Source of the DNA: a virus
Virus record (IMG/VR): IMGVR_UViG_3300035698_014170
Location: 23,341-87,340 of that record
Direction: 5' to 3' (one strand)
DNA: 64,000 bases
Each line of letters starts with the position of its first letter. Positions within the stretch are counted from its first letter, which is position 1. The position numbers were made by a program, and so were the translations under genes. A model generated the notes under the pieces. That model saw nothing but the letters and a program-made list of their open reading frames with translations, did not search any database and was not told where the DNA came from. Shown here one piece after another: positions 1 through 64,000 of this stretch.

Positions 1-690
1 TTTAAAAAGGACGTTGAAGGAGCTAGTTGGCCGAGTACTTTATCTGCTGAATTTAGTAAAGGCGATAAATTTGCAATAGCTTTATTTCAATCAGAAAATA
101 ATGTAGAAGTTTACGATGCAGAAGATAAAAAAATAGATATAATGGCTGGTAAGACAGGTTCATTTAATCCAATACGAGAAGTTGCTCAGATGTTTGATAT
201 ACCTGAAGATATACTCGTACCTAAGGATTTAAATGATTGGTTAGACGAAAAACTGGAAAAGGGACTTGAAGGTCTTGAGGAATATGTAATTGACCAGTTA
301 AAGTATAATTATCAGTTACAATCGACAGCGGAAATTGATCAGGAGAGTTATGAAGAATATGGTTCATTAGTCGATTCAAGTTCAGGCGAAATTATCCCTT
401 ACTTATTTCTAAAAACGGAACTTACAGATAATGATTTTGAGGATATGGCATCAGGGATTATAAGTTGGGCGTCGGATGAAGGTTTAGTTGAAGAAGTATA
501 CGATGCAGAAGATATTTCTGACATGCTCTTTATAGATAGTGTGGCTATAACAACAGCTGTTCAGGAACTTAACTACGGAAGTACGTCACTTCCGGAAAGT
601 GAAGAACGAAAACGAATGGATATCGAAGGTCAGCAAAAGATGGAATTTGCAAAAGAAAGTATTGCTATAATCGAAAGTATAGGTTATTAA
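1..690 (+). CDS. Hypothetical acidic protein, 5' end outside window
   Basis: The reading frame is open from the first base, so the gene begins upstream; an internal ATG at 142 has no ribosome-binding site. The visible 229 residues are acidic and contain no motif I recognise. The stop codon overlaps the ATG of the next gene (TAATG at 688-692), so the two are probably translationally coupled. Its place before the SWIM/polyprotein gene suggests a head or cargo role, which is inference from position only. Confidence 0.6.
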   Translation, partial: FKKDVEGASWPSTLSAEFSKGDKFAIALFQSENNVEVYDAEDKKIDIMAGKTGSFNPIREVAQMFDIPEDILVPKDLNDWLDEKLEKGLEGLEEYVIDQLKYNYQLQSTAEIDQESYEEYGSLVDSSSGEIIPYLFLKTELTDNDFEDMASGIISWASDEGLVEEVYDAEDISDMLFIDSVAITTAVQELNYGSTSLPESEERKRMDIEGQQKMEFAKESIAIIESIGY

Positions 691-1022
691 TGAACGAATT
701 ATTCGAACAAATATTATTAGAAACCGACTATAAGGGCGTAGTCCGCAAGCAAAGATCTATCAATCGTTTGTTTCCTGATTGGAGTGATAAGGTTAAAGGA
801 ATTGCTAAGATGGGCGGACTTCGTATGAAGTCTTCTAATGAAACGGAATGGTATTTTAAAATACATAGTGGCACAACAGCAGGTAAAACATACGATGTTC
901 ATCTTCAATTTAAGAATGTTCAGAATTATTATCCAAGCATGTTAAGGATAGAAGGCTTTGGGTTAAGGATAAAAGTAGAATTGATCGTAGAAAACTTGCA
1001 AAGAAGATGCTTTATAACGTAG
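690..1022 (+). CDS. N-terminal part of SWIM zinc-finger virion protein (split by frameshift)
   Basis: Starts MNELFEQILLETD, an amphipathic leader like that of the gene at 9877. The frame ends about 15 residues after YPSMLRIEGFG, while the frame of the next ORF is open from 914 and continues with VKDKSRIDRRKLAKKM into the SWIM motif. One extra base at GGG 960-962 or AAAA 971-974 would join the two into a single protein of about 960 residues. I read this as the broken N-terminus of the following gene and not as a separate gene. A programmed -1 shift is the alternative. Confidence 0.65.
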   Translation: MNELFEQILLETDYKGVVRKQRSINRLFPDWSDKVKGIAKMGGLRMKSSNETEWYFKIHSGTTAGKTYDVHLQFKNVQNYYPSMLRIEGFGLRIKVELIVENLQRRCFIT

Positions 1023-3595
1023 ATATTGCATTCGATTGTTCTTGCCCAGCATTCCAATATTGGGGCGGTGCTTATATTACTTCTCTTCCTAAGTACGCAG
1101 CAAAATATGGAGATGCAGAAACCAGGGCTCCTAATGTTAGGAACCCAAAACAATATGGAATGGTGTGTAAACACCTTCAGAATCTGATAAACGTACTTCC
1201 TTTTTATGAAAGTACTATGGCACAGTGGCTTACTCAATTTTATGACAAGCAGATAACTGAGATAGAAGCAAAAGCTAAAGAGGAGTATGGTTCGTTCAAA
1301 GCAGCTGGAGCTGAATTAGGTAAAAGAAAAGAAGAACCTGCTGAGCCAGAAGTTAAAGTAAAAGAACCTGGTAAAACAATGCGTACTAGTATTGTTAAGA
1401 ATAAATTAAAAGATAAGGGATTAATAGATAGGATAGTAAAAGAAGGCGTAGAAGATAGACTGGGAAACTGCTATCCGTTATCAGGAAGATATGTTCAAGC
1501 TCATCTTGATGCTATATTAGTACATGGTTCAATTAATGGTATAAGGTTTACGGGAAAAGATTTAGACAATCCTCATGCATGGGTTGAAGAAGGCGACGAA
1601 GTATATGATCCAGTTTGGGATAAAAGACTTCCTAAAGAAGCCTATTATGGGATAATGCAGGCTAAAGTAATTAAGAAATACACGGACGAAGAAGCAGCCT
1701 TAAAAATGATTAGATCTCAACATTGGGGTCCTTGGGATGATATAAAAGAAGCTTGGCAAAAAGTAGGAAGAAAAACTTATAGCAATCAAGTAGGTAAATA
1801 TTTAATAACTTTACGACCAGATCGTCCTACAGCAAAAATGCCTTGGGGAAAATCTTATTCTATATTTGTAGCAGAGGTTTGGCCAGGCGAAAAGAATGTT
1901 TGGAAAAAAGTTGAGAACTTTATGAGTGTAGGTTCTCTTACTCAAGCCAAAAAGAAATCCGAAGAATGGTTAGTAAGTAACGGGTTAAACGAAGATTTAA
2001 ATTTTCGTGATACAACGGATATCCCTCATTATGATAGTATGATTAAGAATCCTGAGTATTTCAAAAAAGAAAAAGGAGCAGAATTTGAGATAGTAGAAAT
2101 GTCTCCTAATGATTATCTTTCTATAGTTATAGACGGAATGTGGGCTGGGTCTGCTAATCTTCGAAGAGATTATAAAAACGATAAAAGTATTTTTACAAGA
2201 ATATTATTAAAAGGTAGACTTAGAGATATTAGAAAATACGCTAAAGAATTTTGGAGTACTGTTTCTGACGTTCATATGCCCTTTCTAGATTTCGGAGTAT
2301 CTAATTGGCTTTCACAAGAAGGACTTCATCGAGCAATAGTAGCTAGAAAACAGAATATTTCTACAATGCCTGTTTTAATTGTTTTTACTAACGTTTCCAA
2401 AAAAGAAATAGTTAAAAGGTTTCCAAAATTAGGAAAGTACGTTACGAACGAAAGTATAATAAAAGAGGCTTTTGAATATAGTTGTGGTTGGATTACTCCG
2501 CAAGGAGAGTATGAAGGCATAGGTAGATTGAGTCATAGTGATTTCGCAGAGCTGTATATGGAAGAAAAAGGGATTTCCTACTCAGTAGACGATGAACTTA
2601 CTATTTTCGGTAAGGTTTCCAGATATATTCGAGTTACAGCATCCAAGGATTCTTTCAGTGAAATAAACTTTGAAATTATATCTCCCAAGGTTACTGTAGC
2701 CCAATTATTAACTATACAGGAAAAAGCTGTAAACTATGAATCAGTTTATTGGGAGGATATAATTAGTAGGGAGTATGGAGAAGATTTAAAAACATTCGTT
2801 ATTTATATACGAAATACATATTTAAACGAAAGTATAATAAAAGAGACAAGAAGGCAAGAATTGTGGATTAGTAAAGGTATTTACGGCTCTAATATAGATC
2901 CAGCTATAAAAACAGCTTCTGTGGAAGAAGTAGCTCGTACAGCTGGAGAATGGGCTGGACGCGAATGGCGTAGAAGAACTGCTTTAATAAAAAACGGAGA
3001 AAGTGTAAATCCTACATGGGGCGATCCTGATAGTAGGGTATCTTGGTCTGACATAATTGCACAGCTCGACGAGGCCGGCGTGACAAAACGTCCTGAAATA
3101 CAAAAAGCTTTGAAACCTTTAGGCGGAAGAATTAGAGAACTTTCTCAACCTGTTTTTAATAAAGCTAAGAAAAATGCTAACGAAAGTATAATAAAAGAGG
3201 ACGCAGCAGAAGCTACTGCTTTTGCAAAAGAAGTTATGATAGCTCTTGAAGCTAATGACGACGCAGCTTTAGAAAAAGCATTAGGATTTGAACCTGGCGA
3301 AGAAGAAGCGGTTATGTCAAAAGCAGATAGTTTAGTTAAGGATTTAAATGGAATGATTGCTAATAATAAAAGTTTACAAGAAAGTAACGCTTTTCAGATT
3401 GTCTCTTATAACTCTTTAGGAGAATTAACTATTTTATCTTCTAAAGGCGTAAGATATCTTATTAGTAAAGTTAATCCTTTTGTTCATAAAAAAATTAAAA
3501 TGTATCTTAGTCATAAAAATTATGGTCCTGCTTGGCAGATGTTTAATAAATTTCCTGTAGAGAGACTTGAAAATGAGAACAGTAAAACTAGATAA
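1007..3595 (+). CDS. Mosaic SWIM / ParB-like polyprotein, putative head cargo
   Basis: 862 residues, probably the remainder of the gene starting at 690. Near the N-terminus is a SWIM-type zinc motif: DCSC followed by VCKH about 45 residues later (CxC..CxH). Around residues 155-210 NCYPLSGRY, HAWVEEGD and VYDPV look like a Cys-His-Asp papain/transglutaminase-type site. Around 420-465 QEGLHRAIVARK..MPVLIVF resembles the ParB-like nuclease fold. Then NESIIKE occurs three times (residues 481, 607, 725), separating blocks of 119, 111 and 131 residues that are unrelated to each other. I-K-E fits the (I/L/V)-x-E cleavage rule of T4-type prohead proteases. Inference: a precursor cut into several proteins packed in the head. 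No protease gene is visible here. Confidence 0.6.
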   Translation: MLYNVDIAFDCSCPAFQYWGGAYITSLPKYAAKYGDAETRAPNVRNPKQYGMVCKHLQNLINVLPFYESTMAQWLTQFYDKQITEIEAKAKEEYGSFKAAGAELGKRKEEPAEPEVKVKEPGKTMRTSIVKNKLKDKGLIDRIVKEGVEDRLGNCYPLSGRYVQAHLDAILVHGSINGIRFTGKDLDNPHAWVEEGDEVYDPVWDKRLPKEAYYGIMQAKVIKKYTDEEAALKMIRSQHWGPWDDIKEAWQKVGRKTYSNQVGKYLITLRPDRPTAKMPWGKSYSIFVAEVWPGEKNVWKKVENFMSVGSLTQAKKKSEEWLVSNGLNEDLNFRDTTDIPHYDSMIKNPEYFKKEKGAEFEIVEMSPNDYLSIVIDGMWAGSANLRRDYKNDKSIFTRILLKGRLRDIRKYAKEFWSTVSDVHMPFLDFGVSNWLSQEGLHRAIVARKQNISTMPVLIVFTNVSKKEIVKRFPKLGKYVTNESIIKEAFEYSCGWITPQGEYEGIGRLSHSDFAELYMEEKGISYSVDDELTIFGKVSRYIRVTASKDSFSEINFEIISPKVTVAQLLTIQEKAVNYESVYWEDIISREYGEDLKTFVIYIRNTYLNESIIKETRRQELWISKGIYGSNIDPAIKTASVEEVARTAGEWAGREWRRRTALIKNGESVNPTWGDPDSRVSWSDIIAQLDEAGVTKRPEIQKALKPLGGRIRELSQPVFNKAKKNANESIIKEDAAEATAFAKEVMIALEANDDAALEKALGFEPGEEEAVMSKADSLVKDLNGMIANNKSLQESNAFQIVSYNSLGELTILSSKGVRYLISKVNPFVHKKIKMYLSHKNYGPAWQMFNKFPVERLENENSKTR
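2447..3199 (+). repeat. Three exact 21-bp repeats encoding NESIIKE
   Basis: The 21-mer AACGAAAGTATAATAAAAGA plus G is identical at 2447-2467, 2825-2845 and 3179-3199, all in the same frame, each encoding N-E-S-I-I-K-E. The DNA between copies is not repeated. Exact nucleotide identity between otherwise unrelated blocks suggests module shuffling or recombination through the linker. Confidence 0.9.
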
Positions 3596-3710
3596 AGGGT
3601 TAAAAGATTGGTTAAGAGCGTACGAAATGGAAGAAGATCTTAAGTTTCGTAGAGGAGACTACGATGTGCCCTTATATTATTCGGATAAACAGGAAGACGA
3701 TAAACAATAA
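3573..3710 (+). CDS. Small hypothetical protein, 45 aa
   Basis: ATG at 3573 overlaps the end of the polyprotein gene; translation begins MRTVKLDKGLKDWLRAYEME and ends EDDKQ. Upstream GAGAGACTTGAAA is a weak ribosome-binding site. Highly charged, no motif. The codon use matches its neighbours, which supports a real gene. Confidence 0.5.
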   Translation: MRTVKLDKGLKDWLRAYEMEEDLKFRRGDYDVPLYYSDKQEDDKQ

Positions 3711-3797
3711 GTACTCATATAGGTCTTTGTATAATAAAGAGTTACTACGTTTTTAGCAAGATTTTAAGGAAAAGTATAAAAATTAATATTTTTTTTC

Positions 3798-3825
3798 TTG
3801 GACTTTTAGAATAATAGGTTATAAT
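3798..3825 (+). promoter_or_regulatory. Sigma70-type promoter
   Basis: TTGGAC (3798-3803), 16-bp spacer, TATAAT (3820-3825) in the only sizeable gap of this region. The leader that follows (AGTTAATAATTTAGAAAGGA) closely matches leaders of two minus-strand genes near 61.0 and 63.7 kb. Likely drives the small-gene operon from 3869. Confidence 0.6.
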
Positions 3826-3868
3826 AAGTTTAATTAGAAAAGTTAATAATTTAGAAAGGATTGAAAAG

Positions 3869-4111
3869 ATGGAAAATCATAAGGCAGGAAAGAAAATCGA
3901 TAAACGAACAATAAAATTGGGGACCTACGTAAGAGTTCAATATGACGATGCTGTATGTGATGGTTTGGTTATTGAAAATTATCGAGACGAGACTAGCATG
4001 AAAGTGTTTTTTCCGACCGACGGAGTAATCGATACTGTCTCCCGAAATCAAATTTATAAAATCGGAAATACGGCAAAATTTGATTTGATAAACTCCGGAC
4101 TGTGGGATTGA
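3869..4111 (+). CDS. Hypothetical protein, 80 aa
   Basis: MENHKAGKKIDKRTIKLGTY..., preceded by AGAAAGGATTGAAAAG, a good ribosome-binding site, and by the promoter at 3798. The sequence (VRVQYDDAVCDGLVIENY, then MKVFFPTDG) suggests a small beta-barrel of the SH3/Tudor type, but I do not recognise a family. First gene of a run of small ORFs (3869-6137) before the tRNA array. Confidence 0.65.
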   Translation: MENHKAGKKIDKRTIKLGTYVRVQYDDAVCDGLVIENYRDETSMKVFFPTDGVIDTVSRNQIYKIGNTAKFDLINSGLWD

Positions 4112-4158
4112 CAAATTGAAAAGGATAGAAAGTTGAATTTATTGAAAGGATAGATAAG

Positions 4159-4314
4159 ATGGTTACTAAAGGAAAATGGAAAAGTGTATATCATAAACAA
4201 TCAGATACTTTTATTGTTATCGACGAAAACGATATGGTTGTAGCTAGTCATTGCACCGAACCCGATGCCTGTTTTATAGCTGCTGCAAAGGAATTAGTAA
4301 AAGAGCATGGATGA
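4159..4314 (+). CDS. Small hypothetical protein, 51 aa
   Basis: MVTKGKWKSVYHKQSDTFIV..., preceded by GAAAGGATAGATAAG. One short domain with an acidic middle and an alpha-helical C-terminus (ACFIAAAKELVKEHG). The end overlaps the next ORF start (ATG at 4307). No family recognised. Confidence 0.6.
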   Translation: MVTKGKWKSVYHKQSDTFIVIDENDMVVASHCTEPDACFIAAAKELVKEHG

Positions 4315-4545
4315 TATAAAAAAGCTTTAGAAAATATTATTCCAATCGGCAGCTGTGTACGATATTATGACAAAACAAAAGAAATACCTGCGATACATAA
4401 GAAAGCTAGAAATAAAAACGGAGCTTTTTTAACGAAAAATAAACAATTTTCTTTTGAGTCAGGTTGTTATAATTACGAATCTATTAATTCTTTTATTGAA
4501 CAACAACTAAAACCAAAAATTAAGGACGGTAAAACATGCATTTAA
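4307..4545 (+). pseudogene. Small hypothetical protein, reading frame broken at A6 run
   Basis: ATG at 4307 gives MDDIK and then a TAG. Adding one A to the run at 4318-4323 gives a continuous protein of about 79 residues: MDDIKKALENIIPIGSCVRY..., ending KDGKTCI at 4545. The downstream frame has the same codon character as its neighbours. Likely an indel in a homopolymer, biological or technical. Function unknown. Confidence 0.5.
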
Positions 4546-4634
4546 TTTTAGCCTTAGAAACTACTAGTCTTGTTCAAATTACAATAGCCGTTTGGATGAT
4601 TGTTATTGCTTCTTTTGCGTCTTGGAGACCTTAA
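4536..4634 (+). CDS. Small membrane protein, 32 aa
   Basis: MHLILALETTSLVQITIAVW... with one hydrophobic helix (ITIAVWMIVIASFA). AAGGACGGTAAAAC precedes the ATG, which overlaps the previous ORF. Probably a single-pass inner-membrane peptide. Function unknown. Confidence 0.5.
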   Translation: MHLILALETTSLVQITIAVWMIVIASFASWRP

Positions 4635-4637
4635 AAA

Positions 4638-5468
4638 ATGTTCGATAGTTTAGCAACAAATTTAATTCATTTAAAAGAAGATACATCTATGTCGTCAATA
4701 TCGTTTTTACCTTCTGGATTAGGAACAGTTAAATCGGCTATTGCTTCTCTTGCAAAACAAATGCCGGAATGGGATATTGAAATACTGGAAAGTGACGACG
4801 GTAAGAAAGTTTATTTTGGCGAAAGTCTTTGTATAGATGTCCCAAACGAACATTGGATAGATTTTTTAAGCTTATTTGATAACTGTGATATAACGAATAG
4901 GCGTATAAATCTGAGTACTGCATTAAACGAAGCTATGGAAGAAGAGCTATCAGATCTTCTAAAGAATTTGAAGCCACAATTAATTAGAACGTTTTCAGAA
5001 GCGCCTTTAGACGAAGTACAATTGGATTTGAATAGATGGAAGAATAGATTTGGAATTGATAAATACAAAGCACAAAACGTTCTTGTATCTTATCAGAATA
5101 AAAAGAACGATCTTCGGAAACTTTATAACGGGTTGCTAAAAGCTTACAAAACTGATAGGGGCAATCTTGAGATGCTTATCGAAGCATTAAAAGGTAAAAC
5201 GTCTCTTGCACCGTTTGAAGTATTTAATGATCATAAATTCATATACGGAGCTAGAGTATTTTCTAGATTTCACGGAGTGAAGATTTTGTTCGAAGCAACA
5301 GTAAGTCCTGAGTTTAATATGTCCGAATCTGTTTATATAGATGATCCAGATGTAATAGATATCTTAGAAGAACAGCCTAGAGGATATAAAATTGTAGGGA
5401 ACGTAGTATATCCAAAAGGTCAACGGTTTGCAGAAACGTTTTATAAAATATTGGAAGAAGCTATATAA
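4638..5468 (+). CDS. Hypothetical protein, 276 aa
   Basis: Start supported by GGAGACC nine bases upstream. The first 17 residues (MFDSLATNLIHLKEDTS) form an amphipathic leader ending L-K-E, similar in style to the leaders at 690 and 9877 and compatible with a cleaved head-targeting peptide. The rest is alpha/beta with a helical middle (residues 95-190). No family recognised. Its TAA overlaps the next ATG (TAATG). Confidence 0.6.
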   Translation: MFDSLATNLIHLKEDTSMSSISFLPSGLGTVKSAIASLAKQMPEWDIEILESDDGKKVYFGESLCIDVPNEHWIDFLSLFDNCDITNRRINLSTALNEAMEEELSDLLKNLKPQLIRTFSEAPLDEVQLDLNRWKNRFGIDKYKAQNVLVSYQNKKNDLRKLYNGLLKAYKTDRGNLEMLIEALKGKTSLAPFEVFNDHKFIYGARVFSRFHGVKILFEATVSPEFNMSESVYIDDPDVIDILEEQPRGYKIVGNVVYPKGQRFAETFYKILEEAI

Positions 5469-5626
5469 TGGATGAGATAGAAAGAGCAGCTTTTGAAATG
5501 TTCGGAAGTTCGAGTATTCCTAGGAATGCCGGAGAAGAGTATGCCGTAAGGCAAACAACTGAACAACATTCTCCTAATTGTAAATGTTCAATGTGTATTT
5601 ACGAAAACGAAATGGAACAAGCTTAG
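5468..5626 (+). CDS. Small Cys-containing protein, 52 aa
   Basis: MDEIERAAFEMFGSSSIPRN... with CKCSMC near the C-terminus, a possible metal-binding cluster. Starts inside the TAATG overlap with the previous gene. No family recognised. Confidence 0.55.
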   Translation: MDEIERAAFEMFGSSSIPRNAGEEYAVRQTTEQHSPNCKCSMCIYENEMEQA

Positions 5627-5652
5627 TATAATAAGAATAAAGGAGTGTAAAA

Positions 5653-5841
5653 ATGAGTAAAATGAATGGTTTTTTAATCAGTTTAATTACATATTTGTTC
5701 GGACTTTTTATAGGGTTTTTAATACTTAATTCTGTCACTGATAAAGCTATACAAAAAGGTTTTTTTATAAAAGATAATAAAACGTATAAAGTTGTATTAT
5801 ACGACGATTTAAAAACTCCAGATGTACGAGGTGTAAAATGA
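5653..5841 (+). CDS. Small membrane protein, 62 aa
   Basis: Strong ribosome-binding site AAAGGAGTGTAAAA. Residues 7-27 form a transmembrane helix (LISLITYLFGLFIGFLIL); the remaining 35 residues are polar and end KTPDVRGVK. ATGA overlap with the next gene. Function unknown. Confidence 0.65.
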   Translation: MSKMNGFLISLITYLFGLFIGFLILNSVTDKAIQKGFFIKDNKTYKVVLYDDLKTPDVRGVK

Positions 5842-6026
5842 GTAGACCCGATTTTGTAACAGAAGAACATTTAGATTATTTAGACGAGTTAAGAGAATCA
5901 GGTGTAACGAATATGTTTGGAGCAGCACCTTATTTAAGAGAAGCTTTTGATATTTCAAATAAGGACGATAGAGCAGGGGAAATTCTTGATTACTGGATGA
6001 AATCATTTGGAAAAGAAGGTAGGTAG
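5838..6026 (+). CDS. Hypothetical protein, 62 aa
   Basis: MSRPDFVTEEHLDYLDELRE..., a soluble helical protein, coupled by ATGA overlap to the membrane-protein gene before it. The pattern 'LDYLDELRESGVTNMFGAAPYL' type is seen in small conserved phage proteins, but I cannot name a function. Confidence 0.65.
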   Translation: MSRPDFVTEEHLDYLDELRESGVTNMFGAAPYLREAFDISNKDDRAGEILDYWMKSFGKEGR

Positions 6027-6032
6027 ATTAAT

Positions 6033-6137
6033 ATGAATAAGCCAAGAGAACAAATTGACGAAATATTTGATATTGCCTTAGAAGTAATAGAAGCTGCAGA
6101 AGATATAGATAAAAAGTTATACATTATTGCGGGGTAG
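6033..6137 (+). CDS. Small hypothetical protein, 34 aa, overlaps tRNA-Met
   Basis: MNKPREQIDEIFDIALEVIE... ending KKLYIIAG. AGGTAGGTAGATTAAT lies upstream. The last ten bases run into the first tRNA gene, so either the peptide is real and shares sequence with the tRNA or the ORF is fortuitous. Confidence 0.35.
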   Translation: MNKPREQIDEIFDIALEVIEAAEDIDKKLYIIAG

Positions 6138-6201
6138 AGCAGTCTGGCAGCTCAAGTGCCTCATAAGCATTAGGTCGTCGGTTCGAATCCGACCCCCGCT
6201 A
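6128..6201 (+). tRNA. tRNA-Met (CAU)
   Basis: Cloverleaf folds by eye: D-arm GAGC/GCTC, anticodon stem AGTGC/GCATT with loop CTCATAA, T-arm GTCGG TTCGAAT CCGAC. Acceptor pairs 2-7 are perfect but position 1 (T) faces T72. The anticodon stem lacks the three G:C pairs of initiator tRNA, so elongator Met, or Ile if the C34 is lysidinylated. CCA is not encoded. Confidence 0.88.
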
Positions 6202-6207
6202 TTTACA

Positions 6208-6268
6208 AGGGTATAATTATACCAATTAGAAATAATAACGCAGTATACGGGGCGTCAGAGCCTTTAAA
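6208..6268 (+). repeat. TATAATTATA element, copy A
   Basis: Between tRNA-Met and tRNA-Gln. It contains the perfect palindrome GGTATAATTATACC and then GTATACGGGGCGTCAGAGCC, matching the conserved two-part pattern seen in five other places. It is the most diverged copy at its 3' end. Confidence 0.65.
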
Positions 6269-6289
6269 TAAAAAATGTACAGAAGACAT

Positions 6290-6362
6290 TGCAGAGTAAA
6301 CGAGCGGCTTCAGTTACAGGACTTTGACTCCTGGTACGTCAGTTCGAATCTGACCTCTGCCG
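6290..6362 (+). tRNA. tRNA-Gln (UUG)
   Basis: Anticodon stem CAGGA/TCCTG with loop CTTTGAC, anticodon TTG reading CAA. T-arm GTCAG TTCGAAT CTGAC. Acceptor pairs 2-7 match; position 1 (T) faces C72, a mismatch. CCA not encoded. Confidence 0.85.
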
Positions 6363-6367
6363 TTAAT

Positions 6368-6438
6368 GTGGATATAGCACAATGGTAGTGTTCCTGGCTT
6401 CCAACCAGGGGATGCAGGTTCGAATCCTGTTATCCGCT
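6368..6438 (+). tRNA. tRNA-Gly (UCC)
   Basis: Acceptor GTGGATA/TATCCGC pairs fully (one T:G). Anticodon stem CCTGG/CCAGG, loop CTTCCAA, anticodon TCC reading GGA. T-arm GCAGG TTCGAAT CCTGT. Five bases downstream of the Gln gene. Confidence 0.92.
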
Positions 6439-6444
6439 TTTTAT

Positions 6445-6516
6445 TGTGGAGTAGTTCAATGGTAGAACGCTCGGCTGTTAACCGAGAAGTTGAAAGTTCG
6501 AATCTTTCCTTCGCAG
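6445..6516 (+). tRNA. tRNA-Asn (GUU)
   Basis: Anticodon stem CTCGG/CCGAG with loop CTGTTAA, anticodon GTT. Acceptor TGTGGAG/CTTCGCA pairs with one G:T. T-arm GAAAG TTCGAAT CTTTC. Confidence 0.92.
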
Positions 6517-6528
6517 ATGTTTTAATTC

Positions 6529-6602
6529 GCTGGTGTATCCCAATTGGCAGAGGAGACAGTTTTAGAAACTGTAGAGTGTAGGTTCAAATCCTACCACCAG
6601 TA
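6529..6602 (+). tRNA. tRNA-Leu-type (UAG), short variable loop
   Basis: Anticodon stem ACAGT/ACTGT, loop TTTAGAA, anticodon TAG (reads CUA). Acceptor GCTGGTG/CACCAGT with a terminal G:T pair. T-arm GTAGG TTCAAAT CCTAC. Only five bases (AGAGT) separate the anticodon and T stems, whereas bacterial tRNA-Leu has a long variable arm. Identity as Leu therefore rests on the anticodon. Confidence 0.82.
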
Positions 6603-6606
6603 TTAC

Positions 6607-6679
6607 GGTCCAGTAAACCAACGGCAGAGTTAACGAACTTAAAATTCGTAAAGTGTAGGTTCGAATCCTACTTGGACCA
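6607..6679 (+). tRNA. tRNA-Leu-type (UAA), short variable loop
   Basis: Anticodon stem ACGAA/TTCGT, loop CTTAAAA, anticodon TAA (reads UUA). Acceptor GGTCCAG/TTGGACC with one G:T. T-arm GTAGG TTCGAAT CCTAC. The variable loop is again only five bases (AAAGT), not the long arm expected of tRNA-Leu. Confidence 0.82.
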
Positions 6680-6684
6680 TTTAC

Positions 6685-6760
6685 CTAAGTGTAGGCTAGT
6701 TTGGAAAGAGTCGCTCGCCTTGGAAGCGAGATCACGCTGGTTCGAATCCAGCCACTTAGA
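6685..6760 (+). tRNA. tRNA-Pro (UGG)
   Basis: Acceptor CTAAGTG/CACTTAG pairs perfectly. Anticodon stem CTCGC/GCGAG, loop CTTGGAA, anticodon TGG reading CCA. T-arm GCTGG TTCGAAT CCAGC. Last gene of the array. Confidence 0.92.
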
Positions 6761-6783
6761 TTATTTAATTAAAGGAGTAAAAA

Positions 6784-6950
6784 ATGAAACTAAATATTAG
6801 AATGTTTATTGCAGCAGCCGGAACAGTAAGTTTCGGATCTTTAGGTACAATGATGCTCTTATTAAAAATCAACCTAATGTTAATTTTAATTTGATAGGAG
6901 TTTTCTTTATAATAGCTGCTATAAGATTTCTAGCAGGCATATGGGAATAG
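6784..6950 (+). pseudogene. Small membrane protein, broken at A5 run
   Basis: ATG with AAAGGAGTAAAAA upstream gives 36 residues and then TGA. One extra A in the run 6864-6868 yields a 55-residue protein with two hydrophobic helices (FIAAAGTVSFGSLGTMMLLL and LIGVFFIIAAIRFLAGIW). The two-helix product is far more protein-like than either fragment, so this is probably an indel. Confidence 0.5.
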
Positions 6951-7019
6951 ATATAAATTGTTAGGATATATATAACTATCCACTAAATAGATATAAATTA
7001 TTGGGAAATATAAAACTAT
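6947..7019 (+). repeat. Imperfect 40-bp tandem duplication with TATAAATT boxes
   Basis: ATAGATATAAATTGTTAGGA recurs 40 bp later as ATAGATATAAATTATTGGGA, each followed by an AT-rich stretch ending AACTAT. The boxes resemble the T4 late promoter TATAAATA at 7 of 8 positions, so this may be a late promoter region for the gene at 7018. Confidence 0.5.
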
Positions 7020-7455
7020 GAGTATAAGAAAAAAAATTATTGAAGCAAAAGATGTTTCGATTTATAAGAAACTTTTAAAAGTACTTGGAGATTATTCTAC
7101 TTCGTTTCCTGCAACTGGAGTTACTGGATTATTTGATGTAGCAATTGAACAAGGCAAGAAGATACTTCCGAATGATAAACAAGCACTAGATATAATTGAT
7201 TGCCTTTTATCAGACGAATCTAATCCTGCCGCTGTTCAAAAGTTTCTTAATTGCAGATTTTCAGATCTTCCAATTGAATATCGTCCTATTTCTAAAAAAG
7301 GAAATAAACATGAGGTAGCTTCTTGGGAAAGAAACGGAATAGTAAGTGACAGAGCAAAGGCACTTATAGATTTTGGAGTAGTAGGTAAAAAAGGTAAATG
7401 GTCAGATATAGACGGACAGAGTGTAACGCTTGTTGATATATCTAAAGAAGAATAA
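7018..7455 (+). CDS. Hypothetical protein, 145 aa
   Basis: MSIRKKIIEAKDVSIYKKLL... The N-terminus is basic and helical, the rest mixed. Upstream GGGAAATATAAAACT is a weak ribosome-binding site. No family recognised. Next to the large cargo-like protein at 7492, so possibly a virion protein. Confidence 0.65.
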   Translation: MSIRKKIIEAKDVSIYKKLLKVLGDYSTSFPATGVTGLFDVAIEQGKKILPNDKQALDIIDCLLSDESNPAAVQKFLNCRFSDLPIEYRPISKKGNKHEVASWERNGIVSDRAKALIDFGVVGKKGKWSDIDGQSVTLVDISKEE

Positions 7456-7491
7456 TTATCGTCAAAAAATTTAATAATTTAAGGAACAATA

Positions 7492-9555
7492 ATGAGCAAT
7501 AGTGAAATTAATCCAGTTGATTTATTTGAATGTCTTGTAAATGATAACGGCATCAAAGTTTTTACCGAAGGCAAAGCAGAAATTGAAAATTCACTAGACC
7601 GGTTAGCTAAAGTTTCTGGTACAGAATTGTCAGATATTTGGTTAGTCGAAGTAGCAGGTAAGAAAGTTCCCGAAAGTAGACTAGACGTAATCGACGATAT
7701 AATGCATTCTAAATACAGTGCAGAATACGACAGTTATCTTAAAGGCGAAACTGGGTTAGCAGAAAGAAAAAATCGTTTCAAAAACTTAAGAATATCTGAA
7801 GCAGGATACAACAAAGGCGATACTGTTAAAGTCGTTAAAGATAGTGAATGGGGTCAATGGCTTGTCAAATATTATGAAAATGGTAAATATTCAGAAGATA
7901 AGACATCTTATCACGATGATAAAGAAGATGCAGAAGGAACAGCAGAGTTTACTCGTAAGAAAATTGCTACTGCTAACGAATCTACAGAATCAGAAGAAAC
8001 AGCTCCTGCTGAATTAATTGAAGAACCAGAATTAGACTCTGAAGATGTATCAATGGAAGACGGGGAAAAAACTCCTGATAAGAAAAAACAAGATGGTATG
8101 GACGAAGTGTCTGATAAAGAGTTGGAGCAACTTATTGATAAGAAAAACGAATCTACTGATTCGATGGATAATAGATTACAGAAAATGTTTACTGAGGATA
8201 AAATAGAAATTCTTCAAAAGAAAATTGATCGATTAAATGCTCAAGCAAAAGAAACAGATAGCCAGCAACAAGGTACTAGAAAATCAAGTCGAGGCTACGG
8301 ACTTCAAAATATGTACGGAGAGATAGATAAAGCAGAAAAGGAAATTGCTGTTCTAAAAAAAAGATTAGGAGAATCTATTAACGAATCTGTGCAAGAATTA
8401 ATAGGAGAAGTATCTGGTATAACACAGTTTGAACAGAAGATATTGAATTGGGCAATTGAAAACAATGTGATAGATAACGAATTTCCTTCTTATAATGACA
8501 TGATGTATGCAATTTCTCGTCATCCTAAAGCAGAAAAACAATCGTTGTCTTCTATAGGCGATAACGAAGTTCGATTAGCCGATAACGCGGACGTATCAGG
8601 AATGTATTTAAGATATATTTTAATGCCTAAAGCAAAAGAAGCTTTTAAACACAGTTACTCAGATACCGAATCTTGGTTTGATGTAGATAAAGAAGGCAAT
8701 CCTACTAAAGAATCTTTACATATTTGCAACGATTGTAGTAAGACGTTTAGGAGTAAACTTTCTGAGTGTACGCATTGTAAATCAAAAAACGTAGAAAAAA
8801 TAGTAGAAGAAATATCAGATCAACTAGCCTTAGGTACAAAGATTGAAATGGAACATACGGACGACAAAGAAGAAGCTGCTAAAATAGCAATTGACCATAT
8901 TCAAGAAGATCCTGATTATTATACAAAACTTAAAAAGATGGAAGCTGGCGGTTGTGACGAATCTAAAGTAAACGAATTTGACGACAATAAAGACGGATAT
9001 ACAGTAATTGCAAAAGGTATAGCAGATAAAGATTCAGCAGATGAACTTGCTAATACTCATCAAGCCACTGTTATACAAGACGAAGAAGATGAAAAGAAGT
9101 TCGCTGTAATCAAAAAGACAGACGAATCTAAAGTAAACGAAGACACTCGTAATACTGTGATTACAGCTTTTGATCCACATGGTTATAGTTTATCGGCTGA
9201 AGAAATAGATAAAGATACAGGCACTAGAACTCTTACTCTATCAAAAGGCGCCGAAGAATTAAAAATACAGATTATGCCTACTCAATCAGACGCATACGAA
9301 AGCAAAGTAAAGGAACGTGATCAAGGTAGTCCTCTTAATACTAATAAAATAGATTGGGGAGATAAGGAAGAGGTTCGAGAACTTTTCGTTGAGAATTTTG
9401 GCGAAGATTTTGATCCTGCTAATCTAGTAACAGTAGAAGACAACGATGTTAAAACAGCTGTATATATAGATTACAGTGGAAGAGTTGAATATTACTTTGT
9501 TTATTGGAACACTAATTATAATGATCTTCCTACTATTAAGAAGATAAATTTTTAA
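7492..9555 (+). CDS. Mosaic acidic virion protein with DESKVNE repeats
   Basis: 687 acidic residues, start after AAGGAACAATA. Modules in order: N-terminal helical part; GDTVKVVKDSEWGQWLVKYY region (about 108-165); Glu-rich coiled coil (about 165-300); FEQKILNWAIE block; a zinc ribbon CNDC..CTHC (about 418-440); EMEHTDDKEEAAKIAIDHI with EDPDYYTKL, the DUF5661 signature (about 460-485); then blocks bounded by DESKVNE at 489 and 544 and by YESKVKE at 602. V-N-E and V-K-E fit the prohead protease rule, as do I-S-E and L-I-G-E earlier. Inference: a second head cargo precursor, related in design but not in sequence to the gene at 1007. Confidence 0.6.
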   Translation: MSNSEINPVDLFECLVNDNGIKVFTEGKAEIENSLDRLAKVSGTELSDIWLVEVAGKKVPESRLDVIDDIMHSKYSAEYDSYLKGETGLAERKNRFKNLRISEAGYNKGDTVKVVKDSEWGQWLVKYYENGKYSEDKTSYHDDKEDAEGTAEFTRKKIATANESTESEETAPAELIEEPELDSEDVSMEDGEKTPDKKKQDGMDEVSDKELEQLIDKKNESTDSMDNRLQKMFTEDKIEILQKKIDRLNAQAKETDSQQQGTRKSSRGYGLQNMYGEIDKAEKEIAVLKKRLGESINESVQELIGEVSGITQFEQKILNWAIENNVIDNEFPSYNDMMYAISRHPKAEKQSLSSIGDNEVRLADNADVSGMYLRYILMPKAKEAFKHSYSDTESWFDVDKEGNPTKESLHICNDCSKTFRSKLSECTHCKSKNVEKIVEEISDQLALGTKIEMEHTDDKEEAAKIAIDHIQEDPDYYTKLKKMEAGGCDESKVNEFDDNKDGYTVIAKGIADKDSADELANTHQATVIQDEEDEKKFAVIKKTDESKVNEDTRNTVITAFDPHGYSLSAEEIDKDTGTRTLTLSKGAEELKIQIMPTQSDAYESKVKERDQGSPLNTNKIDWGDKEEVRELFVENFGEDFDPANLVTVEDNDVKTAVYIDYSGRVEYYFVYWNTNYNDLPTIKKINF
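8956..9141 (+). repeat. Two exact 21-bp repeats encoding DESKVNE
   Basis: GACGAATCTAAAGTAAACGA plus A is identical at 8956-8976 and 9121-9141, in frame, with a third diverged copy (YESKVKE) at 9295-9315. It parallels the NESIIKE repeats at 2447-3199 in a different gene. Confidence 0.85.
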
Positions 9556-9565
9556 TAGAAAGATA

Positions 9566-9883
9566 TTGATGCATTTATTTCACGATAGTTTAGATAACGA
9601 AGTTGATTTAGATAACTTAGCTACTTATCCTGCTGAATGGTATAGGTTAACTGCTTACGAATTATTCGATATGGCTTGGGCGGAAGCAGGTAAATCATTA
9701 ATTTATATGAAATATTTTTATCCTAATTTTGATTGGTCCGGACAAGACGAAAACGTAAATATATTATGTATAGAATTACGAGATAATTATAAAGAACGTT
9801 TTTGTGACGATACTCCAGAAAATCGTTTATGGTTTATGAGTTGGATTTTTAGATTTCAAACTGAGGTAGAAAATCAATGTTAG
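9566..9883 (+). CDS. Hypothetical protein, 105 aa
   Basis: A start at 9566 or at the adjacent ATG codon at 9569 is possible; AGAAAGATATTG lies upstream. Trp/Tyr-rich acidic protein (EWYRLTAYELFDMAWAEAGK). No family recognised. It overlaps the transglycosylase gene start by 7 bp. Confidence 0.6.
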   Translation: MMHLFHDSLDNEVDLDNLATYPAEWYRLTAYELFDMAWAEAGKSLIYMKYFYPNFDWSGQDENVNILCIELRDNYKERFCDDTPENRLWFMSWIFRFQTEVENQC

Positions 9884-10494
9884 AACTTTTAGAACAACTT
9901 ATAAAAGAACAAGATGTCATTATGAATGAATTAAGTGGTAAAGGATTTAAAAAAGCTTTAGCCACTGGTATAGTAGGAGCATCTACTGTATTAGGCGGAT
10001 TACAAAATACTGCACAGGCATCCCCTCCTTCCGACGCTAAACCAATATATAATCAGCCGAGTTACTCGGCACCTTTACATAAAGATGTGTCAAAGGTATC
10101 TGCCGGTGCAGTAATTATTAAACTCGATCCAATATGGAGAATTGAATCTTCTAGAGGAAAAAATCTTTGGAATAAAAGGACAAGAGCAAGAGGACATTTT
10201 CAATTTGTTGAAAAGACATGGAACGAATGTGTAAAAAGAATGGGTAAGGATTGGGATTGGTGGACTGATTCGATGGATTACAAAAAAAGCAGTCAAGTCG
10301 CTGATTATTATTTAAACAAAAGAATTCCTCAGATGATAAGGTATTATAAAATTCCTGATACAATCGAAACAAGAATAGGTGCGTATAACTGGGGAATCGG
10401 AAATACGTTAAAAAGTTATAGGAAATACGGCGATAATTGGTTACAACATTCTACAAAAGAGACTATAGATTACGTAAGAAAGTATAAATTGTAA
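9877..10494 (+). CDS. Lytic transglycosylase (SLT fold), probably virion-associated
   Basis: 205 residues. The C-terminal domain has the SLT/lysozyme-like signature: ESSRG with the catalytic Glu (about residue 89), ARGHFQFVEKTW, and GAYNWGIGN in place of the usual AYNAG. It cleaves the glycan strand of peptidoglycan. The N-terminus starts MLELLEQLIKEQD, an amphipathic leader ending I-K-E like other proteins here, followed by a hydrophobic stretch (ALATGIVGASTVLGGL) and AQA-S, which resembles a signal peptide and cleavage site. Inference: packed in the virion or exported, acting on the wall during entry. Confidence 0.8.
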   Translation: MLELLEQLIKEQDVIMNELSGKGFKKALATGIVGASTVLGGLQNTAQASPPSDAKPIYNQPSYSAPLHKDVSKVSAGAVIIKLDPIWRIESSRGKNLWNKRTRARGHFQFVEKTWNECVKRMGKDWDWWTDSMDYKKSSQVADYYLNKRIPQMIRYYKIPDTIETRIGAYNWGIGNTLKSYRKYGDNWLQHSTKETIDYVRKYKL

Positions 10495-11820
10495 ATGAAA
10501 AAACTAATAGAACACTTAATAAAAATTCAAGAAACTTTTGATAGAAAAACTATAGTTGCTATCAATAAAGTTTATAAAGACCACGAAAGAAGACTAGATC
10601 CAGATTCTGAACAAGTGAAAACTGCACTTCAAGGCTTAAAAAGTTATTACATTAATTATATTGATTGGTGGGCACAAGGACACGGAAAAAACGAATCTTT
10701 TAAATTAAAAATGGCTTATACTAAAAGATTAGAAGAAATACAAGATAGTTTACAGTCGGGAGATATCAAAGCTCAAATTATTGCATTAGATAATGCTATA
10801 AATCAATGGCATATCGATTTTCCAGTAATCGAACATTTAAGAATGGAATTAGAAAATTTAGAAGAAGATGATATTTTAAGTAGTGAAATCGAACATGTAA
10901 TAGACGATACATACGATATATTACGATCGTTAGGACGATTACCTAAAAAAAGTCCTTATGTTCTTGAATCTACAATTGATTTTCCTCGTAAAGAACTTTG
11001 TCCGGCTATTTGGTTAAAAGAAAATAATAGATATGTTATTAAACCGGAAGTTAAGGAAATTATCTTTAATTTATTATCAGAATACGGTATAATAAATGTA
11101 ATAGAGATAGCAGAAGAAATTCATATAACTGGATCAATCGGCACCGCCCAATATCTTGACGATACTGATATCGACGTACATGTTGTAGCAGATGCTAGTA
11201 AAATTGAAAACGCCGAAAATGTTCAAAAAGATATATTTAAATACTTTAGGAAAGAAGAAAACACTGTTTATATCGATCAGCACCCTATAGAAGTTTATTT
11301 ACAATTTGATCCAAAGCAAGAACTTCTTTCTGATGCTGTTTATAATTTGATAGACGATAAATGGATAATAGGTCCTAAAATTGTACCTGCTAGTTACGAT
11401 CCTTATGAAGATTTTAGTGATGTACTTCAAGATGTAAAAGATTTAGCAGGTGAAGCAGATAAAGAATTTGGCGAATTAAAAAGAGATGCCGTTGATTACA
11501 GTATAATAAGTAAAGCAATTGAAAATTTAGACGGAGCCGATCAAAAAGCTCTTCTTACTAAATTGAAAGATAAACTTTATGAAATAGAAAACGATATAAG
11601 TAAATTAAAAGGTCTTAAAAAGAATTGGATTCAAATGCGTAGAAACTCTTCCAAAGGAGATGGTAAAACTCTTACTTGGAGAGAAGACAATGCAAAATTC
11701 AAATATTTGCAGCGATATCATTATATGAAAACAATTTCAAAACTTGAGCAAATACTTAGTGATAATAAAATAGAACCAGAAGAATTAAATACTATTCGTC
11801 AGATGATGGGAAGTAATTAA
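10495..11820 (+). CDS. Nucleotidyltransferase-fold protein
   Basis: 441 residues. Residues about 205-265 carry the nucleotidyltransferase pattern: TGSIGTAQYL, then DDTDIDVHV (the paired D-x-D metal ligands) and IEVYLQF as a third-acid strand. Flanks are helical. The first residues (MKKLIEHLIKIQETF) are an amphipathic leader like its neighbours. The substrate is unknown. ATG directly follows the transglycosylase stop, and TAATG overlaps the next gene. In a cargo region, it could be a protein injected with DNA. Confidence 0.65.
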   Translation: MKKLIEHLIKIQETFDRKTIVAINKVYKDHERRLDPDSEQVKTALQGLKSYYINYIDWWAQGHGKNESFKLKMAYTKRLEEIQDSLQSGDIKAQIIALDNAINQWHIDFPVIEHLRMELENLEEDDILSSEIEHVIDDTYDILRSLGRLPKKSPYVLESTIDFPRKELCPAIWLKENNRYVIKPEVKEIIFNLLSEYGIINVIEIAEEIHITGSIGTAQYLDDTDIDVHVVADASKIENAENVQKDIFKYFRKEENTVYIDQHPIEVYLQFDPKQELLSDAVYNLIDDKWIIGPKIVPASYDPYEDFSDVLQDVKDLAGEADKEFGELKRDAVDYSIISKAIENLDGADQKALLTKLKDKLYEIENDISKLKGLKKNWIQMRRNSSKGDGKTLTWREDNAKFKYLQRYHYMKTISKLEQILSDNKIEPEELNTIRQMMGSN

Positions 11821-12296
11821 TGAGTAAGATGATACCTCAAAGATCAATTGATGCACTACGTGCCCAGATTAACGTATCGTTAGCGAATTTTGGGATTGAC
11901 TGTGATCTATATGTTCCGACAAACCTTGCTACTACTGAAATCGACGATATTTATCAAGCCCCTGCTGATTATGTATTTGATCATTATACAACTACTTGTT
12001 TTATTGAATGGAACCCTAATATTTTTAGACTAAAAGCTAGGGGGCTTTACGTAGACGGCGAATTACCTATTATTGTGTATATCCCTTATAAAGCTACTGA
12101 TGATAGTAACGAAGAAGTAGACGTAGATGTATTAAGACATAGTTATATATCAATTGATCCTCAGTTTATTCCAGATGATTATGAAGGTGCTGAGGAATTT
12201 GAATTAGTTGACATAATCGTAGACAAATTTCATGATGCTGCGATTGTAAAATCATTTAAAGCAGTTCCAAGGAGATATGAAGATGCTTCTGGATAA
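11820..12296 (+). CDS. Putative neck / head-completion protein
   Basis: 158 residues, MSKMIPQRSIDALRAQINVS..., a beta-rich protein of the size of head-completion or neck proteins. No motif confirms this. Position between the head-cargo block and the tail block is the only functional clue. Confidence 0.55.
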   Translation: MSKMIPQRSIDALRAQINVSLANFGIDCDLYVPTNLATTEIDDIYQAPADYVFDHYTTTCFIEWNPNIFRLKARGLYVDGELPIIVYIPYKATDDSNEEVDVDVLRHSYISIDPQFIPDDYEGAEEFELVDIIVDKFHDAAIVKSFKAVPRRYEDASG

Positions 12297-12307
12297 AGGA
12301 AAAGAAA

Positions 12308-12508
12308 ATGATAGTAGACAAAATTGTAAATACATCTTTTGGAAATGTCGAAATACGTTTAATAGATAAAACTTTGGTAAACATAAAACCAAACGAAGCT
12401 TTAGAAAAAGTAGATGTATTTAATGTAAATGAGCTTATTTCAAACGGTAATTTATTGATTGATTTAGGTGAAGACGGATTAAAATTCAGAACAGGTAAAA
12501 GGAGCTAA
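12308..12508 (+). CDS. Small hypothetical protein, 66 aa
   Basis: Good ribosome-binding site AAAGGAAAAGAAA. Beta-rich (MIVDKIVNTSFGNVEIRLID). It looks distantly like the next gene product, which has a similar size and a matching 'PxE..E..DV.N...L' stretch; the pair may be a tandem duplication. Confidence 0.6.
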   Translation: MIVDKIVNTSFGNVEIRLIDKTLVNIKPNEALEKVDVFNVNELISNGNLLIDLGEDGLKFRTGKRS

Positions 12509-12510
12509 TT

Positions 12511-12717
12511 ATGAGAGTATCAAATATTAAAAACGTATCAAAAAAAGGTGTTACGCTTAAGACGGTTAGTAAGATGGAAATATTTTTACCGCCGGAGCAA
12601 GAATTTGAGGATATAGATGTGACTAATTTAAAAAAGCTAGGTGAAAAGGTGTCTTATGTTTCGGATTTAACAGAAGTAAATCGTGGGAAAAGGGGTAGAG
12701 CTGTTCTTCATAGCTAA
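12511..12717 (+). CDS. Small hypothetical protein, 68 aa
   Basis: Ribosome-binding site AAAGGAGCTAATT. Pattern LPPEQEFEDIDVTNLKKLG parallels IKPNEALEKVDVFNVNELI in the previous product. Probably a structural small protein of the neck or tail junction by position. No family named. Confidence 0.6.
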   Translation: MRVSNIKNVSKKGVTLKTVSKMEIFLPPEQEFEDIDVTNLKKLGEKVSYVSDLTEVNRGKRGRAVLHS

Positions 12718-12836
12718 TTCACAATATATACATTGATTTAGTTTTTATCTTTTAACAGATTGAAAAATTAATAAAGCCATATTCGTCCTTATACTTAATT
12801 AATATACTATACTAATTTTAAAGAAACAAAAATAAC

Positions 12837-13115
12837 ATGAAAAAATTGAAAAAAATTGAAACTTTATCTGAGTTTAAAAATTATTCTCAATTGTTAGCCG
12901 CTCACCGTATATTAGGCGAATATTTAAATTTAAAAGAAGTTTTAGCAGAAATTCGGGATAACACATCTTGTAATTTTTCTAAAATAGAACCAGAATCATT
13001 TGCAGAAGGATGGATTAAAGAAAACGTTATTACAAAAGACAAAGATTGGCCGGATAACGTATTCAAATATTTTATGGAACTTTTTGTAGGTTATAATCAT
13101 AATCAAGAGGAATAA
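12837..13115 (+). CDS. Hypothetical protein, 92 aa
   Basis: MKKLKKIETLSEFKNYSQLL..., helical, after a 119-bp AT-rich gap with possible but weak promoter boxes. The start has no clear ribosome-binding site. Two bases separate it from the gp15-like gene. Confidence 0.6.
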   Translation: MKKLKKIETLSEFKNYSQLLAAHRILGEYLNLKEVLAEIRDNTSCNFSKIEPESFAEGWIKENVITKDKDWPDNVFKYFMELFVGYNHNQEE

Positions 13116-13117
13116 AA

Positions 13118-14035
13118 TTGTCTAGTTTTCTTAAAACAATTGATATAAGTATAAGAACCGCTTTATTCGATAAGTTCGGAGATCTCCTAGATCTTATTGA
13201 TGTAAACAGAGGTGTTCTTCTTTATCCAAAAGAAATAGCTTTTAGAATGATATCTGAGAAGAAGGGGAAGTCTATCTCTGAATTTATAAATGTTTGGAGA
13301 ACAAGGACTGCGCCTTCGTGGAAGAGACAAAGAACTCCTGTAGCTCGCCGAGGAATGACAATGGATTATACCGACAGTACAGGTACTAATACCACTGTTG
13401 TTAAAGCAATGCCAGTCGATTTAGAGTATAATGTTTGGTTTTGGACAAAAGATATTGAGAATCTTAATCTTATAGCAGAGAAATACCTTTTTTGGCAGCA
13501 GGATAATCCCAACCTCAATTTATATTATAATACTGATTATCCTGCTGACCTTGATTTACATTTTGGTGAAATGGTAGACGAATCAAATGTTCCTAATATG
13601 TTAGATCGTGGTAACCATTTCTGCATGCGAGTACCGATTACAATAGATGGTTGGATATTTGCAAGTGATGATACATCCAAGGTTATTCAAAAAATTGAGA
13701 TGGTTTTATATGATTCTCAAAATTTAACAGATTATAAAGAATGTATATACGAAGCAGATGAATATGATTCAGATACTGAAGCTGCTTTAAGATTATACGA
13801 AGAGCACATGTTTGGAATATTAGCAGTAGACGTTGATAAAAGTACATTTACTGTAAACAGGGCATCTGCTGACGAATTTGTAGTAGATAGTACTCTTTAT
13901 ATCGATGACAGTACTGGAAACGACGGAGTTTACACAATTGTATCCGCAGTAGACGGAGCTGATAATACAGTAGTAACAGTATTAGAAGAAATCGAAGACA
14001 GTACTGTTGACGGAAATATTAGCATAAAAATATAA
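13118..14035 (+). CDS. Tail terminator / sheath stabiliser, T4 gp15-like
   Basis: 305 residues; the start is TTG behind GAGGAATAAAA. The layout resembles T4 gp15: a basic stretch (RTRTAPSWKRQRTPVARRG), PVDLEYNVWFWTKDIENLNL with a following EKYLFW, DLDLHFGEM, and MRVPITIDGWIF before the C-terminal extension. In T4 this protein caps the tail tube and sheath and joins the head. Its position directly before the sheath gene supports the call. Recognition is by pattern and not by a decisive motif. The C-terminal 70 residues look like a repeated-strand add-on. Confidence 0.5.
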   Translation: MSSFLKTIDISIRTALFDKFGDLLDLIDVNRGVLLYPKEIAFRMISEKKGKSISEFINVWRTRTAPSWKRQRTPVARRGMTMDYTDSTGTNTTVVKAMPVDLEYNVWFWTKDIENLNLIAEKYLFWQQDNPNLNLYYNTDYPADLDLHFGEMVDESNVPNMLDRGNHFCMRVPITIDGWIFASDDTSKVIQKIEMVLYDSQNLTDYKECIYEADEYDSDTEAALRLYEEHMFGILAVDVDKSTFTVNRASADEFVVDSTLYIDDSTGNDGVYTIVSAVDGADNTVVTVLEEIEDSTVDGNISIKI

Positions 14036-14063
14036 AATAATTTTTGAATTTGGAGAACAAATA

Positions 14064-14954
14064 ATGGGAACTTATCTTAGCGCTGGCGTATATAGTAAAG
14101 AAAAAGATTTATCACAAATAGTACTGAATATTGCTACTACTACTACTGCTGCGTTATGTGGTTGGTCGCCAAAAGGTGACGTAGACGATATCAAACTTAT
14201 TACAAACCAACAGCAATTTATAGAGGAATACGGCAAACCCGTTAATACATCGGGGAACTATTTTCATTATACTGCTTTAGCTTTTCTTGAGAAAGGTAAT
14301 AAGCTTTGGTGTAAAAGAGTAGAAGAAGACGCAGAGTATGGCGGGTATGGAATTAGTAATGCTGTTCTTGCTGGAACGAACGAAACATTTAGTGACATAT
14401 CTAACGATTTTGATGCAATCATGGATAGCGGATATGCAGGTTCTTTAACGGACGCAGATTGTTTATTCATGATTATGGGTAAAGATCCTGGCGTTTGGAA
14501 TGCAAGAATAAGTGTAGCAGTCGATAAACTAGTGAATACTACGGAAAGTTGGGATACTGGAGCTCCTACAGCAGTAGCAGATGCAATTGTTCCAGCCGAA
14601 GTAGATCAGTATACATTTAGAATTAAAGTGTACTGGGAAAACGACGATGGAGATGACGAATTAGTCGAAACATGGGTAGTTTCTAGAAAACATAAAATTA
14701 ACGGTTACGGCAAACAACTTTATCTTGAAGATAGAATTAACGGCTACAGTGAGTATATTTATGTACAGGACAATACTGCACTTGCTGATACTCGAATGCC
14801 AGATGGTTTTACCACTCAAGTTAATTTAGGAGCAGGATCTGACGGTACTGCTTATGCTTCTCTTGCTAAAACAGTTATAGCAGGTGCATCTGCCACAAGT
14901 ACAGGTTGGTATGCTTTTCAAATCCAGCAGTTGTCGATATCAGAATTTTGTTAA
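14064..14954 (+). CDS. Tail sheath protein, N-terminal part (frameshift)
   Basis: MGTYLSAGVYSKEKDLSQIV is a typical sheath N-terminus, followed by LCGWSPKGDVDD and the FIEEYGKP region. Good ribosome-binding site (GGAGAACAAATA). The frame fails after TGWYAF at TTTT 14915-14918; adding one T continues as SNPAVVDIRILLNGG in the next ORF, exactly the expected sheath sequence. Full gene 14064-15790, about 575 residues. Contractile tails cannot work without sheath, so a sequence error is most likely, a programmed -1 shift less so. Confidence 0.9.
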   Translation: MGTYLSAGVYSKEKDLSQIVLNIATTTTAALCGWSPKGDVDDIKLITNQQQFIEEYGKPVNTSGNYFHYTALAFLEKGNKLWCKRVEEDAEYGGYGISNAVLAGTNETFSDISNDFDAIMDSGYAGSLTDADCLFMIMGKDPGVWNARISVAVDKLVNTTESWDTGAPTAVADAIVPAEVDQYTFRIKVYWENDDGDDELVETWVVSRKHKINGYGKQLYLEDRINGYSEYIYVQDNTALADTRMPDGFTTQVNLGAGSDGTAYASLAKTVIAGASATSTGWYAFQIQQLSISEFC

Positions 14955-15790
14955 ACGGCGGAGAAACTGGTGACGGTGTAACTACTGCTGTTCAAGATGC
15001 AATGTTAGCAATAGCAGAAGCAAGAGCAGATTGTATTGCAATAATGGATATGGATTACGATGAGATGGGTGCAGGTGTAGACGATGCTATTACTTGGCGG
15101 AAGACTGTTAATAACATGAATTCAAGTTACGCAGCACTTTATGCTCCTTGGGTTAGAATAAACGATCCTTATAATGATGTATTAATGTACGTACCGCCAT
15201 CAGGATATGTAGGAGCCCAATTTGCTTATAATGATTATGTTGCACAACCTTGGAATGCTCCAGCAGGTTTTAATCGAGGAATGTTAAATATTGTATCTGT
15301 GCAAGACATATTTACAGAAGGCGAAAGAGATGTTTTATATGAGGCTCAGATTAATCCTATTCAAACGTTCAGAGGCGAAGGCGACGCAATCTGGGGTCAA
15401 AAGACAATGCAGACAAAATCTTCTGCTCTTAGTCGTGTAAATGTACGTAGATTACTTATCGTAATTGAAAAGGCGATGGCTATTAGTCTTAGACCGTTTG
15501 TATTCGAAAACAATAGTGAGTTAACTAGATTTAGAATTGAAGCTATGTTGATCGAATACTTAGATCTTTTATCTTCACAAGGTGCTTTCCAAACAGAAGC
15601 AGGCGATAACGGATATCTAGTTGTTGTAGATACTACTAACAACACAACAGCAGTAATAGATAGGAATGAGCTTAAAGTTTCGGTTTTTGTGAAACCTGCG
15701 AGAACGGCAGAATTTCTTGAACTCTCTACGGTTGTTACCAGTTCTGGGGCCAGCTTTGATGAGCTCACTTCTCGTGGAGCTTTACTGTAA
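14906..15790 (+). CDS. Tail sheath protein, C-terminal part
   Basis: Continuation of the sheath in the -1 frame from about 14919: VVDIRILLNGGETGDGV, the MDMDYDEM region, and the conserved sheath C-terminus with QTFRGEGDAIWGQKTM, SRVNVRRLLIVIEKAM, and VKPARTAEFLELSTVV. The nominal ATG/GTG at 14906 is not a real start. Stop overlaps the homing endonuclease start (TAATG). Confidence 0.9.
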   Translation: MVCFSNPAVVDIRILLNGGETGDGVTTAVQDAMLAIAEARADCIAIMDMDYDEMGAGVDDAITWRKTVNNMNSSYAALYAPWVRINDPYNDVLMYVPPSGYVGAQFAYNDYVAQPWNAPAGFNRGMLNIVSVQDIFTEGERDVLYEAQINPIQTFRGEGDAIWGQKTMQTKSSALSRVNVRRLLIVIEKAMAISLRPFVFENNSELTRFRIEAMLIEYLDLLSSQGAFQTEAGDNGYLVVVDTTNNTTAVIDRNELKVSVFVKPARTAEFLELSTVVTSSGASFDELTSRGALL

Positions 15791-16689
15791 TGAGTGTTAA
15801 AAAGAAACGAAAATCTTGGACTAAGGAAGCTTTAGAAAAACGAAGTCTAACTATCCGAAATAAATATAAAAACGGATATGTTTCTCCTTTGTTAGGTTCT
15901 ACTTCAGCAAAGTTAGGAAAAACTTACGAAGAGATTTATGGTGTAGATCAAGCTTTAGAATTAAAACAACGGTTACATAAATCACATATAGGCATTTCGA
16001 CGTCTCGTAAAGGAAAAACTTACGAAGAGATTTATACCCTTGAAACAGCTAACAGATTTAAGAAACGAATGGTCGAAAACAATCCTTCTAAAGCTCGTAT
16101 AGGTAAAACACATAAAGAGTTTTTTGGAATTGAAAAAGCTAAGGAAATAAGTAAGTTAATTAGTAAAAGTAGAAAAGGGAAAACTTACGAAGAGATTTAT
16201 GGAGTTAAACAAGCTACTAAACTAAAAGAAAACTTGCGAAAGAAACAAAAAGCTTGTTGGGCTAACGTAGATTATAAGGAATGGCACGGGAAATTAACAG
16301 CAAAATCTCAACATGTAAAGCCTAACAAACCCGAAACCATTTTATTAAATCTTCTCAATATAGTTCTTCCAAATCAATATGAATTTGTAGGGGACGGCGA
16401 AGTGTGGATCAACGGAAAGAATCCTGATTTTATTAATGTAAACGGCCAGAAGAAATTAATAGAGATGTTTGGCGATCATTGGCATTCAGAGGAAATTCAA
16501 GGCGTTCCAACAGAACAACATGTGAAGGAACGTAAACTAATTTTTTTCAATCGTGGATATGAAACTCTCATTATTTGGGAACATGAATTAAAAGATTTAA
16601 AAACTGTAACTAATAAAGTATTAAAATTTAATAAAGGAACCAAAAATGTCAGACATGTCGATAAATTCGCTCAAGAACAGTTTAACTAA
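15790..16689 (+). CDS. Homing endonuclease (NUMOD3 repeats plus Vsr-like nuclease)
   Basis: 299 residues inserted between sheath and tube genes. The N-terminal half has four NUMOD3-type DNA-binding repeats; three contain GKTYEEIY encoded by nearly identical DNA at 15916, 16014 and 16180, and the fourth reads GKTHKEFFG. The C-terminal domain has the Vsr/PD-(D/E)XK layout: KPETILLNLL, FVGDGEVWINGKNPDF, KKLIEMFGDHWH, and GYETLIIWEHEL. It makes a site-specific double-strand break that drives its own spread. The end overlaps the tube gene by 44 bp. Free-standing mobile gene. Confidence 0.88.
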   Translation: MSVKKKRKSWTKEALEKRSLTIRNKYKNGYVSPLLGSTSAKLGKTYEEIYGVDQALELKQRLHKSHIGISTSRKGKTYEEIYTLETANRFKKRMVENNPSKARIGKTHKEFFGIEKAKEISKLISKSRKGKTYEEIYGVKQATKLKENLRKKQKACWANVDYKEWHGKLTAKSQHVKPNKPETILLNLLNIVLPNQYEFVGDGEVWINGKNPDFINVNGQKKLIEMFGDHWHSEEIQGVPTEQHVKERKLIFFNRGYETLIIWEHELKDLKTVTNKVLKFNKGTKNVRHVDKFAQEQFN

Positions 16690-17149
16690 TCCTGCAAGGG
16701 ATTATCTTTGGGAAGTATTATTTTCCAATCCGAAAGGCGGAGATACAGAAACTTTGTTACTTAGATGTCAGTCTACCAGTATTCCTGGCAGGTCTGTAGG
16801 TAAAATACCTATTCCGTATAAACAGAATGCCCCGATTCAATATCCAGGAAAGATTACGTACTCGCATAATTGGCCTTGCACATTTGTAGAAGGCGAAGAT
16901 CGTGAGATGTGGAATGCTTTTTACGATTGGGCTCAGTCTATAATCGACGACGAAACAGGACTCGGATCTTTTAATATTAAAACTGATATTTATCTTAGTC
17001 TTTTAAACACAGACGGCTCTAGTCCTATGAAAATCAAACTCGTTGGTTGTTTCCTCGAATCTCAGGAAGATATTGCTGTGTCGTACGATAGCGAAGGCGC
17101 TATTAAAATAGCGGCAGCGTGGAGTTATGATTTTTGGACTAAAGCATAA
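16646..17149 (+). CDS. Tail tube protein, T4 gp19-like
   Basis: 167 residues. Typical signature: NPARDYLWEVLF, LLLRCQSTSIPGRSVGKI, ITYSHNWPCTFVEG and WNAFYDWAQSI. It stacks as hexamers inside the sheath to form the DNA channel. AAAGGAACCAAAA precedes the ATG, which lies inside the 3' end of the homing endonuclease. Confidence 0.9.
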   Translation: MSDMSINSLKNSLTNPARDYLWEVLFSNPKGGDTETLLLRCQSTSIPGRSVGKIPIPYKQNAPIQYPGKITYSHNWPCTFVEGEDREMWNAFYDWAQSIIDDETGLGSFNIKTDIYLSLLNTDGSSPMKIKLVGCFLESQEDIAVSYDSEGAIKIAAAWSYDFWTKA

Positions 17150-17152
17150 TTA

Positions 17153-17234
17153 TTAAAGGGGCTATAATTATACCCGTTATCAAATTAAACGTGTTGTACG
17201 GGATGTCAGACCCCTTAAACAAGCACTTAAAGGA
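17153..17234 (+). repeat. TATAATTATA element, copy B
   Basis: Fills the gap between the two tube-like genes. TTAAAGGGGCTATAATTATA, CCCGT pairing with ACGGG, then GTCAGACCCCTTAAAC, whose CCCCTTAA can pair with the initial TTAAGGGG-like arm. Ends AGCACTTAAAGGA just before the next ATG, so it forms the leader of that gene. Confidence 0.75.
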
Positions 17235-17240
17235 AGATAC

Positions 17241-17849
17241 ATGTCTTTACTAAATAATATTTTTGGATTTCCAAGAATTGGCGTTCAACGCTCTTATCTT
17301 TGGGATTGTATACTACCAGATGTTTGGGGTGCAGGTATTCTTGGAGTAGCTGTTTCTAAGTTTTGTCAAGAAGTTAAAATCGGCAACTATAATATCGATG
17401 ATGTATCGGAAATGAAAACTGGGGCTTATAAAAAGTTTTTTGCAGGCAATATGAATATTTCAAATCCTACGATGACTTTTATAGCCCCAGTACCCGATAT
17501 TGTGTCTAATTATTTTCATACTTGGAAGAAGAAAATTATTGACGACGAGGGTTTTTATCACAAGGCCTCTAATTATAAAAGAAATGTTTATGTGGTATTA
17601 TACGATAGAACAGGTATTCCGGTTAACATGCTCACATTAGTTGGAGCATTTCCAAAATCGTTTCCGTCTTGGAATTTAAGTTACAACGGACAAGATTTAG
17701 TGAAATACGATGTGGAATTTAAAGTAGACAAGATTAAAACTGGATTGTCTGCTTTTGGATCTTTCGGATCTGATGCATCTAAAGCATTAGGAGAAGCAGG
17801 AACAGCTGTTAAAACAGGAATAAGTAAAGCAGGCAGTTTATTTAATTAA
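17241..17849 (+). CDS. Tail tube-like / tube-baseplate junction protein
   Basis: 202 residues, MSLLNNIFGFPRIGVQRSYL... The domain of about 165 residues has the tube-fold layout (KFCQEVKIGNYNI, MTFIAPVPDIVSNYFHTW, LVGAFPKSFPSWNLSYNG), diverged from the gp19-like protein. It fits T4 gp54 or another tube initiator by position and fold. The last 35 residues are Ala/Gly-rich and flexible. Confidence 0.65.
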   Translation: MSLLNNIFGFPRIGVQRSYLWDCILPDVWGAGILGVAVSKFCQEVKIGNYNIDDVSEMKTGAYKKFFAGNMNISNPTMTFIAPVPDIVSNYFHTWKKKIIDDEGFYHKASNYKRNVYVVLYDRTGIPVNMLTLVGAFPKSFPSWNLSYNGQDLVKYDVEFKVDKIKTGLSAFGSFGSDASKALGEAGTAVKTGISKAGSLFN

Positions 17850-17869
17850 TTAAAAGGAAAGAAAGAAAA

Positions 17870-18562
17870 ATGAGTGAACAATACATACCTATCACATTAC
17901 CTTCTAAATGTTTAGCATATGAAGATGTCAATCCTGACGATATTAAAATCAGACCTTTCAAAGGTAAAGACGAAGCGTTAATAGCAGAACTTAATATAAA
18001 CAATTTTAAAAAGAAATTTGCTACAGTTATTGAAAATGTACTACAAGGTATCGAACCCAAGAAATTGACTACGGGTGATACAACGTACATAATGTTATGG
18101 GAGGCTATTAATTCTTACGATCAAAATTATTCGGATAGAATAGTTTGTGAGGGCTGTTTACAAGAAGTAAACGTAACGTTTGATTTAAGTAAGATAAATA
18201 ATGTCGAATTACCTGACGATTTTAAACAACCACATTCTGAACAATTGTCCGATAAAGAGATTAAGCTTAGATTACTTACGTTAGAAGACGACATTTCTTC
18301 TTTAGATTGGTCTAAGAACGGTAAATCAATATATCTTTATTCGTACGCAAGATCTATAGTTGACGATAGTTTATCGATTATAGATAAAATCAAATTATTA
18401 GAAGATATGGGCACTAAAGATTTAGATGTGATTAAAAAATTCCACAAACAGTATGCACATGGTCCAGATATGGCAAGCACTTACAAGTGTCCGCTATGTG
18501 AATACGAGGGTAAGCTAGAGCTTCCCTTTCGATACGACAAACTTTTTTCGTTTGACGAATAG
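17870..18562 (+). CDS. Baseplate assembly protein, T4 gp26-like family
   Basis: 230 residues. Two CxxC pairs, CEGC (about 88) and CPLC (about 212), suggest a zinc-binding tie; MLWEAINSYDQNYSDRIVCE is typical of the T4 baseplate protein family (gp26/gp51-type). Position between tube and tape measure is where tail-assembly chaperones lie. Start after AAAGGAAAGAAAGAAAA. Confidence 0.65.
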   Translation: MSEQYIPITLPSKCLAYEDVNPDDIKIRPFKGKDEALIAELNINNFKKKFATVIENVLQGIEPKKLTTGDTTYIMLWEAINSYDQNYSDRIVCEGCLQEVNVTFDLSKINNVELPDDFKQPHSEQLSDKEIKLRLLTLEDDISSLDWSKNGKSIYLYSYARSIVDDSLSIIDKIKLLEDMGTKDLDVIKKFHKQYAHGPDMASTYKCPLCEYEGKLELPFRYDKLFSFDE

Positions 18563-18605
18563 TTTAGAATATATATTCGAAAGAAAGTTTAATTTTCAAT
18601 ACAGG

Positions 18606-18719
18606 ATGAATTTATCTTTTTCAGAATACGATAATACACAATTAAAAGAACTTGATTGGATGTACGGACGTTTACTTCAACAAAAGCAAGAAGAAGATAA
18701 ATTATTAAAAGGTAGATAA
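18606..18719 (+). CDS. Small protein, 37 aa, between gp26-like and tape measure
   Basis: MNLSFSEYDNTQLKELDWMY... ending EEDKLLKGR, preceded by ACAGG. Entirely helical. TAATG overlap with the tape measure gene. The position recalls the second tail-assembly chaperone of other myoviruses. Confidence 0.55.
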   Translation: MNLSFSEYDNTQLKELDWMYGRLLQQKQEEDKLLKGR

Positions 18720-20284
18720 TGGCAAAATTAGACGACATAACGATAGGCAATTATCAAATAGCCGCTAGTAAAATTGCTAAACAATATATACCATACTACA
18801 GAAATTTATCTTCTGTATATTCAGATGTAAAAACTGGTATTGGGAAAGTAATTAAAGATCAAACTGTTCGATTAAAAGAAGTACTTCCTTTACTAGCAAG
18901 AGTATCTGGCAGAGGCGGAACAGCTGTTACTAGAAAGGAATTGAAAAAATTAGATTCTTTATTAGAAGAAATTAGTACTGCACATACTCAAGTTAAGGAA
19001 TGGACAAAAGAAAGTGAAACGTTAAGAGAAAATTCAAAAAATTCTACTAAAGATTTAGGAGTAGCACCAGAAGATCTTCGTTCTTCTGTAAGTTCTTTTA
19101 AGGAAAAACAAACTCAAGATAAAGGCGGTATTTCTAAAGAAGCGCTTGGTTTAATCGGAGGCGTTACAAAAGCGTTAGGTTTAGGTTCTCCGGGCAAAGC
19201 AGTTGGCGTAGCTGCAATGCTTCCTTTTTTAAGTCCTATAATCGGTCCGTTTATTAAACCCGCTTTAGCAGCGTACGAAACTTTACGCGGACTTAAAACA
19301 TCGGGCGGCGGAATAATACGTGGAGTAACAAAGCCTTGGCGCAGCAGAAAAAAATCTTTTTTTGATTCTGAATCCCCTGCAGTAGATTCAATAAGTAGAT
19401 CTCCGTCTACTTCTGATAGAGTTCCTGGAATATCCCCTGCAGTAGGCGGAGCTTTTAGAACATTGACCAGACGAAAAAAAGAAGAAGCTACAGCCCCTTT
19501 ATTTTACTTTTTTAATAAAAGGGCTTATAAAGCTGGTTGGACAAGAGATGTTCTTTCAGCTTTGAGAGGAAAAAAAACCGAAGGGGCTATTTCTTCTTTT
19601 AAAGATTGGCTTGCTTTAGGAGCCGGAGCAGCTCTTGGAAGCAGTTTATTAACGTTTTTAGGAACAGCAGGAGCAGTAGCTATTACTGTAACCACTGCTT
19701 ATTTAACAGGAAAACATATTTTATATCCACAATTAGAAAAATTAAAATGGTTTCAAGATCTTTTAAATTTTTCTGGCAAGTTAGAATCTTGGCGAATACG
19801 ATTATCTGATTGGGTCGAAGCAAAATTACCTCAAATTCCGAATGCTCCGAATGCTCCTTCTTTGGAAGAACGAAGAGAAGAATTTTATAAAAAGCCTTTC
19901 AAAGAGCGTTTTCAAACCAGTCCTTTGATGGTGGGTATTCGAAAAAATTTAGGAAAATTATCTCTAAACAGTGTAACTCCATTACCAAATACTTGGCCAG
20001 GAAGCGGATACAACAATCGCGGCGTTTATGATCCTGCTGAAGGTCCTTATATTTCGCCACAAGAATCTTTTCCTGAAGAAACTCCAGAAAATGCGAAAAA
20101 ATTAGAAGCTATGTTGAACGAAATAAAAAACATGAATGTTGGTCTTCAAAATGCTATAAATCAACGCCCAAGTAGTGGCGGTGGAGCAGGCGGTCCTGTT
20201 TTACAACCGACTCTTGTTGGAGATAACGACGACGTTATGATGAGTAATTATAAAAATGCTTTAAAATGGTTAGATGAGAATTAA
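18719..20284 (+). CDS. Putative tape measure protein
   Basis: 521 residues. The N-terminal 150 are helical and charged; a hydrophobic stretch ALGAGAALGSSLLTFLGTAG with AVAITVTTAYL lies at about 298-330, and the C-terminus is Pro/Gly-rich with a helical end (NAKKLEAMLNEIKNMNVGLQ). Sets tail length and is released into the host membrane at infection. T4 gp29 has 590 residues, so a tail slightly shorter than T4 is expected. No sequence signature; call from position and composition. Confidence 0.6.
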   Translation: MAKLDDITIGNYQIAASKIAKQYIPYYRNLSSVYSDVKTGIGKVIKDQTVRLKEVLPLLARVSGRGGTAVTRKELKKLDSLLEEISTAHTQVKEWTKESETLRENSKNSTKDLGVAPEDLRSSVSSFKEKQTQDKGGISKEALGLIGGVTKALGLGSPGKAVGVAAMLPFLSPIIGPFIKPALAAYETLRGLKTSGGGIIRGVTKPWRSRKKSFFDSESPAVDSISRSPSTSDRVPGISPAVGGAFRTLTRRKKEEATAPLFYFFNKRAYKAGWTRDVLSALRGKKTEGAISSFKDWLALGAGAALGSSLLTFLGTAGAVAITVTTAYLTGKHILYPQLEKLKWFQDLLNFSGKLESWRIRLSDWVEAKLPQIPNAPNAPSLEERREEFYKKPFKERFQTSPLMVGIRKNLGKLSLNSVTPLPNTWPGSGYNNRGVYDPAEGPYISPQESFPEETPENAKKLEAMLNEIKNMNVGLQNAINQRPSSGGGAGGPVLQPTLVGDNDDVMMSNYKNALKWLDEN

Positions 20285-20286
20285 TT

Positions 20287-21189
20287 ATGGCTATCTTTTC
20301 ACATGCGTTTAATAACATTAAAGATGCAGTAACCGGAGTATTTAAATCAAATACTAGTCCGATAGCAAGAGATTTTTTGGGCTATTTGGGTACGGACATA
20401 CCTAACGAATACTTGGTAACTATAACTGACGACTTACCTACTTCTTATATAGGAGAAGGTAAAAAAATAACAATTAAAGCTCCTATTCAAGAAAAAATAA
20501 CTACTAGAACAGAATCATCTTGGTCGTCTTTAACTGCGTCGTCTTTTATTACAGATTCTTACGGAGTTTTAACACAAGCATTAGCAGGCCGTTCACTTGT
20601 TAGTAGATTTGCAAGTAGAAGAATGTGGTCAGGTACTTCGCCGTTAGATTTTACGTTAAGTTTAAAGTTTGAAGCTATAAATAATACAAATAAAGAAGTA
20701 ACAGAACCTATAATGGAGCTACAACGTATGGTACTTCCGTATATTGGAAGTAACAAAAGTAAAGAAGCAACTGAACTTAGTTCTAAAACAGGATTAGGAA
20801 ATGGATTTTTCTTACATCCTCCCGGTCCGAACCCTTTTAATATACCTGGTATAGAAAACGTACGTTTATTAAAACATATGTATGTTTCTGATCCAGGCGA
20901 AATTATAAACATAAACGTAGGTAATTTACTGACGTTAAGAAAGGTCATAGTTAAAGACGTTAGTATAGATTATTTACCTAAGTTTGAAAAAGGCGGAGCT
21001 ACTATTGGTGCAATTGCTACAATTCATTTCCAAACTTTTGAAATTATGACAAAAGAATCGTTAGACGAAATGTTTAACATATCTGCTACTACAGTTTTGC
21101 CTAGTCAAAGTCCTGTAGCTCCTATAGGAACACCTCCTGGTGGAATGAACGATGTTATTAGTAGAGACGGAAGGACAGCGTTAGCATAA
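20287..21189 (+). CDS. Baseplate tube-associated protein, T4 gp48/gp54-like
   Basis: 300 residues. LDFTLSLKFEAINNTNKEV with a following LQRMVLPYIG is the usual layout of a baseplate protein at the tube base; FFLHPPGPNPFNIPG and a C-terminal barrel (KVIVKDVSIDYLPKFEKGGA) follow. Directly after the tape measure, before gp53. Exact T4 counterpart uncertain. Confidence 0.6.
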   Translation: MAIFSHAFNNIKDAVTGVFKSNTSPIARDFLGYLGTDIPNEYLVTITDDLPTSYIGEGKKITIKAPIQEKITTRTESSWSSLTASSFITDSYGVLTQALAGRSLVSRFASRRMWSGTSPLDFTLSLKFEAINNTNKEVTEPIMELQRMVLPYIGSNKSKEATELSSKTGLGNGFFLHPPGPNPFNIPGIENVRLLKHMYVSDPGEIININVGNLLTLRKVIVKDVSIDYLPKFEKGGATIGAIATIHFQTFEIMTKESLDEMFNISATTVLPSQSPVAPIGTPPGGMNDVISRDGRTALA

Positions 21190-21190
21190 T

Positions 21191-21496
21191 ATGAATAGAA
21201 CAAAATTTTATAATACAGCTGTTGTAAACAATGTAAAAGAAGTAGACCATCTATACAATACTTTGTCTTCTTTCAAGATAAAACACTCTCCTTCTTATTA
21301 TAGGACAAATTCTCACGATGTAGGACAGCCGGATTTAATCAGTAAAAAATTGTACGATACTGAAAGATACTGGTGGGTTATTTGTTTAGTGAACGATATA
21401 AATAATCCTTTTACAGATATAGAAGAAGGAACAATTTTACAAATTCCAAGTATTTTAGACATATACGATTTTTATCAAAAATATAACGTACGATAA
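21191..21496 (+). CDS. Baseplate wedge protein, T4 gp53-like
   Basis: 101 residues. YDTERYWWVICLVNDINNPF, EEGTILQIPS and a C-terminal FYQKY match the gp53 family, which has a LysM-like fold and clamps the inner baseplate. Overlaps the hub gene by one base (TAATG). Confidence 0.82.
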   Translation: MNRTKFYNTAVVNNVKEVDHLYNTLSSFKIKHSPSYYRTNSHDVGQPDLISKKLYDTERYWWVICLVNDINNPFTDIEEGTILQIPSILDIYDFYQKYNVR

Positions 21497-22779
21497 TGAC
21501 TATAAAACAACATACAAGTCCGTATTACTTAAATATTAAGTTTGGAGAATCTGCAGGATTTACTAAAACAGATTCTAAAAGATTAAATTTTCAACTTAAT
21601 CCTATCAATACTTTATATATCATACAAGATATTAATAGGGTACTACCTTCTTTTCGATTAAAATTCCAAGATCCGGCATCTGAATATTCACAATTAACTC
21701 CTTTTGATAGTAAACAAAATAAAATTAGAATTAGCTTTAATCGTAATAAATTTCCAGAAGATCCGTCTACGTTTGATTTTGATATTTACAGGACATTTCC
21801 TACTTCAGATTTTGTATACGACGTTGAAGGACTTTTACAGGTTAAAAATTTATATTCTCCTAGCAAAACTCGAGGATTTAGTAAAAGATATCCGGTTTCA
21901 GATCATTTAATTGATATAGTATTAAACGATTTAAAAATTAAAGATTATGATATAAGTCCTACTCTTGATAAAGTGTTCAAAAATATTGTTCAACCCAATT
22001 GGACAAATATCGAATTATTAGAGTATTTAAAAAAGAATCTTTTAGGTACAAATTCTGAAGCAGGATATTTTTGCTTTATTCGTACAGAAAAAGATAAAAG
22101 AGTATTTGTTTTCCGATCATTAAAAGAATTGTATAGTCAGAAACCAAAATATTATTTTTCTAATAGTACAAGTGCTTTTGGAGACGGCGGAGCACAAAGA
22201 GTTTATTATCCTATTTTAGATTTTAAAGTGTACGATAATTGTAAGCTTTTAGGAACTAAAGGCACAAAAAGTCTTAATTATTCGTATTTCGATTACAATT
22301 CTTCTTCTTTTAAGCAACAAACTGTTAAAGCTAAAAACAATGCAAACGAATTTTTACCTCCCTCTTATACGAGTACAGACGATTTCTTATCTTTAACTAA
22401 ATATTTTTTAATAGACGGAAACGACGACGACGTAGGTATAGGTTTAGATCATGCTGGTCGATCGTCAGAATTTGCCTCTAATTATAAAGGACGTGCTAAA
22501 AATATATTTTATAAGAGACTGAATAACCTATCTAAGTTTTGGATAACTTCTTGGGGGATAGAAGACGTATCTCCTGGGGATGTTGTTTCAGTAGAATTTG
22601 TAGATTCACCAGAATTAATAAGTATTCATCAATATAACGGAAGTTGGTTAGTTGAAAGAGTAGTACATTTATTAGGGCCTAATTTTGGAACTAGATTGTT
22701 ATTAACAAGGAGCGGAGTAGATACTTCTGCAGATACAACATTACTAACAGTAAATCAAAAAAATATTATTTCAAAATAG
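21496..22779 (+). CDS. Baseplate hub protein, gp27/gpD-like
   Basis: 427 residues, MTIKQHTSPYYLNIKFGESA... Layout of hub proteins: two tube-like barrels, middle LKDFYRL-type insertion, and a C-terminal domain with WGIEDVSPGDVVSVEF and GSWLVERVVHLLGPNFGTRL. Precedes the gp5-like spike gene, as expected for a hub-spike pair. Sequence is diverged, so fold assignment is by pattern and context. Confidence 0.65.
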   Translation: MTIKQHTSPYYLNIKFGESAGFTKTDSKRLNFQLNPINTLYIIQDINRVLPSFRLKFQDPASEYSQLTPFDSKQNKIRISFNRNKFPEDPSTFDFDIYRTFPTSDFVYDVEGLLQVKNLYSPSKTRGFSKRYPVSDHLIDIVLNDLKIKDYDISPTLDKVFKNIVQPNWTNIELLEYLKKNLLGTNSEAGYFCFIRTEKDKRVFVFRSLKELYSQKPKYYFSNSTSAFGDGGAQRVYYPILDFKVYDNCKLLGTKGTKSLNYSYFDYNSSSFKQQTVKAKNNANEFLPPSYTSTDDFLSLTKYFLIDGNDDDVGIGLDHAGRSSEFASNYKGRAKNIFYKRLNNLSKFWITSWGIEDVSPGDVVSVEFVDSPELISIHQYNGSWLVERVVHLLGPNFGTRLLLTRSGVDTSADTTLLTVNQKNIISK

Positions 22780-22783
22780 TTCT

Positions 22784-22811
22784 TTGATTATAAGTGTTTA
22801 TACATTATAAT
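22784..22811 (+). promoter_or_regulatory. Sigma70-type promoter-like site
   Basis: TTGATT, 16-bp spacer, TATAAT at 22806-22811, in the gap before the small membrane protein. Same spacing as the sites at 3798 and 63745. It sits inside a late operon, so it may be a secondary promoter or chance in AT-rich DNA. Confidence 0.35.
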
Positions 22812-22820
22812 ATATTTAAG

Positions 22821-22997
22821 ATGAATATACTTATAAACATTTTGTTATTTCTTTTAAGATGCGTAGGATGGACATGTTGTTTTCTTTTTGCAACTGTTCT
22901 AGTAGCATCTATAATTTTAATAACTGTATCGATAGCACCTTTAGCAATTTTTATAGGCATATTTGCGTTTACTATATACGCAAATGTAACAAATTAG
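22821..22997 (+). CDS. Small hydrophobic membrane protein, 58 aa
   Basis: MNILINILLFLLRCVGWTCC... with two transmembrane segments. A GTG at 22794 in frame is possible but lacks a better ribosome-binding site. A membrane peptide between hub and spike genes is odd; candidates are a holin-like or superinfection protein, unproven. Confidence 0.5.
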   Translation: MNILINILLFLLRCVGWTCCFLFATVLVASIILITVSIAPLAIFIGIFAFTIYANVTN

Positions 22998-23006
22998 TAG
23001 GTAAAA

Positions 23007-23531
23007 ATGAACAATTCTGATAAGTATAATGGTATCTACAGAGCAAAAGTCTTAATGACTGACGCCTTAGAGGACGATAAATTAGGCAGAGTACGTTGTG
23101 AAGTCTATCCGATGCTTGTAGGTGTAGATACAGCAACGGATTTAGACAATGTTGAAGGAATAGTAACCACTCAATTACCTTGGGCTATTCCGGCTATGCC
23201 TTTGTTTGCCGGAGCGTTAACTGCTGGATCAGGTTCGTTTGTGATACCTGAAGTTGAGTCATTTGTTTGGGTCTTTTTTGAAGCAGGCGATATTTATCAA
23301 CCCGTTTATTTTGCAGAAGCTCAAACAGCAGGAGCAGGAATACCTTCCGAAAGACTTACAGATTACCCTTATACAAAAGTTTGGAAATCTGCTGGAGGCG
23401 TCATTATAACGATTAACGATAAAGAGGGAAGTGAAAAAATTAACGTATTACATCCTTCTGGTTCGAATATTCAAATAGACAGTGGCGGAAACATAAATAT
23501 TAGTGGAACAACTGTAAATATTAATACTTAA
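23007..23531 (+). CDS. Baseplate spike, gp5/gpV-like OB domain
   Basis: 174 residues. The N-terminal OB fold is recognisable (YRAKVLMTDALEDDKLGRVR, VWVFFEAGDIYQPVYF), followed by KVWKSAGGVIITINDKEGSE and a short beta-helix (SGSNIQIDSGGNINISGTTV). No lysozyme domain, unlike T4 gp5; wall digestion may depend on the transglycosylase at 9877. Trimer forms the membrane-piercing spike. Confidence 0.85.
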   Translation: MNNSDKYNGIYRAKVLMTDALEDDKLGRVRCEVYPMLVGVDTATDLDNVEGIVTTQLPWAIPAMPLFAGALTAGSGSFVIPEVESFVWVFFEAGDIYQPVYFAEAQTAGAGIPSERLTDYPYTKVWKSAGGVIITINDKEGSEKINVLHPSGSNIQIDSGGNINISGTTVNINT

Positions 23532-23539
23532 GAGATAAA

Positions 23540-23800
23540 ATGGCAGAATTTCCAACACCTGGTGCATCAAAAGATACTTGGGGCAAAGAACTCCAAGAAG
23601 TTTGGCTCGTACAACACGATATGTACGGCCATCATCCTGGATCTCCGATTCAAATTGATAATTATCAAACTGGAGCAAAGCAGTATTTTACTGGTGCTAC
23701 TGTAATTCCTTATGGCGATACTATTCCTGAAAGCACTCAAGGTAGTAAAGTAATGGAACTCGATTTTACTCCTATAAGTGCTTTGAATAAATTAAAATAG
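23540..23800 (+). CDS. Tail-associated protein, N-terminal part (frameshift or recoding)
   Basis: 86 residues beginning MAEFPTPGASKDTWGKELQE, a start seen in phage tail appendage proteins (compare MVDYPIPVDGETTEWGDDLN at 28593). Ends LNKLK-TAG. The -1 frame continues open to 24087. See the next entry. Confidence 0.75.
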   Translation: MAEFPTPGASKDTWGKELQEVWLVQHDMYGHHPGSPIQIDNYQTGAKQYFTGATVIPYGDTIPESTQGSKVMELDFTPISALNKLK

Positions 23801-24087
23801 ATGTTGTAGCTATATTTGCTAATACCGGAGCTCATTTATGTGCAGCTTTATTTAAAAACTTAGATCAATATGCTTTAGCTTGCTCGTATGCAAATAAAAA
23901 CGCCAGTTGGCCAGATACATACTCTTTTTCTCATTTTATGGTAGCAGACACTATCGAAAAAATAAAATTCAAAGTTTATGTAGGCGGAAATGGTACGACT
24001 ACTACGTTTAATGGTGACAACAATAATATAGCCATGTACGGCGGTGTAATAGCATCTAGCATCACCATTACGGAGATTCAGGTATGA
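23797..24087 (+). CDS. Continuation of the 23540 gene in the -1 frame
   Basis: About 96 residues with no start of their own: IDVVAIFANTGAHLCAALFK..., ending ASSITITEIQV-TGA, overlapping the PAAR gene by ATGA. The join lies at TTA AAA TAG; lysyl-tRNA on AAA could slip back one base with perfect re-pairing while TAG waits in the A site. A missing A in the run 23794-23797 explains it equally well. Joined product about 182 residues. Confidence 0.65.
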   Translation: MDVVAIFANTGAHLCAALFKNLDQYALACSYANKNASWPDTYSFSHFMVADTIEKIKFKVYVGGNGTTTTFNGDNNNIAMYGGVIASSITITEIQV

Positions 24088-24407
24088 GTAAGAAAATAGC
24101 TTGTGTTGGTGATTATTCGAGTCACGTAGGAGTTGTGATTACATCTAATCAAGACGGTAAATTCAGAATCGGATACAGTGATAGAGCTTTTGGTTCAGGT
24201 GTTGCAGGTTCAGGATCTTTTGGCGGAGCTATCCCAGCTGTCGAAGGTGCAATGCATAGTTGTCCGATACCTGAACATGGAATCACTGCTATCAAAGCTG
24301 TTACAACGAAAAGTTATAAAAATGGTAAATTGATATTAACAACAAACGCTTTTGCAGGTTGTGGAGCCTTAATTTTACCTTCAGATAGAAAGGTATACGT
24401 TGAATAA
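24084..24407 (+). CDS. PAAR-type spike tip protein
   Basis: 107 residues. The PAAR pattern is clear: VEGAMHSCPIPEHGI and later LILTTNAFAGCGALILPSDR. His and Cys residues in these motifs bind one metal at the tip that sharpens the spike. ATGA and TAATG overlaps tie it to its neighbours. Confidence 0.88.
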   Translation: MSKKIACVGDYSSHVGVVITSNQDGKFRIGYSDRAFGSGVAGSGSFGGAIPAVEGAMHSCPIPEHGITAIKAVTTKSYKNGKLILTTNAFAGCGALILPSDRKVYVE

Positions 24408-24787
24408 TGGCAATTAAAGCAACTGAAATTTGGTCAGATTTGCATCAGGGTTTTATTCCAGATGCTCAAGGAAAGTTAAAAAAAGTTATTAATATAGGAG
24501 CAGTTAAGACTTCTATTGATAATATTATGCGTACTTCAAAAGGGGAACGTGTAATGCTTCGTGATTTCGGCTCTGATCTTAAAACCATGTTATTTGAAAA
24601 TATAGATGAATCTCTTGTAAGCACAATAGCAGAAGAAATTAAAACTGCTATAACGACTTGGGACAACAGAGTTATTGTAAATTCTGTAAACTTTGAAACA
24701 GATGCCGATCGAAACGAAGTTCGTGTAACTATACAGTTTATAGTACGAGGATATGACGAGATATTTAGTCTCGATACTATTGTATAA
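24407..24787 (+). CDS. Baseplate wedge protein gp25-like
   Basis: 126 residues. MRTSKGERVMLRDFGSDLKT with FENID is the gp25/lysozyme-like wedge signature, and the C-terminus is ITIQF-type beta. It links the wedge to the sheath. Overlaps PAAR gene by one base. Confidence 0.9.
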   Translation: MAIKATEIWSDLHQGFIPDAQGKLKKVINIGAVKTSIDNIMRTSKGERVMLRDFGSDLKTMLFENIDESLVSTIAEEIKTAITTWDNRVIVNSVNFETDADRNEVRVTIQFIVRGYDEIFSLDTIV

Positions 24788-24798
24788 GAAAGATAAAT

Positions 24799-26562
24799 AT
24801 GTCAAATGAATTAAATTATGTAAATTACGACTTCGACGATATAGTTGAGCAATTAGAAAATCGTCTTTTATTATCTGACGCATGGAAAGATACATACAAA
24901 TCTAGTACTGGACAGATGTTAATAGAATTATTAGGTTATGTATCTAATCTAACTTTGTATTACATTGAAAGAAGAGCAGAAGAGTCTTATATTGATACTG
25001 CTCAGAATAGAAGTAGTATAATTAATCTTGTTAAATTGTTAAACTATCAACCTAAAAGAGTTGTATCATCTACTGGCATACTTACTTTTTATCTAAGTGA
25101 AGCTAATGCCTATAATATATCTATTCCTAGATGGACAGAATGTCAGACAGCAGCAGGCATTAAATTTTTAACGTCTGAAGAAGCTACAATTATAAAAAAG
25201 GGAATATCAGTCGAAGTAAATGCAATTCAAGGCGAATTAGAAACTCTTTCCGCAACAGCTGATGGAACAGCAGATCAAGAATATTCAATCGAAGAAACAA
25301 CAGTTGAAGATTCTTCTAATAATGATTCTTTAATTGTAGTAGTAGACGGAGTTACTTGGACTAAAGTATCTTCATTTTTACGTAGTGAAAATACCTCTAC
25401 CCATTATAGAGTTATTACAAATCTAGACGATACCGTTACTATTAAATTTGGAAACGATGTTAAAGGAAAAGCTCCTGAGAATGGTTTGACTATTGCTATA
25501 ACATATGTATTAAGCAAAGGGTTAGACGGAAACATATATACTGATAATGCCGTTACTACAATAAACGTTGCTATTACCAATGCTAATTCGGACGCAGTAA
25601 CAAATATTAGCGTAAGTAACGATGCAACAATAGTTACGCCTACGTCTACTGTAACTAGATCTTTTTTAGGAGGAGATGATCGAGAATCTGCCGAAGAAAT
25701 AAGATATGAGGCTCCTAGAGTCTTTGCAACGGGAGATCGTGCTGTTACTAAAAATGATTTTATAGCAATCTTAGAAAATACAGCTGATATAGCAAACGTA
25801 AATGTTTGGGGCGAATTAGAAGAAGCTGAAGATGCAGGCGAAGATTCAGATTATGAGATGCTCAATAAAGTTAAAATGTGTATAATATTGGTGAATTGGC
25901 AAACAACTGAAGCCCCCTTCGAAGCAACGTTATCAGAAAATTTGTATGATCGATCAATGATGACAGTTAAGTACGAGTTTGTTGACCCTGTTATTCTAAA
26001 TGTAATTGTTAGCTTTTCGTCTATTGTAACAGCGTTAGGTTCGTCTTTAACAGACGTACAAAATACAGTAGAATCGACTTTAACCAACGAATTTGAATTA
26101 GGCGTTACAACTAAATTAGGTACAGCAATTAGATATAGTAACTTAGTTAGAGCAGTAGATGCATTAGACGATGTAGAATATCATACAATGACTTTAGAAA
26201 TTTATAAAGCGCTAGAAGCAGGATACGATTCTAATTACGATTACGGCGAAATACTTGACGCAGTAGAAATTAAAACTGAATCTGTAAAAATATATGTAGG
26301 AGATACTCTAATTGCAGTAGACGACGGAGTAGAAGGATTTACAGACGAATCTTCTGATTATTCCGTATCAGGTGATATCGATTATGATACAGGAGTAATA
26401 GGTATTGATATAGCCGAATCCGTAGGCAGTGAAGTAGTATCGGTCAGATACCGTCAAGATAACTCTGATAATAACAAAGATGGGGACATCATTACAGATC
26501 GTTTCGAAATATGTAAGCTTCACGACGTAGAAGTAAATTCAATTTCGATTATTGAAAGTTAA
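24799..26562 (+). CDS. Baseplate wedge protein gp6/gpJ-like
   Basis: 587 residues. N-terminal LLGYVSNLTLYYIERRAEESY is characteristic of the J-like baseplate family, as is the middle FLGGDDRESAEEIRYEAPRV with RAVTKNDF. It forms the iris-like ring with gp25 next to it. The C-terminus has an extra beta domain (YVGDTLIAVDDGVEGFTDES). Confidence 0.88.
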   Translation: MSNELNYVNYDFDDIVEQLENRLLLSDAWKDTYKSSTGQMLIELLGYVSNLTLYYIERRAEESYIDTAQNRSSIINLVKLLNYQPKRVVSSTGILTFYLSEANAYNISIPRWTECQTAAGIKFLTSEEATIIKKGISVEVNAIQGELETLSATADGTADQEYSIEETTVEDSSNNDSLIVVVDGVTWTKVSSFLRSENTSTHYRVITNLDDTVTIKFGNDVKGKAPENGLTIAITYVLSKGLDGNIYTDNAVTTINVAITNANSDAVTNISVSNDATIVTPTSTVTRSFLGGDDRESAEEIRYEAPRVFATGDRAVTKNDFIAILENTADIANVNVWGELEEAEDAGEDSDYEMLNKVKMCIILVNWQTTEAPFEATLSENLYDRSMMTVKYEFVDPVILNVIVSFSSIVTALGSSLTDVQNTVESTLTNEFELGVTTKLGTAIRYSNLVRAVDALDDVEYHTMTLEIYKALEAGYDSNYDYGEILDAVEIKTESVKIYVGDTLIAVDDGVEGFTDESSDYSVSGDIDYDTGVIGIDIAESVGSEVVSVRYRQDNSDNNKDGDIITDRFEICKLHDVEVNSISIIES

Positions 26563-26564
26563 AA

Positions 26565-28589
26565 ATGGGAAATAGTGTAAACCTTTTAAATCTTGTTCCT
26601 CAGAAGTTTAGAGATTCTCAGATACTTATAGCTTATCTATCTGCTATGGGCGACGAGCTTACTAATATGACTTTAGCTGATTTTGAAGCTGCTCAATACA
26701 CCCCTACAGCTGCAGCAGCTTTGATGGTTTCTAATCCAGATACTTTAAGCTATAACGTAGGCAATTGGTTTGATTTAATAGACGGCCTCGAAGATTTTTT
26801 TAATCCTAGAACAGTAGATATAAAATATTTAAGAAATTTAGCTGCTTTAATTGGTTTAAAATTATTACCAGAAGATACTACATCTGAAAGTATTTTAAGA
26901 GCTTCTGTTGTCGAAGCAATTGATTGGTATAAAATAAAAGGGACTTACGAATCATTAATTGTAATTGGTTTAATTAATCAAATTTCTTTTAATATTTGGG
27001 ATATGTATACCGATTCAACTTACAATACGTTTAATAAAGTGGAATGGTTTGTAGGAGCAGAAAACGAAAATCCTGCAAGTTATCCTTATCCTACGTATTT
27101 TAAATCTCCTCATTTTGGATTAGAAGTTATTTTAAACAAAGTGTACGATGCAAAGCCAGATTTAGGCGCTCCGAATGTTCATTTATGGTATCCTTCGTAT
27201 TGGACGAATATATTAAATTACGTTGAAAGAACCAGACCTGTACATACAGTGCCTCATTATATGTTATTTCTTAATCCTCAAACTAACGAAAACGGAGAAA
27301 TAGTTATAGTAGACGGCGATATTCAAACAAAAGCTACTTTGAATTGGGTTAGTGGCATACAATATTTCGACGAGAATATTACTACATATAATTTACCTTA
27401 TGGATATCCGTTGGATTCGTCTGACTTACCAGAAACGCCTATATTTAAAGATAATCAAGTTTACGGATACGGATTGTACGGCGGAAAAGTTACAGAAGCA
27501 GATTGGACTTGGGATGAAGGCGCTGATAGTGAAAGCGACGCAGAGTATAAATTAGATACGCCTTCAGGCATAACAACTGAGTTTATCGATACTTGGAAAT
27601 TAGGAACTGGAAGTAAAGGTAAAAATTTACCAGTAGATTTAAGCACAGATTTAGTTGCACAATACAAGTTAAATGACAATCTTGATACAAATGTTGTTTT
27701 AGACGATTCTGGTTATTCAAACAATGGTACAGTTGTAAATGACGGAAACAATTACGCATCTGAGCAATATAATGTGGACGGTAAAATAAACGGTTGTTTC
27801 GAGTTTGACGGAATAAACGATTACGTCGGAGTAGCTTCCAATGTAATACCTTCGTCAGGTGATTGGACAATTGCAGGTTGGGTTTACTGCGAAGGAAAAT
27901 TAGCAGGCACTACTGATGATTTTGGTACTGCCTTCGGCTCTGCTGCTTTACCAACAGATATAAAAGGCTGTATTGTCAGTACAAGTGCTGCAAACGGTTT
28001 ATATGTTACAATAGGAAACGGCACTTCGTCAGGTAGTTTCGGGTTACTTTCCGATATATCCACAACGAATAAACAGAAGTGGTATCATATTATTCTTACA
28101 TACGACGAATCTACAACTACGACAAGAGGGTATGTTAACAGCGAATTAGTAGACGAGTTAGTTCAGGAATACGCAGATTCAGGCGAAGGGGCTTTTAGAA
28201 TAGGACATTCTGTAAATTTGTATCCACTAACAACTTTTTGGTACGGTAAAGTAGACGATGTTAGGTCATATAGTAGAATAATAGATGCAGAAGATATTGC
28301 AACGCTGTATAATTCTGGTGACGGTACAGAGATGCAAAAATTTGATTTAGAAGATACTTCCCCTACTGAAGATACTTTAACTGCGTCAAATATTATAGTA
28401 ACATCTGAAGCTGTAACAATAGAATTTACTGTTCCAAAAACTACGATTTTATCAGGGGTATCTGAATTAGGTATATATACAGACGGCGGCGAAGCGACTG
28501 AAAAGTTAGTAGTAGCTAGTTTGTTTCCAGATATTTATAAATCTACAGACGCCGAATTAAGAGTACAAATAATAATAGAAAGAGAGTAA
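26565..28589 (+). CDS. Tail protein I-like baseplate protein fused to LamG domain
   Basis: 674 residues. Residues 1-235 resemble P2 gpI-type baseplate proteins (LVPQKFRDSQILIAYLSAMG, YLRNLAALIGLKLLPEDTTS, and VERTRPVHTVPHYML). Residues about 365-590 are a concanavalin-like LamG domain (LVAQYKLNDNLDTNVVLDDS, CFEFDGINDYVGV, WTIAGWVY, KWYHIILTYD, VDDVRSYSRI). The fusion places a putative sugar- or protein-binding domain on the baseplate. Final 70 residues beta-rich. Confidence 0.75.
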   Translation: MGNSVNLLNLVPQKFRDSQILIAYLSAMGDELTNMTLADFEAAQYTPTAAAALMVSNPDTLSYNVGNWFDLIDGLEDFFNPRTVDIKYLRNLAALIGLKLLPEDTTSESILRASVVEAIDWYKIKGTYESLIVIGLINQISFNIWDMYTDSTYNTFNKVEWFVGAENENPASYPYPTYFKSPHFGLEVILNKVYDAKPDLGAPNVHLWYPSYWTNILNYVERTRPVHTVPHYMLFLNPQTNENGEIVIVDGDIQTKATLNWVSGIQYFDENITTYNLPYGYPLDSSDLPETPIFKDNQVYGYGLYGGKVTEADWTWDEGADSESDAEYKLDTPSGITTEFIDTWKLGTGSKGKNLPVDLSTDLVAQYKLNDNLDTNVVLDDSGYSNNGTVVNDGNNYASEQYNVDGKINGCFEFDGINDYVGVASNVIPSSGDWTIAGWVYCEGKLAGTTDDFGTAFGSAALPTDIKGCIVSTSAANGLYVTIGNGTSSGSFGLLSDISTTNKQKWYHIILTYDESTTTTRGYVNSELVDELVQEYADSGEGAFRIGHSVNLYPLTTFWYGKVDDVRSYSRIIDAEDIATLYNSGDGTEMQKFDLEDTSPTEDTLTASNIIVTSEAVTIEFTVPKTTILSGVSELGIYTDGGEATEKLVVASLFPDIYKSTDAELRVQIIIERE

Positions 28590-28592
28590 ACT

Positions 28593-30050
28593 ATGGTAGA
28601 TTATCCAATTCCAGTTGATGGCGAAACAACTGAATGGGGAGATGATTTAAACAATCATCTAGCTGTAAATATTAATCCTGCAAATGGAAAAATAGAAAAT
28701 CTTCAATATGTTAAAGACCCCTGGCATGATGTGCGAGCGTATGGTGCAATAGGAGATGGCATTACGGATGATGCTACAGCAATAAAAGCGGCCATAGCTG
28801 CTGCCGTTACTGATGGAGGTGGTATTGTATTTTTTCCAGTAGGTACATATATTGTCAAATCTACGATTGACTTAAATTCAGATATTCATCTCGTTGGTGC
28901 AGGTAGAGATTCACTTATAAAGGCACACTCCGATTTAGCTGGATTTGTTTTTCAGTGTGTTGGTACTAATGCGGCAAAGAAATATAATATGTCAGTTGAA
29001 AGGCTACTGATTGATGGAGACGACCAAACGAATGTAACTGGCGGAATACTGTTAGAATACACTGTTCGTTCTATTATTAGAGATGTAAAAGTAGTAAATA
29101 TGGACAATGTTGCTGCAATAGGAATTAGTCTTGTTGGGGAAACGTGGAATAACATATTCGAAAGTTGTAATGTACAGCTTGGTAGTTCTGCTGCAACTGG
29201 ACCAGTAGGAGATACTGGATTTAAGGTTGTTGGTGGTAATCATACTAATATTACATGGATAAATTGCATGGCTCATTTATGTAATATTGGATTCGGCGTT
29301 GCAGACCAAGTTTCATATTCCGGAAATTTTATTTGGGACAATTGTACCGCAAATTGTGTTGCAAATTCAACACGAACTAATACTGGTATAGCCGGATTTA
29401 AGATAGGAAACTCATTAAACGGATGGGAAATTAGGTCTCCTCATATTGAATGGTGGGATGATGCTGGTGAGTACGGAATTATAATTGATGGAACTGCTCG
29501 TTCTGGAATCATACAGACTCCAAGTTTGTATGCGTGTGACACTGGTATTTATCTTAATGATTGCTCTGAAATATTTGTCAATCTTCCTAATTACAACGGG
29601 GCTACAAATGGATATAAAGCTATGGATATAACAGCTACTGCTAAACAAATTAGACTTGGTGGATTTACAAAATATACAACACCTGTAGACGAAGCAAGCA
29701 CTTATGCTACTGGTGCAACAATTATATTTGATGATAGTGCATATTTAGATGTTGTAACTTTTCCTGTATCTGACGCAACACCAGATATAGGGATAGGTAA
29801 TTTTTTCCAGACTGCTGATACAACGACAATTACAGATTTTGATAATGGTTGGGAAGGAAAAGTAATTACCGTCCTTTGTAAACATAGCTTGACGTTTGAT
29901 TTTACTACGGCCCAAGACGTAAACCATAATCTTAATGGCAGTTCGGCGGATATAACTGCCGACGCTGGCGATATATTGAAGTTTTTATGTGAAGACGGGT
30001 TGACGTGGCATTTAATATCTAATTTAGACGCAAGTGTAGATAATAACTAA
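28593..30050 (+). CDS. Tailspike or fibre with pectate-lyase-type beta-helix
   Basis: 485 residues. Short N-terminal anchor (MVDYPIPVDGETTEWGDDLN), then the beta-helix start DVRAYGAIGDGITDDATAI with GGGIVFFPVGTYIV, typical of phage tailspikes. Repeated short strands to about residue 390, then a C-terminal beta domain. Probably binds or cleaves host polysaccharide. GC use here is slightly higher than its neighbours, consistent with host-range gene exchange. Confidence 0.8.
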   Translation: MVDYPIPVDGETTEWGDDLNNHLAVNINPANGKIENLQYVKDPWHDVRAYGAIGDGITDDATAIKAAIAAAVTDGGGIVFFPVGTYIVKSTIDLNSDIHLVGAGRDSLIKAHSDLAGFVFQCVGTNAAKKYNMSVERLLIDGDDQTNVTGGILLEYTVRSIIRDVKVVNMDNVAAIGISLVGETWNNIFESCNVQLGSSAATGPVGDTGFKVVGGNHTNITWINCMAHLCNIGFGVADQVSYSGNFIWDNCTANCVANSTRTNTGIAGFKIGNSLNGWEIRSPHIEWWDDAGEYGIIIDGTARSGIIQTPSLYACDTGIYLNDCSEIFVNLPNYNGATNGYKAMDITATAKQIRLGGFTKYTTPVDEASTYATGATIIFDDSAYLDVVTFPVSDATPDIGIGNFFQTADTTTITDFDNGWEGKVITVLCKHSLTFDFTTAQDVNHNLNGSSADITADAGDILKFLCEDGLTWHLISNLDASVDNN

Positions 30051-30072
30051 ACGGAAATAATGGAGCGTAAAT

Positions 30073-30202
30073 ATGTCTGATATGGTAATTTATATTCCGG
30101 TTCACGGATATATTTGCTGAAATTATACAAAGTTGGTCGACATCCGATTATTGTCTTGATTTCAACTCGGACGGAATAGTTAATTTTATGGACTATGTAT
30201 AG
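30073..30202 (+). pseudogene. Dockerin-like fragment, frameshifted
   Basis: ATG at 30073 (GGAGCGTAAAT upstream) gives MSDMVIYIPVHG and TGA at 30118. Removing one G at 30106-30107 continues as DIFAEIIQSWSTSDYCLDFN then SDGIVNFMDYV-TAG. DxNxDGxVNxxD is the calcium loop of type I dockerin or EF-hand repeats. A single half-repeat only. Remnant or small Ca-binding peptide. Confidence 0.4.
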
Positions 30203-30210
30203 GTGGTACA

Positions 30211-30276
30211 ATGAAAAACAATTATTTACTTATAACAGACATTAAAAAATTAGATAAATTTAGGAAATTATTATGA
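30211..30276 (+). CDS. Possible 21-aa leader peptide
   Basis: MKNNYLLITDIKKLDKFRKL plus L, behind AGGTGGTACA, with ATGA overlap with the next gene. Could be a translational coupling peptide; short enough to be chance. Confidence 0.3.
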   Translation: MKNNYLLITDIKKLDKFRKLL

Positions 30277-31112
30277 GCACAGAATTAACAAATCAAACAG
30301 TAACTCTTCTTTATCTAACTCCGGCAGATAGCCATAGAGTAAATTTGAGATTTCAAGATATTAGACAAGTCGGAATATACTCTGGAATGTATTTAACAAA
30401 TCCGTCTGCTTCTAATGTATCGATATCTGCTGGCGTATGTGAAATATCTAATGGGGCTTATCAAGTTCGTGTCAAAACAACTTCAGAAACTTCAGGAATA
30501 GTCGGAACATCGGATCAATATATAGTTCTGCAATGGGATTATTCTGGAAACGAAGACGACGATGTTTTAATTGCTGATTGTGTAGTTACTCCAGGCGATA
30601 ACGATATTGTTGTAGGTAAAATAGTAGACACGGCCGGATCATTTTCTTTTGATTACGGAGATACTGCTCATCCACGTACTCAACCAAACACAATGGATTT
30701 ATTCTTAAAAGTAGAAGCTCCAGATTCGTCAGATCTTGTTAGTAGTCCAATGAAACCTAGAGTAAGAGCTGGAAGAATTCAAGCATCCTCTGAAACAATA
30801 GATATTGCAGACGGTCAAACAATTTCTGCGTTCTCTAAAGTTGCTGGAATAACGTATGGATTAGTATATGTAGACGATTCTGGAACTCTGCAGATTGTTA
30901 ATAACACTGTACATACTACTATTCCAGATTACGACGGAAAACGTGTATTAGCCGAAATAACTCTTCCAGATAATACTTCTGTAATTACTTCAGATATGAT
31001 TAAAGATGTTCGAAATTTTGTGTCGAATAGAACAGGATACGTATTAGAGGTTAGAGACAGTGATCCTATAGGCGGCGATTTATTTACTGGTAGAATTTGG
31101 ATGATTGTGTAA
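30273..31112 (+). CDS. Putative tail fibre or appendage protein
   Basis: 279 residues, beta-rich (LTNPSASNVSISAGVCEISN, QYIVLQWDYSGNEDDDVLIA). The style resembles phage structural proteins that anchor fibres; no catalytic motif. Between the spike gene and the next structural-like gene. Confidence 0.55.
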   Translation: MSTELTNQTVTLLYLTPADSHRVNLRFQDIRQVGIYSGMYLTNPSASNVSISAGVCEISNGAYQVRVKTTSETSGIVGTSDQYIVLQWDYSGNEDDDVLIADCVVTPGDNDIVVGKIVDTAGSFSFDYGDTAHPRTQPNTMDLFLKVEAPDSSDLVSSPMKPRVRAGRIQASSETIDIADGQTISAFSKVAGITYGLVYVDDSGTLQIVNNTVHTTIPDYDGKRVLAEITLPDNTSVITSDMIKDVRNFVSNRTGYVLEVRDSDPIGGDLFTGRIWMIV

Positions 31113-31113
31113 A

Positions 31114-31899
31114 ATGGCAAATATAAATAGTTTGATAACTAGTTTTACAGGTTATGATTATAATACTTACGATCGGTCTCAGCGGTATGAATCTAATGCC
31201 AATTGGTTTGGCGACGGTAGTGGAAATGGGTATAATGCACCTAGTGTACTTAAACTTACAGACGGACATACTCCTTTAGGAATAGGTACTACAAAATCTT
31301 CCATAGTAACAAGTCCTCGGAGTACTGAAAATTTTTGTTGGGCATGGGGAAATGGAAACGAATTTCGAATTAATGAATATTTTGAGTCTAATACATTCGA
31401 ATATCCTGCGGTTTTAGATAATGTGGAGATACAATACTCGGCATTCGGAGTAGTAAATAGAATGAGTTTAGAGTTTTCTGCTTTTGATAGCAAAACCGAA
31501 ACTTGGACTGATTTGGCAAAATTGAATATAGTAGATCCCAACACTTGGACAGCCCAACCTATCGTATCTAGTACGTTAACACTACAAGCAACGAATGTAA
31601 CAAAAGTTAGAATCTTTGTAGCAATAACGGGAAGAAGTAATGCAGGACCGCGTGCTATTTTTGATTTGGTAAACTTTAATGGGGCAATCATTGAAAATAG
31701 TAAAATAAGAGTATGTGACGGCGTAGAAAAATATAATTGGGCACAGCATCCTATGGGAGCAGATACTAGTTGTTTAAAATACTACGACGGAGATAATATC
31801 AGACACTTATATTTAGTGGATATAGGCGATGAAAGAGCAACACCTATAGTTGTAGAAACCTCTGAAGGTTTAAAGGCAATTGCTAGAGGACTTAATTAA
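31114..31899 (+). CDS. Putative virion appendage protein
   Basis: 261 residues from the ATG at 31114 (GGATGATTGTGTAAA upstream); an in-frame TTG at 31105 is less likely. Contains beta-sandwich-like SSIVTSPRSTENFCWAWGNG and NVTKVRIFVAITGRSNAGPR, typical of carbohydrate-binding or discoidin-like folds, but I cannot name a family. Last structural gene before the glycan cluster. Confidence 0.5.
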   Translation: MANINSLITSFTGYDYNTYDRSQRYESNANWFGDGSGNGYNAPSVLKLTDGHTPLGIGTTKSSIVTSPRSTENFCWAWGNGNEFRINEYFESNTFEYPAVLDNVEIQYSAFGVVNRMSLEFSAFDSKTETWTDLAKLNIVDPNTWTAQPIVSSTLTLQATNVTKVRIFVAITGRSNAGPRAIFDLVNFNGAIIENSKIRVCDGVEKYNWAQHPMGADTSCLKYYDGDNIRHLYLVDIGDERATPIVVETSEGLKAIARGLN

Positions 31900-31929
31900 A
31901 TTTACAATATTTTATAGAATCGGCGTAAT

Positions 31930-32913
31930 ATGGGATATACAACAAAACATAGTAGATTAAATAAAAGAGCAAAGCGAGTAATTCGATCAAATCGCGGAAC
32001 TTCTATAAATAACATACTTTCTGCTAATTCTTGGAAAGATCGACGTTGTTATATAATAGCTGGCGGTCCTTCTTTAAAAGATTTTGATTTTAGTAATATG
32101 AAAGACGAATTAACTATCGGAATCAATAAAGCTTTTACTAAGTATCCGTGTACTATTAATTACAGCATGGATCCTAAGTTCTATAAATACATCTCCGATC
32201 CTGGAATATCTGATTCGACTAGAGCTGAAATACATCGTCAATGGTTAGCTTATAAAGGTATTAAAGTATTTGTAGACAACAATTCTAAAAATGTATTATT
32301 TGATCCTTCTATATATTTAGTAAAAAAATTACATAAACCTACTGTTAGTTTCGATGTTGTAAAAGGAATATACAAAGGTACAAATAGTGGTGTCGGTGCT
32401 TTAATGTTAGCAATTGCATTAGGTGCTAATCCTATATATCTCGTAGGAGTAGATTTAAAAGTAGACGTTGCAGATAGAGCTACTCATTGGCATAGAGGAT
32501 ATCCCAAACAAAAAATAACTGACTTTGAACGCAATTTACTTAAATTTAAAGCAGACTTCGAATTGATCGCCCCAATTATCAAAGCAGCCGGAATAAAAGT
32601 GATTAATTTAAATTCTGATTCTGCGTTAGAATGTTTTCCTAAACAGGTTGTCGAAAATACTAGAAAAGTAGACACAGTTAGAGCTATTAATAAACGAACT
32701 GCTCTTTTAAAATCTGTAAATTATGATATACTGAAGTTAAGTAAGGAAATAATAACTTCGCCTAGTTTGATTGAAAAGAAAATCGAATTTGAAAAGAAAG
32801 AAAAAGAATTTATTTGTCCTATATGTAATAAATCTTTTACGACAGACTTAGGTTTAAAAATACACATAGGTCGAGTACACTCTGACGACATTGGAAATGG
32901 GAAAGAAAAGTAA
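31930..32913 (+). CDS. MAF/DUF115-like protein with C-terminal C2H2 zinc finger
   Basis: 327 residues. CYIIAGGPSLKDFDF, SMDPKFYKYI, GTNSGVGALMLAIALGANPI and YLVGVDLKV with a following THWHRGYP define a MAF-flagellin-glycosylation/DUF115-type Rossmann domain, first of three paralogs. Residues about 296-317 add a classical zinc finger (FICPICNKSFTTDLGLKIHI then GRVH: C-x2-C-x12-H-x4-H). The combination is unusual in phage. Role: probably sugar transfer or sugar-phosphate chemistry. The start has no strong ribosome-binding site. Confidence 0.65.
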   Translation: MGYTTKHSRLNKRAKRVIRSNRGTSINNILSANSWKDRRCYIIAGGPSLKDFDFSNMKDELTIGINKAFTKYPCTINYSMDPKFYKYISDPGISDSTRAEIHRQWLAYKGIKVFVDNNSKNVLFDPSIYLVKKLHKPTVSFDVVKGIYKGTNSGVGALMLAIALGANPIYLVGVDLKVDVADRATHWHRGYPKQKITDFERNLLKFKADFELIAPIIKAAGIKVINLNSDSALECFPKQVVENTRKVDTVRAINKRTALLKSVNYDILKLSKEIITSPSLIEKKIEFEKKEKEFICPICNKSFTTDLGLKIHIGRVHSDDIGNGKEK

Positions 32914-33574
32914 GTACATTTCAGAAATCTTTGCGTCCGATTATTTAAAAAATAAAAGATGTTTTTTATTAGCAGGCGGACCTTCACTTAAAGATTTTGA
33001 CTATTCACTTCTTCAAAATGAATTCACAATCGGAATCAATAAGACTTTTATGACTTATTCTCCTACCATCAATTATTCTATGGACTTAAAATTCTATAAT
33101 TATATCTCACAACCTGGGATAACACAAGAACAAAGAAAAGCACATAATAAATGGAACGGTTATGAAGGGATTAAAGTTCTTTTAAAACCGCTTAGAGATG
33201 AACCACTTGCAGAAGATATTTATTTAGTTCAAAATTTAAAAAAGAGATCTTTATGTTTAGATATAAAGCAAGGGATTTACTCTGCTAAAAACTCTGGCTT
33301 TGGTGCTTTAATGCTAGCAATAGCATTAGGATGTAAAGAAATTTATTTATTAGGTTATGACTTAAAACTTGATAATCGAACCACTCATTGGCATAAAGGT
33401 TATCCAAAACAAGAACCAGAAGTATATGAAAAGACTTTAAAGAAATTTATTAAGAGTTTTGAAGAATTCACAGATGTTATAAAAGATAACGGGATTAAGG
33501 TAGTTAATTTAAACGGATTTTCGGCTTTAAGTTGTTTTGAAAAGAAAGATATACGTTCAATTTTAAAGGTGTGA
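32897..33574 (+). CDS. MAF/DUF115-like protein, second paralog
   Basis: 225 residues from the ATG at 32897 (an in-frame TTG lies two codons earlier); overlaps the previous gene. Same motifs: CFLLAGGPSLKDFDYS, SMDLKFYNYISQPGI, AKNSGFGALMLAIALGCKEI, YLLGYDLKL and THWHKGYP. About half the residues match the first paralog and it lacks the zinc finger, so a tandem duplication. Confidence 0.65.
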   Translation: MGKKSKYISEIFASDYLKNKRCFLLAGGPSLKDFDYSLLQNEFTIGINKTFMTYSPTINYSMDLKFYNYISQPGITQEQRKAHNKWNGYEGIKVLLKPLRDEPLAEDIYLVQNLKKRSLCLDIKQGIYSAKNSGFGALMLAIALGCKEIYLLGYDLKLDNRTTHWHKGYPKQEPEVYEKTLKKFIKSFEEFTDVIKDNGIKVVNLNGFSALSCFEKKDIRSILKV

Positions 33575-33580
33575 TTATTT

Positions 33581-33658
33581 GGGGCTATAATTATACCCGT
33601 TACTGATTTAAACCCAGTACAAGGAGTGTTAGACCTCTTAAACAAACACTTAAAGGAT
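33581..33658 (+). repeat. TATAATTATA element, copy C
   Basis: GGGGCTATAATTATACCCGT, then a TTACTG/CAGTA hairpin, then GTACAAGGAGTGTTAGACCT and AAACAAACACTTAAAGGATG just before the ATG at 33664. AGTGTT can pair with AACACT. Forms the leader of the third MAF-like gene. Confidence 0.75.
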
Positions 33659-33663
33659 GTTAC

Positions 33664-34314
33664 ATGGAAAAAAAAGAAATGTATATAGTAGCAGGCGGAC
33701 CTTCTTTAAAAAACTTTGATTTTAATCGTTTAAAAAATCGTACCACTATCGTTGTCAATAAATCTATATTCGATGTCCCTAATTCAAATTATTTTATAAC
33801 AACCGATTATACGTTTTTAAAAAAAATTAAAAAACAAAAAGATCAATTCGATTCAATTGAGTGTACGAAAATATTTATAGCAGATCTTCATTATCCTTAC
33901 ATCAAAGAAAAAAACGGACGAATTACTGATACAAGAAGTAAATTAGTATACGAATTGCAAGACTTTGACGTTGTAATCAAATCTAAAAAAGTAGAGGGGA
34001 TTGGTTATAGGTACAACGAATTTCGAACCGGATTAAATTCTGGATACAGTGCATTACAATTAGCTGTACTATTAGGATATGAAAAAATATACTTATTAGG
34101 CGTAGATTTAACTAAACAAAACATTACTCATTATCATGGAGGATATGGTGAACCGGCAAAGAAATTTAATGCCAAGATAAATACTTATTTAAACTATTTT
34201 AAAAAAGGTTTAGAACAAATTAAACGCGATAAAATAACAGAAGTATTTTCTTGTAGTCCGAATAGTGCGTTGAACAGCACAATCGATTATGTAAATATCA
34301 ATACGTTAGTATAG
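33664..34314 (+). CDS. MAF/DUF115-like protein, third paralog
   Basis: 216 residues. MYIVAGGPSLKNFDFNRLKN, ITTDYTFLKKI, TGLNSGYSALQLAVLLGYEK, YLLGVDLTK and THYHGGYGEP match the other two but more distantly. The gene is separated from the second paralog by the structured element at 33581. Confidence 0.65.
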   Translation: MEKKEMYIVAGGPSLKNFDFNRLKNRTTIVVNKSIFDVPNSNYFITTDYTFLKKIKKQKDQFDSIECTKIFIADLHYPYIKEKNGRITDTRSKLVYELQDFDVVIKSKKVEGIGYRYNEFRTGLNSGYSALQLAVLLGYEKIYLLGVDLTKQNITHYHGGYGEPAKKFNAKINTYLNYFKKGLEQIKRDKITEVFSCSPNSALNSTIDYVNINTLV

Positions 34315-34323
34315 GAAAAGCAT

Positions 34324-35271
34324 ATGAATATAAGTGAAAATACAAGTAAAATAGAGATAGCTAAAAAAGGATATTGTGAAGGTAAATATATTGTAGGCAT
34401 GGGAAGAGCTCATAAATGCTGTAATCCGCATAGTAAAATTTTCAATTGTACAATGTACGGTACTTTCAATGTAAAATTGAAGTCTGGAAATATTAAAGAT
34501 TTTAAGCCTTGTATTACAAATAATGTAAAATCATATTGGTTTGTAAAACTTATACAACATAAACAAGTTTGGCAAGGGTGGGCAATTCGAGATCATAAGA
34601 GTAAACAGGCTACAAATGTGTTAGAATTGTTATCAAAAGAGAAGTTTCCAAATTGTTTAAAAGAAGAAACATTTGGCGTAGTCATCTTAGAAAAATGGGA
34701 AGACACTCAAATTAAAGAGTGGGCTAAAGATCAATATTGGTTTCAAGGTTTTCCTTTTGCCGCTGAAATAAGATCAGATAGTGAACATGTTTGGAATACC
34801 ATAAATAGAACAAACACAGTACGTCCAATTGATTGGGCGAATAAAACTGTTTTAGATATAGGTGCACATACAGGTTATTTTTCTTTTAAAGCAAGTGAAT
34901 TAGGCGCAAATGTTACTGCGATGGAACCTAATAAAAGTAGTTTAAGTATGGGTACGACGATTCAAGAAAATATAATTCAACAAGATGTTAAATTTGTTAA
35001 AACTGTTCCTGAAGACAGATTCGATAATATTTTATATCTTAGTGTGCATCATCAAATTGATCCGAATTATGCGTCTTTAGAACAAAAAATAAAAGACTTG
35101 AAAGCAAAAACAAAATTAAATCTATTTGTTGAATTGATAATGCCCCCGATGTTCCCTAAAAATAAATCATTGTCCGAAGAACAAATTGATAAAATTGTTG
35201 GCGGAAAAGTTTTAAACCGTTATAAGCATAACGTTCGCGGAATAAGAAAAATTTATTGGATTAAGAAATAA
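34324..35271 (+). CDS. SAM-dependent methyltransferase with N-terminal extension
   Basis: 315 residues. The C-terminal half has motif I VLDIGAHTGYFSFKASELGA and acidic motif II VTAMEP, followed by DNILYLSVHHQ. The region before it (FPFAAEIRSDSEHVWNTINR) resembles CmoB-type proteins. The N-terminal 130 residues have several Cys (HKCCNPHSKIFNC) and are unassigned. Substrate unknown; context suggests a sugar. Confidence 0.7.
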   Translation: MNISENTSKIEIAKKGYCEGKYIVGMGRAHKCCNPHSKIFNCTMYGTFNVKLKSGNIKDFKPCITNNVKSYWFVKLIQHKQVWQGWAIRDHKSKQATNVLELLSKEKFPNCLKEETFGVVILEKWEDTQIKEWAKDQYWFQGFPFAAEIRSDSEHVWNTINRTNTVRPIDWANKTVLDIGAHTGYFSFKASELGANVTAMEPNKSSLSMGTTIQENIIQQDVKFVKTVPEDRFDNILYLSVHHQIDPNYASLEQKIKDLKAKTKLNLFVELIMPPMFPKNKSLSEEQIDKIVGGKVLNRYKHNVRGIRKIYWIKK

Positions 35272-36104
35272 TGTACAAAATCATTTTACCTGCTAGTGGA
35301 CCAAAACCTACGTATTATGCTGCGTATGTTGGATATATCAAAAAGATACTTGAATATAATAATATTTCTTACAAATTAGAAGGAGTAGTTAATCAAGGTA
35401 CAGTTATTTATCCTACAGCTACAAAATTTTTAATGATAATAAATGGTAAAAAAATAGTTGTAGATTATTCTGATAACTTAGACTGGATGCTTAATTGGAA
35501 CGAATTTGACGCGTATTTTAAGTTTCATTATTCAAAAAAATACCATCAAAGTTATAAAACGATGTACCCATTTTCGCCCATTAGTTTTTATAATTGGAAG
35601 CAGTATTTTAAGCTAGAAAAAGAAATAAAATATACTTGTAATACAGGTTTAATTCTTAACAAACAAACTCCTGGTGGCAATGCGCTAGAACGAAGAAAAG
35701 AAGTGCAAAAATTATTAAAAGATAAGTATGGAGAATCTGTAGATTTATTTGGTAAAACTCCTCAAATAGATTTTTGGAATATTATAAATAATTGTTTGAT
35801 TCAAATTTTTGTACCTGGATGTCGAAATGATATGATGGATCGAGGACAACTGCAATGTATGGCCTACGGATGCTGCACTATTTCTCCTAAAATAGTAGAC
35901 GAACTTCCAGGAAAAGAATTTTTACAGATGGTACATTATATCCCTTGTGCTAGCGATTATTCAGATCTTGTTGAAAAAATTGAATGGTGTAAAACTAATA
36001 GAGAAAAATGTATTGAAATAGGAAAAAATGCAAAACAATTGTTTTTAGAAACATCAACACCTGAGAAATTATGGCAATACATATTGGAAAAGGTTAAAAT
36101 ATGA
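35271..36104 (+). CDS. Putative glycosyltransferase (GT-B-like)
   Basis: 277 residues. The C-terminal part (IQIFVPGCRNDMMDRGQLQC, MAYGCCTISPKIVDELPG, then YSDLVEKIEWC) has the layout of a GT-B acceptor/nucleotide domain. TAATG and ATGA overlaps with its neighbours. Family not certain. Confidence 0.6.
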   Translation: MYKIILPASGPKPTYYAAYVGYIKKILEYNNISYKLEGVVNQGTVIYPTATKFLMIINGKKIVVDYSDNLDWMLNWNEFDAYFKFHYSKKYHQSYKTMYPFSPISFYNWKQYFKLEKEIKYTCNTGLILNKQTPGGNALERRKEVQKLLKDKYGESVDLFGKTPQIDFWNIINNCLIQIFVPGCRNDMMDRGQLQCMAYGCCTISPKIVDELPGKEFLQMVHYIPCASDYSDLVEKIEWCKTNREKCIEIGKNAKQLFLETSTPEKLWQYILEKVKI

Positions 36105-36892
36105 AAACACCATTACTTTCTATTGTAATGCCGTATTATAATAGAGCAGATCAACTTCTTTTAACATTAAAAACAATTGAATGCTCTTCCAAAGCAAACG
36201 ATATTGAAATTATTATTTTAGACGACGGAAGTGATAAAGAACATAGGTCAGAAAAAGTTGCTGAAAAATCTTCTTTAAATATAAAGAATTTTTATTACTT
36301 AAAAAAACAGAAAACTTGGAAAAATCCTTGCTACCTATTTAATGAAGGCTTTAAAAAAGCTTCTGGAGATATTATAGTCATTCAGAATCCAGAATGTTTT
36401 CATGTAGGAGATGTTATTAAATATGCTATTGAAAATACAAACAATAATTATTTGACGTTTTCTTGTAAAAATATTAAAGAGAATAACAGTGCTAAGCTTC
36501 TTAAAATATTTGGTACATCAGAATACACTACTTACATAAATAAAATAAAAGCTGTTACAAGTTCTTGGTATAATCATCCTAAATTTAACCCAACAAAATA
36601 TCATTTTACTTCTTCTATTTCTAGAAAAAATTTAAAGGAATTAGGAGGGTTTGATTTAAGATACAAAGACGGCCATTCCTTTGACGACGACGAATTTCTT
36701 ACAAGAATAAAAAGATCTCCGATTAATATAGTCGACGCTCCTTCTGAAGTATGTTTTTCAGTGCATCAATGGCATTCTTGTACAAGACCTTTAAATGGAA
36801 ACAAGGATGAGGGGTGGAAACGAAATTACCAACTTTTTGAAAATGTTACTAAAAAAGAACAGGATTGGAAAGCAAATGAATCAACAAAATAA
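36101..36892 (+). CDS. Family 2 glycosyltransferase
   Basis: 263 residues. LLSIVMPYYNRADQLLLTLK and IEIIILDDGSD are the GT2 nucleotide-sugar motifs; the middle holds SGDIIVIQNPECFHVGDVI, and SFDDDEFLTRI with VHQWHSC follows. Transfers a sugar from a nucleotide donor. The end overlaps the methyltransferase gene by 17 bp. Confidence 0.8.
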   Translation: MKTPLLSIVMPYYNRADQLLLTLKTIECSSKANDIEIIILDDGSDKEHRSEKVAEKSSLNIKNFYYLKKQKTWKNPCYLFNEGFKKASGDIIVIQNPECFHVGDVIKYAIENTNNNYLTFSCKNIKENNSAKLLKIFGTSEYTTYINKIKAVTSSWYNHPKFNPTKYHFTSSISRKNLKELGGFDLRYKDGHSFDDDEFLTRIKRSPINIVDAPSEVCFSVHQWHSCTRPLNGNKDEGWKRNYQLFENVTKKEQDWKANESTK

Positions 36893-37502
36893 TATACAGG
36901 AATGGTGGAAACACAATCACAATGTCAATTCATCTAGTTTGTTATCAGGATCGGTAGGAAATGTAATATGGAAGAGACACGAAATAGATCATAAACTTGT
37001 GAAAGGATTGAAAGTTTTAAACATAGGCGTAGGTACAGGTGCTTGTACACACGAATTAAGTGAAAGAGGCATTGATGTTAGTGTTTTAGATATTTGTGAA
37101 AACGCTTTTAATAAAATAACTGAGGTTGTAGAAAAATGTTATTTAAGCAGTAAATTGCAGAATCTTCCCGTTAATTATTTTGATTTTGCTATATCTCATC
37201 TTGTTTCTCAACATGTTTCTGACGAAGAGCTTACACAACAGTTTATTCATGTGCTGAAAAGTTTAAAGTCAAAAGGTATTTTTTCAATACAATATGCTGA
37301 TATACTTGAAAGAACAAAGGATGACGAAGAGTATAGATCCAGTAAGCAAGTATTGAAATGTCAAAAATATGGAGGTGTTATTAGGTCAGTAAAACATATG
37401 CATCAAATTGTTAGTACTTGTGATGGAAAAATTGTTAGTGAACCGCCTCCAAGAAAACTCAATTCAGCAATATGGCGTTATATTCATATAAGGAGAATGT
37501 AA
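36876..37502 (+). CDS. SAM-dependent methyltransferase
   Basis: 208 residues from the ATG at 36876 (MNQQNNIQEWWKHNHNVNSS), chosen over upstream in-frame starts because AGGATTGGAAAGCAA lies before it. Motif I VLNIGVGTGACTHELSERGI, acidic VSVLDI, and FDFAISHLVSQHV. Likely methylates a sugar or lipid-linked intermediate. Confidence 0.75.
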   Translation: MNQQNNIQEWWKHNHNVNSSSLLSGSVGNVIWKRHEIDHKLVKGLKVLNIGVGTGACTHELSERGIDVSVLDICENAFNKITEVVEKCYLSSKLQNLPVNYFDFAISHLVSQHVSDEELTQQFIHVLKSLKSKGIFSIQYADILERTKDDEEYRSSKQVLKCQKYGGVIRSVKHMHQIVSTCDGKIVSEPPPRKLNSAIWRYIHIRRM

Positions 37503-38341
37503 TGATACCTAAAAAAATATTTTTCTTTTGGGGAGGCGAGGGACTATCTTGGATGAGATACATGAGTTTGTTTTCTTTCAAAAAACTTAATCCAGATTGG
37601 GAAGTAACCCTTTGTATTTCGACAAACAGTTTAGTCTGTTCAAAAAATTGGTCCACTAAAGAAATTCAAGATTATCATACTTTAGATAGGAATAAAAATA
37701 ATTACTTATATAAACTACAACAACACGATATAAAGATACTTAATATAAATAGTAGTCTAAATCATTTAAAAGATGTTAATCCTATTCATCAAAGCGATAT
37801 TTTTAGATGGAAACGTCTTTCAGAAGAAGGAGGATTATATGCAGATACGGACATTTTGTTTGTAAAACCTATCAAAGAATACTATCATAAAATTCAAACA
37901 ACTGATATAATTATTTGTTATCAGAATACTTATCATTCAATCGGATTCTTAGGTTGTTCTAAGGATAATTCTTTCTTTTCTTATGTATATAACGATTCTT
38001 TAACAAGATTAAATAATCCTAAGTATACTTCAAATTATCAATCTTTTGGAAGTCATCTTTTAAAAACATGTGGCAGCTATGCTAGGATAAAAATAAATTA
38101 TTCAAACCATAAACTTTACAATAATCCTATGGAGATTGTTTATCCTTTTCTATGGAAAGAAACAAATAAAATTTTTGAAGAATGCAATACAAATCTTCCA
38201 GAAAAATGCCTAGGAATACATTGGTTCGGAGGAGCTCCAGATTCTCATAGGATGAATATGCTGTTAAATCATGAAAATTATAAAGATTTTAATAATACAT
38301 TTACCTATTTTGCTAAACAATTAGAGGAAATAAATGAGTAA
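37502..38341 (+). CDS. GT32-type glycosyltransferase
   Basis: 279 residues from MIPKKIFFFWGGEGLSWMRY (AAGGAG upstream; TAATG overlap). IHQSDIFRWKRLSEEGGLYA with DTDILFVKPI is the DxD motif of the capsular-polysaccharide/GT32 family, and CLGIHWFGGAPDSHR follows. Transfers hexoses to polysaccharide or lipid acceptors. Confidence 0.8.
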   Translation: MIPKKIFFFWGGEGLSWMRYMSLFSFKKLNPDWEVTLCISTNSLVCSKNWSTKEIQDYHTLDRNKNNYLYKLQQHDIKILNINSSLNHLKDVNPIHQSDIFRWKRLSEEGGLYADTDILFVKPIKEYYHKIQTTDIIICYQNTYHSIGFLGCSKDNSFFSYVYNDSLTRLNNPKYTSNYQSFGSHLLKTCGSYARIKINYSNHKLYNNPMEIVYPFLWKETNKIFEECNTNLPEKCLGIHWFGGAPDSHRMNMLLNHENYKDFNNTFTYFAKQLEEINE

Positions 38342-39449
38342 AAAGTTAATAATCGTCTCCGGAATAACTGGTTCTGGTAAAACAACTTATACTAATAGTT
38401 TAGAATATCTTCATATTCATTTTGATGAAATTTTTAGTTATCAAACAAATGTTTTAAACTATGAGGCTATTAAAAATTTAATTATAAGAAATTCAGATTC
38501 TGATACTTTTGTATTAGATGCCTACATGTTTCATCTTGATTTGGATCTTGTAAAACTTAAAGAAGTGTTAGAAGGCTTGATAGATGTTTATGAAATTCAT
38601 TTTCTTTATACGAACTTAAAAGATTTGTATGCCGCACAAGTGTACAAAAATGTTTTAACAAAAACTTATGAAGCGCCTGAAACATTTGAAAAACAAGCTC
38701 AAAAGAATACAAGAGGATCATATAGATTAGCAAGATATATTATGTCTGCATACGAAAGAAAAGTTGTAGAAGATTTGAAGTTTATATATAGATATAGATC
38801 TGGTTATAGTTATCAAAACAAAGCACATTTTTTAAGGACATTAGGCACGGATAGACAAGAATTATTAGATTTTATTAAATTAACTGTAGCAGATTGGAAG
38901 TATCAAACAATAGAACTTCATGGAAAGACAGAGGTTCCTGGATATTCCGAATCATCAATTTCTTGGGATAATATACTTAAAACAGGAGTACAATTCTCAG
39001 GTAAATCTGTTTGTGAAATAGGATGTTTTTTCGGCTACTTTTGTTGTAAGGCTGAAAAAGCTGAGGCTTCAAAAGTAGTAGGATATGATCAATCTTGCAC
39101 AGTATTGGATGTAGCTAGAAAAATAACAGCTTACAATGATTTGGATAGCATATTTGAAGTAAGAACTATTGACGGAGATTTTGCTTTCCCAGAAAAATTT
39201 GATATTATTTTGACATTGAATATGCTTCATCATATTCGAAAATTATGTGATGAAACAACTTTTACAAAAATCGTAAGGGAAATCTTTTTAAATTGCAAAG
39301 AGGCAGTGTTTGAAATAAACGAAAACGAGATAGATATAATTACTGGAGAAGGAAAAAAAGAAGGTTTTGCATTAAAAAATTCTGTTGTCTCGCATAGAAA
39401 AACACAATACGGTAATAGATCTATTCTTTATTTTTTAAAGGAAAAATAA
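38334..39449 (+). CDS. P-loop kinase fused to methyltransferase
   Basis: 371 residues. N-terminal Walker A GITGSGKTTYTNS (residues 10-17) with FVLDAYMFHLDL as a Walker B-like strand, a small-molecule or polynucleotide-kinase-type fold of about 175 residues. The C-terminal domain has VCEIGCFFGYFCCKAEKAEA, VVGYDQ and ILTLNMLHHI, a class I methyltransferase. A kinase-methylase fusion is unusual and suggests a phosphate-bearing methylated product. Confidence 0.65.
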   Translation: MSKKLIIVSGITGSGKTTYTNSLEYLHIHFDEIFSYQTNVLNYEAIKNLIIRNSDSDTFVLDAYMFHLDLDLVKLKEVLEGLIDVYEIHFLYTNLKDLYAAQVYKNVLTKTYEAPETFEKQAQKNTRGSYRLARYIMSAYERKVVEDLKFIYRYRSGYSYQNKAHFLRTLGTDRQELLDFIKLTVADWKYQTIELHGKTEVPGYSESSISWDNILKTGVQFSGKSVCEIGCFFGYFCCKAEKAEASKVVGYDQSCTVLDVARKITAYNDLDSIFEVRTIDGDFAFPEKFDIILTLNMLHHIRKLCDETTFTKIVREIFLNCKEAVFEINENEIDIITGEGKKEGFALKNSVVSHRKTQYGNRSILYFLKEK

Positions 39450-39450
39450 A

Positions 39451-40530
39451 ATGAAGAGTGTAGTTACTATAACAGGCATCCGACCAGATTTTATTAGAAT
39501 GTCCGAAATTTTTAAAAAATTGGATGAGAATTTCAATCATATTCTTATTCATACGGGACAACATTATGATAAAATGTTATCAGATGTGTTTTTTGAAGAA
39601 TTAGAAATCCGCTCTCCAGATTATAACTTAGGAGTCGGAGGTTCTGGTAAAGAGCATTTTCATCAAACAGCAGAAATTCCTGTAAAAATTATTGAATTGT
39701 TTCAAAAAGAAAAAATCAATCCAGATATTATTTTATTTCTTGGTGATTCTAATTCTGTACTGTGTGCTCCAGTTTTAAAGAAACAAGGATACAAAATAGG
39801 TCACATAGAAGCTGGAATGCGATCATATGATAAAAGAATGTTCGAGGAAATAAATAGGGTGGTTTGTGATCATTGTAGTGATTTATTGTTTGTTTACCAT
39901 GAAGATTACAAGAAACAAGCCCTTGAAGAAGGGGTTAACGAGGAAAACATATTTGTTGTAGGTAATACAATTGTAGAGGTTTGCACCCCTTATTTGAAAG
40001 AGTTCGATTATTCTAGTAAAAGTAGGGATCTTATTTTATTAGATATTCATAGGCCTGAAAATTTTAAGTATCCTACTAGACTTCAAAATATATTTGATAT
40101 GGCAAATACTTTAATGAATACTTATAATAAACCAGTTAAATGTTTATCATTCGGAAGAACCGTACAAGCCATAAAAGATTTACGGATAAAAACAGGCGAA
40201 GTTGAATTTATAAATTTATTATCTTATAAGAACTTTTTACATTTACAAAACGACGCTTTATTTACTATTTCAGATTCGGGAACTGCTCAAGAAGAAGCTG
40301 CAATATTTCAAACACCTGTTCTTGTACCAAGGGATTTTACAGAAAGACCTCAATCAATTCAAAATAATTGTTCTTTTATGGTAGATGTTAATAATTCTCC
40401 AGAAATGGGACCTGTATTACGCTGGTTGGATACTGTATTAAAGGCTCTTTTTATAATAAATTCGAGCTGGTTAGGAGAAGGAAATACTTCTGATAAAATA
40501 ATTAAAATTTTAAAAAGGTATATGAAATGA
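39451..40530 (+). CDS. UDP-N-acetylglucosamine 2-epimerase
   Basis: 359 residues. Diagnostic stretches: TGIRPDFIRM, HTGQHYDKMLSDVFF, LFLGDSNSVL, GHIEAGMRSYDKRMFEEINR, VGNTIVEV and RPENF. Interconverts UDP-GlcNAc and UDP-ManNAc (WecB/MnaA family). Phage-encoded supply of an unusual hexosamine for the transferases around it. Confidence 0.9.
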   Translation: MKSVVTITGIRPDFIRMSEIFKKLDENFNHILIHTGQHYDKMLSDVFFEELEIRSPDYNLGVGGSGKEHFHQTAEIPVKIIELFQKEKINPDIILFLGDSNSVLCAPVLKKQGYKIGHIEAGMRSYDKRMFEEINRVVCDHCSDLLFVYHEDYKKQALEEGVNEENIFVVGNTIVEVCTPYLKEFDYSSKSRDLILLDIHRPENFKYPTRLQNIFDMANTLMNTYNKPVKCLSFGRTVQAIKDLRIKTGEVEFINLLSYKNFLHLQNDALFTISDSGTAQEEAAIFQTPVLVPRDFTERPQSIQNNCSFMVDVNNSPEMGPVLRWLDTVLKALFIINSSWLGEGNTSDKIIKILKRYMK

Positions 40531-41288
40531 AAGTAGCTGCTTTTCTACAACTGTATAACGAATTAGAAAAAGGTAATCTTGTTCGATGTTTAAACAATTG
40601 TTCAAAATGGGCAGATGATATTTACATTTACGACGATTGTTCTACTGATGGTTCTCAAGAAGTGTATTTACAGTACACTGCTAAAGAAAATATGATTTTT
40701 GGGAAAGTTCGTGAATTTAACAAAGAGATTTTTCATAAACAACAGCTATTAAATTTAACATTAACGAGTTCTCCAGATTGGATTGTATGGCAAGACGGAG
40801 ATGCTATATTAGACAGAAAACTTACAACAGGTTTAAAAACCATTTTAGGAGCATTAGAAACCAAAGGAGTGGACGGAGCATACGCTCACTATCTTAATCT
40901 ATGGCGAAGCAACACTTATCATCGAATAGATAATAGTTATGATTTAGGTTGGTTTTTACTGTTTTGGAAAAACAATGGTCTTCTTAAATATAATCCTGAG
41001 CCAGGTTTGCATCGAAATCAATTTCCTTTAGGAATAGAAAATCCGGAACAAATTCCATACAATGTTATCCATTATGGGTTTTCAACTAAAGAAGCTATCG
41101 AAAATAAATATCTTACTTATAAATCTTACGGACAAAAAGGACATAGTTTAGATCGATTGATAGATGAGACTTCTTCTTTTGAACTTGTAAAAATGGAATT
41201 AGAAAAATTTCCAGAAGAAAATGTCCCTCAAAATTACAATGCGGAAAAGAAACCCACTCCTATTTCTTTTTCAGAGGTAAGAAAATGA
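40527..41288 (+). CDS. Family 2-like glycosyltransferase
   Basis: 253 residues. AAFLQLYNELEKGNLVRCLN, DDIYIYDDCSTDGSQEV and IVWQDGDAILD (DxD-like) fit GT2. ATGA overlaps on both sides. Confidence 0.78.
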   Translation: MKVAAFLQLYNELEKGNLVRCLNNCSKWADDIYIYDDCSTDGSQEVYLQYTAKENMIFGKVREFNKEIFHKQQLLNLTLTSSPDWIVWQDGDAILDRKLTTGLKTILGALETKGVDGAYAHYLNLWRSNTYHRIDNSYDLGWFLLFWKNNGLLKYNPEPGLHRNQFPLGIENPEQIPYNVIHYGFSTKEAIENKYLTYKSYGQKGHSLDRLIDETSSFELVKMELEKFPEENVPQNYNAEKKPTPISFSEVRK

Positions 41289-41494
41289 AAATATGTTTAA
41301 TTGGAATGGTTTATAAATCTGTTCCTTATTTGGATTTAATGACAGAAGAAATGAAAAAAACCTGTTTAGAATCTGAGTATGACGTGGACTATCTAATTAT
41401 AGCCAATGATCCTACAAAAGAAGTTTTACAAAAACTTAGTAAAAATTGTAATGTGTATAAAGATTTTTTTTCCAAAGGAATATTATTTAAATAG
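41285..41494 (+). CDS. Glycosyltransferase, N-terminal part (frameshift)
   Basis: 69 residues, MKICLIGMVYKSVPYLDLMT, with YLIIANDPTKEVLQ. The frame breaks at the run of eight T (41464-41471). With seven T the protein reads NVYKDFF then PKEYYLNRVYRAWNSGG in the next ORF. Joined gene 41285-41996, about 236 residues. Confidence 0.7.
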   Translation: MKICLIGMVYKSVPYLDLMTEEMKKTCLESEYDVDYLIIANDPTKEVLQKLSKNCNVYKDFFSKGILFK

Positions 41495-41996
41495 AGTATA
41501 TCGAGCTTGGAATTCTGGAGGTTTTACAGCAGAGGCAGACATACTTGTTTTCATAAACTCGGATATGATTTTTTATACAAATTGGTTGGATAATCTTTTA
41601 AAACATTTAAATAAAGATACGATTCCTTGTTCTAAACTTATTGAATCAGGTAAGCTTATTCCTGGTAAGCATGCTATTGAAAAGAATTTTGGTAAAACGA
41701 TAGCTCAATTAGATAGAAAAGGGTTTGAAAGCTTTGCAGAAGAAATATCAGATCCTGGTATATCTGAAGGCGGATTATACATGCCTTGTGTTTTCCATAA
41801 AAAAGATTTCATTGAATCAGGAGGATATCCGGAAGGAAATATCTATGAAAAAGGAGTAGGAATTGTTTCGTCTAAATTTATAGAATCTGGCGATTGCAAT
41901 TTCTTTTATAAAAATCCTGTTATGAAAAAGAAAAGACATATTACTGTAAACGATTCTATATGTTATCATATTCAGGAAGGGGAAAAAGATGCTTAA
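41406..41996 (+). CDS. Glycosyltransferase, C-terminal part
   Basis: True coding starts near 41472. RVYRAWNSGGFTAEADILVF and INSDMIFYTNWLDNLL carry the GT2 acceptor pattern with an SD-M metal site; GGYPEGNIYEKG follows. The nominal start at 41406 lies inside the other frame and is not real. Confidence 0.72.
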   Translation: MILQKKFYKNLVKIVMCIKIFFPKEYYLNRVYRAWNSGGFTAEADILVFINSDMIFYTNWLDNLLKHLNKDTIPCSKLIESGKLIPGKHAIEKNFGKTIAQLDRKGFESFAEEISDPGISEGGLYMPCVFHKKDFIESGGYPEGNIYEKGVGIVSSKFIESGDCNFFYKNPVMKKKRHITVNDSICYHIQEGEKDA

Positions 41997-42522
41997 TCCA
42001 GTAACTTTAGATATGATTGAAGTAGTAAAATTCTTTGTTAAAATGTTTCGTCCAGATAATTATTTAGAACTGGGGTTATATGAAGGAGAAACTATTGCTT
42101 ATGCTAAAGATTATGTGAAAAATTTAGCAGTAGGTGTCGATATAAGGTGTCCAAAAAACGTAGAGGGTTATTCTTTTTTTGAAATGACAACGGATGAATT
42201 CTTCCGGAAATTAGATCAAAAACAATTAAATTTTCCTTTGTTTGATATGGTTTTTATAGACGCGGATCATTCTTATACTCAATCTAAAAAGGATTTTAAT
42301 AATGTTTTTAAATATGTAGCTGATCAAGGTTTAATATTTTTACATGATACCTTTCCCAAAAATGAAGAGTCTACTGCTTCTGGTTATTGTGGAGATGTAT
42401 ATAAAACAGCAATGGAATTATGTTATAAACCGGGTGAACGTGAAATAGTTACTTTACCTGTTCATCCTGGATTAAGTATTATCAGAAAAAGAAAGAATCA
42501 TTTAAAATGGCTTCCGTTATAA
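41989..42522 (+). CDS. Class I SAM methyltransferase (Methyltransf_24-like)
   Basis: 177 residues. YLELGLYEGETIAYAKDYVK, GVDIR, FDMVFIDADHSYTQSKKDF and IFLHDTFPKNE are typical of sugar methyltransferases in polysaccharide clusters. Overlaps the previous gene by 8 bp. Confidence 0.78.
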   Translation: MLNPVTLDMIEVVKFFVKMFRPDNYLELGLYEGETIAYAKDYVKNLAVGVDIRCPKNVEGYSFFEMTTDEFFRKLDQKQLNFPLFDMVFIDADHSYTQSKKDFNNVFKYVADQGLIFLHDTFPKNEESTASGYCGDVYKTAMELCYKPGEREIVTLPVHPGLSIIRKRKNHLKWLPL

Positions 42523-42538
42523 TAAAAGGGTTAGTTAA

Positions 42539-43075
42539 ATGAGATTTAAAATTCCTGCTGATATCCAAACATGGAAACATAATGAAAGTGTAAATTCTGA
42601 TACATTGCGGCAACTTTTAATTATGCAACCAGAAGAGATTGTAGATGTAGGAGCAGGCGATGGATTTTACGGCAAATTGATTAAATATTTTATTCCTGAT
42701 TCATATATTACAGGTGTAGAGATAGCTGAAATGTATGTTGAACGTTTTCAACTTAGTCAAATTTATGATAGGATACTTGTAGGTAGTATTGTTGATATGA
42801 TAGATGAAATTGAAGGAGATTTAATTATTTTTGGCAATGTCTTGGAACATATTGAAAAAGAAGCTTCTGTTAAAGTATTTGAAAAAGCCGTAACAAAATT
42901 TGATTTTGTTATAGTGAATTCGCCTGTAGGTTTTCAACCTCAAGATCATAAATTAATATCAGAACACCATGTATGTGGTTGGGACTGCGCAGATTTTGAA
43001 CTTCATCCTGTTCTTGAATTTCATACTTATTGTAATAATACAATGTTTAACTGTTTATTAAAAGGACAAGTTTAA
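42539..43075 (+). CDS. SAM-dependent methyltransferase
   Basis: 178 residues. IVDVGAGDGFYGKLIKYFIP (motif I), ITGVEIAEMYVERF, and LIIFGNVLEHIEKE. AAGGGTTAGTTAA precedes the ATG. Third methylase in the cluster. Confidence 0.75.
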   Translation: MRFKIPADIQTWKHNESVNSDTLRQLLIMQPEEIVDVGAGDGFYGKLIKYFIPDSYITGVEIAEMYVERFQLSQIYDRILVGSIVDMIDEIEGDLIIFGNVLEHIEKEASVKVFEKAVTKFDFVIVNSPVGFQPQDHKLISEHHVCGWDCADFELHPVLEFHTYCNNTMFNCLLKGQV

Positions 43076-43076
43076 A

Positions 43077-44006
43077 ATGTCCGGATGGCTAATAAATGAT
43101 TGTCTAACTTGTATTCCAGGAACAAGAACTTTTTGGCACGATTTATTAGAGTGGTTTCCTTATTTACAAGACAAAACAAATAATTATACTTCTTTTAATA
43201 AATTAGCTGATTATATTGAACTTGAAGCAACGAAAGCTGGTATTCCTGATTTCGTAGTAAGAAATGCAACATTTTTTAGAAAACTCAATCTGAAAACAAA
43301 GACAATTAGTTTTCTTCAAGATTGCTATCCTAAATCGCACGTACATGAAATGCAGGTAGATGTTTGTAATAATTCAGATATAGTTGTATTTAATTCGCCG
43401 TTTACAAGAGATATGTATAAAGAAGAAATAAATGTTAGAACAGAAGTAATACCGATAGGAGTTAATTTTAATCTTTTTCATCCAATAAATGACAAAGATA
43501 AACTGAGAAGCAAATGGAATATTCCAAGAGATTGCATTTTGTTTATTGGATCAACAAACAGTGTAAAAGGATTTTCTGTTATTGAGACATTAATAAAAGA
43601 CACAAATTTTAATTTTTGTTTAGTAATGAAAGATTCTTTTACAACAGAACGAAAGAATGTAAGAGTATTTAATAAGGTGGATCATAAGGACTTGGTAGAG
43701 ATTATCAATTGTTGTAGTATGCTTTTGTGTACATCTGTTAGAGAAACTTTGCATTTATCAGGTGTCGAGGCAGGCGCTTGTAACATACCGATTTTAACAA
43801 CTGATGTTGGCATTTATTTTGGAAAATCATTGGATGGACGAGGAATGAAGATAGATAAAGGCGCTGATATCGGTCCTCAAATTAGTTTTATGCTTAATAA
43901 CCTATCTTTATTCCGACCAAGAGAAGTTCTTTTGGTAAGTGGTTTAGATACTGAAAGTTGCAAGAATTCCTGGAGCAATTTGCTATATAGCGGAGCAAAT
44001 TTATGA
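43077..44006 (+). CDS. Family 4-type glycosyltransferase
   Basis: 309 residues. VIPIGVNFNLFHPIND, ILFIGSTNSVKGFSVIETLI, and LLCTSVRETLHLSGVEAGAC, the E-x7-E-like donor site of GT4 proteins. ATGA overlap with the cytidylyltransferase gene. Confidence 0.8.
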   Translation: MSGWLINDCLTCIPGTRTFWHDLLEWFPYLQDKTNNYTSFNKLADYIELEATKAGIPDFVVRNATFFRKLNLKTKTISFLQDCYPKSHVHEMQVDVCNNSDIVVFNSPFTRDMYKEEINVRTEVIPIGVNFNLFHPINDKDKLRSKWNIPRDCILFIGSTNSVKGFSVIETLIKDTNFNFCLVMKDSFTTERKNVRVFNKVDHKDLVEIINCCSMLLCTSVRETLHLSGVEAGACNIPILTTDVGIYFGKSLDGRGMKIDKGADIGPQISFMLNNLSLFRPREVLLVSGLDTESCKNSWSNLLYSGANL

Positions 44007-44428
44007 TAATTGTATATTCTTATTACGTATTGGACATCATTCATAAAGGGCATTTAGAGATGCTGCAAAATGCTAAAGCTATAGCTGGAATTGATGGGCG
44101 ATTGATTGTAGGGATCCTAACAGATGCTGCTACGATGGAAAAGAAACCTTGCCCTATTTTATCCTTTGAAGAAAGAGTTGAAATAGCTCGAAGCATCAAA
44201 TGCATTGATTTGGTAGTAGCCCAAGAAACCTATTCTCCTTTGAGAAATGTTCTAACAATTAAGCCAACTATTTTAATGGAGAGCAATAGTCATACTCCAA
44301 ATCCTGATGTTGTAAAAGCTATGAAAAAAATTGGAGGGCAGATAGTTTGCATCCCTTATTTTCCAGAGCACTCTTCTACTAAAATAAAAACTCAAATAAA
44401 AAAAGAAAGTAAAAATGGAGAAACATGA
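44003..44428 (+). CDS. Cytidylyltransferase-like protein (RfaE-C/TagD type)
   Basis: 141 residues. YVLDIIHKGHLEMLQNAKAI has the HxGH nucleotidyl-transfer motif; ILTDAATMEKKPCPILSFEE then R is the second conserved block. Activates a polyol- or heptose-phosphate as a nucleotide diphosphate. ATGA overlaps on both sides. Confidence 0.82.
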   Translation: MIIVYSYYVLDIIHKGHLEMLQNAKAIAGIDGRLIVGILTDAATMEKKPCPILSFEERVEIARSIKCIDLVVAQETYSPLRNVLTIKPTILMESNSHTPNPDVVKAMKKIGGQIVCIPYFPEHSSTKIKTQIKKESKNGET

Positions 44429-45366
44429 AAATATTAATAGTAGGCGGTGCAGGATACATAGGCGGTTATCTTACTGATTTTCTTATTGAAAACGGTTATA
44501 AAGTTACTGTTTACGATAATCTAATGTACGAACAACGTTTTTTAAAAAACGTTCCTTTTATATACGGAGATATTCGAGATAGAGAGAAACTTAAAAGCAT
44601 TTTATCTAATTTCGATACAGTTATTTGGTTAGCAGCAATTGTTGGCGATGGTGCTTGTGCTGTCGATCCTTTTTTAACTCAAACTATTAACTCAGATTGT
44701 GTTAAATGGATTTCAAAATACTATACCGGTAGATTAATATTTACATCTACTTGCTCAGTATACGGAATAAATGATGAGCTGATAGACGAAACAGCGGCTC
44801 CCAACCCTCTTTCTATATATGCAAAAACTAAGTTAGAAGCAGAACAACACATTTTAAGATATGCAAAAGATCCGCTTATTTTTAGATTAGGAACTTTGTT
44901 CGGTTTAGGGGACAGACATTCTAGAATGCGATTTGATTTAGTTGCTAATATTTTATCTAAAAAAGCGGCAGAAGGAAAAGAGTTGACTGTGTTTGGAGGT
45001 GAACAATGGAGACCTTTATTACACGTAAAAGACGTTTCGACTGCTATTGTGCATTCTCTTAAAAATGAAATAACTGGACTGTATAATCTATCGTATCATA
45101 ATTACAAAATATGTGATTTAGCTGAAGAAATTAAAAAACAGCTTCCCGATACAAAAATTGAATACACAGATTTACAATTTGAAGATTTAAGAAACTATCG
45201 GGTTAAAAATGAAAAAATACTTTCTACCGGTTGGAAAAATCTTCATTTCTTAGAAGAAGGGATTATTGAAGTTATCAATATAATAAAAGAAAACAGGATC
45301 AAAAACTTAGAAGATCCTATATATTCAAATCAACATTACTTAAATAAAAATTATTTTAGATTTTAG
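44425..45366 (+). CDS. NAD-dependent sugar epimerase/dehydratase (SDR)
   Basis: 313 residues. GGAGYIGGYLTDFLIENGYK (Rossmann GxxGxxG), VYDNL, DTVIWLAAIVGDGA, catalytic Ser-Tyr-Lys in FTSTCSVYG and YAKTKLEAE, then HVKDVSTAI. It belongs to the GalE/RmlB extended SDR family; the substrate is not fixed. Confidence 0.88.
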   Translation: MKILIVGGAGYIGGYLTDFLIENGYKVTVYDNLMYEQRFLKNVPFIYGDIRDREKLKSILSNFDTVIWLAAIVGDGACAVDPFLTQTINSDCVKWISKYYTGRLIFTSTCSVYGINDELIDETAAPNPLSIYAKTKLEAEQHILRYAKDPLIFRLGTLFGLGDRHSRMRFDLVANILSKKAAEGKELTVFGGEQWRPLLHVKDVSTAIVHSLKNEITGLYNLSYHNYKICDLAEEIKKQLPDTKIEYTDLQFEDLRNYRVKNEKILSTGWKNLHFLEEGIIEVINIIKENRIKNLEDPIYSNQHYLNKNYFRF

Positions 45367-45379
45367 AAAAGGAAAAGAA

Positions 45380-45805
45380 ATGGAAAACCTGAAAATTTTA
45401 CACGGTGGAGTAGCAGTAGATGATAGAGGAGGTATCAGATTCGTAAACGGCTTTGATTTCAAAGGTGTAAAAAGGTTTTATCAAGTAGAAAATCATTCAA
45501 AAAACTTCATAAGAGCTTGGCACGGGCATAAAAATGAAGGTAAATATGTTTATGTGGCTAAGGGAAGTGCTTTAGTAGGAGCTGTTTCGTTGTCAGATGA
45601 GAAGAATACACCTACAAAGTTTGTTTTATCAGATAAAAAACCTTCAATTCTTTGGATACCTCCGAATCATGCAAACGGTTTTATGACATTAGAAGAAGAC
45701 ACTATTGTACAATTTTTTAGTACTTCTACTTTAGAAGAAAGTTTGGATGACGATATAAGGTTTCCATATGATAAATGGAAAATTTGGAACATTGACTATA
45801 GATAA
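45380..45805 (+). CDS. RmlC-like cupin (sugar 3,5- or 3-epimerase)
   Basis: 141 residues. DDRGGIRFVNGFDFKGVKRF, RAWHGHKNEGKYVYVAKGSA, ILWIPPNHANGF: the dTDP-4-keto sugar epimerase/isomerase fold with WHGHK as the catalytic His region. Shorter than classic RmlC (about 180), like the QdtA/FdtA isomerases. Confidence 0.82.
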   Translation: MENLKILHGGVAVDDRGGIRFVNGFDFKGVKRFYQVENHSKNFIRAWHGHKNEGKYVYVAKGSALVGAVSLSDEKNTPTKFVLSDKKPSILWIPPNHANGFMTLEEDTIVQFFSTSTLEESLDDDIRFPYDKWKIWNIDYR

Positions 45806-45828
45806 TTAATTTTTAAGGGTAAAGAAAA

Positions 45829-46632
45829 ATGAGAATAGTAATATTAGGCAGTACTGGGATGTTAGGAAACGCTGTTGGAAAGTATTTCATCGAAAAATAC
45901 GGCGAAGATAATGTATATTTATCTTACAGAAATGAAGAAGTTTCTTATGGTAAAAATAAGTTTAAATTTGAACTTCCTAATAATTTGGAAAAAATTCCAG
46001 ATTGTGACTATGTAATAAACTGCATAGGAATTATCAAACCGTTTATTGAAAATGATGTAACAAAATCTATTTTAGTGAACTCCGTTTTTCCTAGAAAATT
46101 GGCTGAGTATTGTGAAAAGAAGGATATTAATTTAATTCATATAACAACAGATTGTGTTTTTTCAGGAAAAGATGGTAATTATACTGAAGAATCTTTACAC
46201 GATTGTTTAGATAGTTATGGCAAGACAAAATCCTTAGGCGAACCAATTAATTGTATGACAATTAGGACAAGTATAATCGGCGAAGAAATTCATAAGAACG
46301 CCAGTTTAATCTCGTGGGTTAAATCTCAAAAAGGAAAGGAAGTAAATGGATTTACGAATCACTCGTGGAACGGAATTACCACTTTGCAGTATGCTAAAAT
46401 ATGCAGTCAAATAATTGATAAAGCTTTATATCAAAAAGGATTGTACCATTTATTTTCAAATAATGTTAATAAATATGAATTGCTTTGTTTATTAAACGAT
46501 AAGTTTGATTTAAATTTAACTGTTAAGGAATTTCAAGCGGATTGTATAGTTGATAGAACGTTGTCAAGCTCTAAAGATTTGTACAAATTTGTAATCATAC
46601 CTTCTATCGAAGATCAAATAAAGGAGCTATAA
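45829..46632 (+). CDS. RmlD-like dTDP-4-keto sugar reductase
   Basis: 267 residues. ILGSTGMLGNAVGKYF, DYVINCIGIIKPF, ITTDCVFSGKDGNYTEE, and YGKTKSLGE (Tyr-x3-Lys) are RmlD features. Follows the cupin directly, consistent with a deoxysugar pathway of epimerase, isomerase and reductase. TAATG overlap with the next gene. Confidence 0.85.
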   Translation: MRIVILGSTGMLGNAVGKYFIEKYGEDNVYLSYRNEEVSYGKNKFKFELPNNLEKIPDCDYVINCIGIIKPFIENDVTKSILVNSVFPRKLAEYCEKKDINLIHITTDCVFSGKDGNYTEESLHDCLDSYGKTKSLGEPINCMTIRTSIIGEEIHKNASLISWVKSQKGKEVNGFTNHSWNGITTLQYAKICSQIIDKALYQKGLYHLFSNNVNKYELLCLLNDKFDLNLTVKEFQADCIVDRTLSSSKDLYKFVIIPSIEDQIKEL

Positions 46633-47222
46633 TGAATTATATAGTATGTGCTTATTATACTCGGGATACTTTATACGAAGAAAAGGTTTCTACATTGAAA
46701 AAATCTCTTAATAAGTTTAACATCCCTTACTATATAGAAAGCATTCAAAATAAAGGTGATTGGTATAAGAACACTAATTTTAAGCCTTCCTTTCTTAAAA
46801 AAATGTTAGAAAAATTTCCAGGTAAATCTGTTGTTTATGTAGACGTAGACGCAGAATTTTTAAGATACCCTGATTTATTTGAGAACTGGAGTAATTTAAC
46901 TTGCATAGATGTAGGAGTTTATGTCTTTGATCGTTCTTGTTATAAAAAAAGTGCTAAAGGAACTGAAGTTCTTAGCGGAACAATTTTTCTAAAAAACAAT
47001 AAAGAGGTTTACGAGATAGTTGAAAAATGGGAAAAGGAATGTAAGGAACATCCTCGTGTTTGGGATCAACGTTCTCTTGAAAAAGTATTAAACGGACATT
47101 ATCATACATTGCCGGGAGAATATTGTAAAATTTTTGATCGGATGGAAGATATAAAAGATCCAGTGATAGTTCATTATCAATGTAGTCGCATAGTAAGAAA
47201 AAATAAAGGCAGATTAAAATAA
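46632..47222 (+). CDS. Putative nucleotide-diphospho-sugar transferase
   Basis: 196 residues. SVVYVDVDAEFLRYPDLFEN supplies a DxD-type site; VLSGTIFLKNNKEVYEIVEK with VWDQRSLEKVL matches the Nucleotid_trans-like family. Last gene of the glycan cluster. Confidence 0.72.
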   Translation: MNYIVCAYYTRDTLYEEKVSTLKKSLNKFNIPYYIESIQNKGDWYKNTNFKPSFLKKMLEKFPGKSVVYVDVDAEFLRYPDLFENWSNLTCIDVGVYVFDRSCYKKSAKGTEVLSGTIFLKNNKEVYEIVEKWEKECKEHPRVWDQRSLEKVLNGHYHTLPGEYCKIFDRMEDIKDPVIVHYQCSRIVRKNKGRLK

Positions 47223-47272
47223 TAGGATGATTACAAGAATGTACTTATTTATTTAATTCGAAAGGTTATCAT

Positions 47273-49342
47273 ATGAAACGCATCTCTGACAGCACGAAAA
47301 ATAAAATTCGAGGAGAAAGAAAAAAAGGTACAAGTTTTAGAAAGATTGGGGCGAAGTACGGAGTCCATCATTCAACGGTACAAACCATTTGTCAAGATAT
47401 TTCTGTCGAAAATGCTATAAGTCTTAAAGATTTCAATCCTTCTAATCCTATGGTTAGATCAGACGCTCTTAAATTTATTCAAAAGAAAAAGAAACAAGGG
47501 TTTACAACAGATCAGCTTGCTAAAAAATTAGATACTACATTAGAGCGTACAAAGAAGGTAATTCAATATCTTTCCCATCACGATGGTTATAATATACTTA
47601 ATCAAGGACAAGACCATTGGCAGCTTGTTGTACAATTACCTGAAGAAAAACCACTTGAATTAAGTAGACTGCTCGGAAAAACTTATCGATTTGGTTTAAT
47701 ATCTGACACTCATTTAAATAATGAAAATGAAAGATTAGATGTCGTAGAAGCAGCTTACGATGAATTTGCTAGACAGAAAATAACAGATGTTTTTCATGCT
47801 GGTAATTTGATTGACGGAGAATTTCGATTTAATAAATACGAGATTAAAAACTGGGGAGTACATAATCAAGCACAGTATGTTGCAGATGTCTATCCTGAAC
47901 GTAGTGGTATAACGACTTACTTTATCACAGGTACTTGTCACGAAGGTTGGTATCAAGATAGTAGTGGATTAAAAGTAGGTTGGTACATTCAAAAAGTCTG
48001 CGAAGAAGCTGGAAGAACAGATATGGTTCATATTGGACATGTCGAAAGAGATATAATTCTTAAACAACCTATGGGTGATACTAAAATTAGATTAATGCAT
48101 CCAGGCGGAGGTTGTGCATATGCTCAATCTTATCCAGGACAAAAAATGGTCGAATCTTTTCAAGGCGGAGAAAAACCGCACATGTTGATATTAGGACATT
48201 ATCATAAATTCAACGTAAACTATGCACGTGAAATAACGACCATTATGGCGGGATGTTTTCATAGTGAAGCAAAAATAACGACAAAAAAAGGAGTTAAGAA
48301 AATCTCTAAAATAAAAAAGGGAGATTTAGTTTTAACACACAATAATCGATATAGAAAAGTAACTAAACTTTTTAAACGAGAATATGATGAAGATTGGGTT
48401 ACATTACATTTCGGACATAAAGGTTCGCAGTGTAACGGAGGAAATAGAATTACCGCTACATCAGAACATCCTATCCAAGTAGTTCGTGAAAATTTTAAGG
48501 AATGGATTCCGATTAAAAATATCGAACTTGACGATATTATTTTAGTAAATTCATCAGAATGTAAAGGATGTGGAGCTAAAGTACCTTATTATTTAAGCTA
48601 TTGTAAAAAATGTAATCCTTCAACAATATTAGCAAAAAAACGAAGAAAAAATGGGTTTATAACGTGGTACGAACGTTCGAAAGAAAACAAAAGATCTACA
48701 CATTTAGATAAAATGGAAGGGAAACCAATAAATAAGAAAGACTCAAAACATAAGCATTTCGTTAACGACATCTTGCCGTTTTGCGAAAAGAAAAAACAAG
48801 AAGGGTCAATAATTGTACCTGTCGGCGGCCCGCTTATTCCAGATGCTATTGAATTTAAAGACGGTAAAGTTATATTACACGAACTAGAAAGAGGCTTTTC
48901 TTACTGTAATACAAGTTTTAAAGATAAGTATAAAGATACTTATATGGAAGATTTTGTAGACGAAATTGAATGGAAACTATTAAAAAAACAGCAGGCAGAG
49001 TATAAAAGAACTTGGTATAAAGAAGATGAATCTGGATTTATTCAAGTTAAAGTTACTTCTAAATTAATAAAACCTACGAATAATAGTAAAGGAAAAAAGT
49101 TTGTTTATAATTTTGAAGTGGACGAGGATAATAGTTATGTTGCAGCAAATGTTGTTGTACACAACTGTCTTGAGGACCAGACTTCTTTTATGCGGAAAAA
49201 TAAATTGGCAGCACACGTTGGTTTTAGTGTAGTAACAATAGGATCACGAATTGACGGAACAATAGGAAGATGTAATGTAGAGTGGTTTCCTTTCTACGAT
49301 AGAAAATATCACCAGAAATTAAATAGCTATGTAATTGAGTGA
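47273..49342 (+). CDS. HTH-metallophosphoesterase interrupted by an intein
   Basis: 689 residues. The N-terminus is a Hin-type helix-turn-helix (KGTSFRKIGAKYGVHHSTVQ) and a second winged region. From about 140 a calcineurin-like phosphoesterase: GLISDTHLNN, VFHAGNLIDGEFR, FITGTCHEGW, LILGHYHKF. The domain is split after TTIMAG by an intein (residues 328-631) and resumes with CLEDQTSFMRK. Extein product 385 residues. The HTH suggests action at DNA. AAAGG precedes the ATG. Not a terminase: no Walker motifs. Confidence 0.82.
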   Translation: MKRISDSTKNKIRGERKKGTSFRKIGAKYGVHHSTVQTICQDISVENAISLKDFNPSNPMVRSDALKFIQKKKKQGFTTDQLAKKLDTTLERTKKVIQYLSHHDGYNILNQGQDHWQLVVQLPEEKPLELSRLLGKTYRFGLISDTHLNNENERLDVVEAAYDEFARQKITDVFHAGNLIDGEFRFNKYEIKNWGVHNQAQYVADVYPERSGITTYFITGTCHEGWYQDSSGLKVGWYIQKVCEEAGRTDMVHIGHVERDIILKQPMGDTKIRLMHPGGGCAYAQSYPGQKMVESFQGGEKPHMLILGHYHKFNVNYAREITTIMAGCFHSEAKITTKKGVKKISKIKKGDLVLTHNNRYRKVTKLFKREYDEDWVTLHFGHKGSQCNGGNRITATSEHPIQVVRENFKEWIPIKNIELDDIILVNSSECKGCGAKVPYYLSYCKKCNPSTILAKKRRKNGFITWYERSKENKRSTHLDKMEGKPINKKDSKHKHFVNDILPFCEKKKQEGSIIVPVGGPLIPDAIEFKDGKVILHELERGFSYCNTSFKDKYKDTYMEDFVDEIEWKLLKKQQAEYKRTWYKEDESGFIQVKVTSKLIKPTNNSKGKKFVYNFEVDEDNSYVAANVVVHNCLEDQTSFMRKNKLAAHVGFSVVTIGSRIDGTIGRCNVEWFPFYDRKYHQKLNSYVIE
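48254..49165 (+). mobile_element. Intein with embedded nuclease-like domain
   Basis: 304 residues. Begins with Cys1 (CFHSEAKITTKKGVKKISKI), block B ITATSEHPIQVV, and ends YNFEVDEDNSYVAANVVVHN with Cys+1 in the extein. Splices itself out of the phosphoesterase. The middle has a zinc-like CKGC..CKKC pair and IPDAIEFKDGKVILHELERG, which resembles a PD-(D/E)XK/Vsr-type nuclease in place of the common LAGLIDADG. The insertion lies just after the GHYHKF metal site, a conserved active-site location. Confidence 0.88.
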
Positions 49343-49418
49343 TAAGTGTTCGTTTACGGGGTCTAGCACTCCTTGTAACAAGAGATCTGCTTAAACGGGT
49401 ATAATTATAGCCCCTAAA
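49343..49418 (-). repeat. TATAATTATA element, copy D (minus)
   Basis: Begins right after the stop of the phosphoesterase gene. Minus-strand reading: GGGGCTATAATTATACCCGT, CTTGTTACAAG hairpin, GGAGTGCTAGACCCC, AAACGAACACTTA. Closest to copy C. AGTG pairs with CACT, GGGG with CCCC. Located where plus- and minus-strand genes converge. Confidence 0.72.
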
Positions 49419-49467
49419 TATTAAACTGTTTAAATCGAAAGATATCAAGCTTTCTTTCTTTTCCTTA

Positions 49468-49511
49468 GGGCGGGTTACTTTATGGATATTCTGTAGCCCG
49501 CCCAATTTTTA
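49468..49511 (+). terminator. Intrinsic terminator at the end of the late block
   Basis: GGGCGGGTTAC pairs with GTAGCCCGCCC across a 14-base loop, followed by AATTTTTATTT. The stem is very GC-rich for this genome. The T-tract is only on the plus side, so it ends plus-strand transcription before the minus-strand genes. Confidence 0.8.
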
Positions 49512-49634
49512 TTTCTGCTTCTTTTTCCATTTTTCAAATTCTTTAAAAGTTATCTTTTTATAAGCTAGTTTCCATCGCATTTCTTCTTCTTTTCTACTAA
49601 TTAATCTACGACGTCTTTTAGAGCCTTTACCCAT
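49509..49634 (-). CDS. Small basic protein, 41 aa
   Basis: MGKGSKRRRRLISRKEEEMR..., very rich in Lys and Arg, ending KWKKKQK. It overlaps the tail of the terminator. Possibly nucleic-acid-binding; function unknown. Confidence 0.5.
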   Translation of the reverse strand: MGKGSKRRRRLISRKEEEMRWKLAYKKITFKEFEKWKKKQK

Positions 49635-49648
49635 ATTTCACCATTAAA

Positions 49649-50164
49649 TTAATTTGTGTTTAATCTAGCCAAATATTCTACGGCTTTAGCATAACTGTGA
49701 CAATGAATAAAATCGATACCTACAGTAGTTGTTTCGTCAGAAAACAATGCTGTACCATCTATTTTTATATCGGACTCAGACCAATCTATATTTATAACTC
49801 GCTTTCTCCAACCAATTGTGATACGACCTTTAGGTGTTGTAACAATCAACCACGGAGATGTATAGTAGTAAACTTCACTACTGTATTGGTTTTCAATCAC
49901 TTTTACATAAATAGGTTCAAATCCGGTCTTAGCAAATAAACCAGTTAATTGAGCAATCCTTTCTTTTCGTTCTTGCTGTCTATTAATTTTTGCCCATTCT
50001 AAGTTAATTTTATACCTTATATTTGTTAAAGCATTACAAGCTTCGTGCGACATTTCTTGCTTAATATGTTCAGGAAGCTCGTGATAATTATCTGAATCAA
50101 TCGAAACAACGCCTGTAAAATTACCGCTTCCGCCTGCTGCGTCCATCTTACCTAAATTGATCAT
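49649..50164 (-). CDS. Hypothetical protein, 171 aa
   Basis: MINLGKMDAAGGSGNFTGVV... Mixed alpha/beta; the C-terminal half (SPWLIVTTPKGRITIGWRKR) is beta-rich. ATGA overlap with the upstream small gene. No family recognised. Confidence 0.65.
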   Translation of the reverse strand: MINLGKMDAAGGSGNFTGVVSIDSDNYHELPEHIKQEMSHEACNALTNIRYKINLEWAKINRQQERKERIAQLTGLFAKTGFEPIYVKVIENQYSSEVYYYTSPWLIVTTPKGRITIGWRKRVINIDWSESDIKIDGTALFSDETTTVGIDFIHCHSYAKAVEYLARLNTN

Positions 50165-50304
50165 CTTTTTCCTTGCCTTTCCTTTTTAATTATTTCTTCG
50201 AGTTCTTTCAAGTCAGCAATATCGTAATCGTCTAATATATTGAGCAAAGTGTTGATCCAACCTTTAAGTCGATTACTGTTTCGAATTGCTTCTTCATTAT
50301 CCAT
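50161..50304 (-). CDS. Small helical protein, 47 aa
   Basis: MDNEEAIRNSNRLKGWINTL... ending KKERQGKR. ATGA overlap with the downstream gene and an 8-base overlap with the upstream one. Function unknown. Confidence 0.6.
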   Translation of the reverse strand: MDNEEAIRNSNRLKGWINTLLNILDDYDIADLKELEEIIKKERQGKR

Positions 50305-50602
50305 CTTTTTTCTCTTTTAAAACATAACCTTTTTCTATGTCGTAATTATACTTTCCGCCATACATTTTTGACCAAAAATCCTCGCTAAATAATATTTTCG
50401 GAATTTCTTTGATTTGACCTGCTTTAAAAGCGATTTGTGCTGCTTCTTCTCTATTAACAAATTTGCCTCCATTTGTAACGAATCCTTGTACTACTTGCGG
50501 ATTAATAGTATTATATTTTTTAAAACATTCGGAATGATGCTTACCTGTAAAAATAGTAAAAGGTGCTTCTCTCATTTTTATAGCAGCATGTGTTATTTTC
50601 AT
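50297..50602 (-). CDS. Hypothetical protein, 101 aa
   Basis: Start set at the ATG at 50602 (MKITHAAIKMREAPFTIFTG) because AGAGGAAAG precedes it and it overlaps the queE stop as ATGA; a longer in-frame start eight codons upstream is less likely. Pattern FTGKHHSECFKKYN and GGKFVNREEAAQIAF is typical of a small phage protein family of unknown role. Confidence 0.65.
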   Translation of the reverse strand: MKITHAAIKMREAPFTIFTGKHHSECFKKYNTINPQVVQGFVTNGGKFVNREEAAQIAFKAGQIKEIPKILFSEDFWSKMYGGKYNYDIEKGYVLKEKKDG

Positions 50603-51312
50603 CTTTCCTCTTTTGCACTGGGCCAAAGGATTTTATGAAGTTGCAATGAATATTGAACAAGCTGTAAAGTATCACTATTTTCTAACATCATTTCGGCTAA
50701 TTTAGTAGGCCAATCAGTAAATTCAGATCCGAAAATAAATCCAGGACTAAAAGCGATTTGTGCTTCCCAATCCTTGTGATTAGCTATTACTTCTTTAGCT
50801 CGATTATAATCTGTTTCGTCAGATATTACAAATTTAATAACATCTGTTTCTGCCAAAGATTCGAAAACATCTGGTTTCATATACCCTTCCATTTTCGTTG
50901 AGGGCAATTTGTAATCAACAATGTACCGTAAATATTGCTTTATCAATCTATTAAAACACAATTGATGTTCATTAATTTTAAATAGTCTCGGAAGAAGTTG
51001 TGAACCGTTTGTTTCAACAGATACTCGATGCCCTAACTCTAATAATAAACTAATTAGATTAGCTGTCTCAGCTTGTAATAAAGGTTCGCCACCGGTAATA
51101 GTCACTTTATTTAAAAGATTCGTATTAACAATTTGATCAAGAGTCATATAATTTTTAGGCTCTGAACTTTGCGAATACGCTGTGTCACAACAAGTGCATT
51201 TAAGATTACAACCCTTTAAACGAATAAAAGTGCAAAGCTCTCCTGCTCCTTTGAATCCGTTTACTTCGCCGTCAATTGAATTGAATATTGCTTGTACGTT
51301 TAATCGTTTCAT
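50599..51312 (-). CDS. queE: QueE, 7-carboxy-7-deazaguanine synthase
   Basis: 237 residues. Radical SAM protein: GCNLKCTCCDT carries C35-x3-C39-x2-C42 for the 4Fe-4S cluster; the N-terminus (VQAIFNSIDGEVNGFKGAGE) and VTITGGEPLLQ are QueE features. Converts 6-carboxy-tetrahydropterin to 7-carboxy-7-deazaguanine, the precursor of preQ0. With FolE at 52.8 kb it suggests 7-deazaguanine DNA modification, or queuosine supply. QueD, QueC and DpdA are not in the window. Confidence 0.88.
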   Translation of the reverse strand: MKRLNVQAIFNSIDGEVNGFKGAGELCTFIRLKGCNLKCTCCDTAYSQSSEPKNYMTLDQIVNTNLLNKVTITGGEPLLQAETANLISLLLELGHRVSVETNGSQLLPRLFKINEHQLCFNRLIKQYLRYIVDYKLPSTKMEGYMKPDVFESLAETDVIKFVISDETDYNRAKEVIANHKDWEAQIAFSPGFIFGSEFTDWPTKLAEMMLENSDTLQLVQYSLQLHKILWPSAKEER

Positions 51313-51343
51313 TGTTTTACTTTCTTTTTAATATAAATAAAAC

Positions 51344-51539
51344 TATCAGGCGTGGCAGGGATTTGCACCCTGCATGGGGTTGTTATTTGTTTTGTTGGGG
51401 AGAAGCACAGCATTCTAATCCAACACCTGTCAATTCAGGTCAACAACATTCTTATAAACATCAGCTTATCGATGCCTTTTACCAGAGAGGACTTCTCTAA
51501 CTCTCTTGCGTCTACCTATTTTTCCGCCACTGCCCGATA
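51344..51539 (-). ncRNA. tRNA-like RNA with long insertion
   Basis: Minus strand. 5' end TATCGGGCAGTGGCGGAAAA and AATAGGTAGACGCAAGAGAG look like the acceptor and D-arm of a tRNA-Leu; the 3' end has a T-arm-like hairpin (CAGGG TGCAAAT CCCTG) and GCCTGATA, which pairs with TATCGGGC over 8 bp (one G:T). An AGAGAG/CTCTCT hairpin follows the D-arm. Some 115 extra bases separate it from the T-arm. No group I core or tmRNA tag seen. The T-loop has TGC where TTC is expected. Confidence 0.5.
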
Positions 51540-51546
51540 TTTTTAG

Positions 51547-51855
51547 TTACTTGTTTGTAAATCTTCTTCGTTGCTCTAAACACAGATTGTTGTACTGAGG
51601 ATATACTGTATTAGGATCAACTCCGTCAATTTCCATTTTTCTAAGATCTTTTTTCAATTTGAGTTTTTCTTTTTCATCTGTACAAGCTTCGATAGCAGCT
51701 TTCATCCTTGGAGGTACTTTTGCTGTTCTCTCTTTAGCATACTTTTCAATCAAACAAACTACTGAGTTTAGATGTGTATCTGTCATATCACATATTTCGA
51801 CTGCTTCTCCGTCTCTACTTTTCCAAACATTTAAATCTACTTTTTTCTTACTCAT
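51547..51855 (-). CDS. Hypothetical protein, 102 aa
   Basis: MSKKKVDLNVWKSRDGEAVE, then DMTDTHLNSVVCLIEKYAKE. 'W..RdG..v.I.dMtd.HL' is a small domain often seen in phage early proteins, of unknown role. Strong ribosome-binding site AAAGGAGCAGTAGT downstream of the structured element F. Confidence 0.65.
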   Translation of the reverse strand: MSKKKVDLNVWKSRDGEAVEICDMTDTHLNSVVCLIEKYAKERTAKVPPRMKAAIEACTDEKEKLKLKKDLRKMEIDGVDPNTVYPQYNNLCLEQRRRFTNK

Positions 51856-51861
51856 ACTACT

Positions 51862-51948
51862 GCTCCTTTAATTAAATAAACACATCGTTAAGGGGCTCTC
51901 CCTTAACGTATCATAAGCTTCTAATCACTTCGTGGCTAATTATACCCT
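51862..51948 (-). repeat. TATAATTATA-type element, copy F (minus, diverged)
   Basis: Minus reading: AGGGTATAATTAGCCACGAA, a central GTTAAGGG..CCCTTAAC hairpin, AGAGCCCCTTAACGATG and ATTAAAGGAGCAGT before the ATG. Has the start, the AGNCCCCTTAA block and the AAAGGA end, but the palindrome is incomplete. Confidence 0.5.
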
Positions 51949-52165
51949 ATTCTTTTGATTCTAAAGATTCTGTTAACGTCTGAATGTTTTCGTTTAAATA
52001 TTTTGTTAATGTAGGCCATATTTGTTTTGTTTCTTCTTCCGAAAGACAAAAAGTTGTAACCGAATTTTCCAGAATTAAACGTAAACCGGAATATTTTTTT
52101 GCTGATAAAAAGTTTTCAAATTGTCTTATTCGATTAAGTTTCTCTTCTATTTCTATTATTTTCAT
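51947..52165 (-). CDS. Small helical protein, 72 aa
   Basis: MKIIEIEEKLNRIRQFENFL... Start at 52165 chosen for its GAAAGGAAATT site; an in-frame start six codons earlier is possible. Function unknown. Confidence 0.6.
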   Translation of the reverse strand: MKIIEIEEKLNRIRQFENFLSAKKYSGLRLILENSVTTFCLSEEETKQIWPTLTKYLNENIQTLTESLESKE

Positions 52166-52209
52166 AATTTCCTTTCTAAACAAAAATTACAGCCTTGTAA
52201 TATTCAAAC

Positions 52210-52809
52210 TTAAAAATTGGTATTTTTTATCTGACTAAAAAATTCGTTCTTTGTAGAAGACTCTGTTCTAAAATTACCTTGAACAGAACTAGTAATAGCG
52301 ACTGATTCCGGCTTATTAATTCCTCGCATTCTCATACAAAGATGTTGCCCTTCAACTTGCACTGCTGCGCCTAATGATCCTATAGACATTAAAGCTCTTG
52401 TAATATCCTCAGTAAAATCTTCTTGAATGACTGGTCTTTTTGCTAACATTTCGACCAATCTTGGAATTTTAGATAATCCTAAAACTTTACCGTTCGGAAT
52501 ATATGCTACTGAAACATAATATTCTACAGGAAGAAAATGATGTGGACACATAGAAAATGTATGTATATTACGAACAATTACCATTTGATCTGACAAAGAG
52601 TTAAAAGCTGTAGTCAAAATGCTGTTAATTTTGTCTTCAGTATTTTCAAGCCCTGCAAAAATTTCTTGATATGCTTTTACGATTCTTTGAGGAGTTTTCT
52701 TAAAATGTTGATTATCAAGATCAAGACCTAAACCTTTTAAAAATTGCGTAATGCCGAGTCCCATTTGTTCGACATTCATTCGTTTTGGACTAATTTGTAA
52801 ATTCTGCAT
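52210..52809 (-). CDS. folE: GTP cyclohydrolase I
   Basis: 199 residues. HTFSMCPHHFLPVEYYVSVA, IPNGKVLGLSKIPRLVEMLA, VQVEGQHLCMRMRGI: zinc ligands Cys-His-..-Cys are present. Makes dihydroneopterin triphosphate from GTP, first step to folate or 7-deazaguanines. Strong ribosome-binding site AAAGGAGACAAAAGTAC and its own promoter. Confidence 0.93.
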   Translation of the reverse strand: MQNLQISPKRMNVEQMGLGITQFLKGLGLDLDNQHFKKTPQRIVKAYQEIFAGLENTEDKINSILTTAFNSLSDQMVIVRNIHTFSMCPHHFLPVEYYVSVAYIPNGKVLGLSKIPRLVEMLAKRPVIQEDFTEDITRALMSIGSLGAAVQVEGQHLCMRMRGINKPESVAITSSVQGNFRTESSTKNEFFSQIKNTNF

Positions 52810-52821
52810 GTACTTTTGTCT

Positions 52822-52852
52822 CCTTTATTTTTATTATACTAAATTATTTGTT
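52822..52852 (-). promoter_or_regulatory. Early promoter repeat, copy 1 (folE)
   Basis: Minus strand, 31 bases identical to the site at 53145: AACAAATAATTTAGTATAAT (the first 20 bases), then AAAAATAAAGG. -10 box TATAAT, no good -35; may use a phage factor or be extended. It ends in the ribosome-binding site of folE. Confidence 0.6.
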
Positions 52853-53135
52853 TTACGGAGCGATGCCTTCAAGCCATTCGTAAGTGTTCGGGCCGTCTTC
52901 GCCGTCTTTCATTTCTGCAACCCAATTTTCGTAAGCATCACCTTTGATCAATCTTATAATTTGATCAATAACCCAACAACGATGATGGTCACCTTCGATG
53001 CCTCCGTACTCTTCGATAATTTCTAATACTTTTTTGTTCGTATCCTCGAGTTGCTTAATTTGTTTATCCTCGCCTATAACACATTCTTTCAACGAAGTTA
53101 TCTCAGATTGTAATTTACTTATCTTATTTTTCCAT
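52853..53135 (-). CDS. Coiled-coil hypothetical protein, probable frameshift at its start
   Basis: The visible frame begins at a TTG (53092, MKECVIGEDKQIKQLEDTNK; 79 residues). Upstream, ATG at 53135 with AAAGG gives MEK then TAA; one more A in the run 53127-53131 makes MEKNKISKLQSEITSLKECV, a natural coiled-coil start (93 residues). The C-terminus reads HHRCWVIDQIIRLIKGDAYE. Own promoter at 53145. Function unknown. Confidence 0.6.
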
Positions 53136-53144
53136 TTTTAATAA

Positions 53145-53175
53145 CCTTTATTTTTATTATACTAAATTATTTGTT
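53145..53175 (-). promoter_or_regulatory. Early promoter repeat, copy 2
   Basis: Same 31 bases as copy 1, including TTTAGTATAAT, upstream of the coiled-coil protein. Perfect identity over 31 bp at two promoters 320 bp apart suggests functional conservation or recent duplication. Confidence 0.6.
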
Positions 53176-53191
53176 AAAAGCATTAAAAATT

Positions 53192-53296
53192 TTATTTTAA
53201 CTCGGAGGAGTATTTGTCCAAACCGCCTGGTGACTCTATTCCGGAGTAGAAACAATCTTTTTTAATAGATTCAGGTGTTATGTTAATAGGATTCAT
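53192..53296 (-). CDS. Small hypothetical protein, 34 aa
   Basis: MNPINITPESIKKDCFYSGI..., ending KYSSELK. ATGA overlap with the nrdJ stop suggests translational coupling. No family recognised. Confidence 0.5.
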   Translation of the reverse strand: MNPINITPESIKKDCFYSGIESPGGLDKYSSELK

Positions 53297-55227
53297 TTTA
53301 TCGGACAACTTCCACCATCACATTCTAAAGAATCTTCAAATTCAGTTTCTTCGACGTCTTCTATCTTTGTAATCATAGTAGTCATTTTAGATAATTCATT
53401 GTAACGATCTTTTGATATTTCTTCATAAGGTGCTTGGGCAAATCCGTGTTCGTTATGTAACAAGAAAGAAACAGATTTAATCATACCGTAATTTTCTTTT
53501 AACCATTTTTTAATACTTGGAAGTTCTTTTTTACGATAATATACAGTTATACTGACACTATTATCAGACCACCATTTTTGAAGTTCTTTCAATGTTTCGA
53601 GTTGATCAATAGCTGATACATCTTTTGCTAACGTAGTTCCTTTTGGAGTTTTAATAGGAAAAGAAACAACCATTGTTTTCGTATCCCTTTGTCCATCGTA
53701 TTTTAACGCAGGTTCGACATGATAACCTTTATCTCTACATACTGTTACTAAATTATCGTTAGCAGCCATTCTAATTCGTCTTATATAGTATTCAGAAAAC
53801 GCAGGGTGTCCTCCAGGAGTAACTCCTGCAAGTAAAGATACAGTACCTGACGGTTTAACTGTTGTTAATTTTTTTGAACTGTTAGCCCCAATCTTTTTTG
53901 AATATTCAAGATCGTATTCTTTTAAGTATTTATATACTTCGTCAAAAGCAGTAGAATTTGTTTTAAACGAAGACTGCATATATCCTGTTATTCCGATTCC
54001 TATTCTTTGATTTCTTCGAACTACTTCTTTTGTTTCACTGTGAATAAAAGGTAATTGAGAAATAGTTTTACACGATTCGTATAAAAGTCTTGCTATTTCT
54101 TTGAACTTAATTACGTTTTTAATATTAGGAAGAAAAATTTCAGCTAGGTTACAAGCTTCATAACTTTCTAATGTTATTTCTCCGCAAGGATTAGTCCCAA
54201 CAACTTTGCTGTCTATATTCTCGTTTCTTCCGTCTACTAGCCTACGATAGTTTTGACTTACATCTAAATTAACTAATCCATAAGGCTCTCCTTCACCTTC
54301 GTATAATTTCCAAAATGCATCCGTACAATCTTCAATATCGTTAACAATAACACTGTTGTTTGACATACATCTATGATTAGGAACAGTTTGAATATTCCAA
54401 TTTTTAGCGTTAATGAACTCAATATCGTTAATCGAACCTAAAGCAATTTGAGCACTTCTTCTCACATTACCTGCTACAACAACAGAACCTATGATATTCA
54501 TAATATCTAAACAGTCGATAGGACGAAGTTTTTTATTGTATCTGGCTTTAAGAATGTTTACAATTTTATGAATTCCGTCAACCAAATCTTCACTACCAGA
54601 AGCTATTCCTCCAAAACTTTTAATAACTCTGCCTCTTGGACGAATACAAGTAGTAGAGTATGTCAAATCTTTTCCAGAATAATAAAAGGACTTAAGAACT
54701 TTTGAAAGAAGTTTAACCCAACCTTCACGATTATCTGGTACAATAAAATCTACGTCGTTTGAATCTTCTCTTTTTACATTGACATTATATTTAATTACAG
54801 GTAATTCATAAACATTTTCGGGCATTATATTAAAACCTACTCCGCCTCCAAGCATTAATTCATTAAACGTAAAACAAAAAGCTTTGATAGGATCATTTAC
54901 GGAAACAGCCCAACAATTCTGTAAACTGTCTCCGCCAATTCTATCAACTGTTTCTGTACCTAATTGCCATAAAGCTCGACCTGATAGACTACAACGAAGA
55001 TTAAAAATATGATCATACAACGTTTCTGCGTCTTGTTTTGAAAATCTACTTCCTATAGATAAAAGTCCGTTTATACATCTTTCGATTGTTTCAAACCATT
55101 CTTCAGTTCTATTTTCGTTTTCTATTCTACGAGCGTACGTCCGTTTATACGTAATGTATCCTATAGGACCCCAAGGAGGAGTTAATTCTTTATATTTATC
55201 TACAAACTCTTTACTCAGTTTTTTCAT
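53293..55227 (-). CDS. nrdJ: Class II (adenosylcobalamin) ribonucleotide reductase
   Basis: 644 residues. LQNCWAVSVNDPIKAF holds the first active-site Cys; NPCGEITLESYEACNLAEIF has the radical Cys and Glu; FGGIASGSEDLV is the substrate loop; the C-terminal CDGGSC is the redox pair. Monomeric RTPR-type length, reducing NTPs to dNTPs with coenzyme B12 and no oxygen need, so the host must supply cobalamin. The 3' end is coupled to a small ORF. Confidence 0.9.
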   Translation of the reverse strand: MKKLSKEFVDKYKELTPPWGPIGYITYKRTYARRIENENRTEEWFETIERCINGLLSIGSRFSKQDAETLYDHIFNLRCSLSGRALWQLGTETVDRIGGDSLQNCWAVSVNDPIKAFCFTFNELMLGGGVGFNIMPENVYELPVIKYNVNVKREDSNDVDFIVPDNREGWVKLLSKVLKSFYYSGKDLTYSTTCIRPRGRVIKSFGGIASGSEDLVDGIHKIVNILKARYNKKLRPIDCLDIMNIIGSVVVAGNVRRSAQIALGSINDIEFINAKNWNIQTVPNHRCMSNNSVIVNDIEDCTDAFWKLYEGEGEPYGLVNLDVSQNYRRLVDGRNENIDSKVVGTNPCGEITLESYEACNLAEIFLPNIKNVIKFKEIARLLYESCKTISQLPFIHSETKEVVRRNQRIGIGITGYMQSSFKTNSTAFDEVYKYLKEYDLEYSKKIGANSSKKLTTVKPSGTVSLLAGVTPGGHPAFSEYYIRRIRMAANDNLVTVCRDKGYHVEPALKYDGQRDTKTMVVSFPIKTPKGTTLAKDVSAIDQLETLKELQKWWSDNSVSITVYYRKKELPSIKKWLKENYGMIKSVSFLLHNEHGFAQAPYEEISKDRYNELSKMTTMITKIEDVEETEFEDSLECDGGSCPIK

Positions 55228-55723
55228 TCAGTTTCTCCAATTTTTGTTTTGCTCTTTTCTTTAATAATTCAGCAGTATCTTTTTTATGACATCTTATACA
55301 AAGTGTCTGTAAGTTTTCTAATCCACAACATCCTCCGCCTTCGCAAACTGGAATAATATGGTCTGCTTGCCATAATCTATTCTTAGAATACCAGGGACCA
55401 AAAGCTTCTTTTAATTCTTTCCTTGTACTGACTTTATAACGAAAAACCATTCGTTTTAATAATCGGAATTGTTTTTGTAACCATCTACAATCTATACCAC
55501 ATTCGGCACAAATACATTTATCACGTTTATAAAAATCAATGTAACCCATACGAACATATGCTTCTTTTCTACATTCTTCACTGCACCAAACTCTTTTTGC
55601 AGGCTTACCACACCATTTACAGGAACCTTTAGGAGGTTTAGGCAACATCGAACTGTTTAAGTATCTTGTAAATCTAAGTTCGTATAATCTTTGAACAACT
55701 TCTGGTCTAGGAATTGGTTTCAT
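55211..55723 (-). CDS. HNH endonuclease with zinc-finger N-terminus
   Basis: 170 residues. CKWCGKPAKRVWCSEECRKE is a zinc finger, CAECG another Cys pair; WQADHIIPVCEGGGCCGLEN and LQTLCIRCHKKDTAEL form the HNH site. Overlaps nrdJ by 17 bp and rtcB by 4 bp. Could be a homing gene or a host-DNA nuclease. Confidence 0.85.
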   Translation of the reverse strand: MKPIPRPEVVQRLYELRFTRYLNSSMLPKPPKGSCKWCGKPAKRVWCSEECRKEAYVRMGYIDFYKRDKCICAECGIDCRWLQKQFRLLKRMVFRYKVSTRKELKEAFGPWYSKNRLWQADHIIPVCEGGGCCGLENLQTLCIRCHKKDTAELLKKRAKQKLEKLNEKTE

Positions 55724-56883
55724 CCTTTAATAACTCCCAAAGGAGTTAATTTCGTAACAATATCTACTAAATCTTTTTGTTCTTCCATTACAATATTAAT
55801 ATCCTTATAAGCACCTGCCGCTTCGTCTAAGTCTGAGATATTTCGAATATTATGAACAACACCTAATGTGTTTAATTTAAGTATCTCGTCTTTTAGATTG
55901 AGCTCGTTTTTAGCCTTTGTCCTACTCATTTTTCTTCCGGCTCCGTGCGAACAGGATTTGAAAGATTCGATATTTCCTTTTCCTTCTACGATGTAAGAAG
56001 AAGTACCTTGACTACCAGGAATAATGCCTATCTCATCTTTTTTAGCCGAAGTAGCACCTTTTCTATGCACAATAACATTTTTACCGTAATGATTTTCCCA
56101 ACGTGCATAGTTGTGATGAATATCTATAGGAGTAGAAAAACGACAGTCAGGTAAGATAGAGTGAAATGCTGTTACAACATTAGCAACTATTTGAGAACGA
56201 TTTGCTTTTGCAAATTTTAACGCATAGTTCATAGCCTCCATATATTCCGAACCTTCTCTAGATTCGATAGGTAAAAAAGCTAATCCGTCTTCGCCTTTAA
56301 AAGCAGGAATATTAGAATACCATCGATTACAAAGTTTTTGTGCTAATGTATTATAATACTTAGCTATTTGATACCCAAAATTTCTACTACCAGAATGTAC
56401 CATAATCCAAATGAACCCGTCATCTCCTTTTTGTATTTCGATGAAATGGTTACCGCCTCCAAGTGTTCCTAATTGATGTCTAGCAGATTCCTGGTGCCTT
56501 CGAATAACATCAATATCAGGAATTCCTTCAAATCCTGACCAATTTTGAGGTGATTTATGGTGTTCAAATCCTAAAGGTACAGTTTCTCTAACTTCGCCCA
56601 TAATTTTCTTAATTTGTTCGATAGATAAATCTTTAGCATAAGTTTTAAGAGCGCACATTCCGCAACCGATATCTACACCCACTGCATTAGGAATTACAGC
56701 ATTTTCGCAAGCAATCACTCCGCCTATAGGCATACCGTAACCACAATGAGTATCTGGCATTAAACAAACATGCTTATAAATAAAAGGCAGTTTAGTTAAA
56801 TTATATGCTTGTTCTAGTGCAGGTCCTTCAACATCATTACACCAACTACGTATCGGAACATTTTGTCCTTCAAATACTTTCAT
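55720..56883 (-). CDS. rtcB: RtcB RNA ligase
   Basis: 387 residues from MKVFEGQNVPIRSWCNDVEG (GGTGGGATTGAA upstream; an earlier in-frame start overlaps the previous gene). DTHCGYGMPIGGV, NAVGVDIGCGMCAL, LGTLGGGNHFIEI, VHRKGATSA and SCSHGAGRKMSRT are the Mn-binding and guanylated-His motifs. Joins 2',3'-cyclic or 3'-phosphate ends to 5'-OH RNA, probably repairing tRNA cut by host defences. Confidence 0.95.
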   Translation of the reverse strand: MKVFEGQNVPIRSWCNDVEGPALEQAYNLTKLPFIYKHVCLMPDTHCGYGMPIGGVIACENAVIPNAVGVDIGCGMCALKTYAKDLSIEQIKKIMGEVRETVPLGFEHHKSPQNWSGFEGIPDIDVIRRHQESARHQLGTLGGGNHFIEIQKGDDGFIWIMVHSGSRNFGYQIAKYYNTLAQKLCNRWYSNIPAFKGEDGLAFLPIESREGSEYMEAMNYALKFAKANRSQIVANVVTAFHSILPDCRFSTPIDIHHNYARWENHYGKNVIVHRKGATSAKKDEIGIIPGSQGTSSYIVEGKGNIESFKSCSHGAGRKMSRTKAKNELNLKDEILKLNTLGVVHNIRNISDLDEAAGAYKDINIVMEEQKDLVDIVTKLTPLGVIKG

Positions 56884-56884
56884 T

Positions 56885-57301
56885 TCAATCCCACCAATAA
56901 GGTAATCTTTTTTTAAGTATATCACATAACATATCTAAATCTTGTTTTTGTAGTGTATCTTCGTAATTGTCAAGCTGATATATACCGATACAATTAAAAG
57001 ACTTAAGTGTTGTAAACTGTAATCCTCCGTCTGTAGATACGTACATTTTAATAGTGACAGGACCATTGTCTATATACTTTTCGTCTACTAATCGTTTAGC
57101 TAATAAACTAGCTATTTTCATTCTTTTTTGTTCTTTTGGAAAGTTACAAGACCAAGTATTTTCAAATTTACTCATTAATTCTAATTTTTTAGACAATATA
57201 GTCAATAAAAAACAATGGTCATATTGACGATCGTCCCAAATAATAGGAAGCCATATCCAACAATTTTTAAGACTTTGTAAAACCGATCTAAAAAATCTCA
57301 T
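56885..57301 (-). CDS. Conserved phage protein, 138 aa
   Basis: MRFFRSVLQSLKNCWIWLPI, WDDRQYDHCFLLTILSKKLE; a small conserved phage protein family with the WDDRxxDHxxLL pattern, function not known to me. Stop lies one base before the rtcB start; overlaps the RNA ligase stop by one base. Confidence 0.7.
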   Translation of the reverse strand: MRFFRSVLQSLKNCWIWLPIIWDDRQYDHCFLLTILSKKLELMSKFENTWSCNFPKEQKRMKIASLLAKRLVDEKYIDNGPVTIKMYVSTDGGLQFTTLKSFNCIGIYQLDNYEDTLQKQDLDMLCDILKKRLPYWWD

Positions 57302-58233
57302 TAAAATAACTCCGGTTTAGTTTCTTTGATTTTTTGAGTTACTAACTTCTGCAGTCCTTTGAAATTGATAAGAGGATACTTAAACTCTTTAACAAAATTC
57401 CAACAGTCTTCACTTACTAAATCGTGATACACAGTGCTCAGCAATCTAGGTATAAATTTACTCGACCATCCTTCTTTGTCTAATACTATCTTTGCGAGGG
57501 TCTTTTCAATTAAAGCCGTTGTACAATATTTATCTACAATATGTTCTTCGACAATTGTACGAGCAGCTTTCTCAGCAGGTCCCATTTCTTTAACATGTTT
57601 TTCCTTAAACTCAGATGTTACAATTTTAGCCCATGTTGTCCTACCAAACTTGTTTTTATACTCGTAGTTCTTTATAACAATTCCTTCGCCGGTTCCTTTA
57701 CCATCTTGGATTAAGAAATTGTTTCCTTCGAGACACTTAATGTAAGCTTCGTAATTACCATTTACGAATGTAGTCGTACACGGTATATAATCAATACCAA
57801 ATTCTTCTAATAAAACTCTATATTCTTCGTAAGGAAGGTATTCAAACTGCTCCCCTGACGGCAACTCTTCTGCTAAATCTCTTACAACGTCAAAAACGTA
57901 AAACTTTTTCCACGCATCCGTTCGATAAGTTTTCAAGCTATGCGGAACTAACCATTCGCCGAAAAGTCGAAGATCAGGATGCTCATTTAAAAAGTATTGA
58001 TACAAGTTAGAATTTTCTTTAATTGTTCTTCTAAATCCTGCATTATCGTTATCGTCGCTTAGCTGTCTGTTTCTACTTCCGAATTCTAAATTATGGAAAC
58101 CGTTTCGTATATCTAACCATATACTACCGTTCGTGCCGTCTATTTTTGGGAAAACATAAGTAGTTCCTGACTCGATACCTTCTACTTCTAATGTTCCTAA
58201 TCGTGCTACATGCTGATATTTTTTAAATTCCAT
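57301..58233 (-). CDS. RNA ligase (Rnl2 / T4 gp24.1-like nucleotidyltransferase)
   Basis: 310 residues from MEFKKYQHVARLGTLEVEGI (CGGAGCGTAAT upstream, just after the thyX stop). FPKIDGTNGSIWLD is motif I with the AMP-binding Lys; LRLFGEWLVPHS (motif III), GEGIVIKNYEYKN (motif IV) and WAKIV (motif V). Seals 3'-OH/5'-phosphate nicks in RNA. Pairs functionally with RtcB. Confidence 0.85.
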   Translation of the reverse strand: MEFKKYQHVARLGTLEVEGIESGTTYVFPKIDGTNGSIWLDIRNGFHNLEFGSRNRQLSDDNDNAGFRRTIKENSNLYQYFLNEHPDLRLFGEWLVPHSLKTYRTDAWKKFYVFDVVRDLAEELPSGEQFEYLPYEEYRVLLEEFGIDYIPCTTTFVNGNYEAYIKCLEGNNFLIQDGKGTGEGIVIKNYEYKNKFGRTTWAKIVTSEFKEKHVKEMGPAEKAARTIVEEHIVDKYCTTALIEKTLAKIVLDKEGWSSKFIPRLLSTVYHDLVSEDCWNFVKEFKYPLINFKGLQKLVTQKIKETKPELF

Positions 58234-58234
58234 A

Positions 58235-58900
58235 TTACGCTCCGAAGCTATCAAAAATAATTGGTACTCTTTTTTGAACGTCTTTTAATAACATATAAGC
58301 AATTTCTTGCATTTGAGGATGTGCTTTTTTAGAACATCTTAACTCGAAGAAATGCATCCATTCTCTAAAATTTCCTCCAACATTTATTTCTGTTTTTAAA
58401 GAATTAGGAAGAACACTACGAGCTTGTTGTGGCGTCCAACTATTATTTAATAAATTGATATAAGTTTTTTCGTTCCAAAGCATTTGTGCAAACCATAAAC
58501 CTTCCTCATCTTTATAACTTTCGTTACAAGCTAAATCGGTATCGAACTTCCATTCTCCTAGCATACCTTCAGCTCTTGATTCTTTAAACCAATTAGGAAT
58601 AATAAAGGAAACGCCGTCTTTGTAGTTACAATACCTTGTGCTTTCTTGTGCAAAACTAAATAATCTATGCCGGACAAGTTCGTGCGTTACTCCTCTATCA
58701 CATATTACTTTATAAGACATCCAACCGAACTCGAACATAGCAAGATGCTTCTTACCAAGAAGTTTTTCTACAAATTGAATATAACTATTTTCAGTTATTT
58801 TATCTTCTGATTTATAACAAGTTCTTCCAACTTTTTCTATAAGTCTCAATCCGTGACTATTTATGTCCAGAAATTCTATAGACGGTTTAATTAATTGCAT
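58235..58900 (-). CDS. thyX: Flavin-dependent thymidylate synthase
   Basis: 221 residues. RHRLFSFAQESTRYCNY is the ThyX signature RHRxxSxxxxSxRY; YINLLNNSWTPQQARSVLPN and NFREWMHFFELRC follow. Methylates dUMP with FAD and methylene-THF. Complements nrdJ in dNTP supply. Confidence 0.95.
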   Translation of the reverse strand: MQLIKPSIEFLDINSHGLRLIEKVGRTCYKSEDKITENSYIQFVEKLLGKKHLAMFEFGWMSYKVICDRGVTHELVRHRLFSFAQESTRYCNYKDGVSFIIPNWFKESRAEGMLGEWKFDTDLACNESYKDEEGLWFAQMLWNEKTYINLLNNSWTPQQARSVLPNSLKTEINVGGNFREWMHFFELRCSKKAHPQMQEIAYMLLKDVQKRVPIIFDSFGA

Positions 58901-58912
58901 TATTTAGTTCTT

Positions 58913-59215
58913 TCATTTAAGCCACTTTTCGCAGTTTTTATGAGTTTCATCAACAGAGTATTCTATAGTCAATATCCAACAAGTTGTGTCTTTCTTTCCA
59001 CATGATGCACATTTTCCGTATGCTTTTACTTTTTGAGCCACTCCAACAATATTACGGAACGGCTCCGATGTTATAATAACAAACTCATGTGAGCATTCTG
59101 ATTTTATAACTGGTCCTACAACTGGTTTTTCATTGTAGCAAAACTTATAATAAAATACACTTAAAAATAGTACCACAATCGATAATAAAAAGCATTTTTG
59201 CGATAATTTACTCAT
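58913..59215 (-). CDS. Membrane-anchored Cys-containing protein, 100 aa
   Basis: An N-terminal signal anchor (CFLLSIVVLFLSVFYYKFC) and a small periplasmic domain with CSH and CASCGKKDTTCW, a possible zinc site. Overlaps the ligase gene by one base. Function unknown. Confidence 0.6.
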   Translation of the reverse strand: MSKLSQKCFLLSIVVLFLSVFYYKFCYNEKPVVGPVIKSECSHEFVIITSEPFRNIVGVAQKVKAYGKCASCGKKDTTCWILTIEYSVDETHKNCEKWLK

Positions 59216-60540
59216 TATAAAGCTCTCCCGTCTTCGTACACATGTTTAACTATTGGAAATCTAAGTGAATGTTCGCCTTTTTTATTTGTAGTCTCTTCGA
59301 AGTATTGGACTGTAATAGTTTTGCCAATAATTTTATTAGGATCTTTATAAAAAGCTTGTCGTTGATCCATTGTAAAACCTGAACCTACGTTAACTGTATT
59401 TCCTTTATAATCAATTGTAACCGAATGAAGAACATCCACGTCTGTTTCGACACCTTCTATTAATTTACGCATAGTAGTAAAAGAAGCGTCCTTTACAACG
59501 GTTTCGAAGTCGTGCATTTTCTTAACCTTAAGCAAGTCTTTTGACCGCTTACCCTTATAAAAAGTGTCTTTTCTAAGCATAAGCCCTTCCCAACCTGCTG
59601 TTTTTGCTTGTTTTATATAAACAGAAAAGTCTACATCTTTGGGCAAGCAAATTTGTTCTACTATTTTAATACTCGTCTTGCAGCGAAACTGTTTACGTAT
59701 TTTTTCTAACAAACTACATCGTTCTGAAAAAATACTGTTGCTTTTTCCTTTTTCAAAATCTGCGAGTGCAATACAATCAAACACATGATAAACTGGATTA
59801 GGAATAAAATGATTTTTACGACGTACTTGGCTCATTAAACCTTGAAAATCGTCGGAACCGTCTGCTGTTTGTAAAGATAATTCTCCGTCTAATACAATAG
59901 GCGGACCTTCATAATCACTTAACATCGTTTTAAGAACGTTTAACGTTTCAAAAGCTTTACCTTTGCGGCTATACAATTCTACTCGTGACGATTTGCCAAG
60001 TATAGCTACACATCGTACCCCATCTAATTTTCTAGACACGTACCAATCATCGTCTTCTTTCCAAACTTCTTGTCCTTCCCATTTAGCTCCTAGAGAAACT
60101 TGAAAATCTCGTATAGGCGTAAACTTAATCAACTTAAATACTTTATTTACAGTAGAAAGCCCTATTCGTGCTTTGATATCCTTATTAAGTATCATTCCGG
60201 CTAAATCTTGTAAATCGTCGGGTAAAGAAAGCAAATACTTACACCAAAGAGTTCTAGCTGCTTTTCCTGTAAAATTTCTAAGCATTAACTGTGTGAGAAC
60301 AATATCTAATGTATCGTCTAACGGAAGTAGCGTTTTATCCATTTCCAACAGTGCTGTTTTATTTGATAAATTGTATTGCATAAAAGAATCAAATACATAT
60401 ACAAAATATTGTCGAAGATAAGGTTGATTTTGAAGTTCATCTTCTAAGACTTTACTTTTGTACGTTGTTGACGAATTATCAGCTAGCCGATTTAAAACCG
60501 CTTTGAGAGCATATAATTTTTTTATTTCCTCGTTTTTCAT
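59215..60540 (-). CDS. ATP-dependent DNA ligase
   Basis: 441 residues from MKNEEIKKLYALKAVLNRLA (AAAAAGGACTGAC upstream). Helical N-terminus, then motif I SRKLDGVRCVAIL (about 170), YSRKGKAFETL (Ia), DGELSLQ (III), WEGLMLRKD (IV) and LLKVKK (V); the OB domain ends at VKHVYEDGRAL. Related to the T4 gp30 ligase. Seals nicks in replication. Confidence 0.92.
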   Translation of the reverse strand: MKNEEIKKLYALKAVLNRLADNSSTTYKSKVLEDELQNQPYLRQYFVYVFDSFMQYNLSNKTALLEMDKTLLPLDDTLDIVLTQLMLRNFTGKAARTLWCKYLLSLPDDLQDLAGMILNKDIKARIGLSTVNKVFKLIKFTPIRDFQVSLGAKWEGQEVWKEDDDWYVSRKLDGVRCVAILGKSSRVELYSRKGKAFETLNVLKTMLSDYEGPPIVLDGELSLQTADGSDDFQGLMSQVRRKNHFIPNPVYHVFDCIALADFEKGKSNSIFSERCSLLEKIRKQFRCKTSIKIVEQICLPKDVDFSVYIKQAKTAGWEGLMLRKDTFYKGKRSKDLLKVKKMHDFETVVKDASFTTMRKLIEGVETDVDVLHSVTIDYKGNTVNVGSGFTMDQRQAFYKDPNKIIGKTITVQYFEETTNKKGEHSLRFPIVKHVYEDGRAL

Positions 60541-60541
60541 G

Positions 60542-60724
60542 TCAGTCCTTTTTAATAGAGACAAGTTTATAATTCTTATCTAGTTTTCTTTTTCGTGCTC
60601 CTTCTATACAAGGACTACATCTTCCTGATATAGCACATTGTGAGCCTTTTTTGGCAGTAGTAGTATACCCACATTCTTTACATCTAAACTTGATACTGTT
60701 TTTGTATTCTTTAAATATCTTCAT
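60542..60724 (-). CDS. Small zinc-ribbon-like protein, 60 aa
   Basis: CKECG, then C-x-x-x..CSPC (four or five Cys), a basic protein ending KLVSIKKD. The stop is adjacent to the ligase start; the start overlaps the previous gene. Possibly nucleic-acid binding. Confidence 0.6.
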   Translation of the reverse strand: MKIFKEYKNSIKFRCKECGYTTTAKKGSQCAISGRCSPCIEGARKRKLDKNYKLVSIKKD

Positions 60725-60971
60725 TTTTCATTTCTTTCATTTTTATTTCGTATTCTTCTTTAGTAAACTCTACATTAAGAATAGCATATTGTAAGTCTCG
60801 AACATTTACGCAGAAACTGCAATAATCACAGGAATCACAGGAATCACAGGAATAACAGTAATCACAGGAATAACAGTAATCACAGGAATAACAGGACTGT
60901 AACTTTTGCAGTTCCGCCTTTAATTCGGCTCCAGTCATTTTTAATATTTTTTCTTTTTTTCCGTCTTTCAA
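60711..60971 (-). CDS. Cys-rich protein with period-3 CxxC repeat
   Basis: 86 residues from a TTG (ATG at 60938 is an alternative). Residues about 27-55 read CYSCDYCYSCDYCYSCDSCD and on: Cys at every third residue, about ten in a row, from imperfect 9- and 18-bp tandem DNA repeats (TGTTATTCCTGTGATTAC type). Flanks are helical and charged. Such spacing suits a metal cluster or a repeat solenoid; function unknown. Confidence 0.65.
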   Translation of the reverse strand: MKDGKKEKILKMTGAELKAELQKLQSCYSCDYCYSCDYCYSCDSCDSCDYCSFCVNVRDLQYAILNVEFTKEEYEIKMKEMKNEDI

Positions 60972-61008
60972 TCCTTTCTAAAATTATTATTAACTTACTT
61001 TTATTATA
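60969..61008 (-). promoter_or_regulatory. Early promoter and shared leader
   Basis: TATAAT on the minus strand at 61003-61008, then a 28-base leader ending GAAAGGATTG (60969-60996) identical to the leader at 63702-63729 and close to that at 3836-3862 on the plus strand. Confidence 0.55.
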
Positions 61009-61025
61009 CTGTAAATTTAGTCAAA

Positions 61026-61952
61026 TTAACATAAATTTTCAATTAATTCTAAAGTTGTCCACTTTCCTAAACTATCCGGATCTTCGCCTTTAGGCAATCT
61101 AACGACATCGATTTTGTCAATAAAAGGTCTAAAGTATTCTGCTTGCTTTTTAGCTTTCCAATATGCATCACTATCCCAACAGATAATCAATCTTTTTAAA
61201 TGTTTATCTTCGATAAGATTTTTTTGTATATCTGTGATATGTGTTCCAAAAGTTGCACAAACAGAATCGCCTAATCTCCAAGCATCCAAAATACCTTCGA
61301 CTAAAATCATTACATTACATATCGAATCGTAGTTATAAAGATAATTGTTTATGTCTACAAACTTCGGAATGTCGTATTTAATATCTGCTTTTCCCGTTAA
61401 ATCAGCTGCTTGGTAACATACTAATTTTTTTTCATAATAAATAGGAATGATCATTCTGTGCATATATCTGCCTACTTCGCAGATGTAACAGTTATTTCGA
61501 AGTAAAGTACCAAAGCTAATATTTCGTCTTTTAAGATAATTGTTTAATAACTTTGATTTAGTATCGGGGGTAATAAGTTGTGAATACTCTGGCAATTCGA
61601 TTTCTTTAGTTATAAGACCAGACGTTTCGTTTATTTCTTCTTTTTTAAGTAATTGTTCAATTTGGTCTTTAGAAGATTGTTTAAAATTAACTTCTGATGC
61701 GTCTAATACTCTTTCACATTCTGTTGTAGAAAGACCAGTCAATTGTTGAAATAATCGGACGAAAGGTCCTGTAGCACTACATCTCCAGCAGTGGAATACA
61801 AGTGTGTCTTCGAATATTCCACAATGATTAGACTGATCATTACAAAAAGGACAACAAACATTTACAGAATCTACAGATACATTTTTACCTTCTGTCCAGT
61901 ACTCAATATTATAGTCATTAAGTATTCTAATTAGTAAACGTTTATTATTCAT
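61026..61952 (-). CDS. DNA primase (DnaG-like zinc finger plus TOPRIM)
   Basis: 308 residues. Zinc finger CPFC (about 34) with FHCWRC (about 53); TOPRIM motifs LVEGILDAWRLGDSVCATFG and LIICWDSDAYWKAKKQAEYF. Makes RNA primers; the C-terminal helicase-binding domain is short. The fold resembles T4 gp61/T7 primase heads. Confidence 0.85.
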   Translation of the reverse strand: MNNKRLLIRILNDYNIEYWTEGKNVSVDSVNVCCPFCNDQSNHCGIFEDTLVFHCWRCSATGPFVRLFQQLTGLSTTECERVLDASEVNFKQSSKDQIEQLLKKEEINETSGLITKEIELPEYSQLITPDTKSKLLNNYLKRRNISFGTLLRNNCYICEVGRYMHRMIIPIYYEKKLVCYQAADLTGKADIKYDIPKFVDINNYLYNYDSICNVMILVEGILDAWRLGDSVCATFGTHITDIQKNLIEDKHLKRLIICWDSDAYWKAKKQAEYFRPFIDKIDVVRLPKGEDPDSLGKWTTLELIENLC

Positions 61953-61973
61953 ATTTTTAAAAGGTGTAAATAT

Positions 61974-62040
61974 GTAGAGGCTATAATTATACCCATTATT
62001 AACTTAAACACAGTGTACGTCGTATTTAAGCCCCTAAATA
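61974..62040 (+). repeat. TATAATTATA element, copy E (plus, in minus-strand block)
   Basis: GAGGCTATAATTATACCCAT, TTAAAC, CAGTGTACGTCGTATTTAAG, CCCCTAAA. Orientation is opposite to the flanking genes, in the leader of the primase. Confidence 0.65.
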
Positions 62041-62089
62041 GAGTCTAAACAAGGTGATTAAGCTCTTTAAATAGAAGCTACAATGTAAA

Positions 62090-62160
62090 TAAAAACCAAG
62101 TAAGGAATCGCACCTTATGTTTATGCCTCCTTAACTCGGCCGCGTATCCGGCGACTATTT
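62090..62160 (-). ncRNA. tRNA-like remnant
   Basis: Minus strand: D-arm-like GCGGCCGAGTTAAGGAGGC, then only seven bases, then a T-arm TAAGG TGCGATT CCTTA and CTTGGTT. No anticodon arm and no matching 5' acceptor (AACCAAG absent). The T-loop has TGC, as in the 51.4 kb RNA. Probably a decayed tRNA or another small structured RNA. Confidence 0.3.
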
Positions 62161-62163
62161 ATA
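62156..62163 (-). promoter_or_regulatory. T4-type late promoter box
   Basis: Exact TATAAATA on the minus strand, between the DUF932 gene end and the tRNA-like RNA. An eight-base AT-rich match can occur by chance, but placement in the gap in front of the structured RNA favours function. Confidence 0.35.
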
Positions 62164-62176
62164 TAGGAAAAAATGA

Positions 62177-63130
62177 TTATATTAATAGATCAAACGCTCT
62201 TTGTTTAATCAAAGCTCCACTACCGAATACTGTCGATTTAAAAGCAGTTTCGCCTTCAGGAACATCTGTATTTTTACGAACGTTCGATCTTCTTTTATGG
62301 TCCACATACTCAGTCACTGCATTAAAAGCATCCCAAGCAGAATTTCCGTGACTTTCAATTCCTGAAACGAAAAGGTCTTGTACTTCTTCACGAATACTCG
62401 CAGTTCGTTTAGGTAAACGAGCAACACCTTCTTCGTTTATTTTATCAGGAAAAAGATTTTTAACAAACGTATTCATATCATCTTTGCAAAAAGATCTGTT
62501 TGCAAGATCATTAATCACTCTGTCTAAAGCATTATAATAATGTTCAGATAATCCTAAAATCCTACGTGCTTCCGTAAAACCTATACGATATTGTTTCGAA
62601 TGCTGAATTCGTACTGTGCTAACTGTTCCAGGAATTTCGACTGTCAAACCGTTCGAACAAACAAGTCTAAATGCACCCATTTGTACTTTAACTGAACTTG
62701 TACCATCGTGAGAGGATTGAAGAAACAAATACTTACGAATCTTTTCGTTATCACGAATAACGATATCGTTATCCATTTCAGCGATTACGTATATCCTGCT
62801 TCCGCCTTCAAGCTGTCCAGCATTTTTATATTTTGCAACGCCTTCTTCAACTAGACCATCAAAAAATCCAAAACACTCTCTGTTTTGAATAGGTTCGTAT
62901 TTTCCTTTGACAACACCTAATACTTCATTATCCGTATCACGCACAACACCGAGCCGATTTTTTGCTTTGGTACCTATAACCGGTATTCCGTCGACCATAT
63001 TTGTACCAGCAGTATAAAGGGGCTTTAAATTAACCTTCCAGTCTAATCCGGCCAATTCAATAGCTTCTGCTGCTGTTTTTGCTTCTGATACTCCTGTACT
63101 AATTCCTAACCACGGTAAAGAATAATGCAT
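62177..63130 (-). CDS. DUF932 phage/plasmid-like protein
   Basis: 317 residues from MHYSLPWLGISTGVSEAKTA (GAAAGGATTTAAA upstream; another ATG five codons earlier). VVKGKYEPIQNRECFGFFDG, YVIAEMDNDIVIRDNEKIRK, LLFLQSSHDGTSSVKV-type stretch and LVCSNGL are the DUF932/TIGR03299 family core. Common in phage and plasmids; function unknown, possibly DNA-related. Confidence 0.88.
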   Translation of the reverse strand: MHYSLPWLGISTGVSEAKTAAEAIELAGLDWKVNLKPLYTAGTNMVDGIPVIGTKAKNRLGVVRDTDNEVLGVVKGKYEPIQNRECFGFFDGLVEEGVAKYKNAGQLEGGSRIYVIAEMDNDIVIRDNEKIRKYLFLQSSHDGTSSVKVQMGAFRLVCSNGLTVEIPGTVSTVRIQHSKQYRIGFTEARRILGLSEHYYNALDRVINDLANRSFCKDDMNTFVKNLFPDKINEEGVARLPKRTASIREEVQDLFVSGIESHGNSAWDAFNAVTEYVDHKRRSNVRKNTDVPEGETAFKSTVFGSGALIKQRAFDLLI

Positions 63131-63166
63131 TTTAAATCCTTTCATTTTAGTTTTTTATATACTATT

Positions 63167-63370
63167 TTATAGTTTTTTATCGGACAAAGGGTTAACAACA
63201 ATTTTTATATCTCTTCTTCTTTCATGTTCCGTCCAAAGTTCGAATTGCCAAAATCCATTATTGTAACATTTACCATAACCGCAAGTCATTTCATCTGCAA
63301 TATTGGTTGTCCAAGTTGGATTAATATTAAGCAAAAATAAAAATCTTGCAATAAAACTGTAATTTCTCAT
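63167..63370 (-). CDS. Small protein, 67 aa
   Basis: MRNYSFIARFLFLLNINPTW..., with CGYGKCYNNGFWQFELWTEH. A weak N-terminal hydrophobic stretch. AAAAGGATTGAAAA precedes the ATG and a TAGTATAAT box lies further upstream. Function unknown. Confidence 0.6.
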   Translation of the reverse strand: MRNYSFIARFLFLLNINPTWTTNIADEMTCGYGKCYNNGFWQFELWTEHERRRDIKIVVNPLSDKKL

Positions 63371-63426
63371 TTTTCAATCCTTTTAATTATCGAACTTTAC
63401 TTTAATTATACTAAGTTATCTAATAA

Positions 63427-63696
63427 TTAACTTGTAAAATGTGCTTTATTTCTAAGATACTCGTACCAATCTCCATTTTCCTTTAACGTACGAGGAATCT
63501 GAGATTCGTAACAAGTATTGTAAGCAGCGGTTGTTTTCATCTCTTGAATTAATTTGATCCCCCAACCAATACTAAGTAGTAAATTTACAGCTTTTGATAA
63601 TTCAGCTTCGTAATCAATAAATCTTGAAAAATTTATCAAATCCCGAAAATGGCTTATACAATTGTATTTTTCTAATGCATTTTCTTTTGTTAACAT
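63427..63696 (-). CDS. Hypothetical protein, 89 aa
   Basis: MLTKENALEKYNCISHFRDL... AAAGGATTGCAAAG precedes the ATG, behind the shared leader and the promoter at 63745. Soluble, no motif. Confidence 0.65.
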   Translation of the reverse strand: MLTKENALEKYNCISHFRDLINFSRFIDYEAELSKAVNLLLSIGWGIKLIQEMKTTAAYNTCYESQIPRTLKENGDWYEYLRNKAHFTS

Positions 63697-63744
63697 CTTT
63701 GCAATCCTTTCTAAAATTATTATTAACTTTTAACCTACTTCCTT

Positions 63745-63772
63745 ATTATATTAAGTTTAAAAAAAGAATCAA
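63745..63772 (-). promoter_or_regulatory. Sigma70-type early promoter with shared leader
   Basis: Minus strand TTGATT (67-72), 16-bp spacer, TATAAT (45-50). The 28-base leader at 63702-63729 repeats that at 60969-60996. Same 16-bp spacing as the 3798 promoter. Confidence 0.65.
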
Positions 63773-63781
63773 GCACTTTTT

Positions 63782-64000
63782 TCATTTTTCTTTACTTTTT
63801 TTGTACTTTCTTATATATTCCATCGTTGTCTGCACTAAGCTCTTTCTAATACGTCTATTTGTATTTACTAATGAATCTATAGAATTCAATAAAACAAGAT
63901 CTATTGCTAAACATTTCTTTTTTTGCTCTAATCGTTGAATTCTGCCTTTACACTGTTTTCGTACTTTCGGAGAAGCTATAGGCGAAAAGAAAAAAATTAA
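63782..64000 (-). CDS. Hypothetical protein, C-terminal part (continues outside window)
   Basis: The minus frame is open to the window end: SPKVRKQCKGRIQRLEQKKK and CLAIDLVLLNSIDSLVNTNR, ending KYKKSKEK-TGA. A basic helical protein; the start lies beyond 64000. The stop is just upstream of the promoter at 63745. Confidence 0.6.
   Translation of the reverse strand, partial: LIFFFSPIASPKVRKQCKGRIQRLEQKKKCLAIDLVLLNSIDSLVNTNRRIRKSLVQTTMEYIRKYKKSKEK

What the first reader, a model, noticed from the sequence alone, without database searches (positions are those of the whole stretch)
690..3595. Head polyprotein with exact repeats at putative prohead-protease sites
Seen: three identical 21-bp, in-frame copies encoding NESIIKE separate blocks of 111-131 residues that are otherwise unrelated, after SWIM, transglutaminase-like and ParB-like domains. 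Known: T4-type prohead protease gp21 cuts after (I/L/V)-x-E and frees internal head proteins. Inference: one long precursor is packed into the prohead and cut into four or more cargo proteins delivered with the DNA. The identical linker DNA would also allow modules to be swapped by recombination, giving an evolvable cargo system.
Basis: partly seen in the sequence, partly recalled or inferred. Interest (0 to 1): 0.75.

Follow-up and report, generated by a model that had tools for sequence, protein, structure and literature searches.

The report
Phage polyprotein with protease-cut cargo modules
A gene in the head region of an uncultured T4-like phage seems to encode several unrelated proteins strung together by a short sequence that the phage's own capsid-maturation enzyme should cut, and related phages carry other modules at the same joints, so it looks like an exchangeable set of proteins packed with the DNA.

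Summary
The three exact, in-frame 21-bp NESIIKE repeats are real (0.02 matches expected) and join unrelated blocks. The genome encodes a gp21-type prohead protease and a gp23-type capsid protein. The linkers fit the T4 rule, phi-x-E. They are a local variant of ESKVNE, the most context-independent hexamer in 511 proteins from this phage and 27 relatives. Related motifs cluster in scaffold, protease extension and long internal proteins, not in the capsid protein or the sampled tail proteins.

In 15 relatives the SWIM gene is stand-alone. In this phage and nine others it carries extra modules (a transglutaminase-like domain, DUF5662 and others). The same modules recur in other genes or alone, and phi-x-E sites mark 23 of 30 module boundaries (11 expected). 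SWIM proteins and two neighbouring families start with a short phi-x-E propeptide like T4's capsid-targeting sequence.

The best reading is a modular precursor, packed into the prohead and cut by the maturation protease. Cleavage, packaging and delivery are inferred, not shown. Corrections: the ParB label has no database support. The gene is broken by a one-base frame change near 941. Swapping at linkers does not need identical DNA. New variant of a known kind.

The parts
690..722 (+). N-terminal propeptide MNELFEQILLE|T, like T4's capsid-targeting sequence and predicted to be cut after Glu11
   Evidence: Aligns with IIDE|V, LIE|AT, LVE|AT in relatives; 18 of 25 SWIM-family proteins have phi-x-E|[ATSV] in the first 28 residues against 2.3 expected
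690..1390 (+). Ancestral SWIM (CxC..CxH) gene, stand-alone in most relatives; broken here by a one-base frame change near 941 (frames 690-1022 and 1007-3595)
   Evidence: One continuous 200-280 aa ORF in relatives; phrog_4315 and phrog_1722; homologue in Streptococcus phage GXN1 also between neck and sheath genes
1007..3595 (+). 862-aa ORF: SWIM domain plus modular C-terminal extension
   Evidence: beyond the SWIM region no match in the records of five relatives
1442..1444 (+). Candidate site RIVKE|G (E146) before the transglutaminase-like module
   Evidence: Relatives have ESKMNE|, NESVNE| and TKLKE| just before the same module; pattern match only
1445..1741 (+). Transglutaminase-like module with invariant Cys and His; found in other phages alone or at other positions
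   Evidence: Alignment of 12 members; Pfam Transglut_core3 hit by 5 of 12, best E 0.0023; model pLDDT 88
1742..1993 (+). Middle module, ends at candidate site GLNE|D (E329)
   Evidence: Pattern match only; no homologue
1994..2446 (+).
   Evidence: No Pfam, PHROG or PDB support; no homologue in relatives
2447..2467 (+). Linker 1, NESIIKE|A (E487)
2468..2824 (+). Block B (119 aa), no known relatives
2825..2845 (+). Linker 2, NESIIKE|T (E613)
2846..3178 (+). Block C (111 aa), no known relatives
3179..3199 (+). Linker 3, NESIIKE|D (E731)
3200..3595 (+). Block D (131 aa) and stop codon, no known relatives
4638..5468 (+). Neighbouring gene conserved in relatives, with a phi-x-E site near its N-terminus in many (here HLKE|DT); carries the Z module in L059
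   Evidence: N-terminal enrichment test not significant for this family (8 of 26 against 7.1)
7018..7455 (+). Neighbouring gene conserved in relatives, N-terminal IIE|AKD site
   Evidence: 15 of 20 relatives have phi-x-E|[ATSV] in the first 28 aa against 1.2 expected
7492..9555 (+). Second candidate polyprotein (687 aa, DUF5661)
   Evidence: DESKVNE twice and YESKVKE; DUF5661 E 1e-11; its family has 18 motif copies against 1.25 expected
8956..8976 (+). DESKVNE linker, DNA identical to 9121-9141
9121..9141 (+). DESKVNE linker, second copy
9295..9315 (+). YESKVKE linker
9877..10494 (+). SLT-type transglycosylase with N-terminal MLELLEQLIKE|
   Evidence: Pfam SLT E 3e-6; N-termini of relatives
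10495..11820 (+). Nucleotidyltransferase-like gene; fused to DUF5662 in relative L060
   Evidence: 13 of 16 relatives have the N-terminal site against 1.3 expected

Best explanation
ORF 1007-3595, with its upstream frame at 690, is a T4-type internal head precursor. An ancestral SWIM protein with an N-terminal propeptide like T4's capsid-targeting sequence has been extended by a chain of separate modules. Each module is flanked by a phi-x-E site, of which NESIIKE is a local version of the family motif ESKVNE. The precursor would be built into the prohead core, cut by the phage's gp21-type protease at the linkers during head maturation, and the freed proteins packed and probably ejected with the DNA. 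Relatives gain, lose, duplicate and exchange modules at these sites. Shown: the repeats, the motif's distribution, the protease gene, module mobility and the N-terminal sites. Inferred: cleavage, packaging, delivery and the function of the modules.
For: Head-maturation protease phrog_207 E 4e-31 and major head protein phrog_138 E 8e-34. Capsid-protein sites in most relatives read [LIVM]FE|[TA]T. Published T4 rule L/I-X-E and capsid-targeting sequence (PMC9026906). ES[IK][IVT][KN]E occurs 8 times in the genome against 0.05 expected, only in scaffold, protease extension and the two long internal proteins; this pattern was chosen after seeing copies. Without a preset motif, ESKVNE ranks first with 11 independent contexts against 4 for the next, and 9 without this genome. 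Motif by family: SWIM 10 against 0.3, the 7492 family 18 against 1.25, protease 11 against 1.4, scaffold 3 against 0.15, capsid protein 0. N-terminal phi-x-E: SWIM 18/25 against 2.3; controls 4/24 against 3.6 and 1/14 against 0.9. The transglutaminase-like module sits between ESKMNE and ESKVNE in L058 and follows NESVNE in L053. DUF5662 is a separate gene here, inside SWIM proteins of L057 and L075, and fused to the nucleotidyltransferase in L060. Boundaries: phi-x-E at 23/30 against 11.0, 0 of 2000 shifts; strict motif 8/30 against 1.2, 4 of 2000.
Against: No protein data exist. phi-x-E is weak: the ORF has 19 such sites, so the real cut sites are uncertain. Without the 7492 family the exact hexamer ESKVNE is no longer the top one. 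Blocks B, C, D, the middle block and the ParB-labelled block have no homologue, so their independence as proteins is not tested. Some module edges were chosen by eye. The SWIM family is annotated as tail protein in phage P1. The gene is broken by a frame change, so this copy may be non-functional or misassembled.
Confidence: 0.68

Rival explanations
1. The motif is a docking or capsid-targeting peptide that binds scaffold or protease. The chain is packaged whole, as a multidomain polyvalent protein, and is not cut at the linkers.
For: The motif also occurs in scaffold and protease extension. Polyvalent proteins of phages and plasmids are sometimes delivered uncut (PMC5512222).
Against: The motif fits the published cleavage rule at P3 and P1, resembles the capsid-protein maturation site and lies between modules. 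In T4 the targeting sequence is itself cut.
Confidence: 0.17
2. The extension is a scaffold-like core part: it is cut into pieces as T4 gp22, gp67 and gp68 are, and the pieces leave the head rather than being delivered.
For: The scaffold and the protease extension carry the same motif. T4 core proteins are cut into fragments that mostly leave the head.
Against: The transglutaminase-like module has an enzyme-like fold with invariant Cys and His, and related modules occur as separate genes with propeptide-like N-termini, which suggests mature proteins.
Confidence: 0.1
3. The repeats are a by-product of recent duplication or recombination at short homology and have no protease role.
For: The DNA is identical beyond codon expectation (p = 1.2e-4). 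T4 recombines at 6-10 bp microhomology (PMC9391042).
Against: Relatives keep the peptide motif with different DNA in unrelated contexts.
Confidence: 0.05

Closest known systems
T4 internal head proteins IPI, IPII, IPIII and Alt with the capsid-targeting sequence and gp21 protease (PMC9026906)
   Same: Short N-terminal phi-x-E propeptide, gp21-type protease and gp23-type capsid protein in the same genome, genes near head and neck genes.
   Different: T4 carries one cargo protein per propeptide; here several modules are chained by internal sites, and the chain varies between relatives.
Polyvalent proteins of phages and conjugative elements (PMC5512222)
   Same: Several unrelated domains in one polypeptide near virion genes, with mosaic variation between relatives; those authors drew the polyprotein analogy.
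   Different: Release there is proposed through a built-in metallopeptidase; here the head-maturation protease would act in trans at a repeated linker. The signature domains were not found.
SPN3US and phiKZ head proteins cut by gp245 and gp175 (PMC10052503, PMC9026906)
   Same: Many internal head proteins cut after Glu by a diverged gp21-type protease.
   Different: 13 of the 14 mapped SPN3US sites remove N-terminal propeptides and the other is in the protease itself; separation of several modules is not described in the passages read.
Phage P1 gp25 / phrog_1722 SWIM-like proteins
   Same: Homologous CxC..CxH region.
   Different: P1 gp25 is annotated as a tail protein (weak virion signal); the members here carry a head-protease-like propeptide and sometimes extra modules.

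Membership tests
T4-type internal head proteins with a capsid-targeting sequence | Short N-terminal propeptide ending in phi-x-E | tested here: met
   MNELFEQILLE|T here; SWIM family 18 of 25 against 2.3 expected
T4-type internal head proteins with a capsid-targeting sequence | gp21-type protease and gp23-type capsid protein in the same genome | tested here: met
   phrog_207 E 4e-31, phrog_138 E 8e-34
T4-type internal head proteins with a capsid-targeting sequence | Present inside the capsid, cut, and ejected with the DNA | not testable with these tools
   Needs virion proteomics
Polyvalent proteins | Several unrelated domains in one polypeptide near virion genes, mosaic between relatives | tested here: met
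Polyvalent proteins | Signature domains such as DdrB-like ParB or zincin-like metallopeptidase | tested here: inconclusive
   None found with Pfam, PHROGs or PDB, but DdrB-like ParB was not compared directly
Polyvalent proteins | Release by a peptidase within the same chain | tested here: inconclusive
   No metallopeptidase found; the transglutaminase-like module could be a cysteine peptidase, but this is not known
Transglutaminase-like (papain-like) superfamily, for the module at 1445-1741 | Invariant Cys and His | tested here: met
   C18 and H53 invariant in 12 sequences
Transglutaminase-like (papain-like) superfamily, for the module at 1445-1741 | Fold match to solved members | tested here: inconclusive
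   Transglut_core3 in 5 of 12 members, best E 0.0023; Foldseek on PDB has no significant hit, weak ones include LapG and vasohibins
ParB/Srx superfamily, for the block at 1994-2446 | Profile or structure match | tested here: not met
   No match

The most novel reading that the evidence does not exclude
A family of uncultured T4-like phages uses its head-maturation protease to process true cargo polyproteins. A short peptide (ESKVNE or NESIIKE) acts as a portable joint, so any module placed between two joints is packed with the chain, freed inside the head and injected. Cargo genes then move freely between stand-alone genes with their own propeptide and chained modules.
Probability: 0.5. Interest if true: 0.78.

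Novelty: new variant of a known kind. Interest (0 to 1): 0.66.

Why it matters
Known targets of prohead proteases are capsid proteins, scaffolds and single internal proteins with a propeptide. A chain of interchangeable modules separated by the maturation protease's own sites would be a bacterial-virus counterpart of the polyproteins of RNA viruses. It would explain how T4-like phages diversify the proteins they inject, make cargo recognisable from sequence alone in uncultured phages, and suggest a simple way to load several proteins into a capsid.

Tried and rejected
Single-sequence searches for relatives of ORF 1007-3595, ORF 7492-9555 and the capsid protein in IMG/VR found none, nor did ORF 1007-3595 in genome contigs. 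The exact 21-mer occurs in no other viral contig. tblastn of the separate blocks against phage records found nothing convincing. Relatives came only through alignments of the capsid protein and the SWIM protein. AlphaFold of the 862-aa chain without an alignment was useless (pLDDT 35). ParB: no support. Programmed frameshifting at 941: considered, but relatives have one frame and I saw no evident slippery site, so an assembly error or a real one-base change is more likely; I cannot separate these. In the T4 gp23 alignment the published cut site lies about a dozen columns from the site inferred here (the T4 site itself is from my own knowledge), so the capsid site is inferred from the family, not mapped from T4. 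The 4638-5468 family does not exceed its expectation in the N-terminal test (8/26 against 7.1). The strict motif patterns were set after seeing copies; the hexamer ranking without a preset motif is the fairer test. Relatedness among loci is not corrected for in these counts.

Full report
Observation. The window is part of an 87-kb IMG/VR virus record. AACGAAAGTATAATAAAAGAG occurs exactly three times, at 2447-2467, 2825-2845 and 3179-3199, in frame in the 862-aa ORF 1007-3595, and nowhere else in the record even with three mismatches. Each copy encodes NESIIKE and ends at E487, E613 or E731; the identity stops exactly at the codon borders. The three copies share identical codons with p = 1.2e-4 under this genome's codon usage, so they were probably copied recently. 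The blocks between and after them (119, 111 and 131 aa) have no detectable relatives.

Gene structure. The stretch 690-3595 is not one ORF: 690-1022 and 1007-3595 are in different frames. In four relatives with 40-48% capsid-protein identity, the two pieces form one continuous 200-275 aa SWIM protein between the neck gene and the 4638 homologue. So this copy has a one-base frame break near 941, either an assembly error or real. Everything after the SWIM part is an extension, and a search of the records of those four relatives and of the more distant L014 finds only the SWIM part.

Head machinery. Upstream lie a portal gene, a scaffold-like gene, a gp21-type maturation protease (phrog_207, E 4e-31) with a long C-terminal extension, and a gp23-type capsid protein (phrog_138, E 8e-34). 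In most relatives the likely capsid-protein maturation site reads [LIVM]FE|[TA]T. For T4 the published rule is L/I-X-E, and internal proteins carry a short N-terminal capsid-targeting sequence that is cut at such a site (PMC9026906).

The motif. In this genome ES[IK][IVT][KN]E occurs 8 times against 0.05 expected, only in the scaffold, the protease extension and two long proteins, 1007-3595 and 7492-9555. That pattern was set after seeing copies, so I ranked all hexamers in 511 proteins of 27 related loci plus this genome by the number of independent contexts. ESKVNE came first with 11, the next had 4. Without this genome it still leads with 9, but without the 7492 family it no longer leads. 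A looser pattern gives SWIM proteins 10 against 0.3, the 7492 family 18 against 1.25, protease 11 against 1.4, scaffold 3 against 0.15, and none in the capsid protein or the sampled tail proteins. NESIIKE is thus a local version of a family motif with phi-x-E at its end. In relatives the peptide is kept while the DNA mostly differs.

N-terminal propeptides. phi-x-E|[ATSV] lies in the first 28 residues of 18 of 25 SWIM proteins (2.3 expected), 15 of 20 of the 7018 family (1.2) and 13 of 16 of the 10495 family (1.3), against 4 of 24 (3.6) and 1 of 14 (0.9) in two control families. Here the SWIM gene starts MNELFEQILLE|T. The 9877 transglycosylase starts MLELLEQLIKE, though its family has only three members.

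Module gain and loss. In 15 relatives the SWIM protein stands alone; two more have only low-complexity tails; nine carry extra modules. L053 and L058 have the transglutaminase-like module, after NESVNE in L053 and between ESKMNE and ESKVNE in L058, where a second module is duplicated in tandem and each copy ends in TEERIKE. L068 has ESRVNE, another module, then the transglutaminase-like one. DUF5662 is a separate gene in this phage, part of the SWIM protein in L057 and L075, and fused to the nucleotidyltransferase in L060. Another module occurs in the SWIM proteins of L059, L076 and L077 and in the 4638 homologues of L059 and L061. Over 30 module boundaries, phi-x-E is near 23 against 11.0 for shifted positions (0 of 2000 reach it), the strict motif near 8 against 1.2 (4 of 2000). 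Some edges were chosen by eye.

The transglutaminase-like module. A further search found it alone or in other proteins in more viral contigs; some of these start with sequences such as MKTFNTYLNE or MIKLKDLLTE, which look like the T4 targeting sequence. Twelve members share an invariant Cys and His, five match Transglut_core3 weakly, the model is good (pLDDT 88), and the PDB has no significant fold match. A transglutaminase-like or papain-like enzyme is likely but not proven. The ParB label for 1994-2446 found no support.

Conclusion. The best reading is a modular precursor of internal head proteins, separated by the maturation protease. Shown by sequence: repeats, motif distribution, protease gene, mobility of modules and their boundaries, N-terminal sites. 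Inferred: cleavage, packaging, ejection, and what the modules do. The main rivals are an uncut multidomain protein with a docking motif, and a core protein whose fragments leave the head. As a kind it lies between T4 internal proteins and polyvalent proteins (PMC5512222), using a trans-acting head protease instead of a built-in peptidase. In the papers I could search I found no description of such a chain, but the library holds only part of the literature.

Noticed in passing
L075, L076, L077 (SWIM gene): An intein-like insert splits the SWIM CxC motif (CLTGDTKI ... VHNC); in L076 Pfam finds an intein splicing domain (E 3e-16) and a weak HNH match.
   Followed up: partly
L132: A relative of this phage's head region lies on a 179-kb contig of a metagenome-assembled genome named as the Asgard archaeon Candidatus Borrarchaeum weybense; either a binning error or a virus of that host.
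   Followed up: no
window 941-1022: One-base frame break in the SWIM gene; the relatives have one frame.
   Followed up: partly
window 47273-49342: Phosphoesterase-like ORF that appears to hold an intein-like stretch (CFHSEAKITTKKGV ... VVVHNC).
   Followed up: no
window 15790-16689: ORF with GKTYEEIYG repeats between sheath and tube genes, possibly a homing endonuclease.
   Followed up: no
window 31930-34314: Three neighbouring paralogous ORFs sharing AGGPSLK, followed by a long run of sugar-transfer and methyltransferase-like genes to about 47200.
   Followed up: no
L004:9929-10450 and L004:12986-14488: Two head-region genes share the segment VSNTDEDSEEVAIKKLTE, another sign of segment sharing.
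   Followed up: no
window 60711-60971: Short ORF with tandem CYSCDYC repeats.
   Followed up: no
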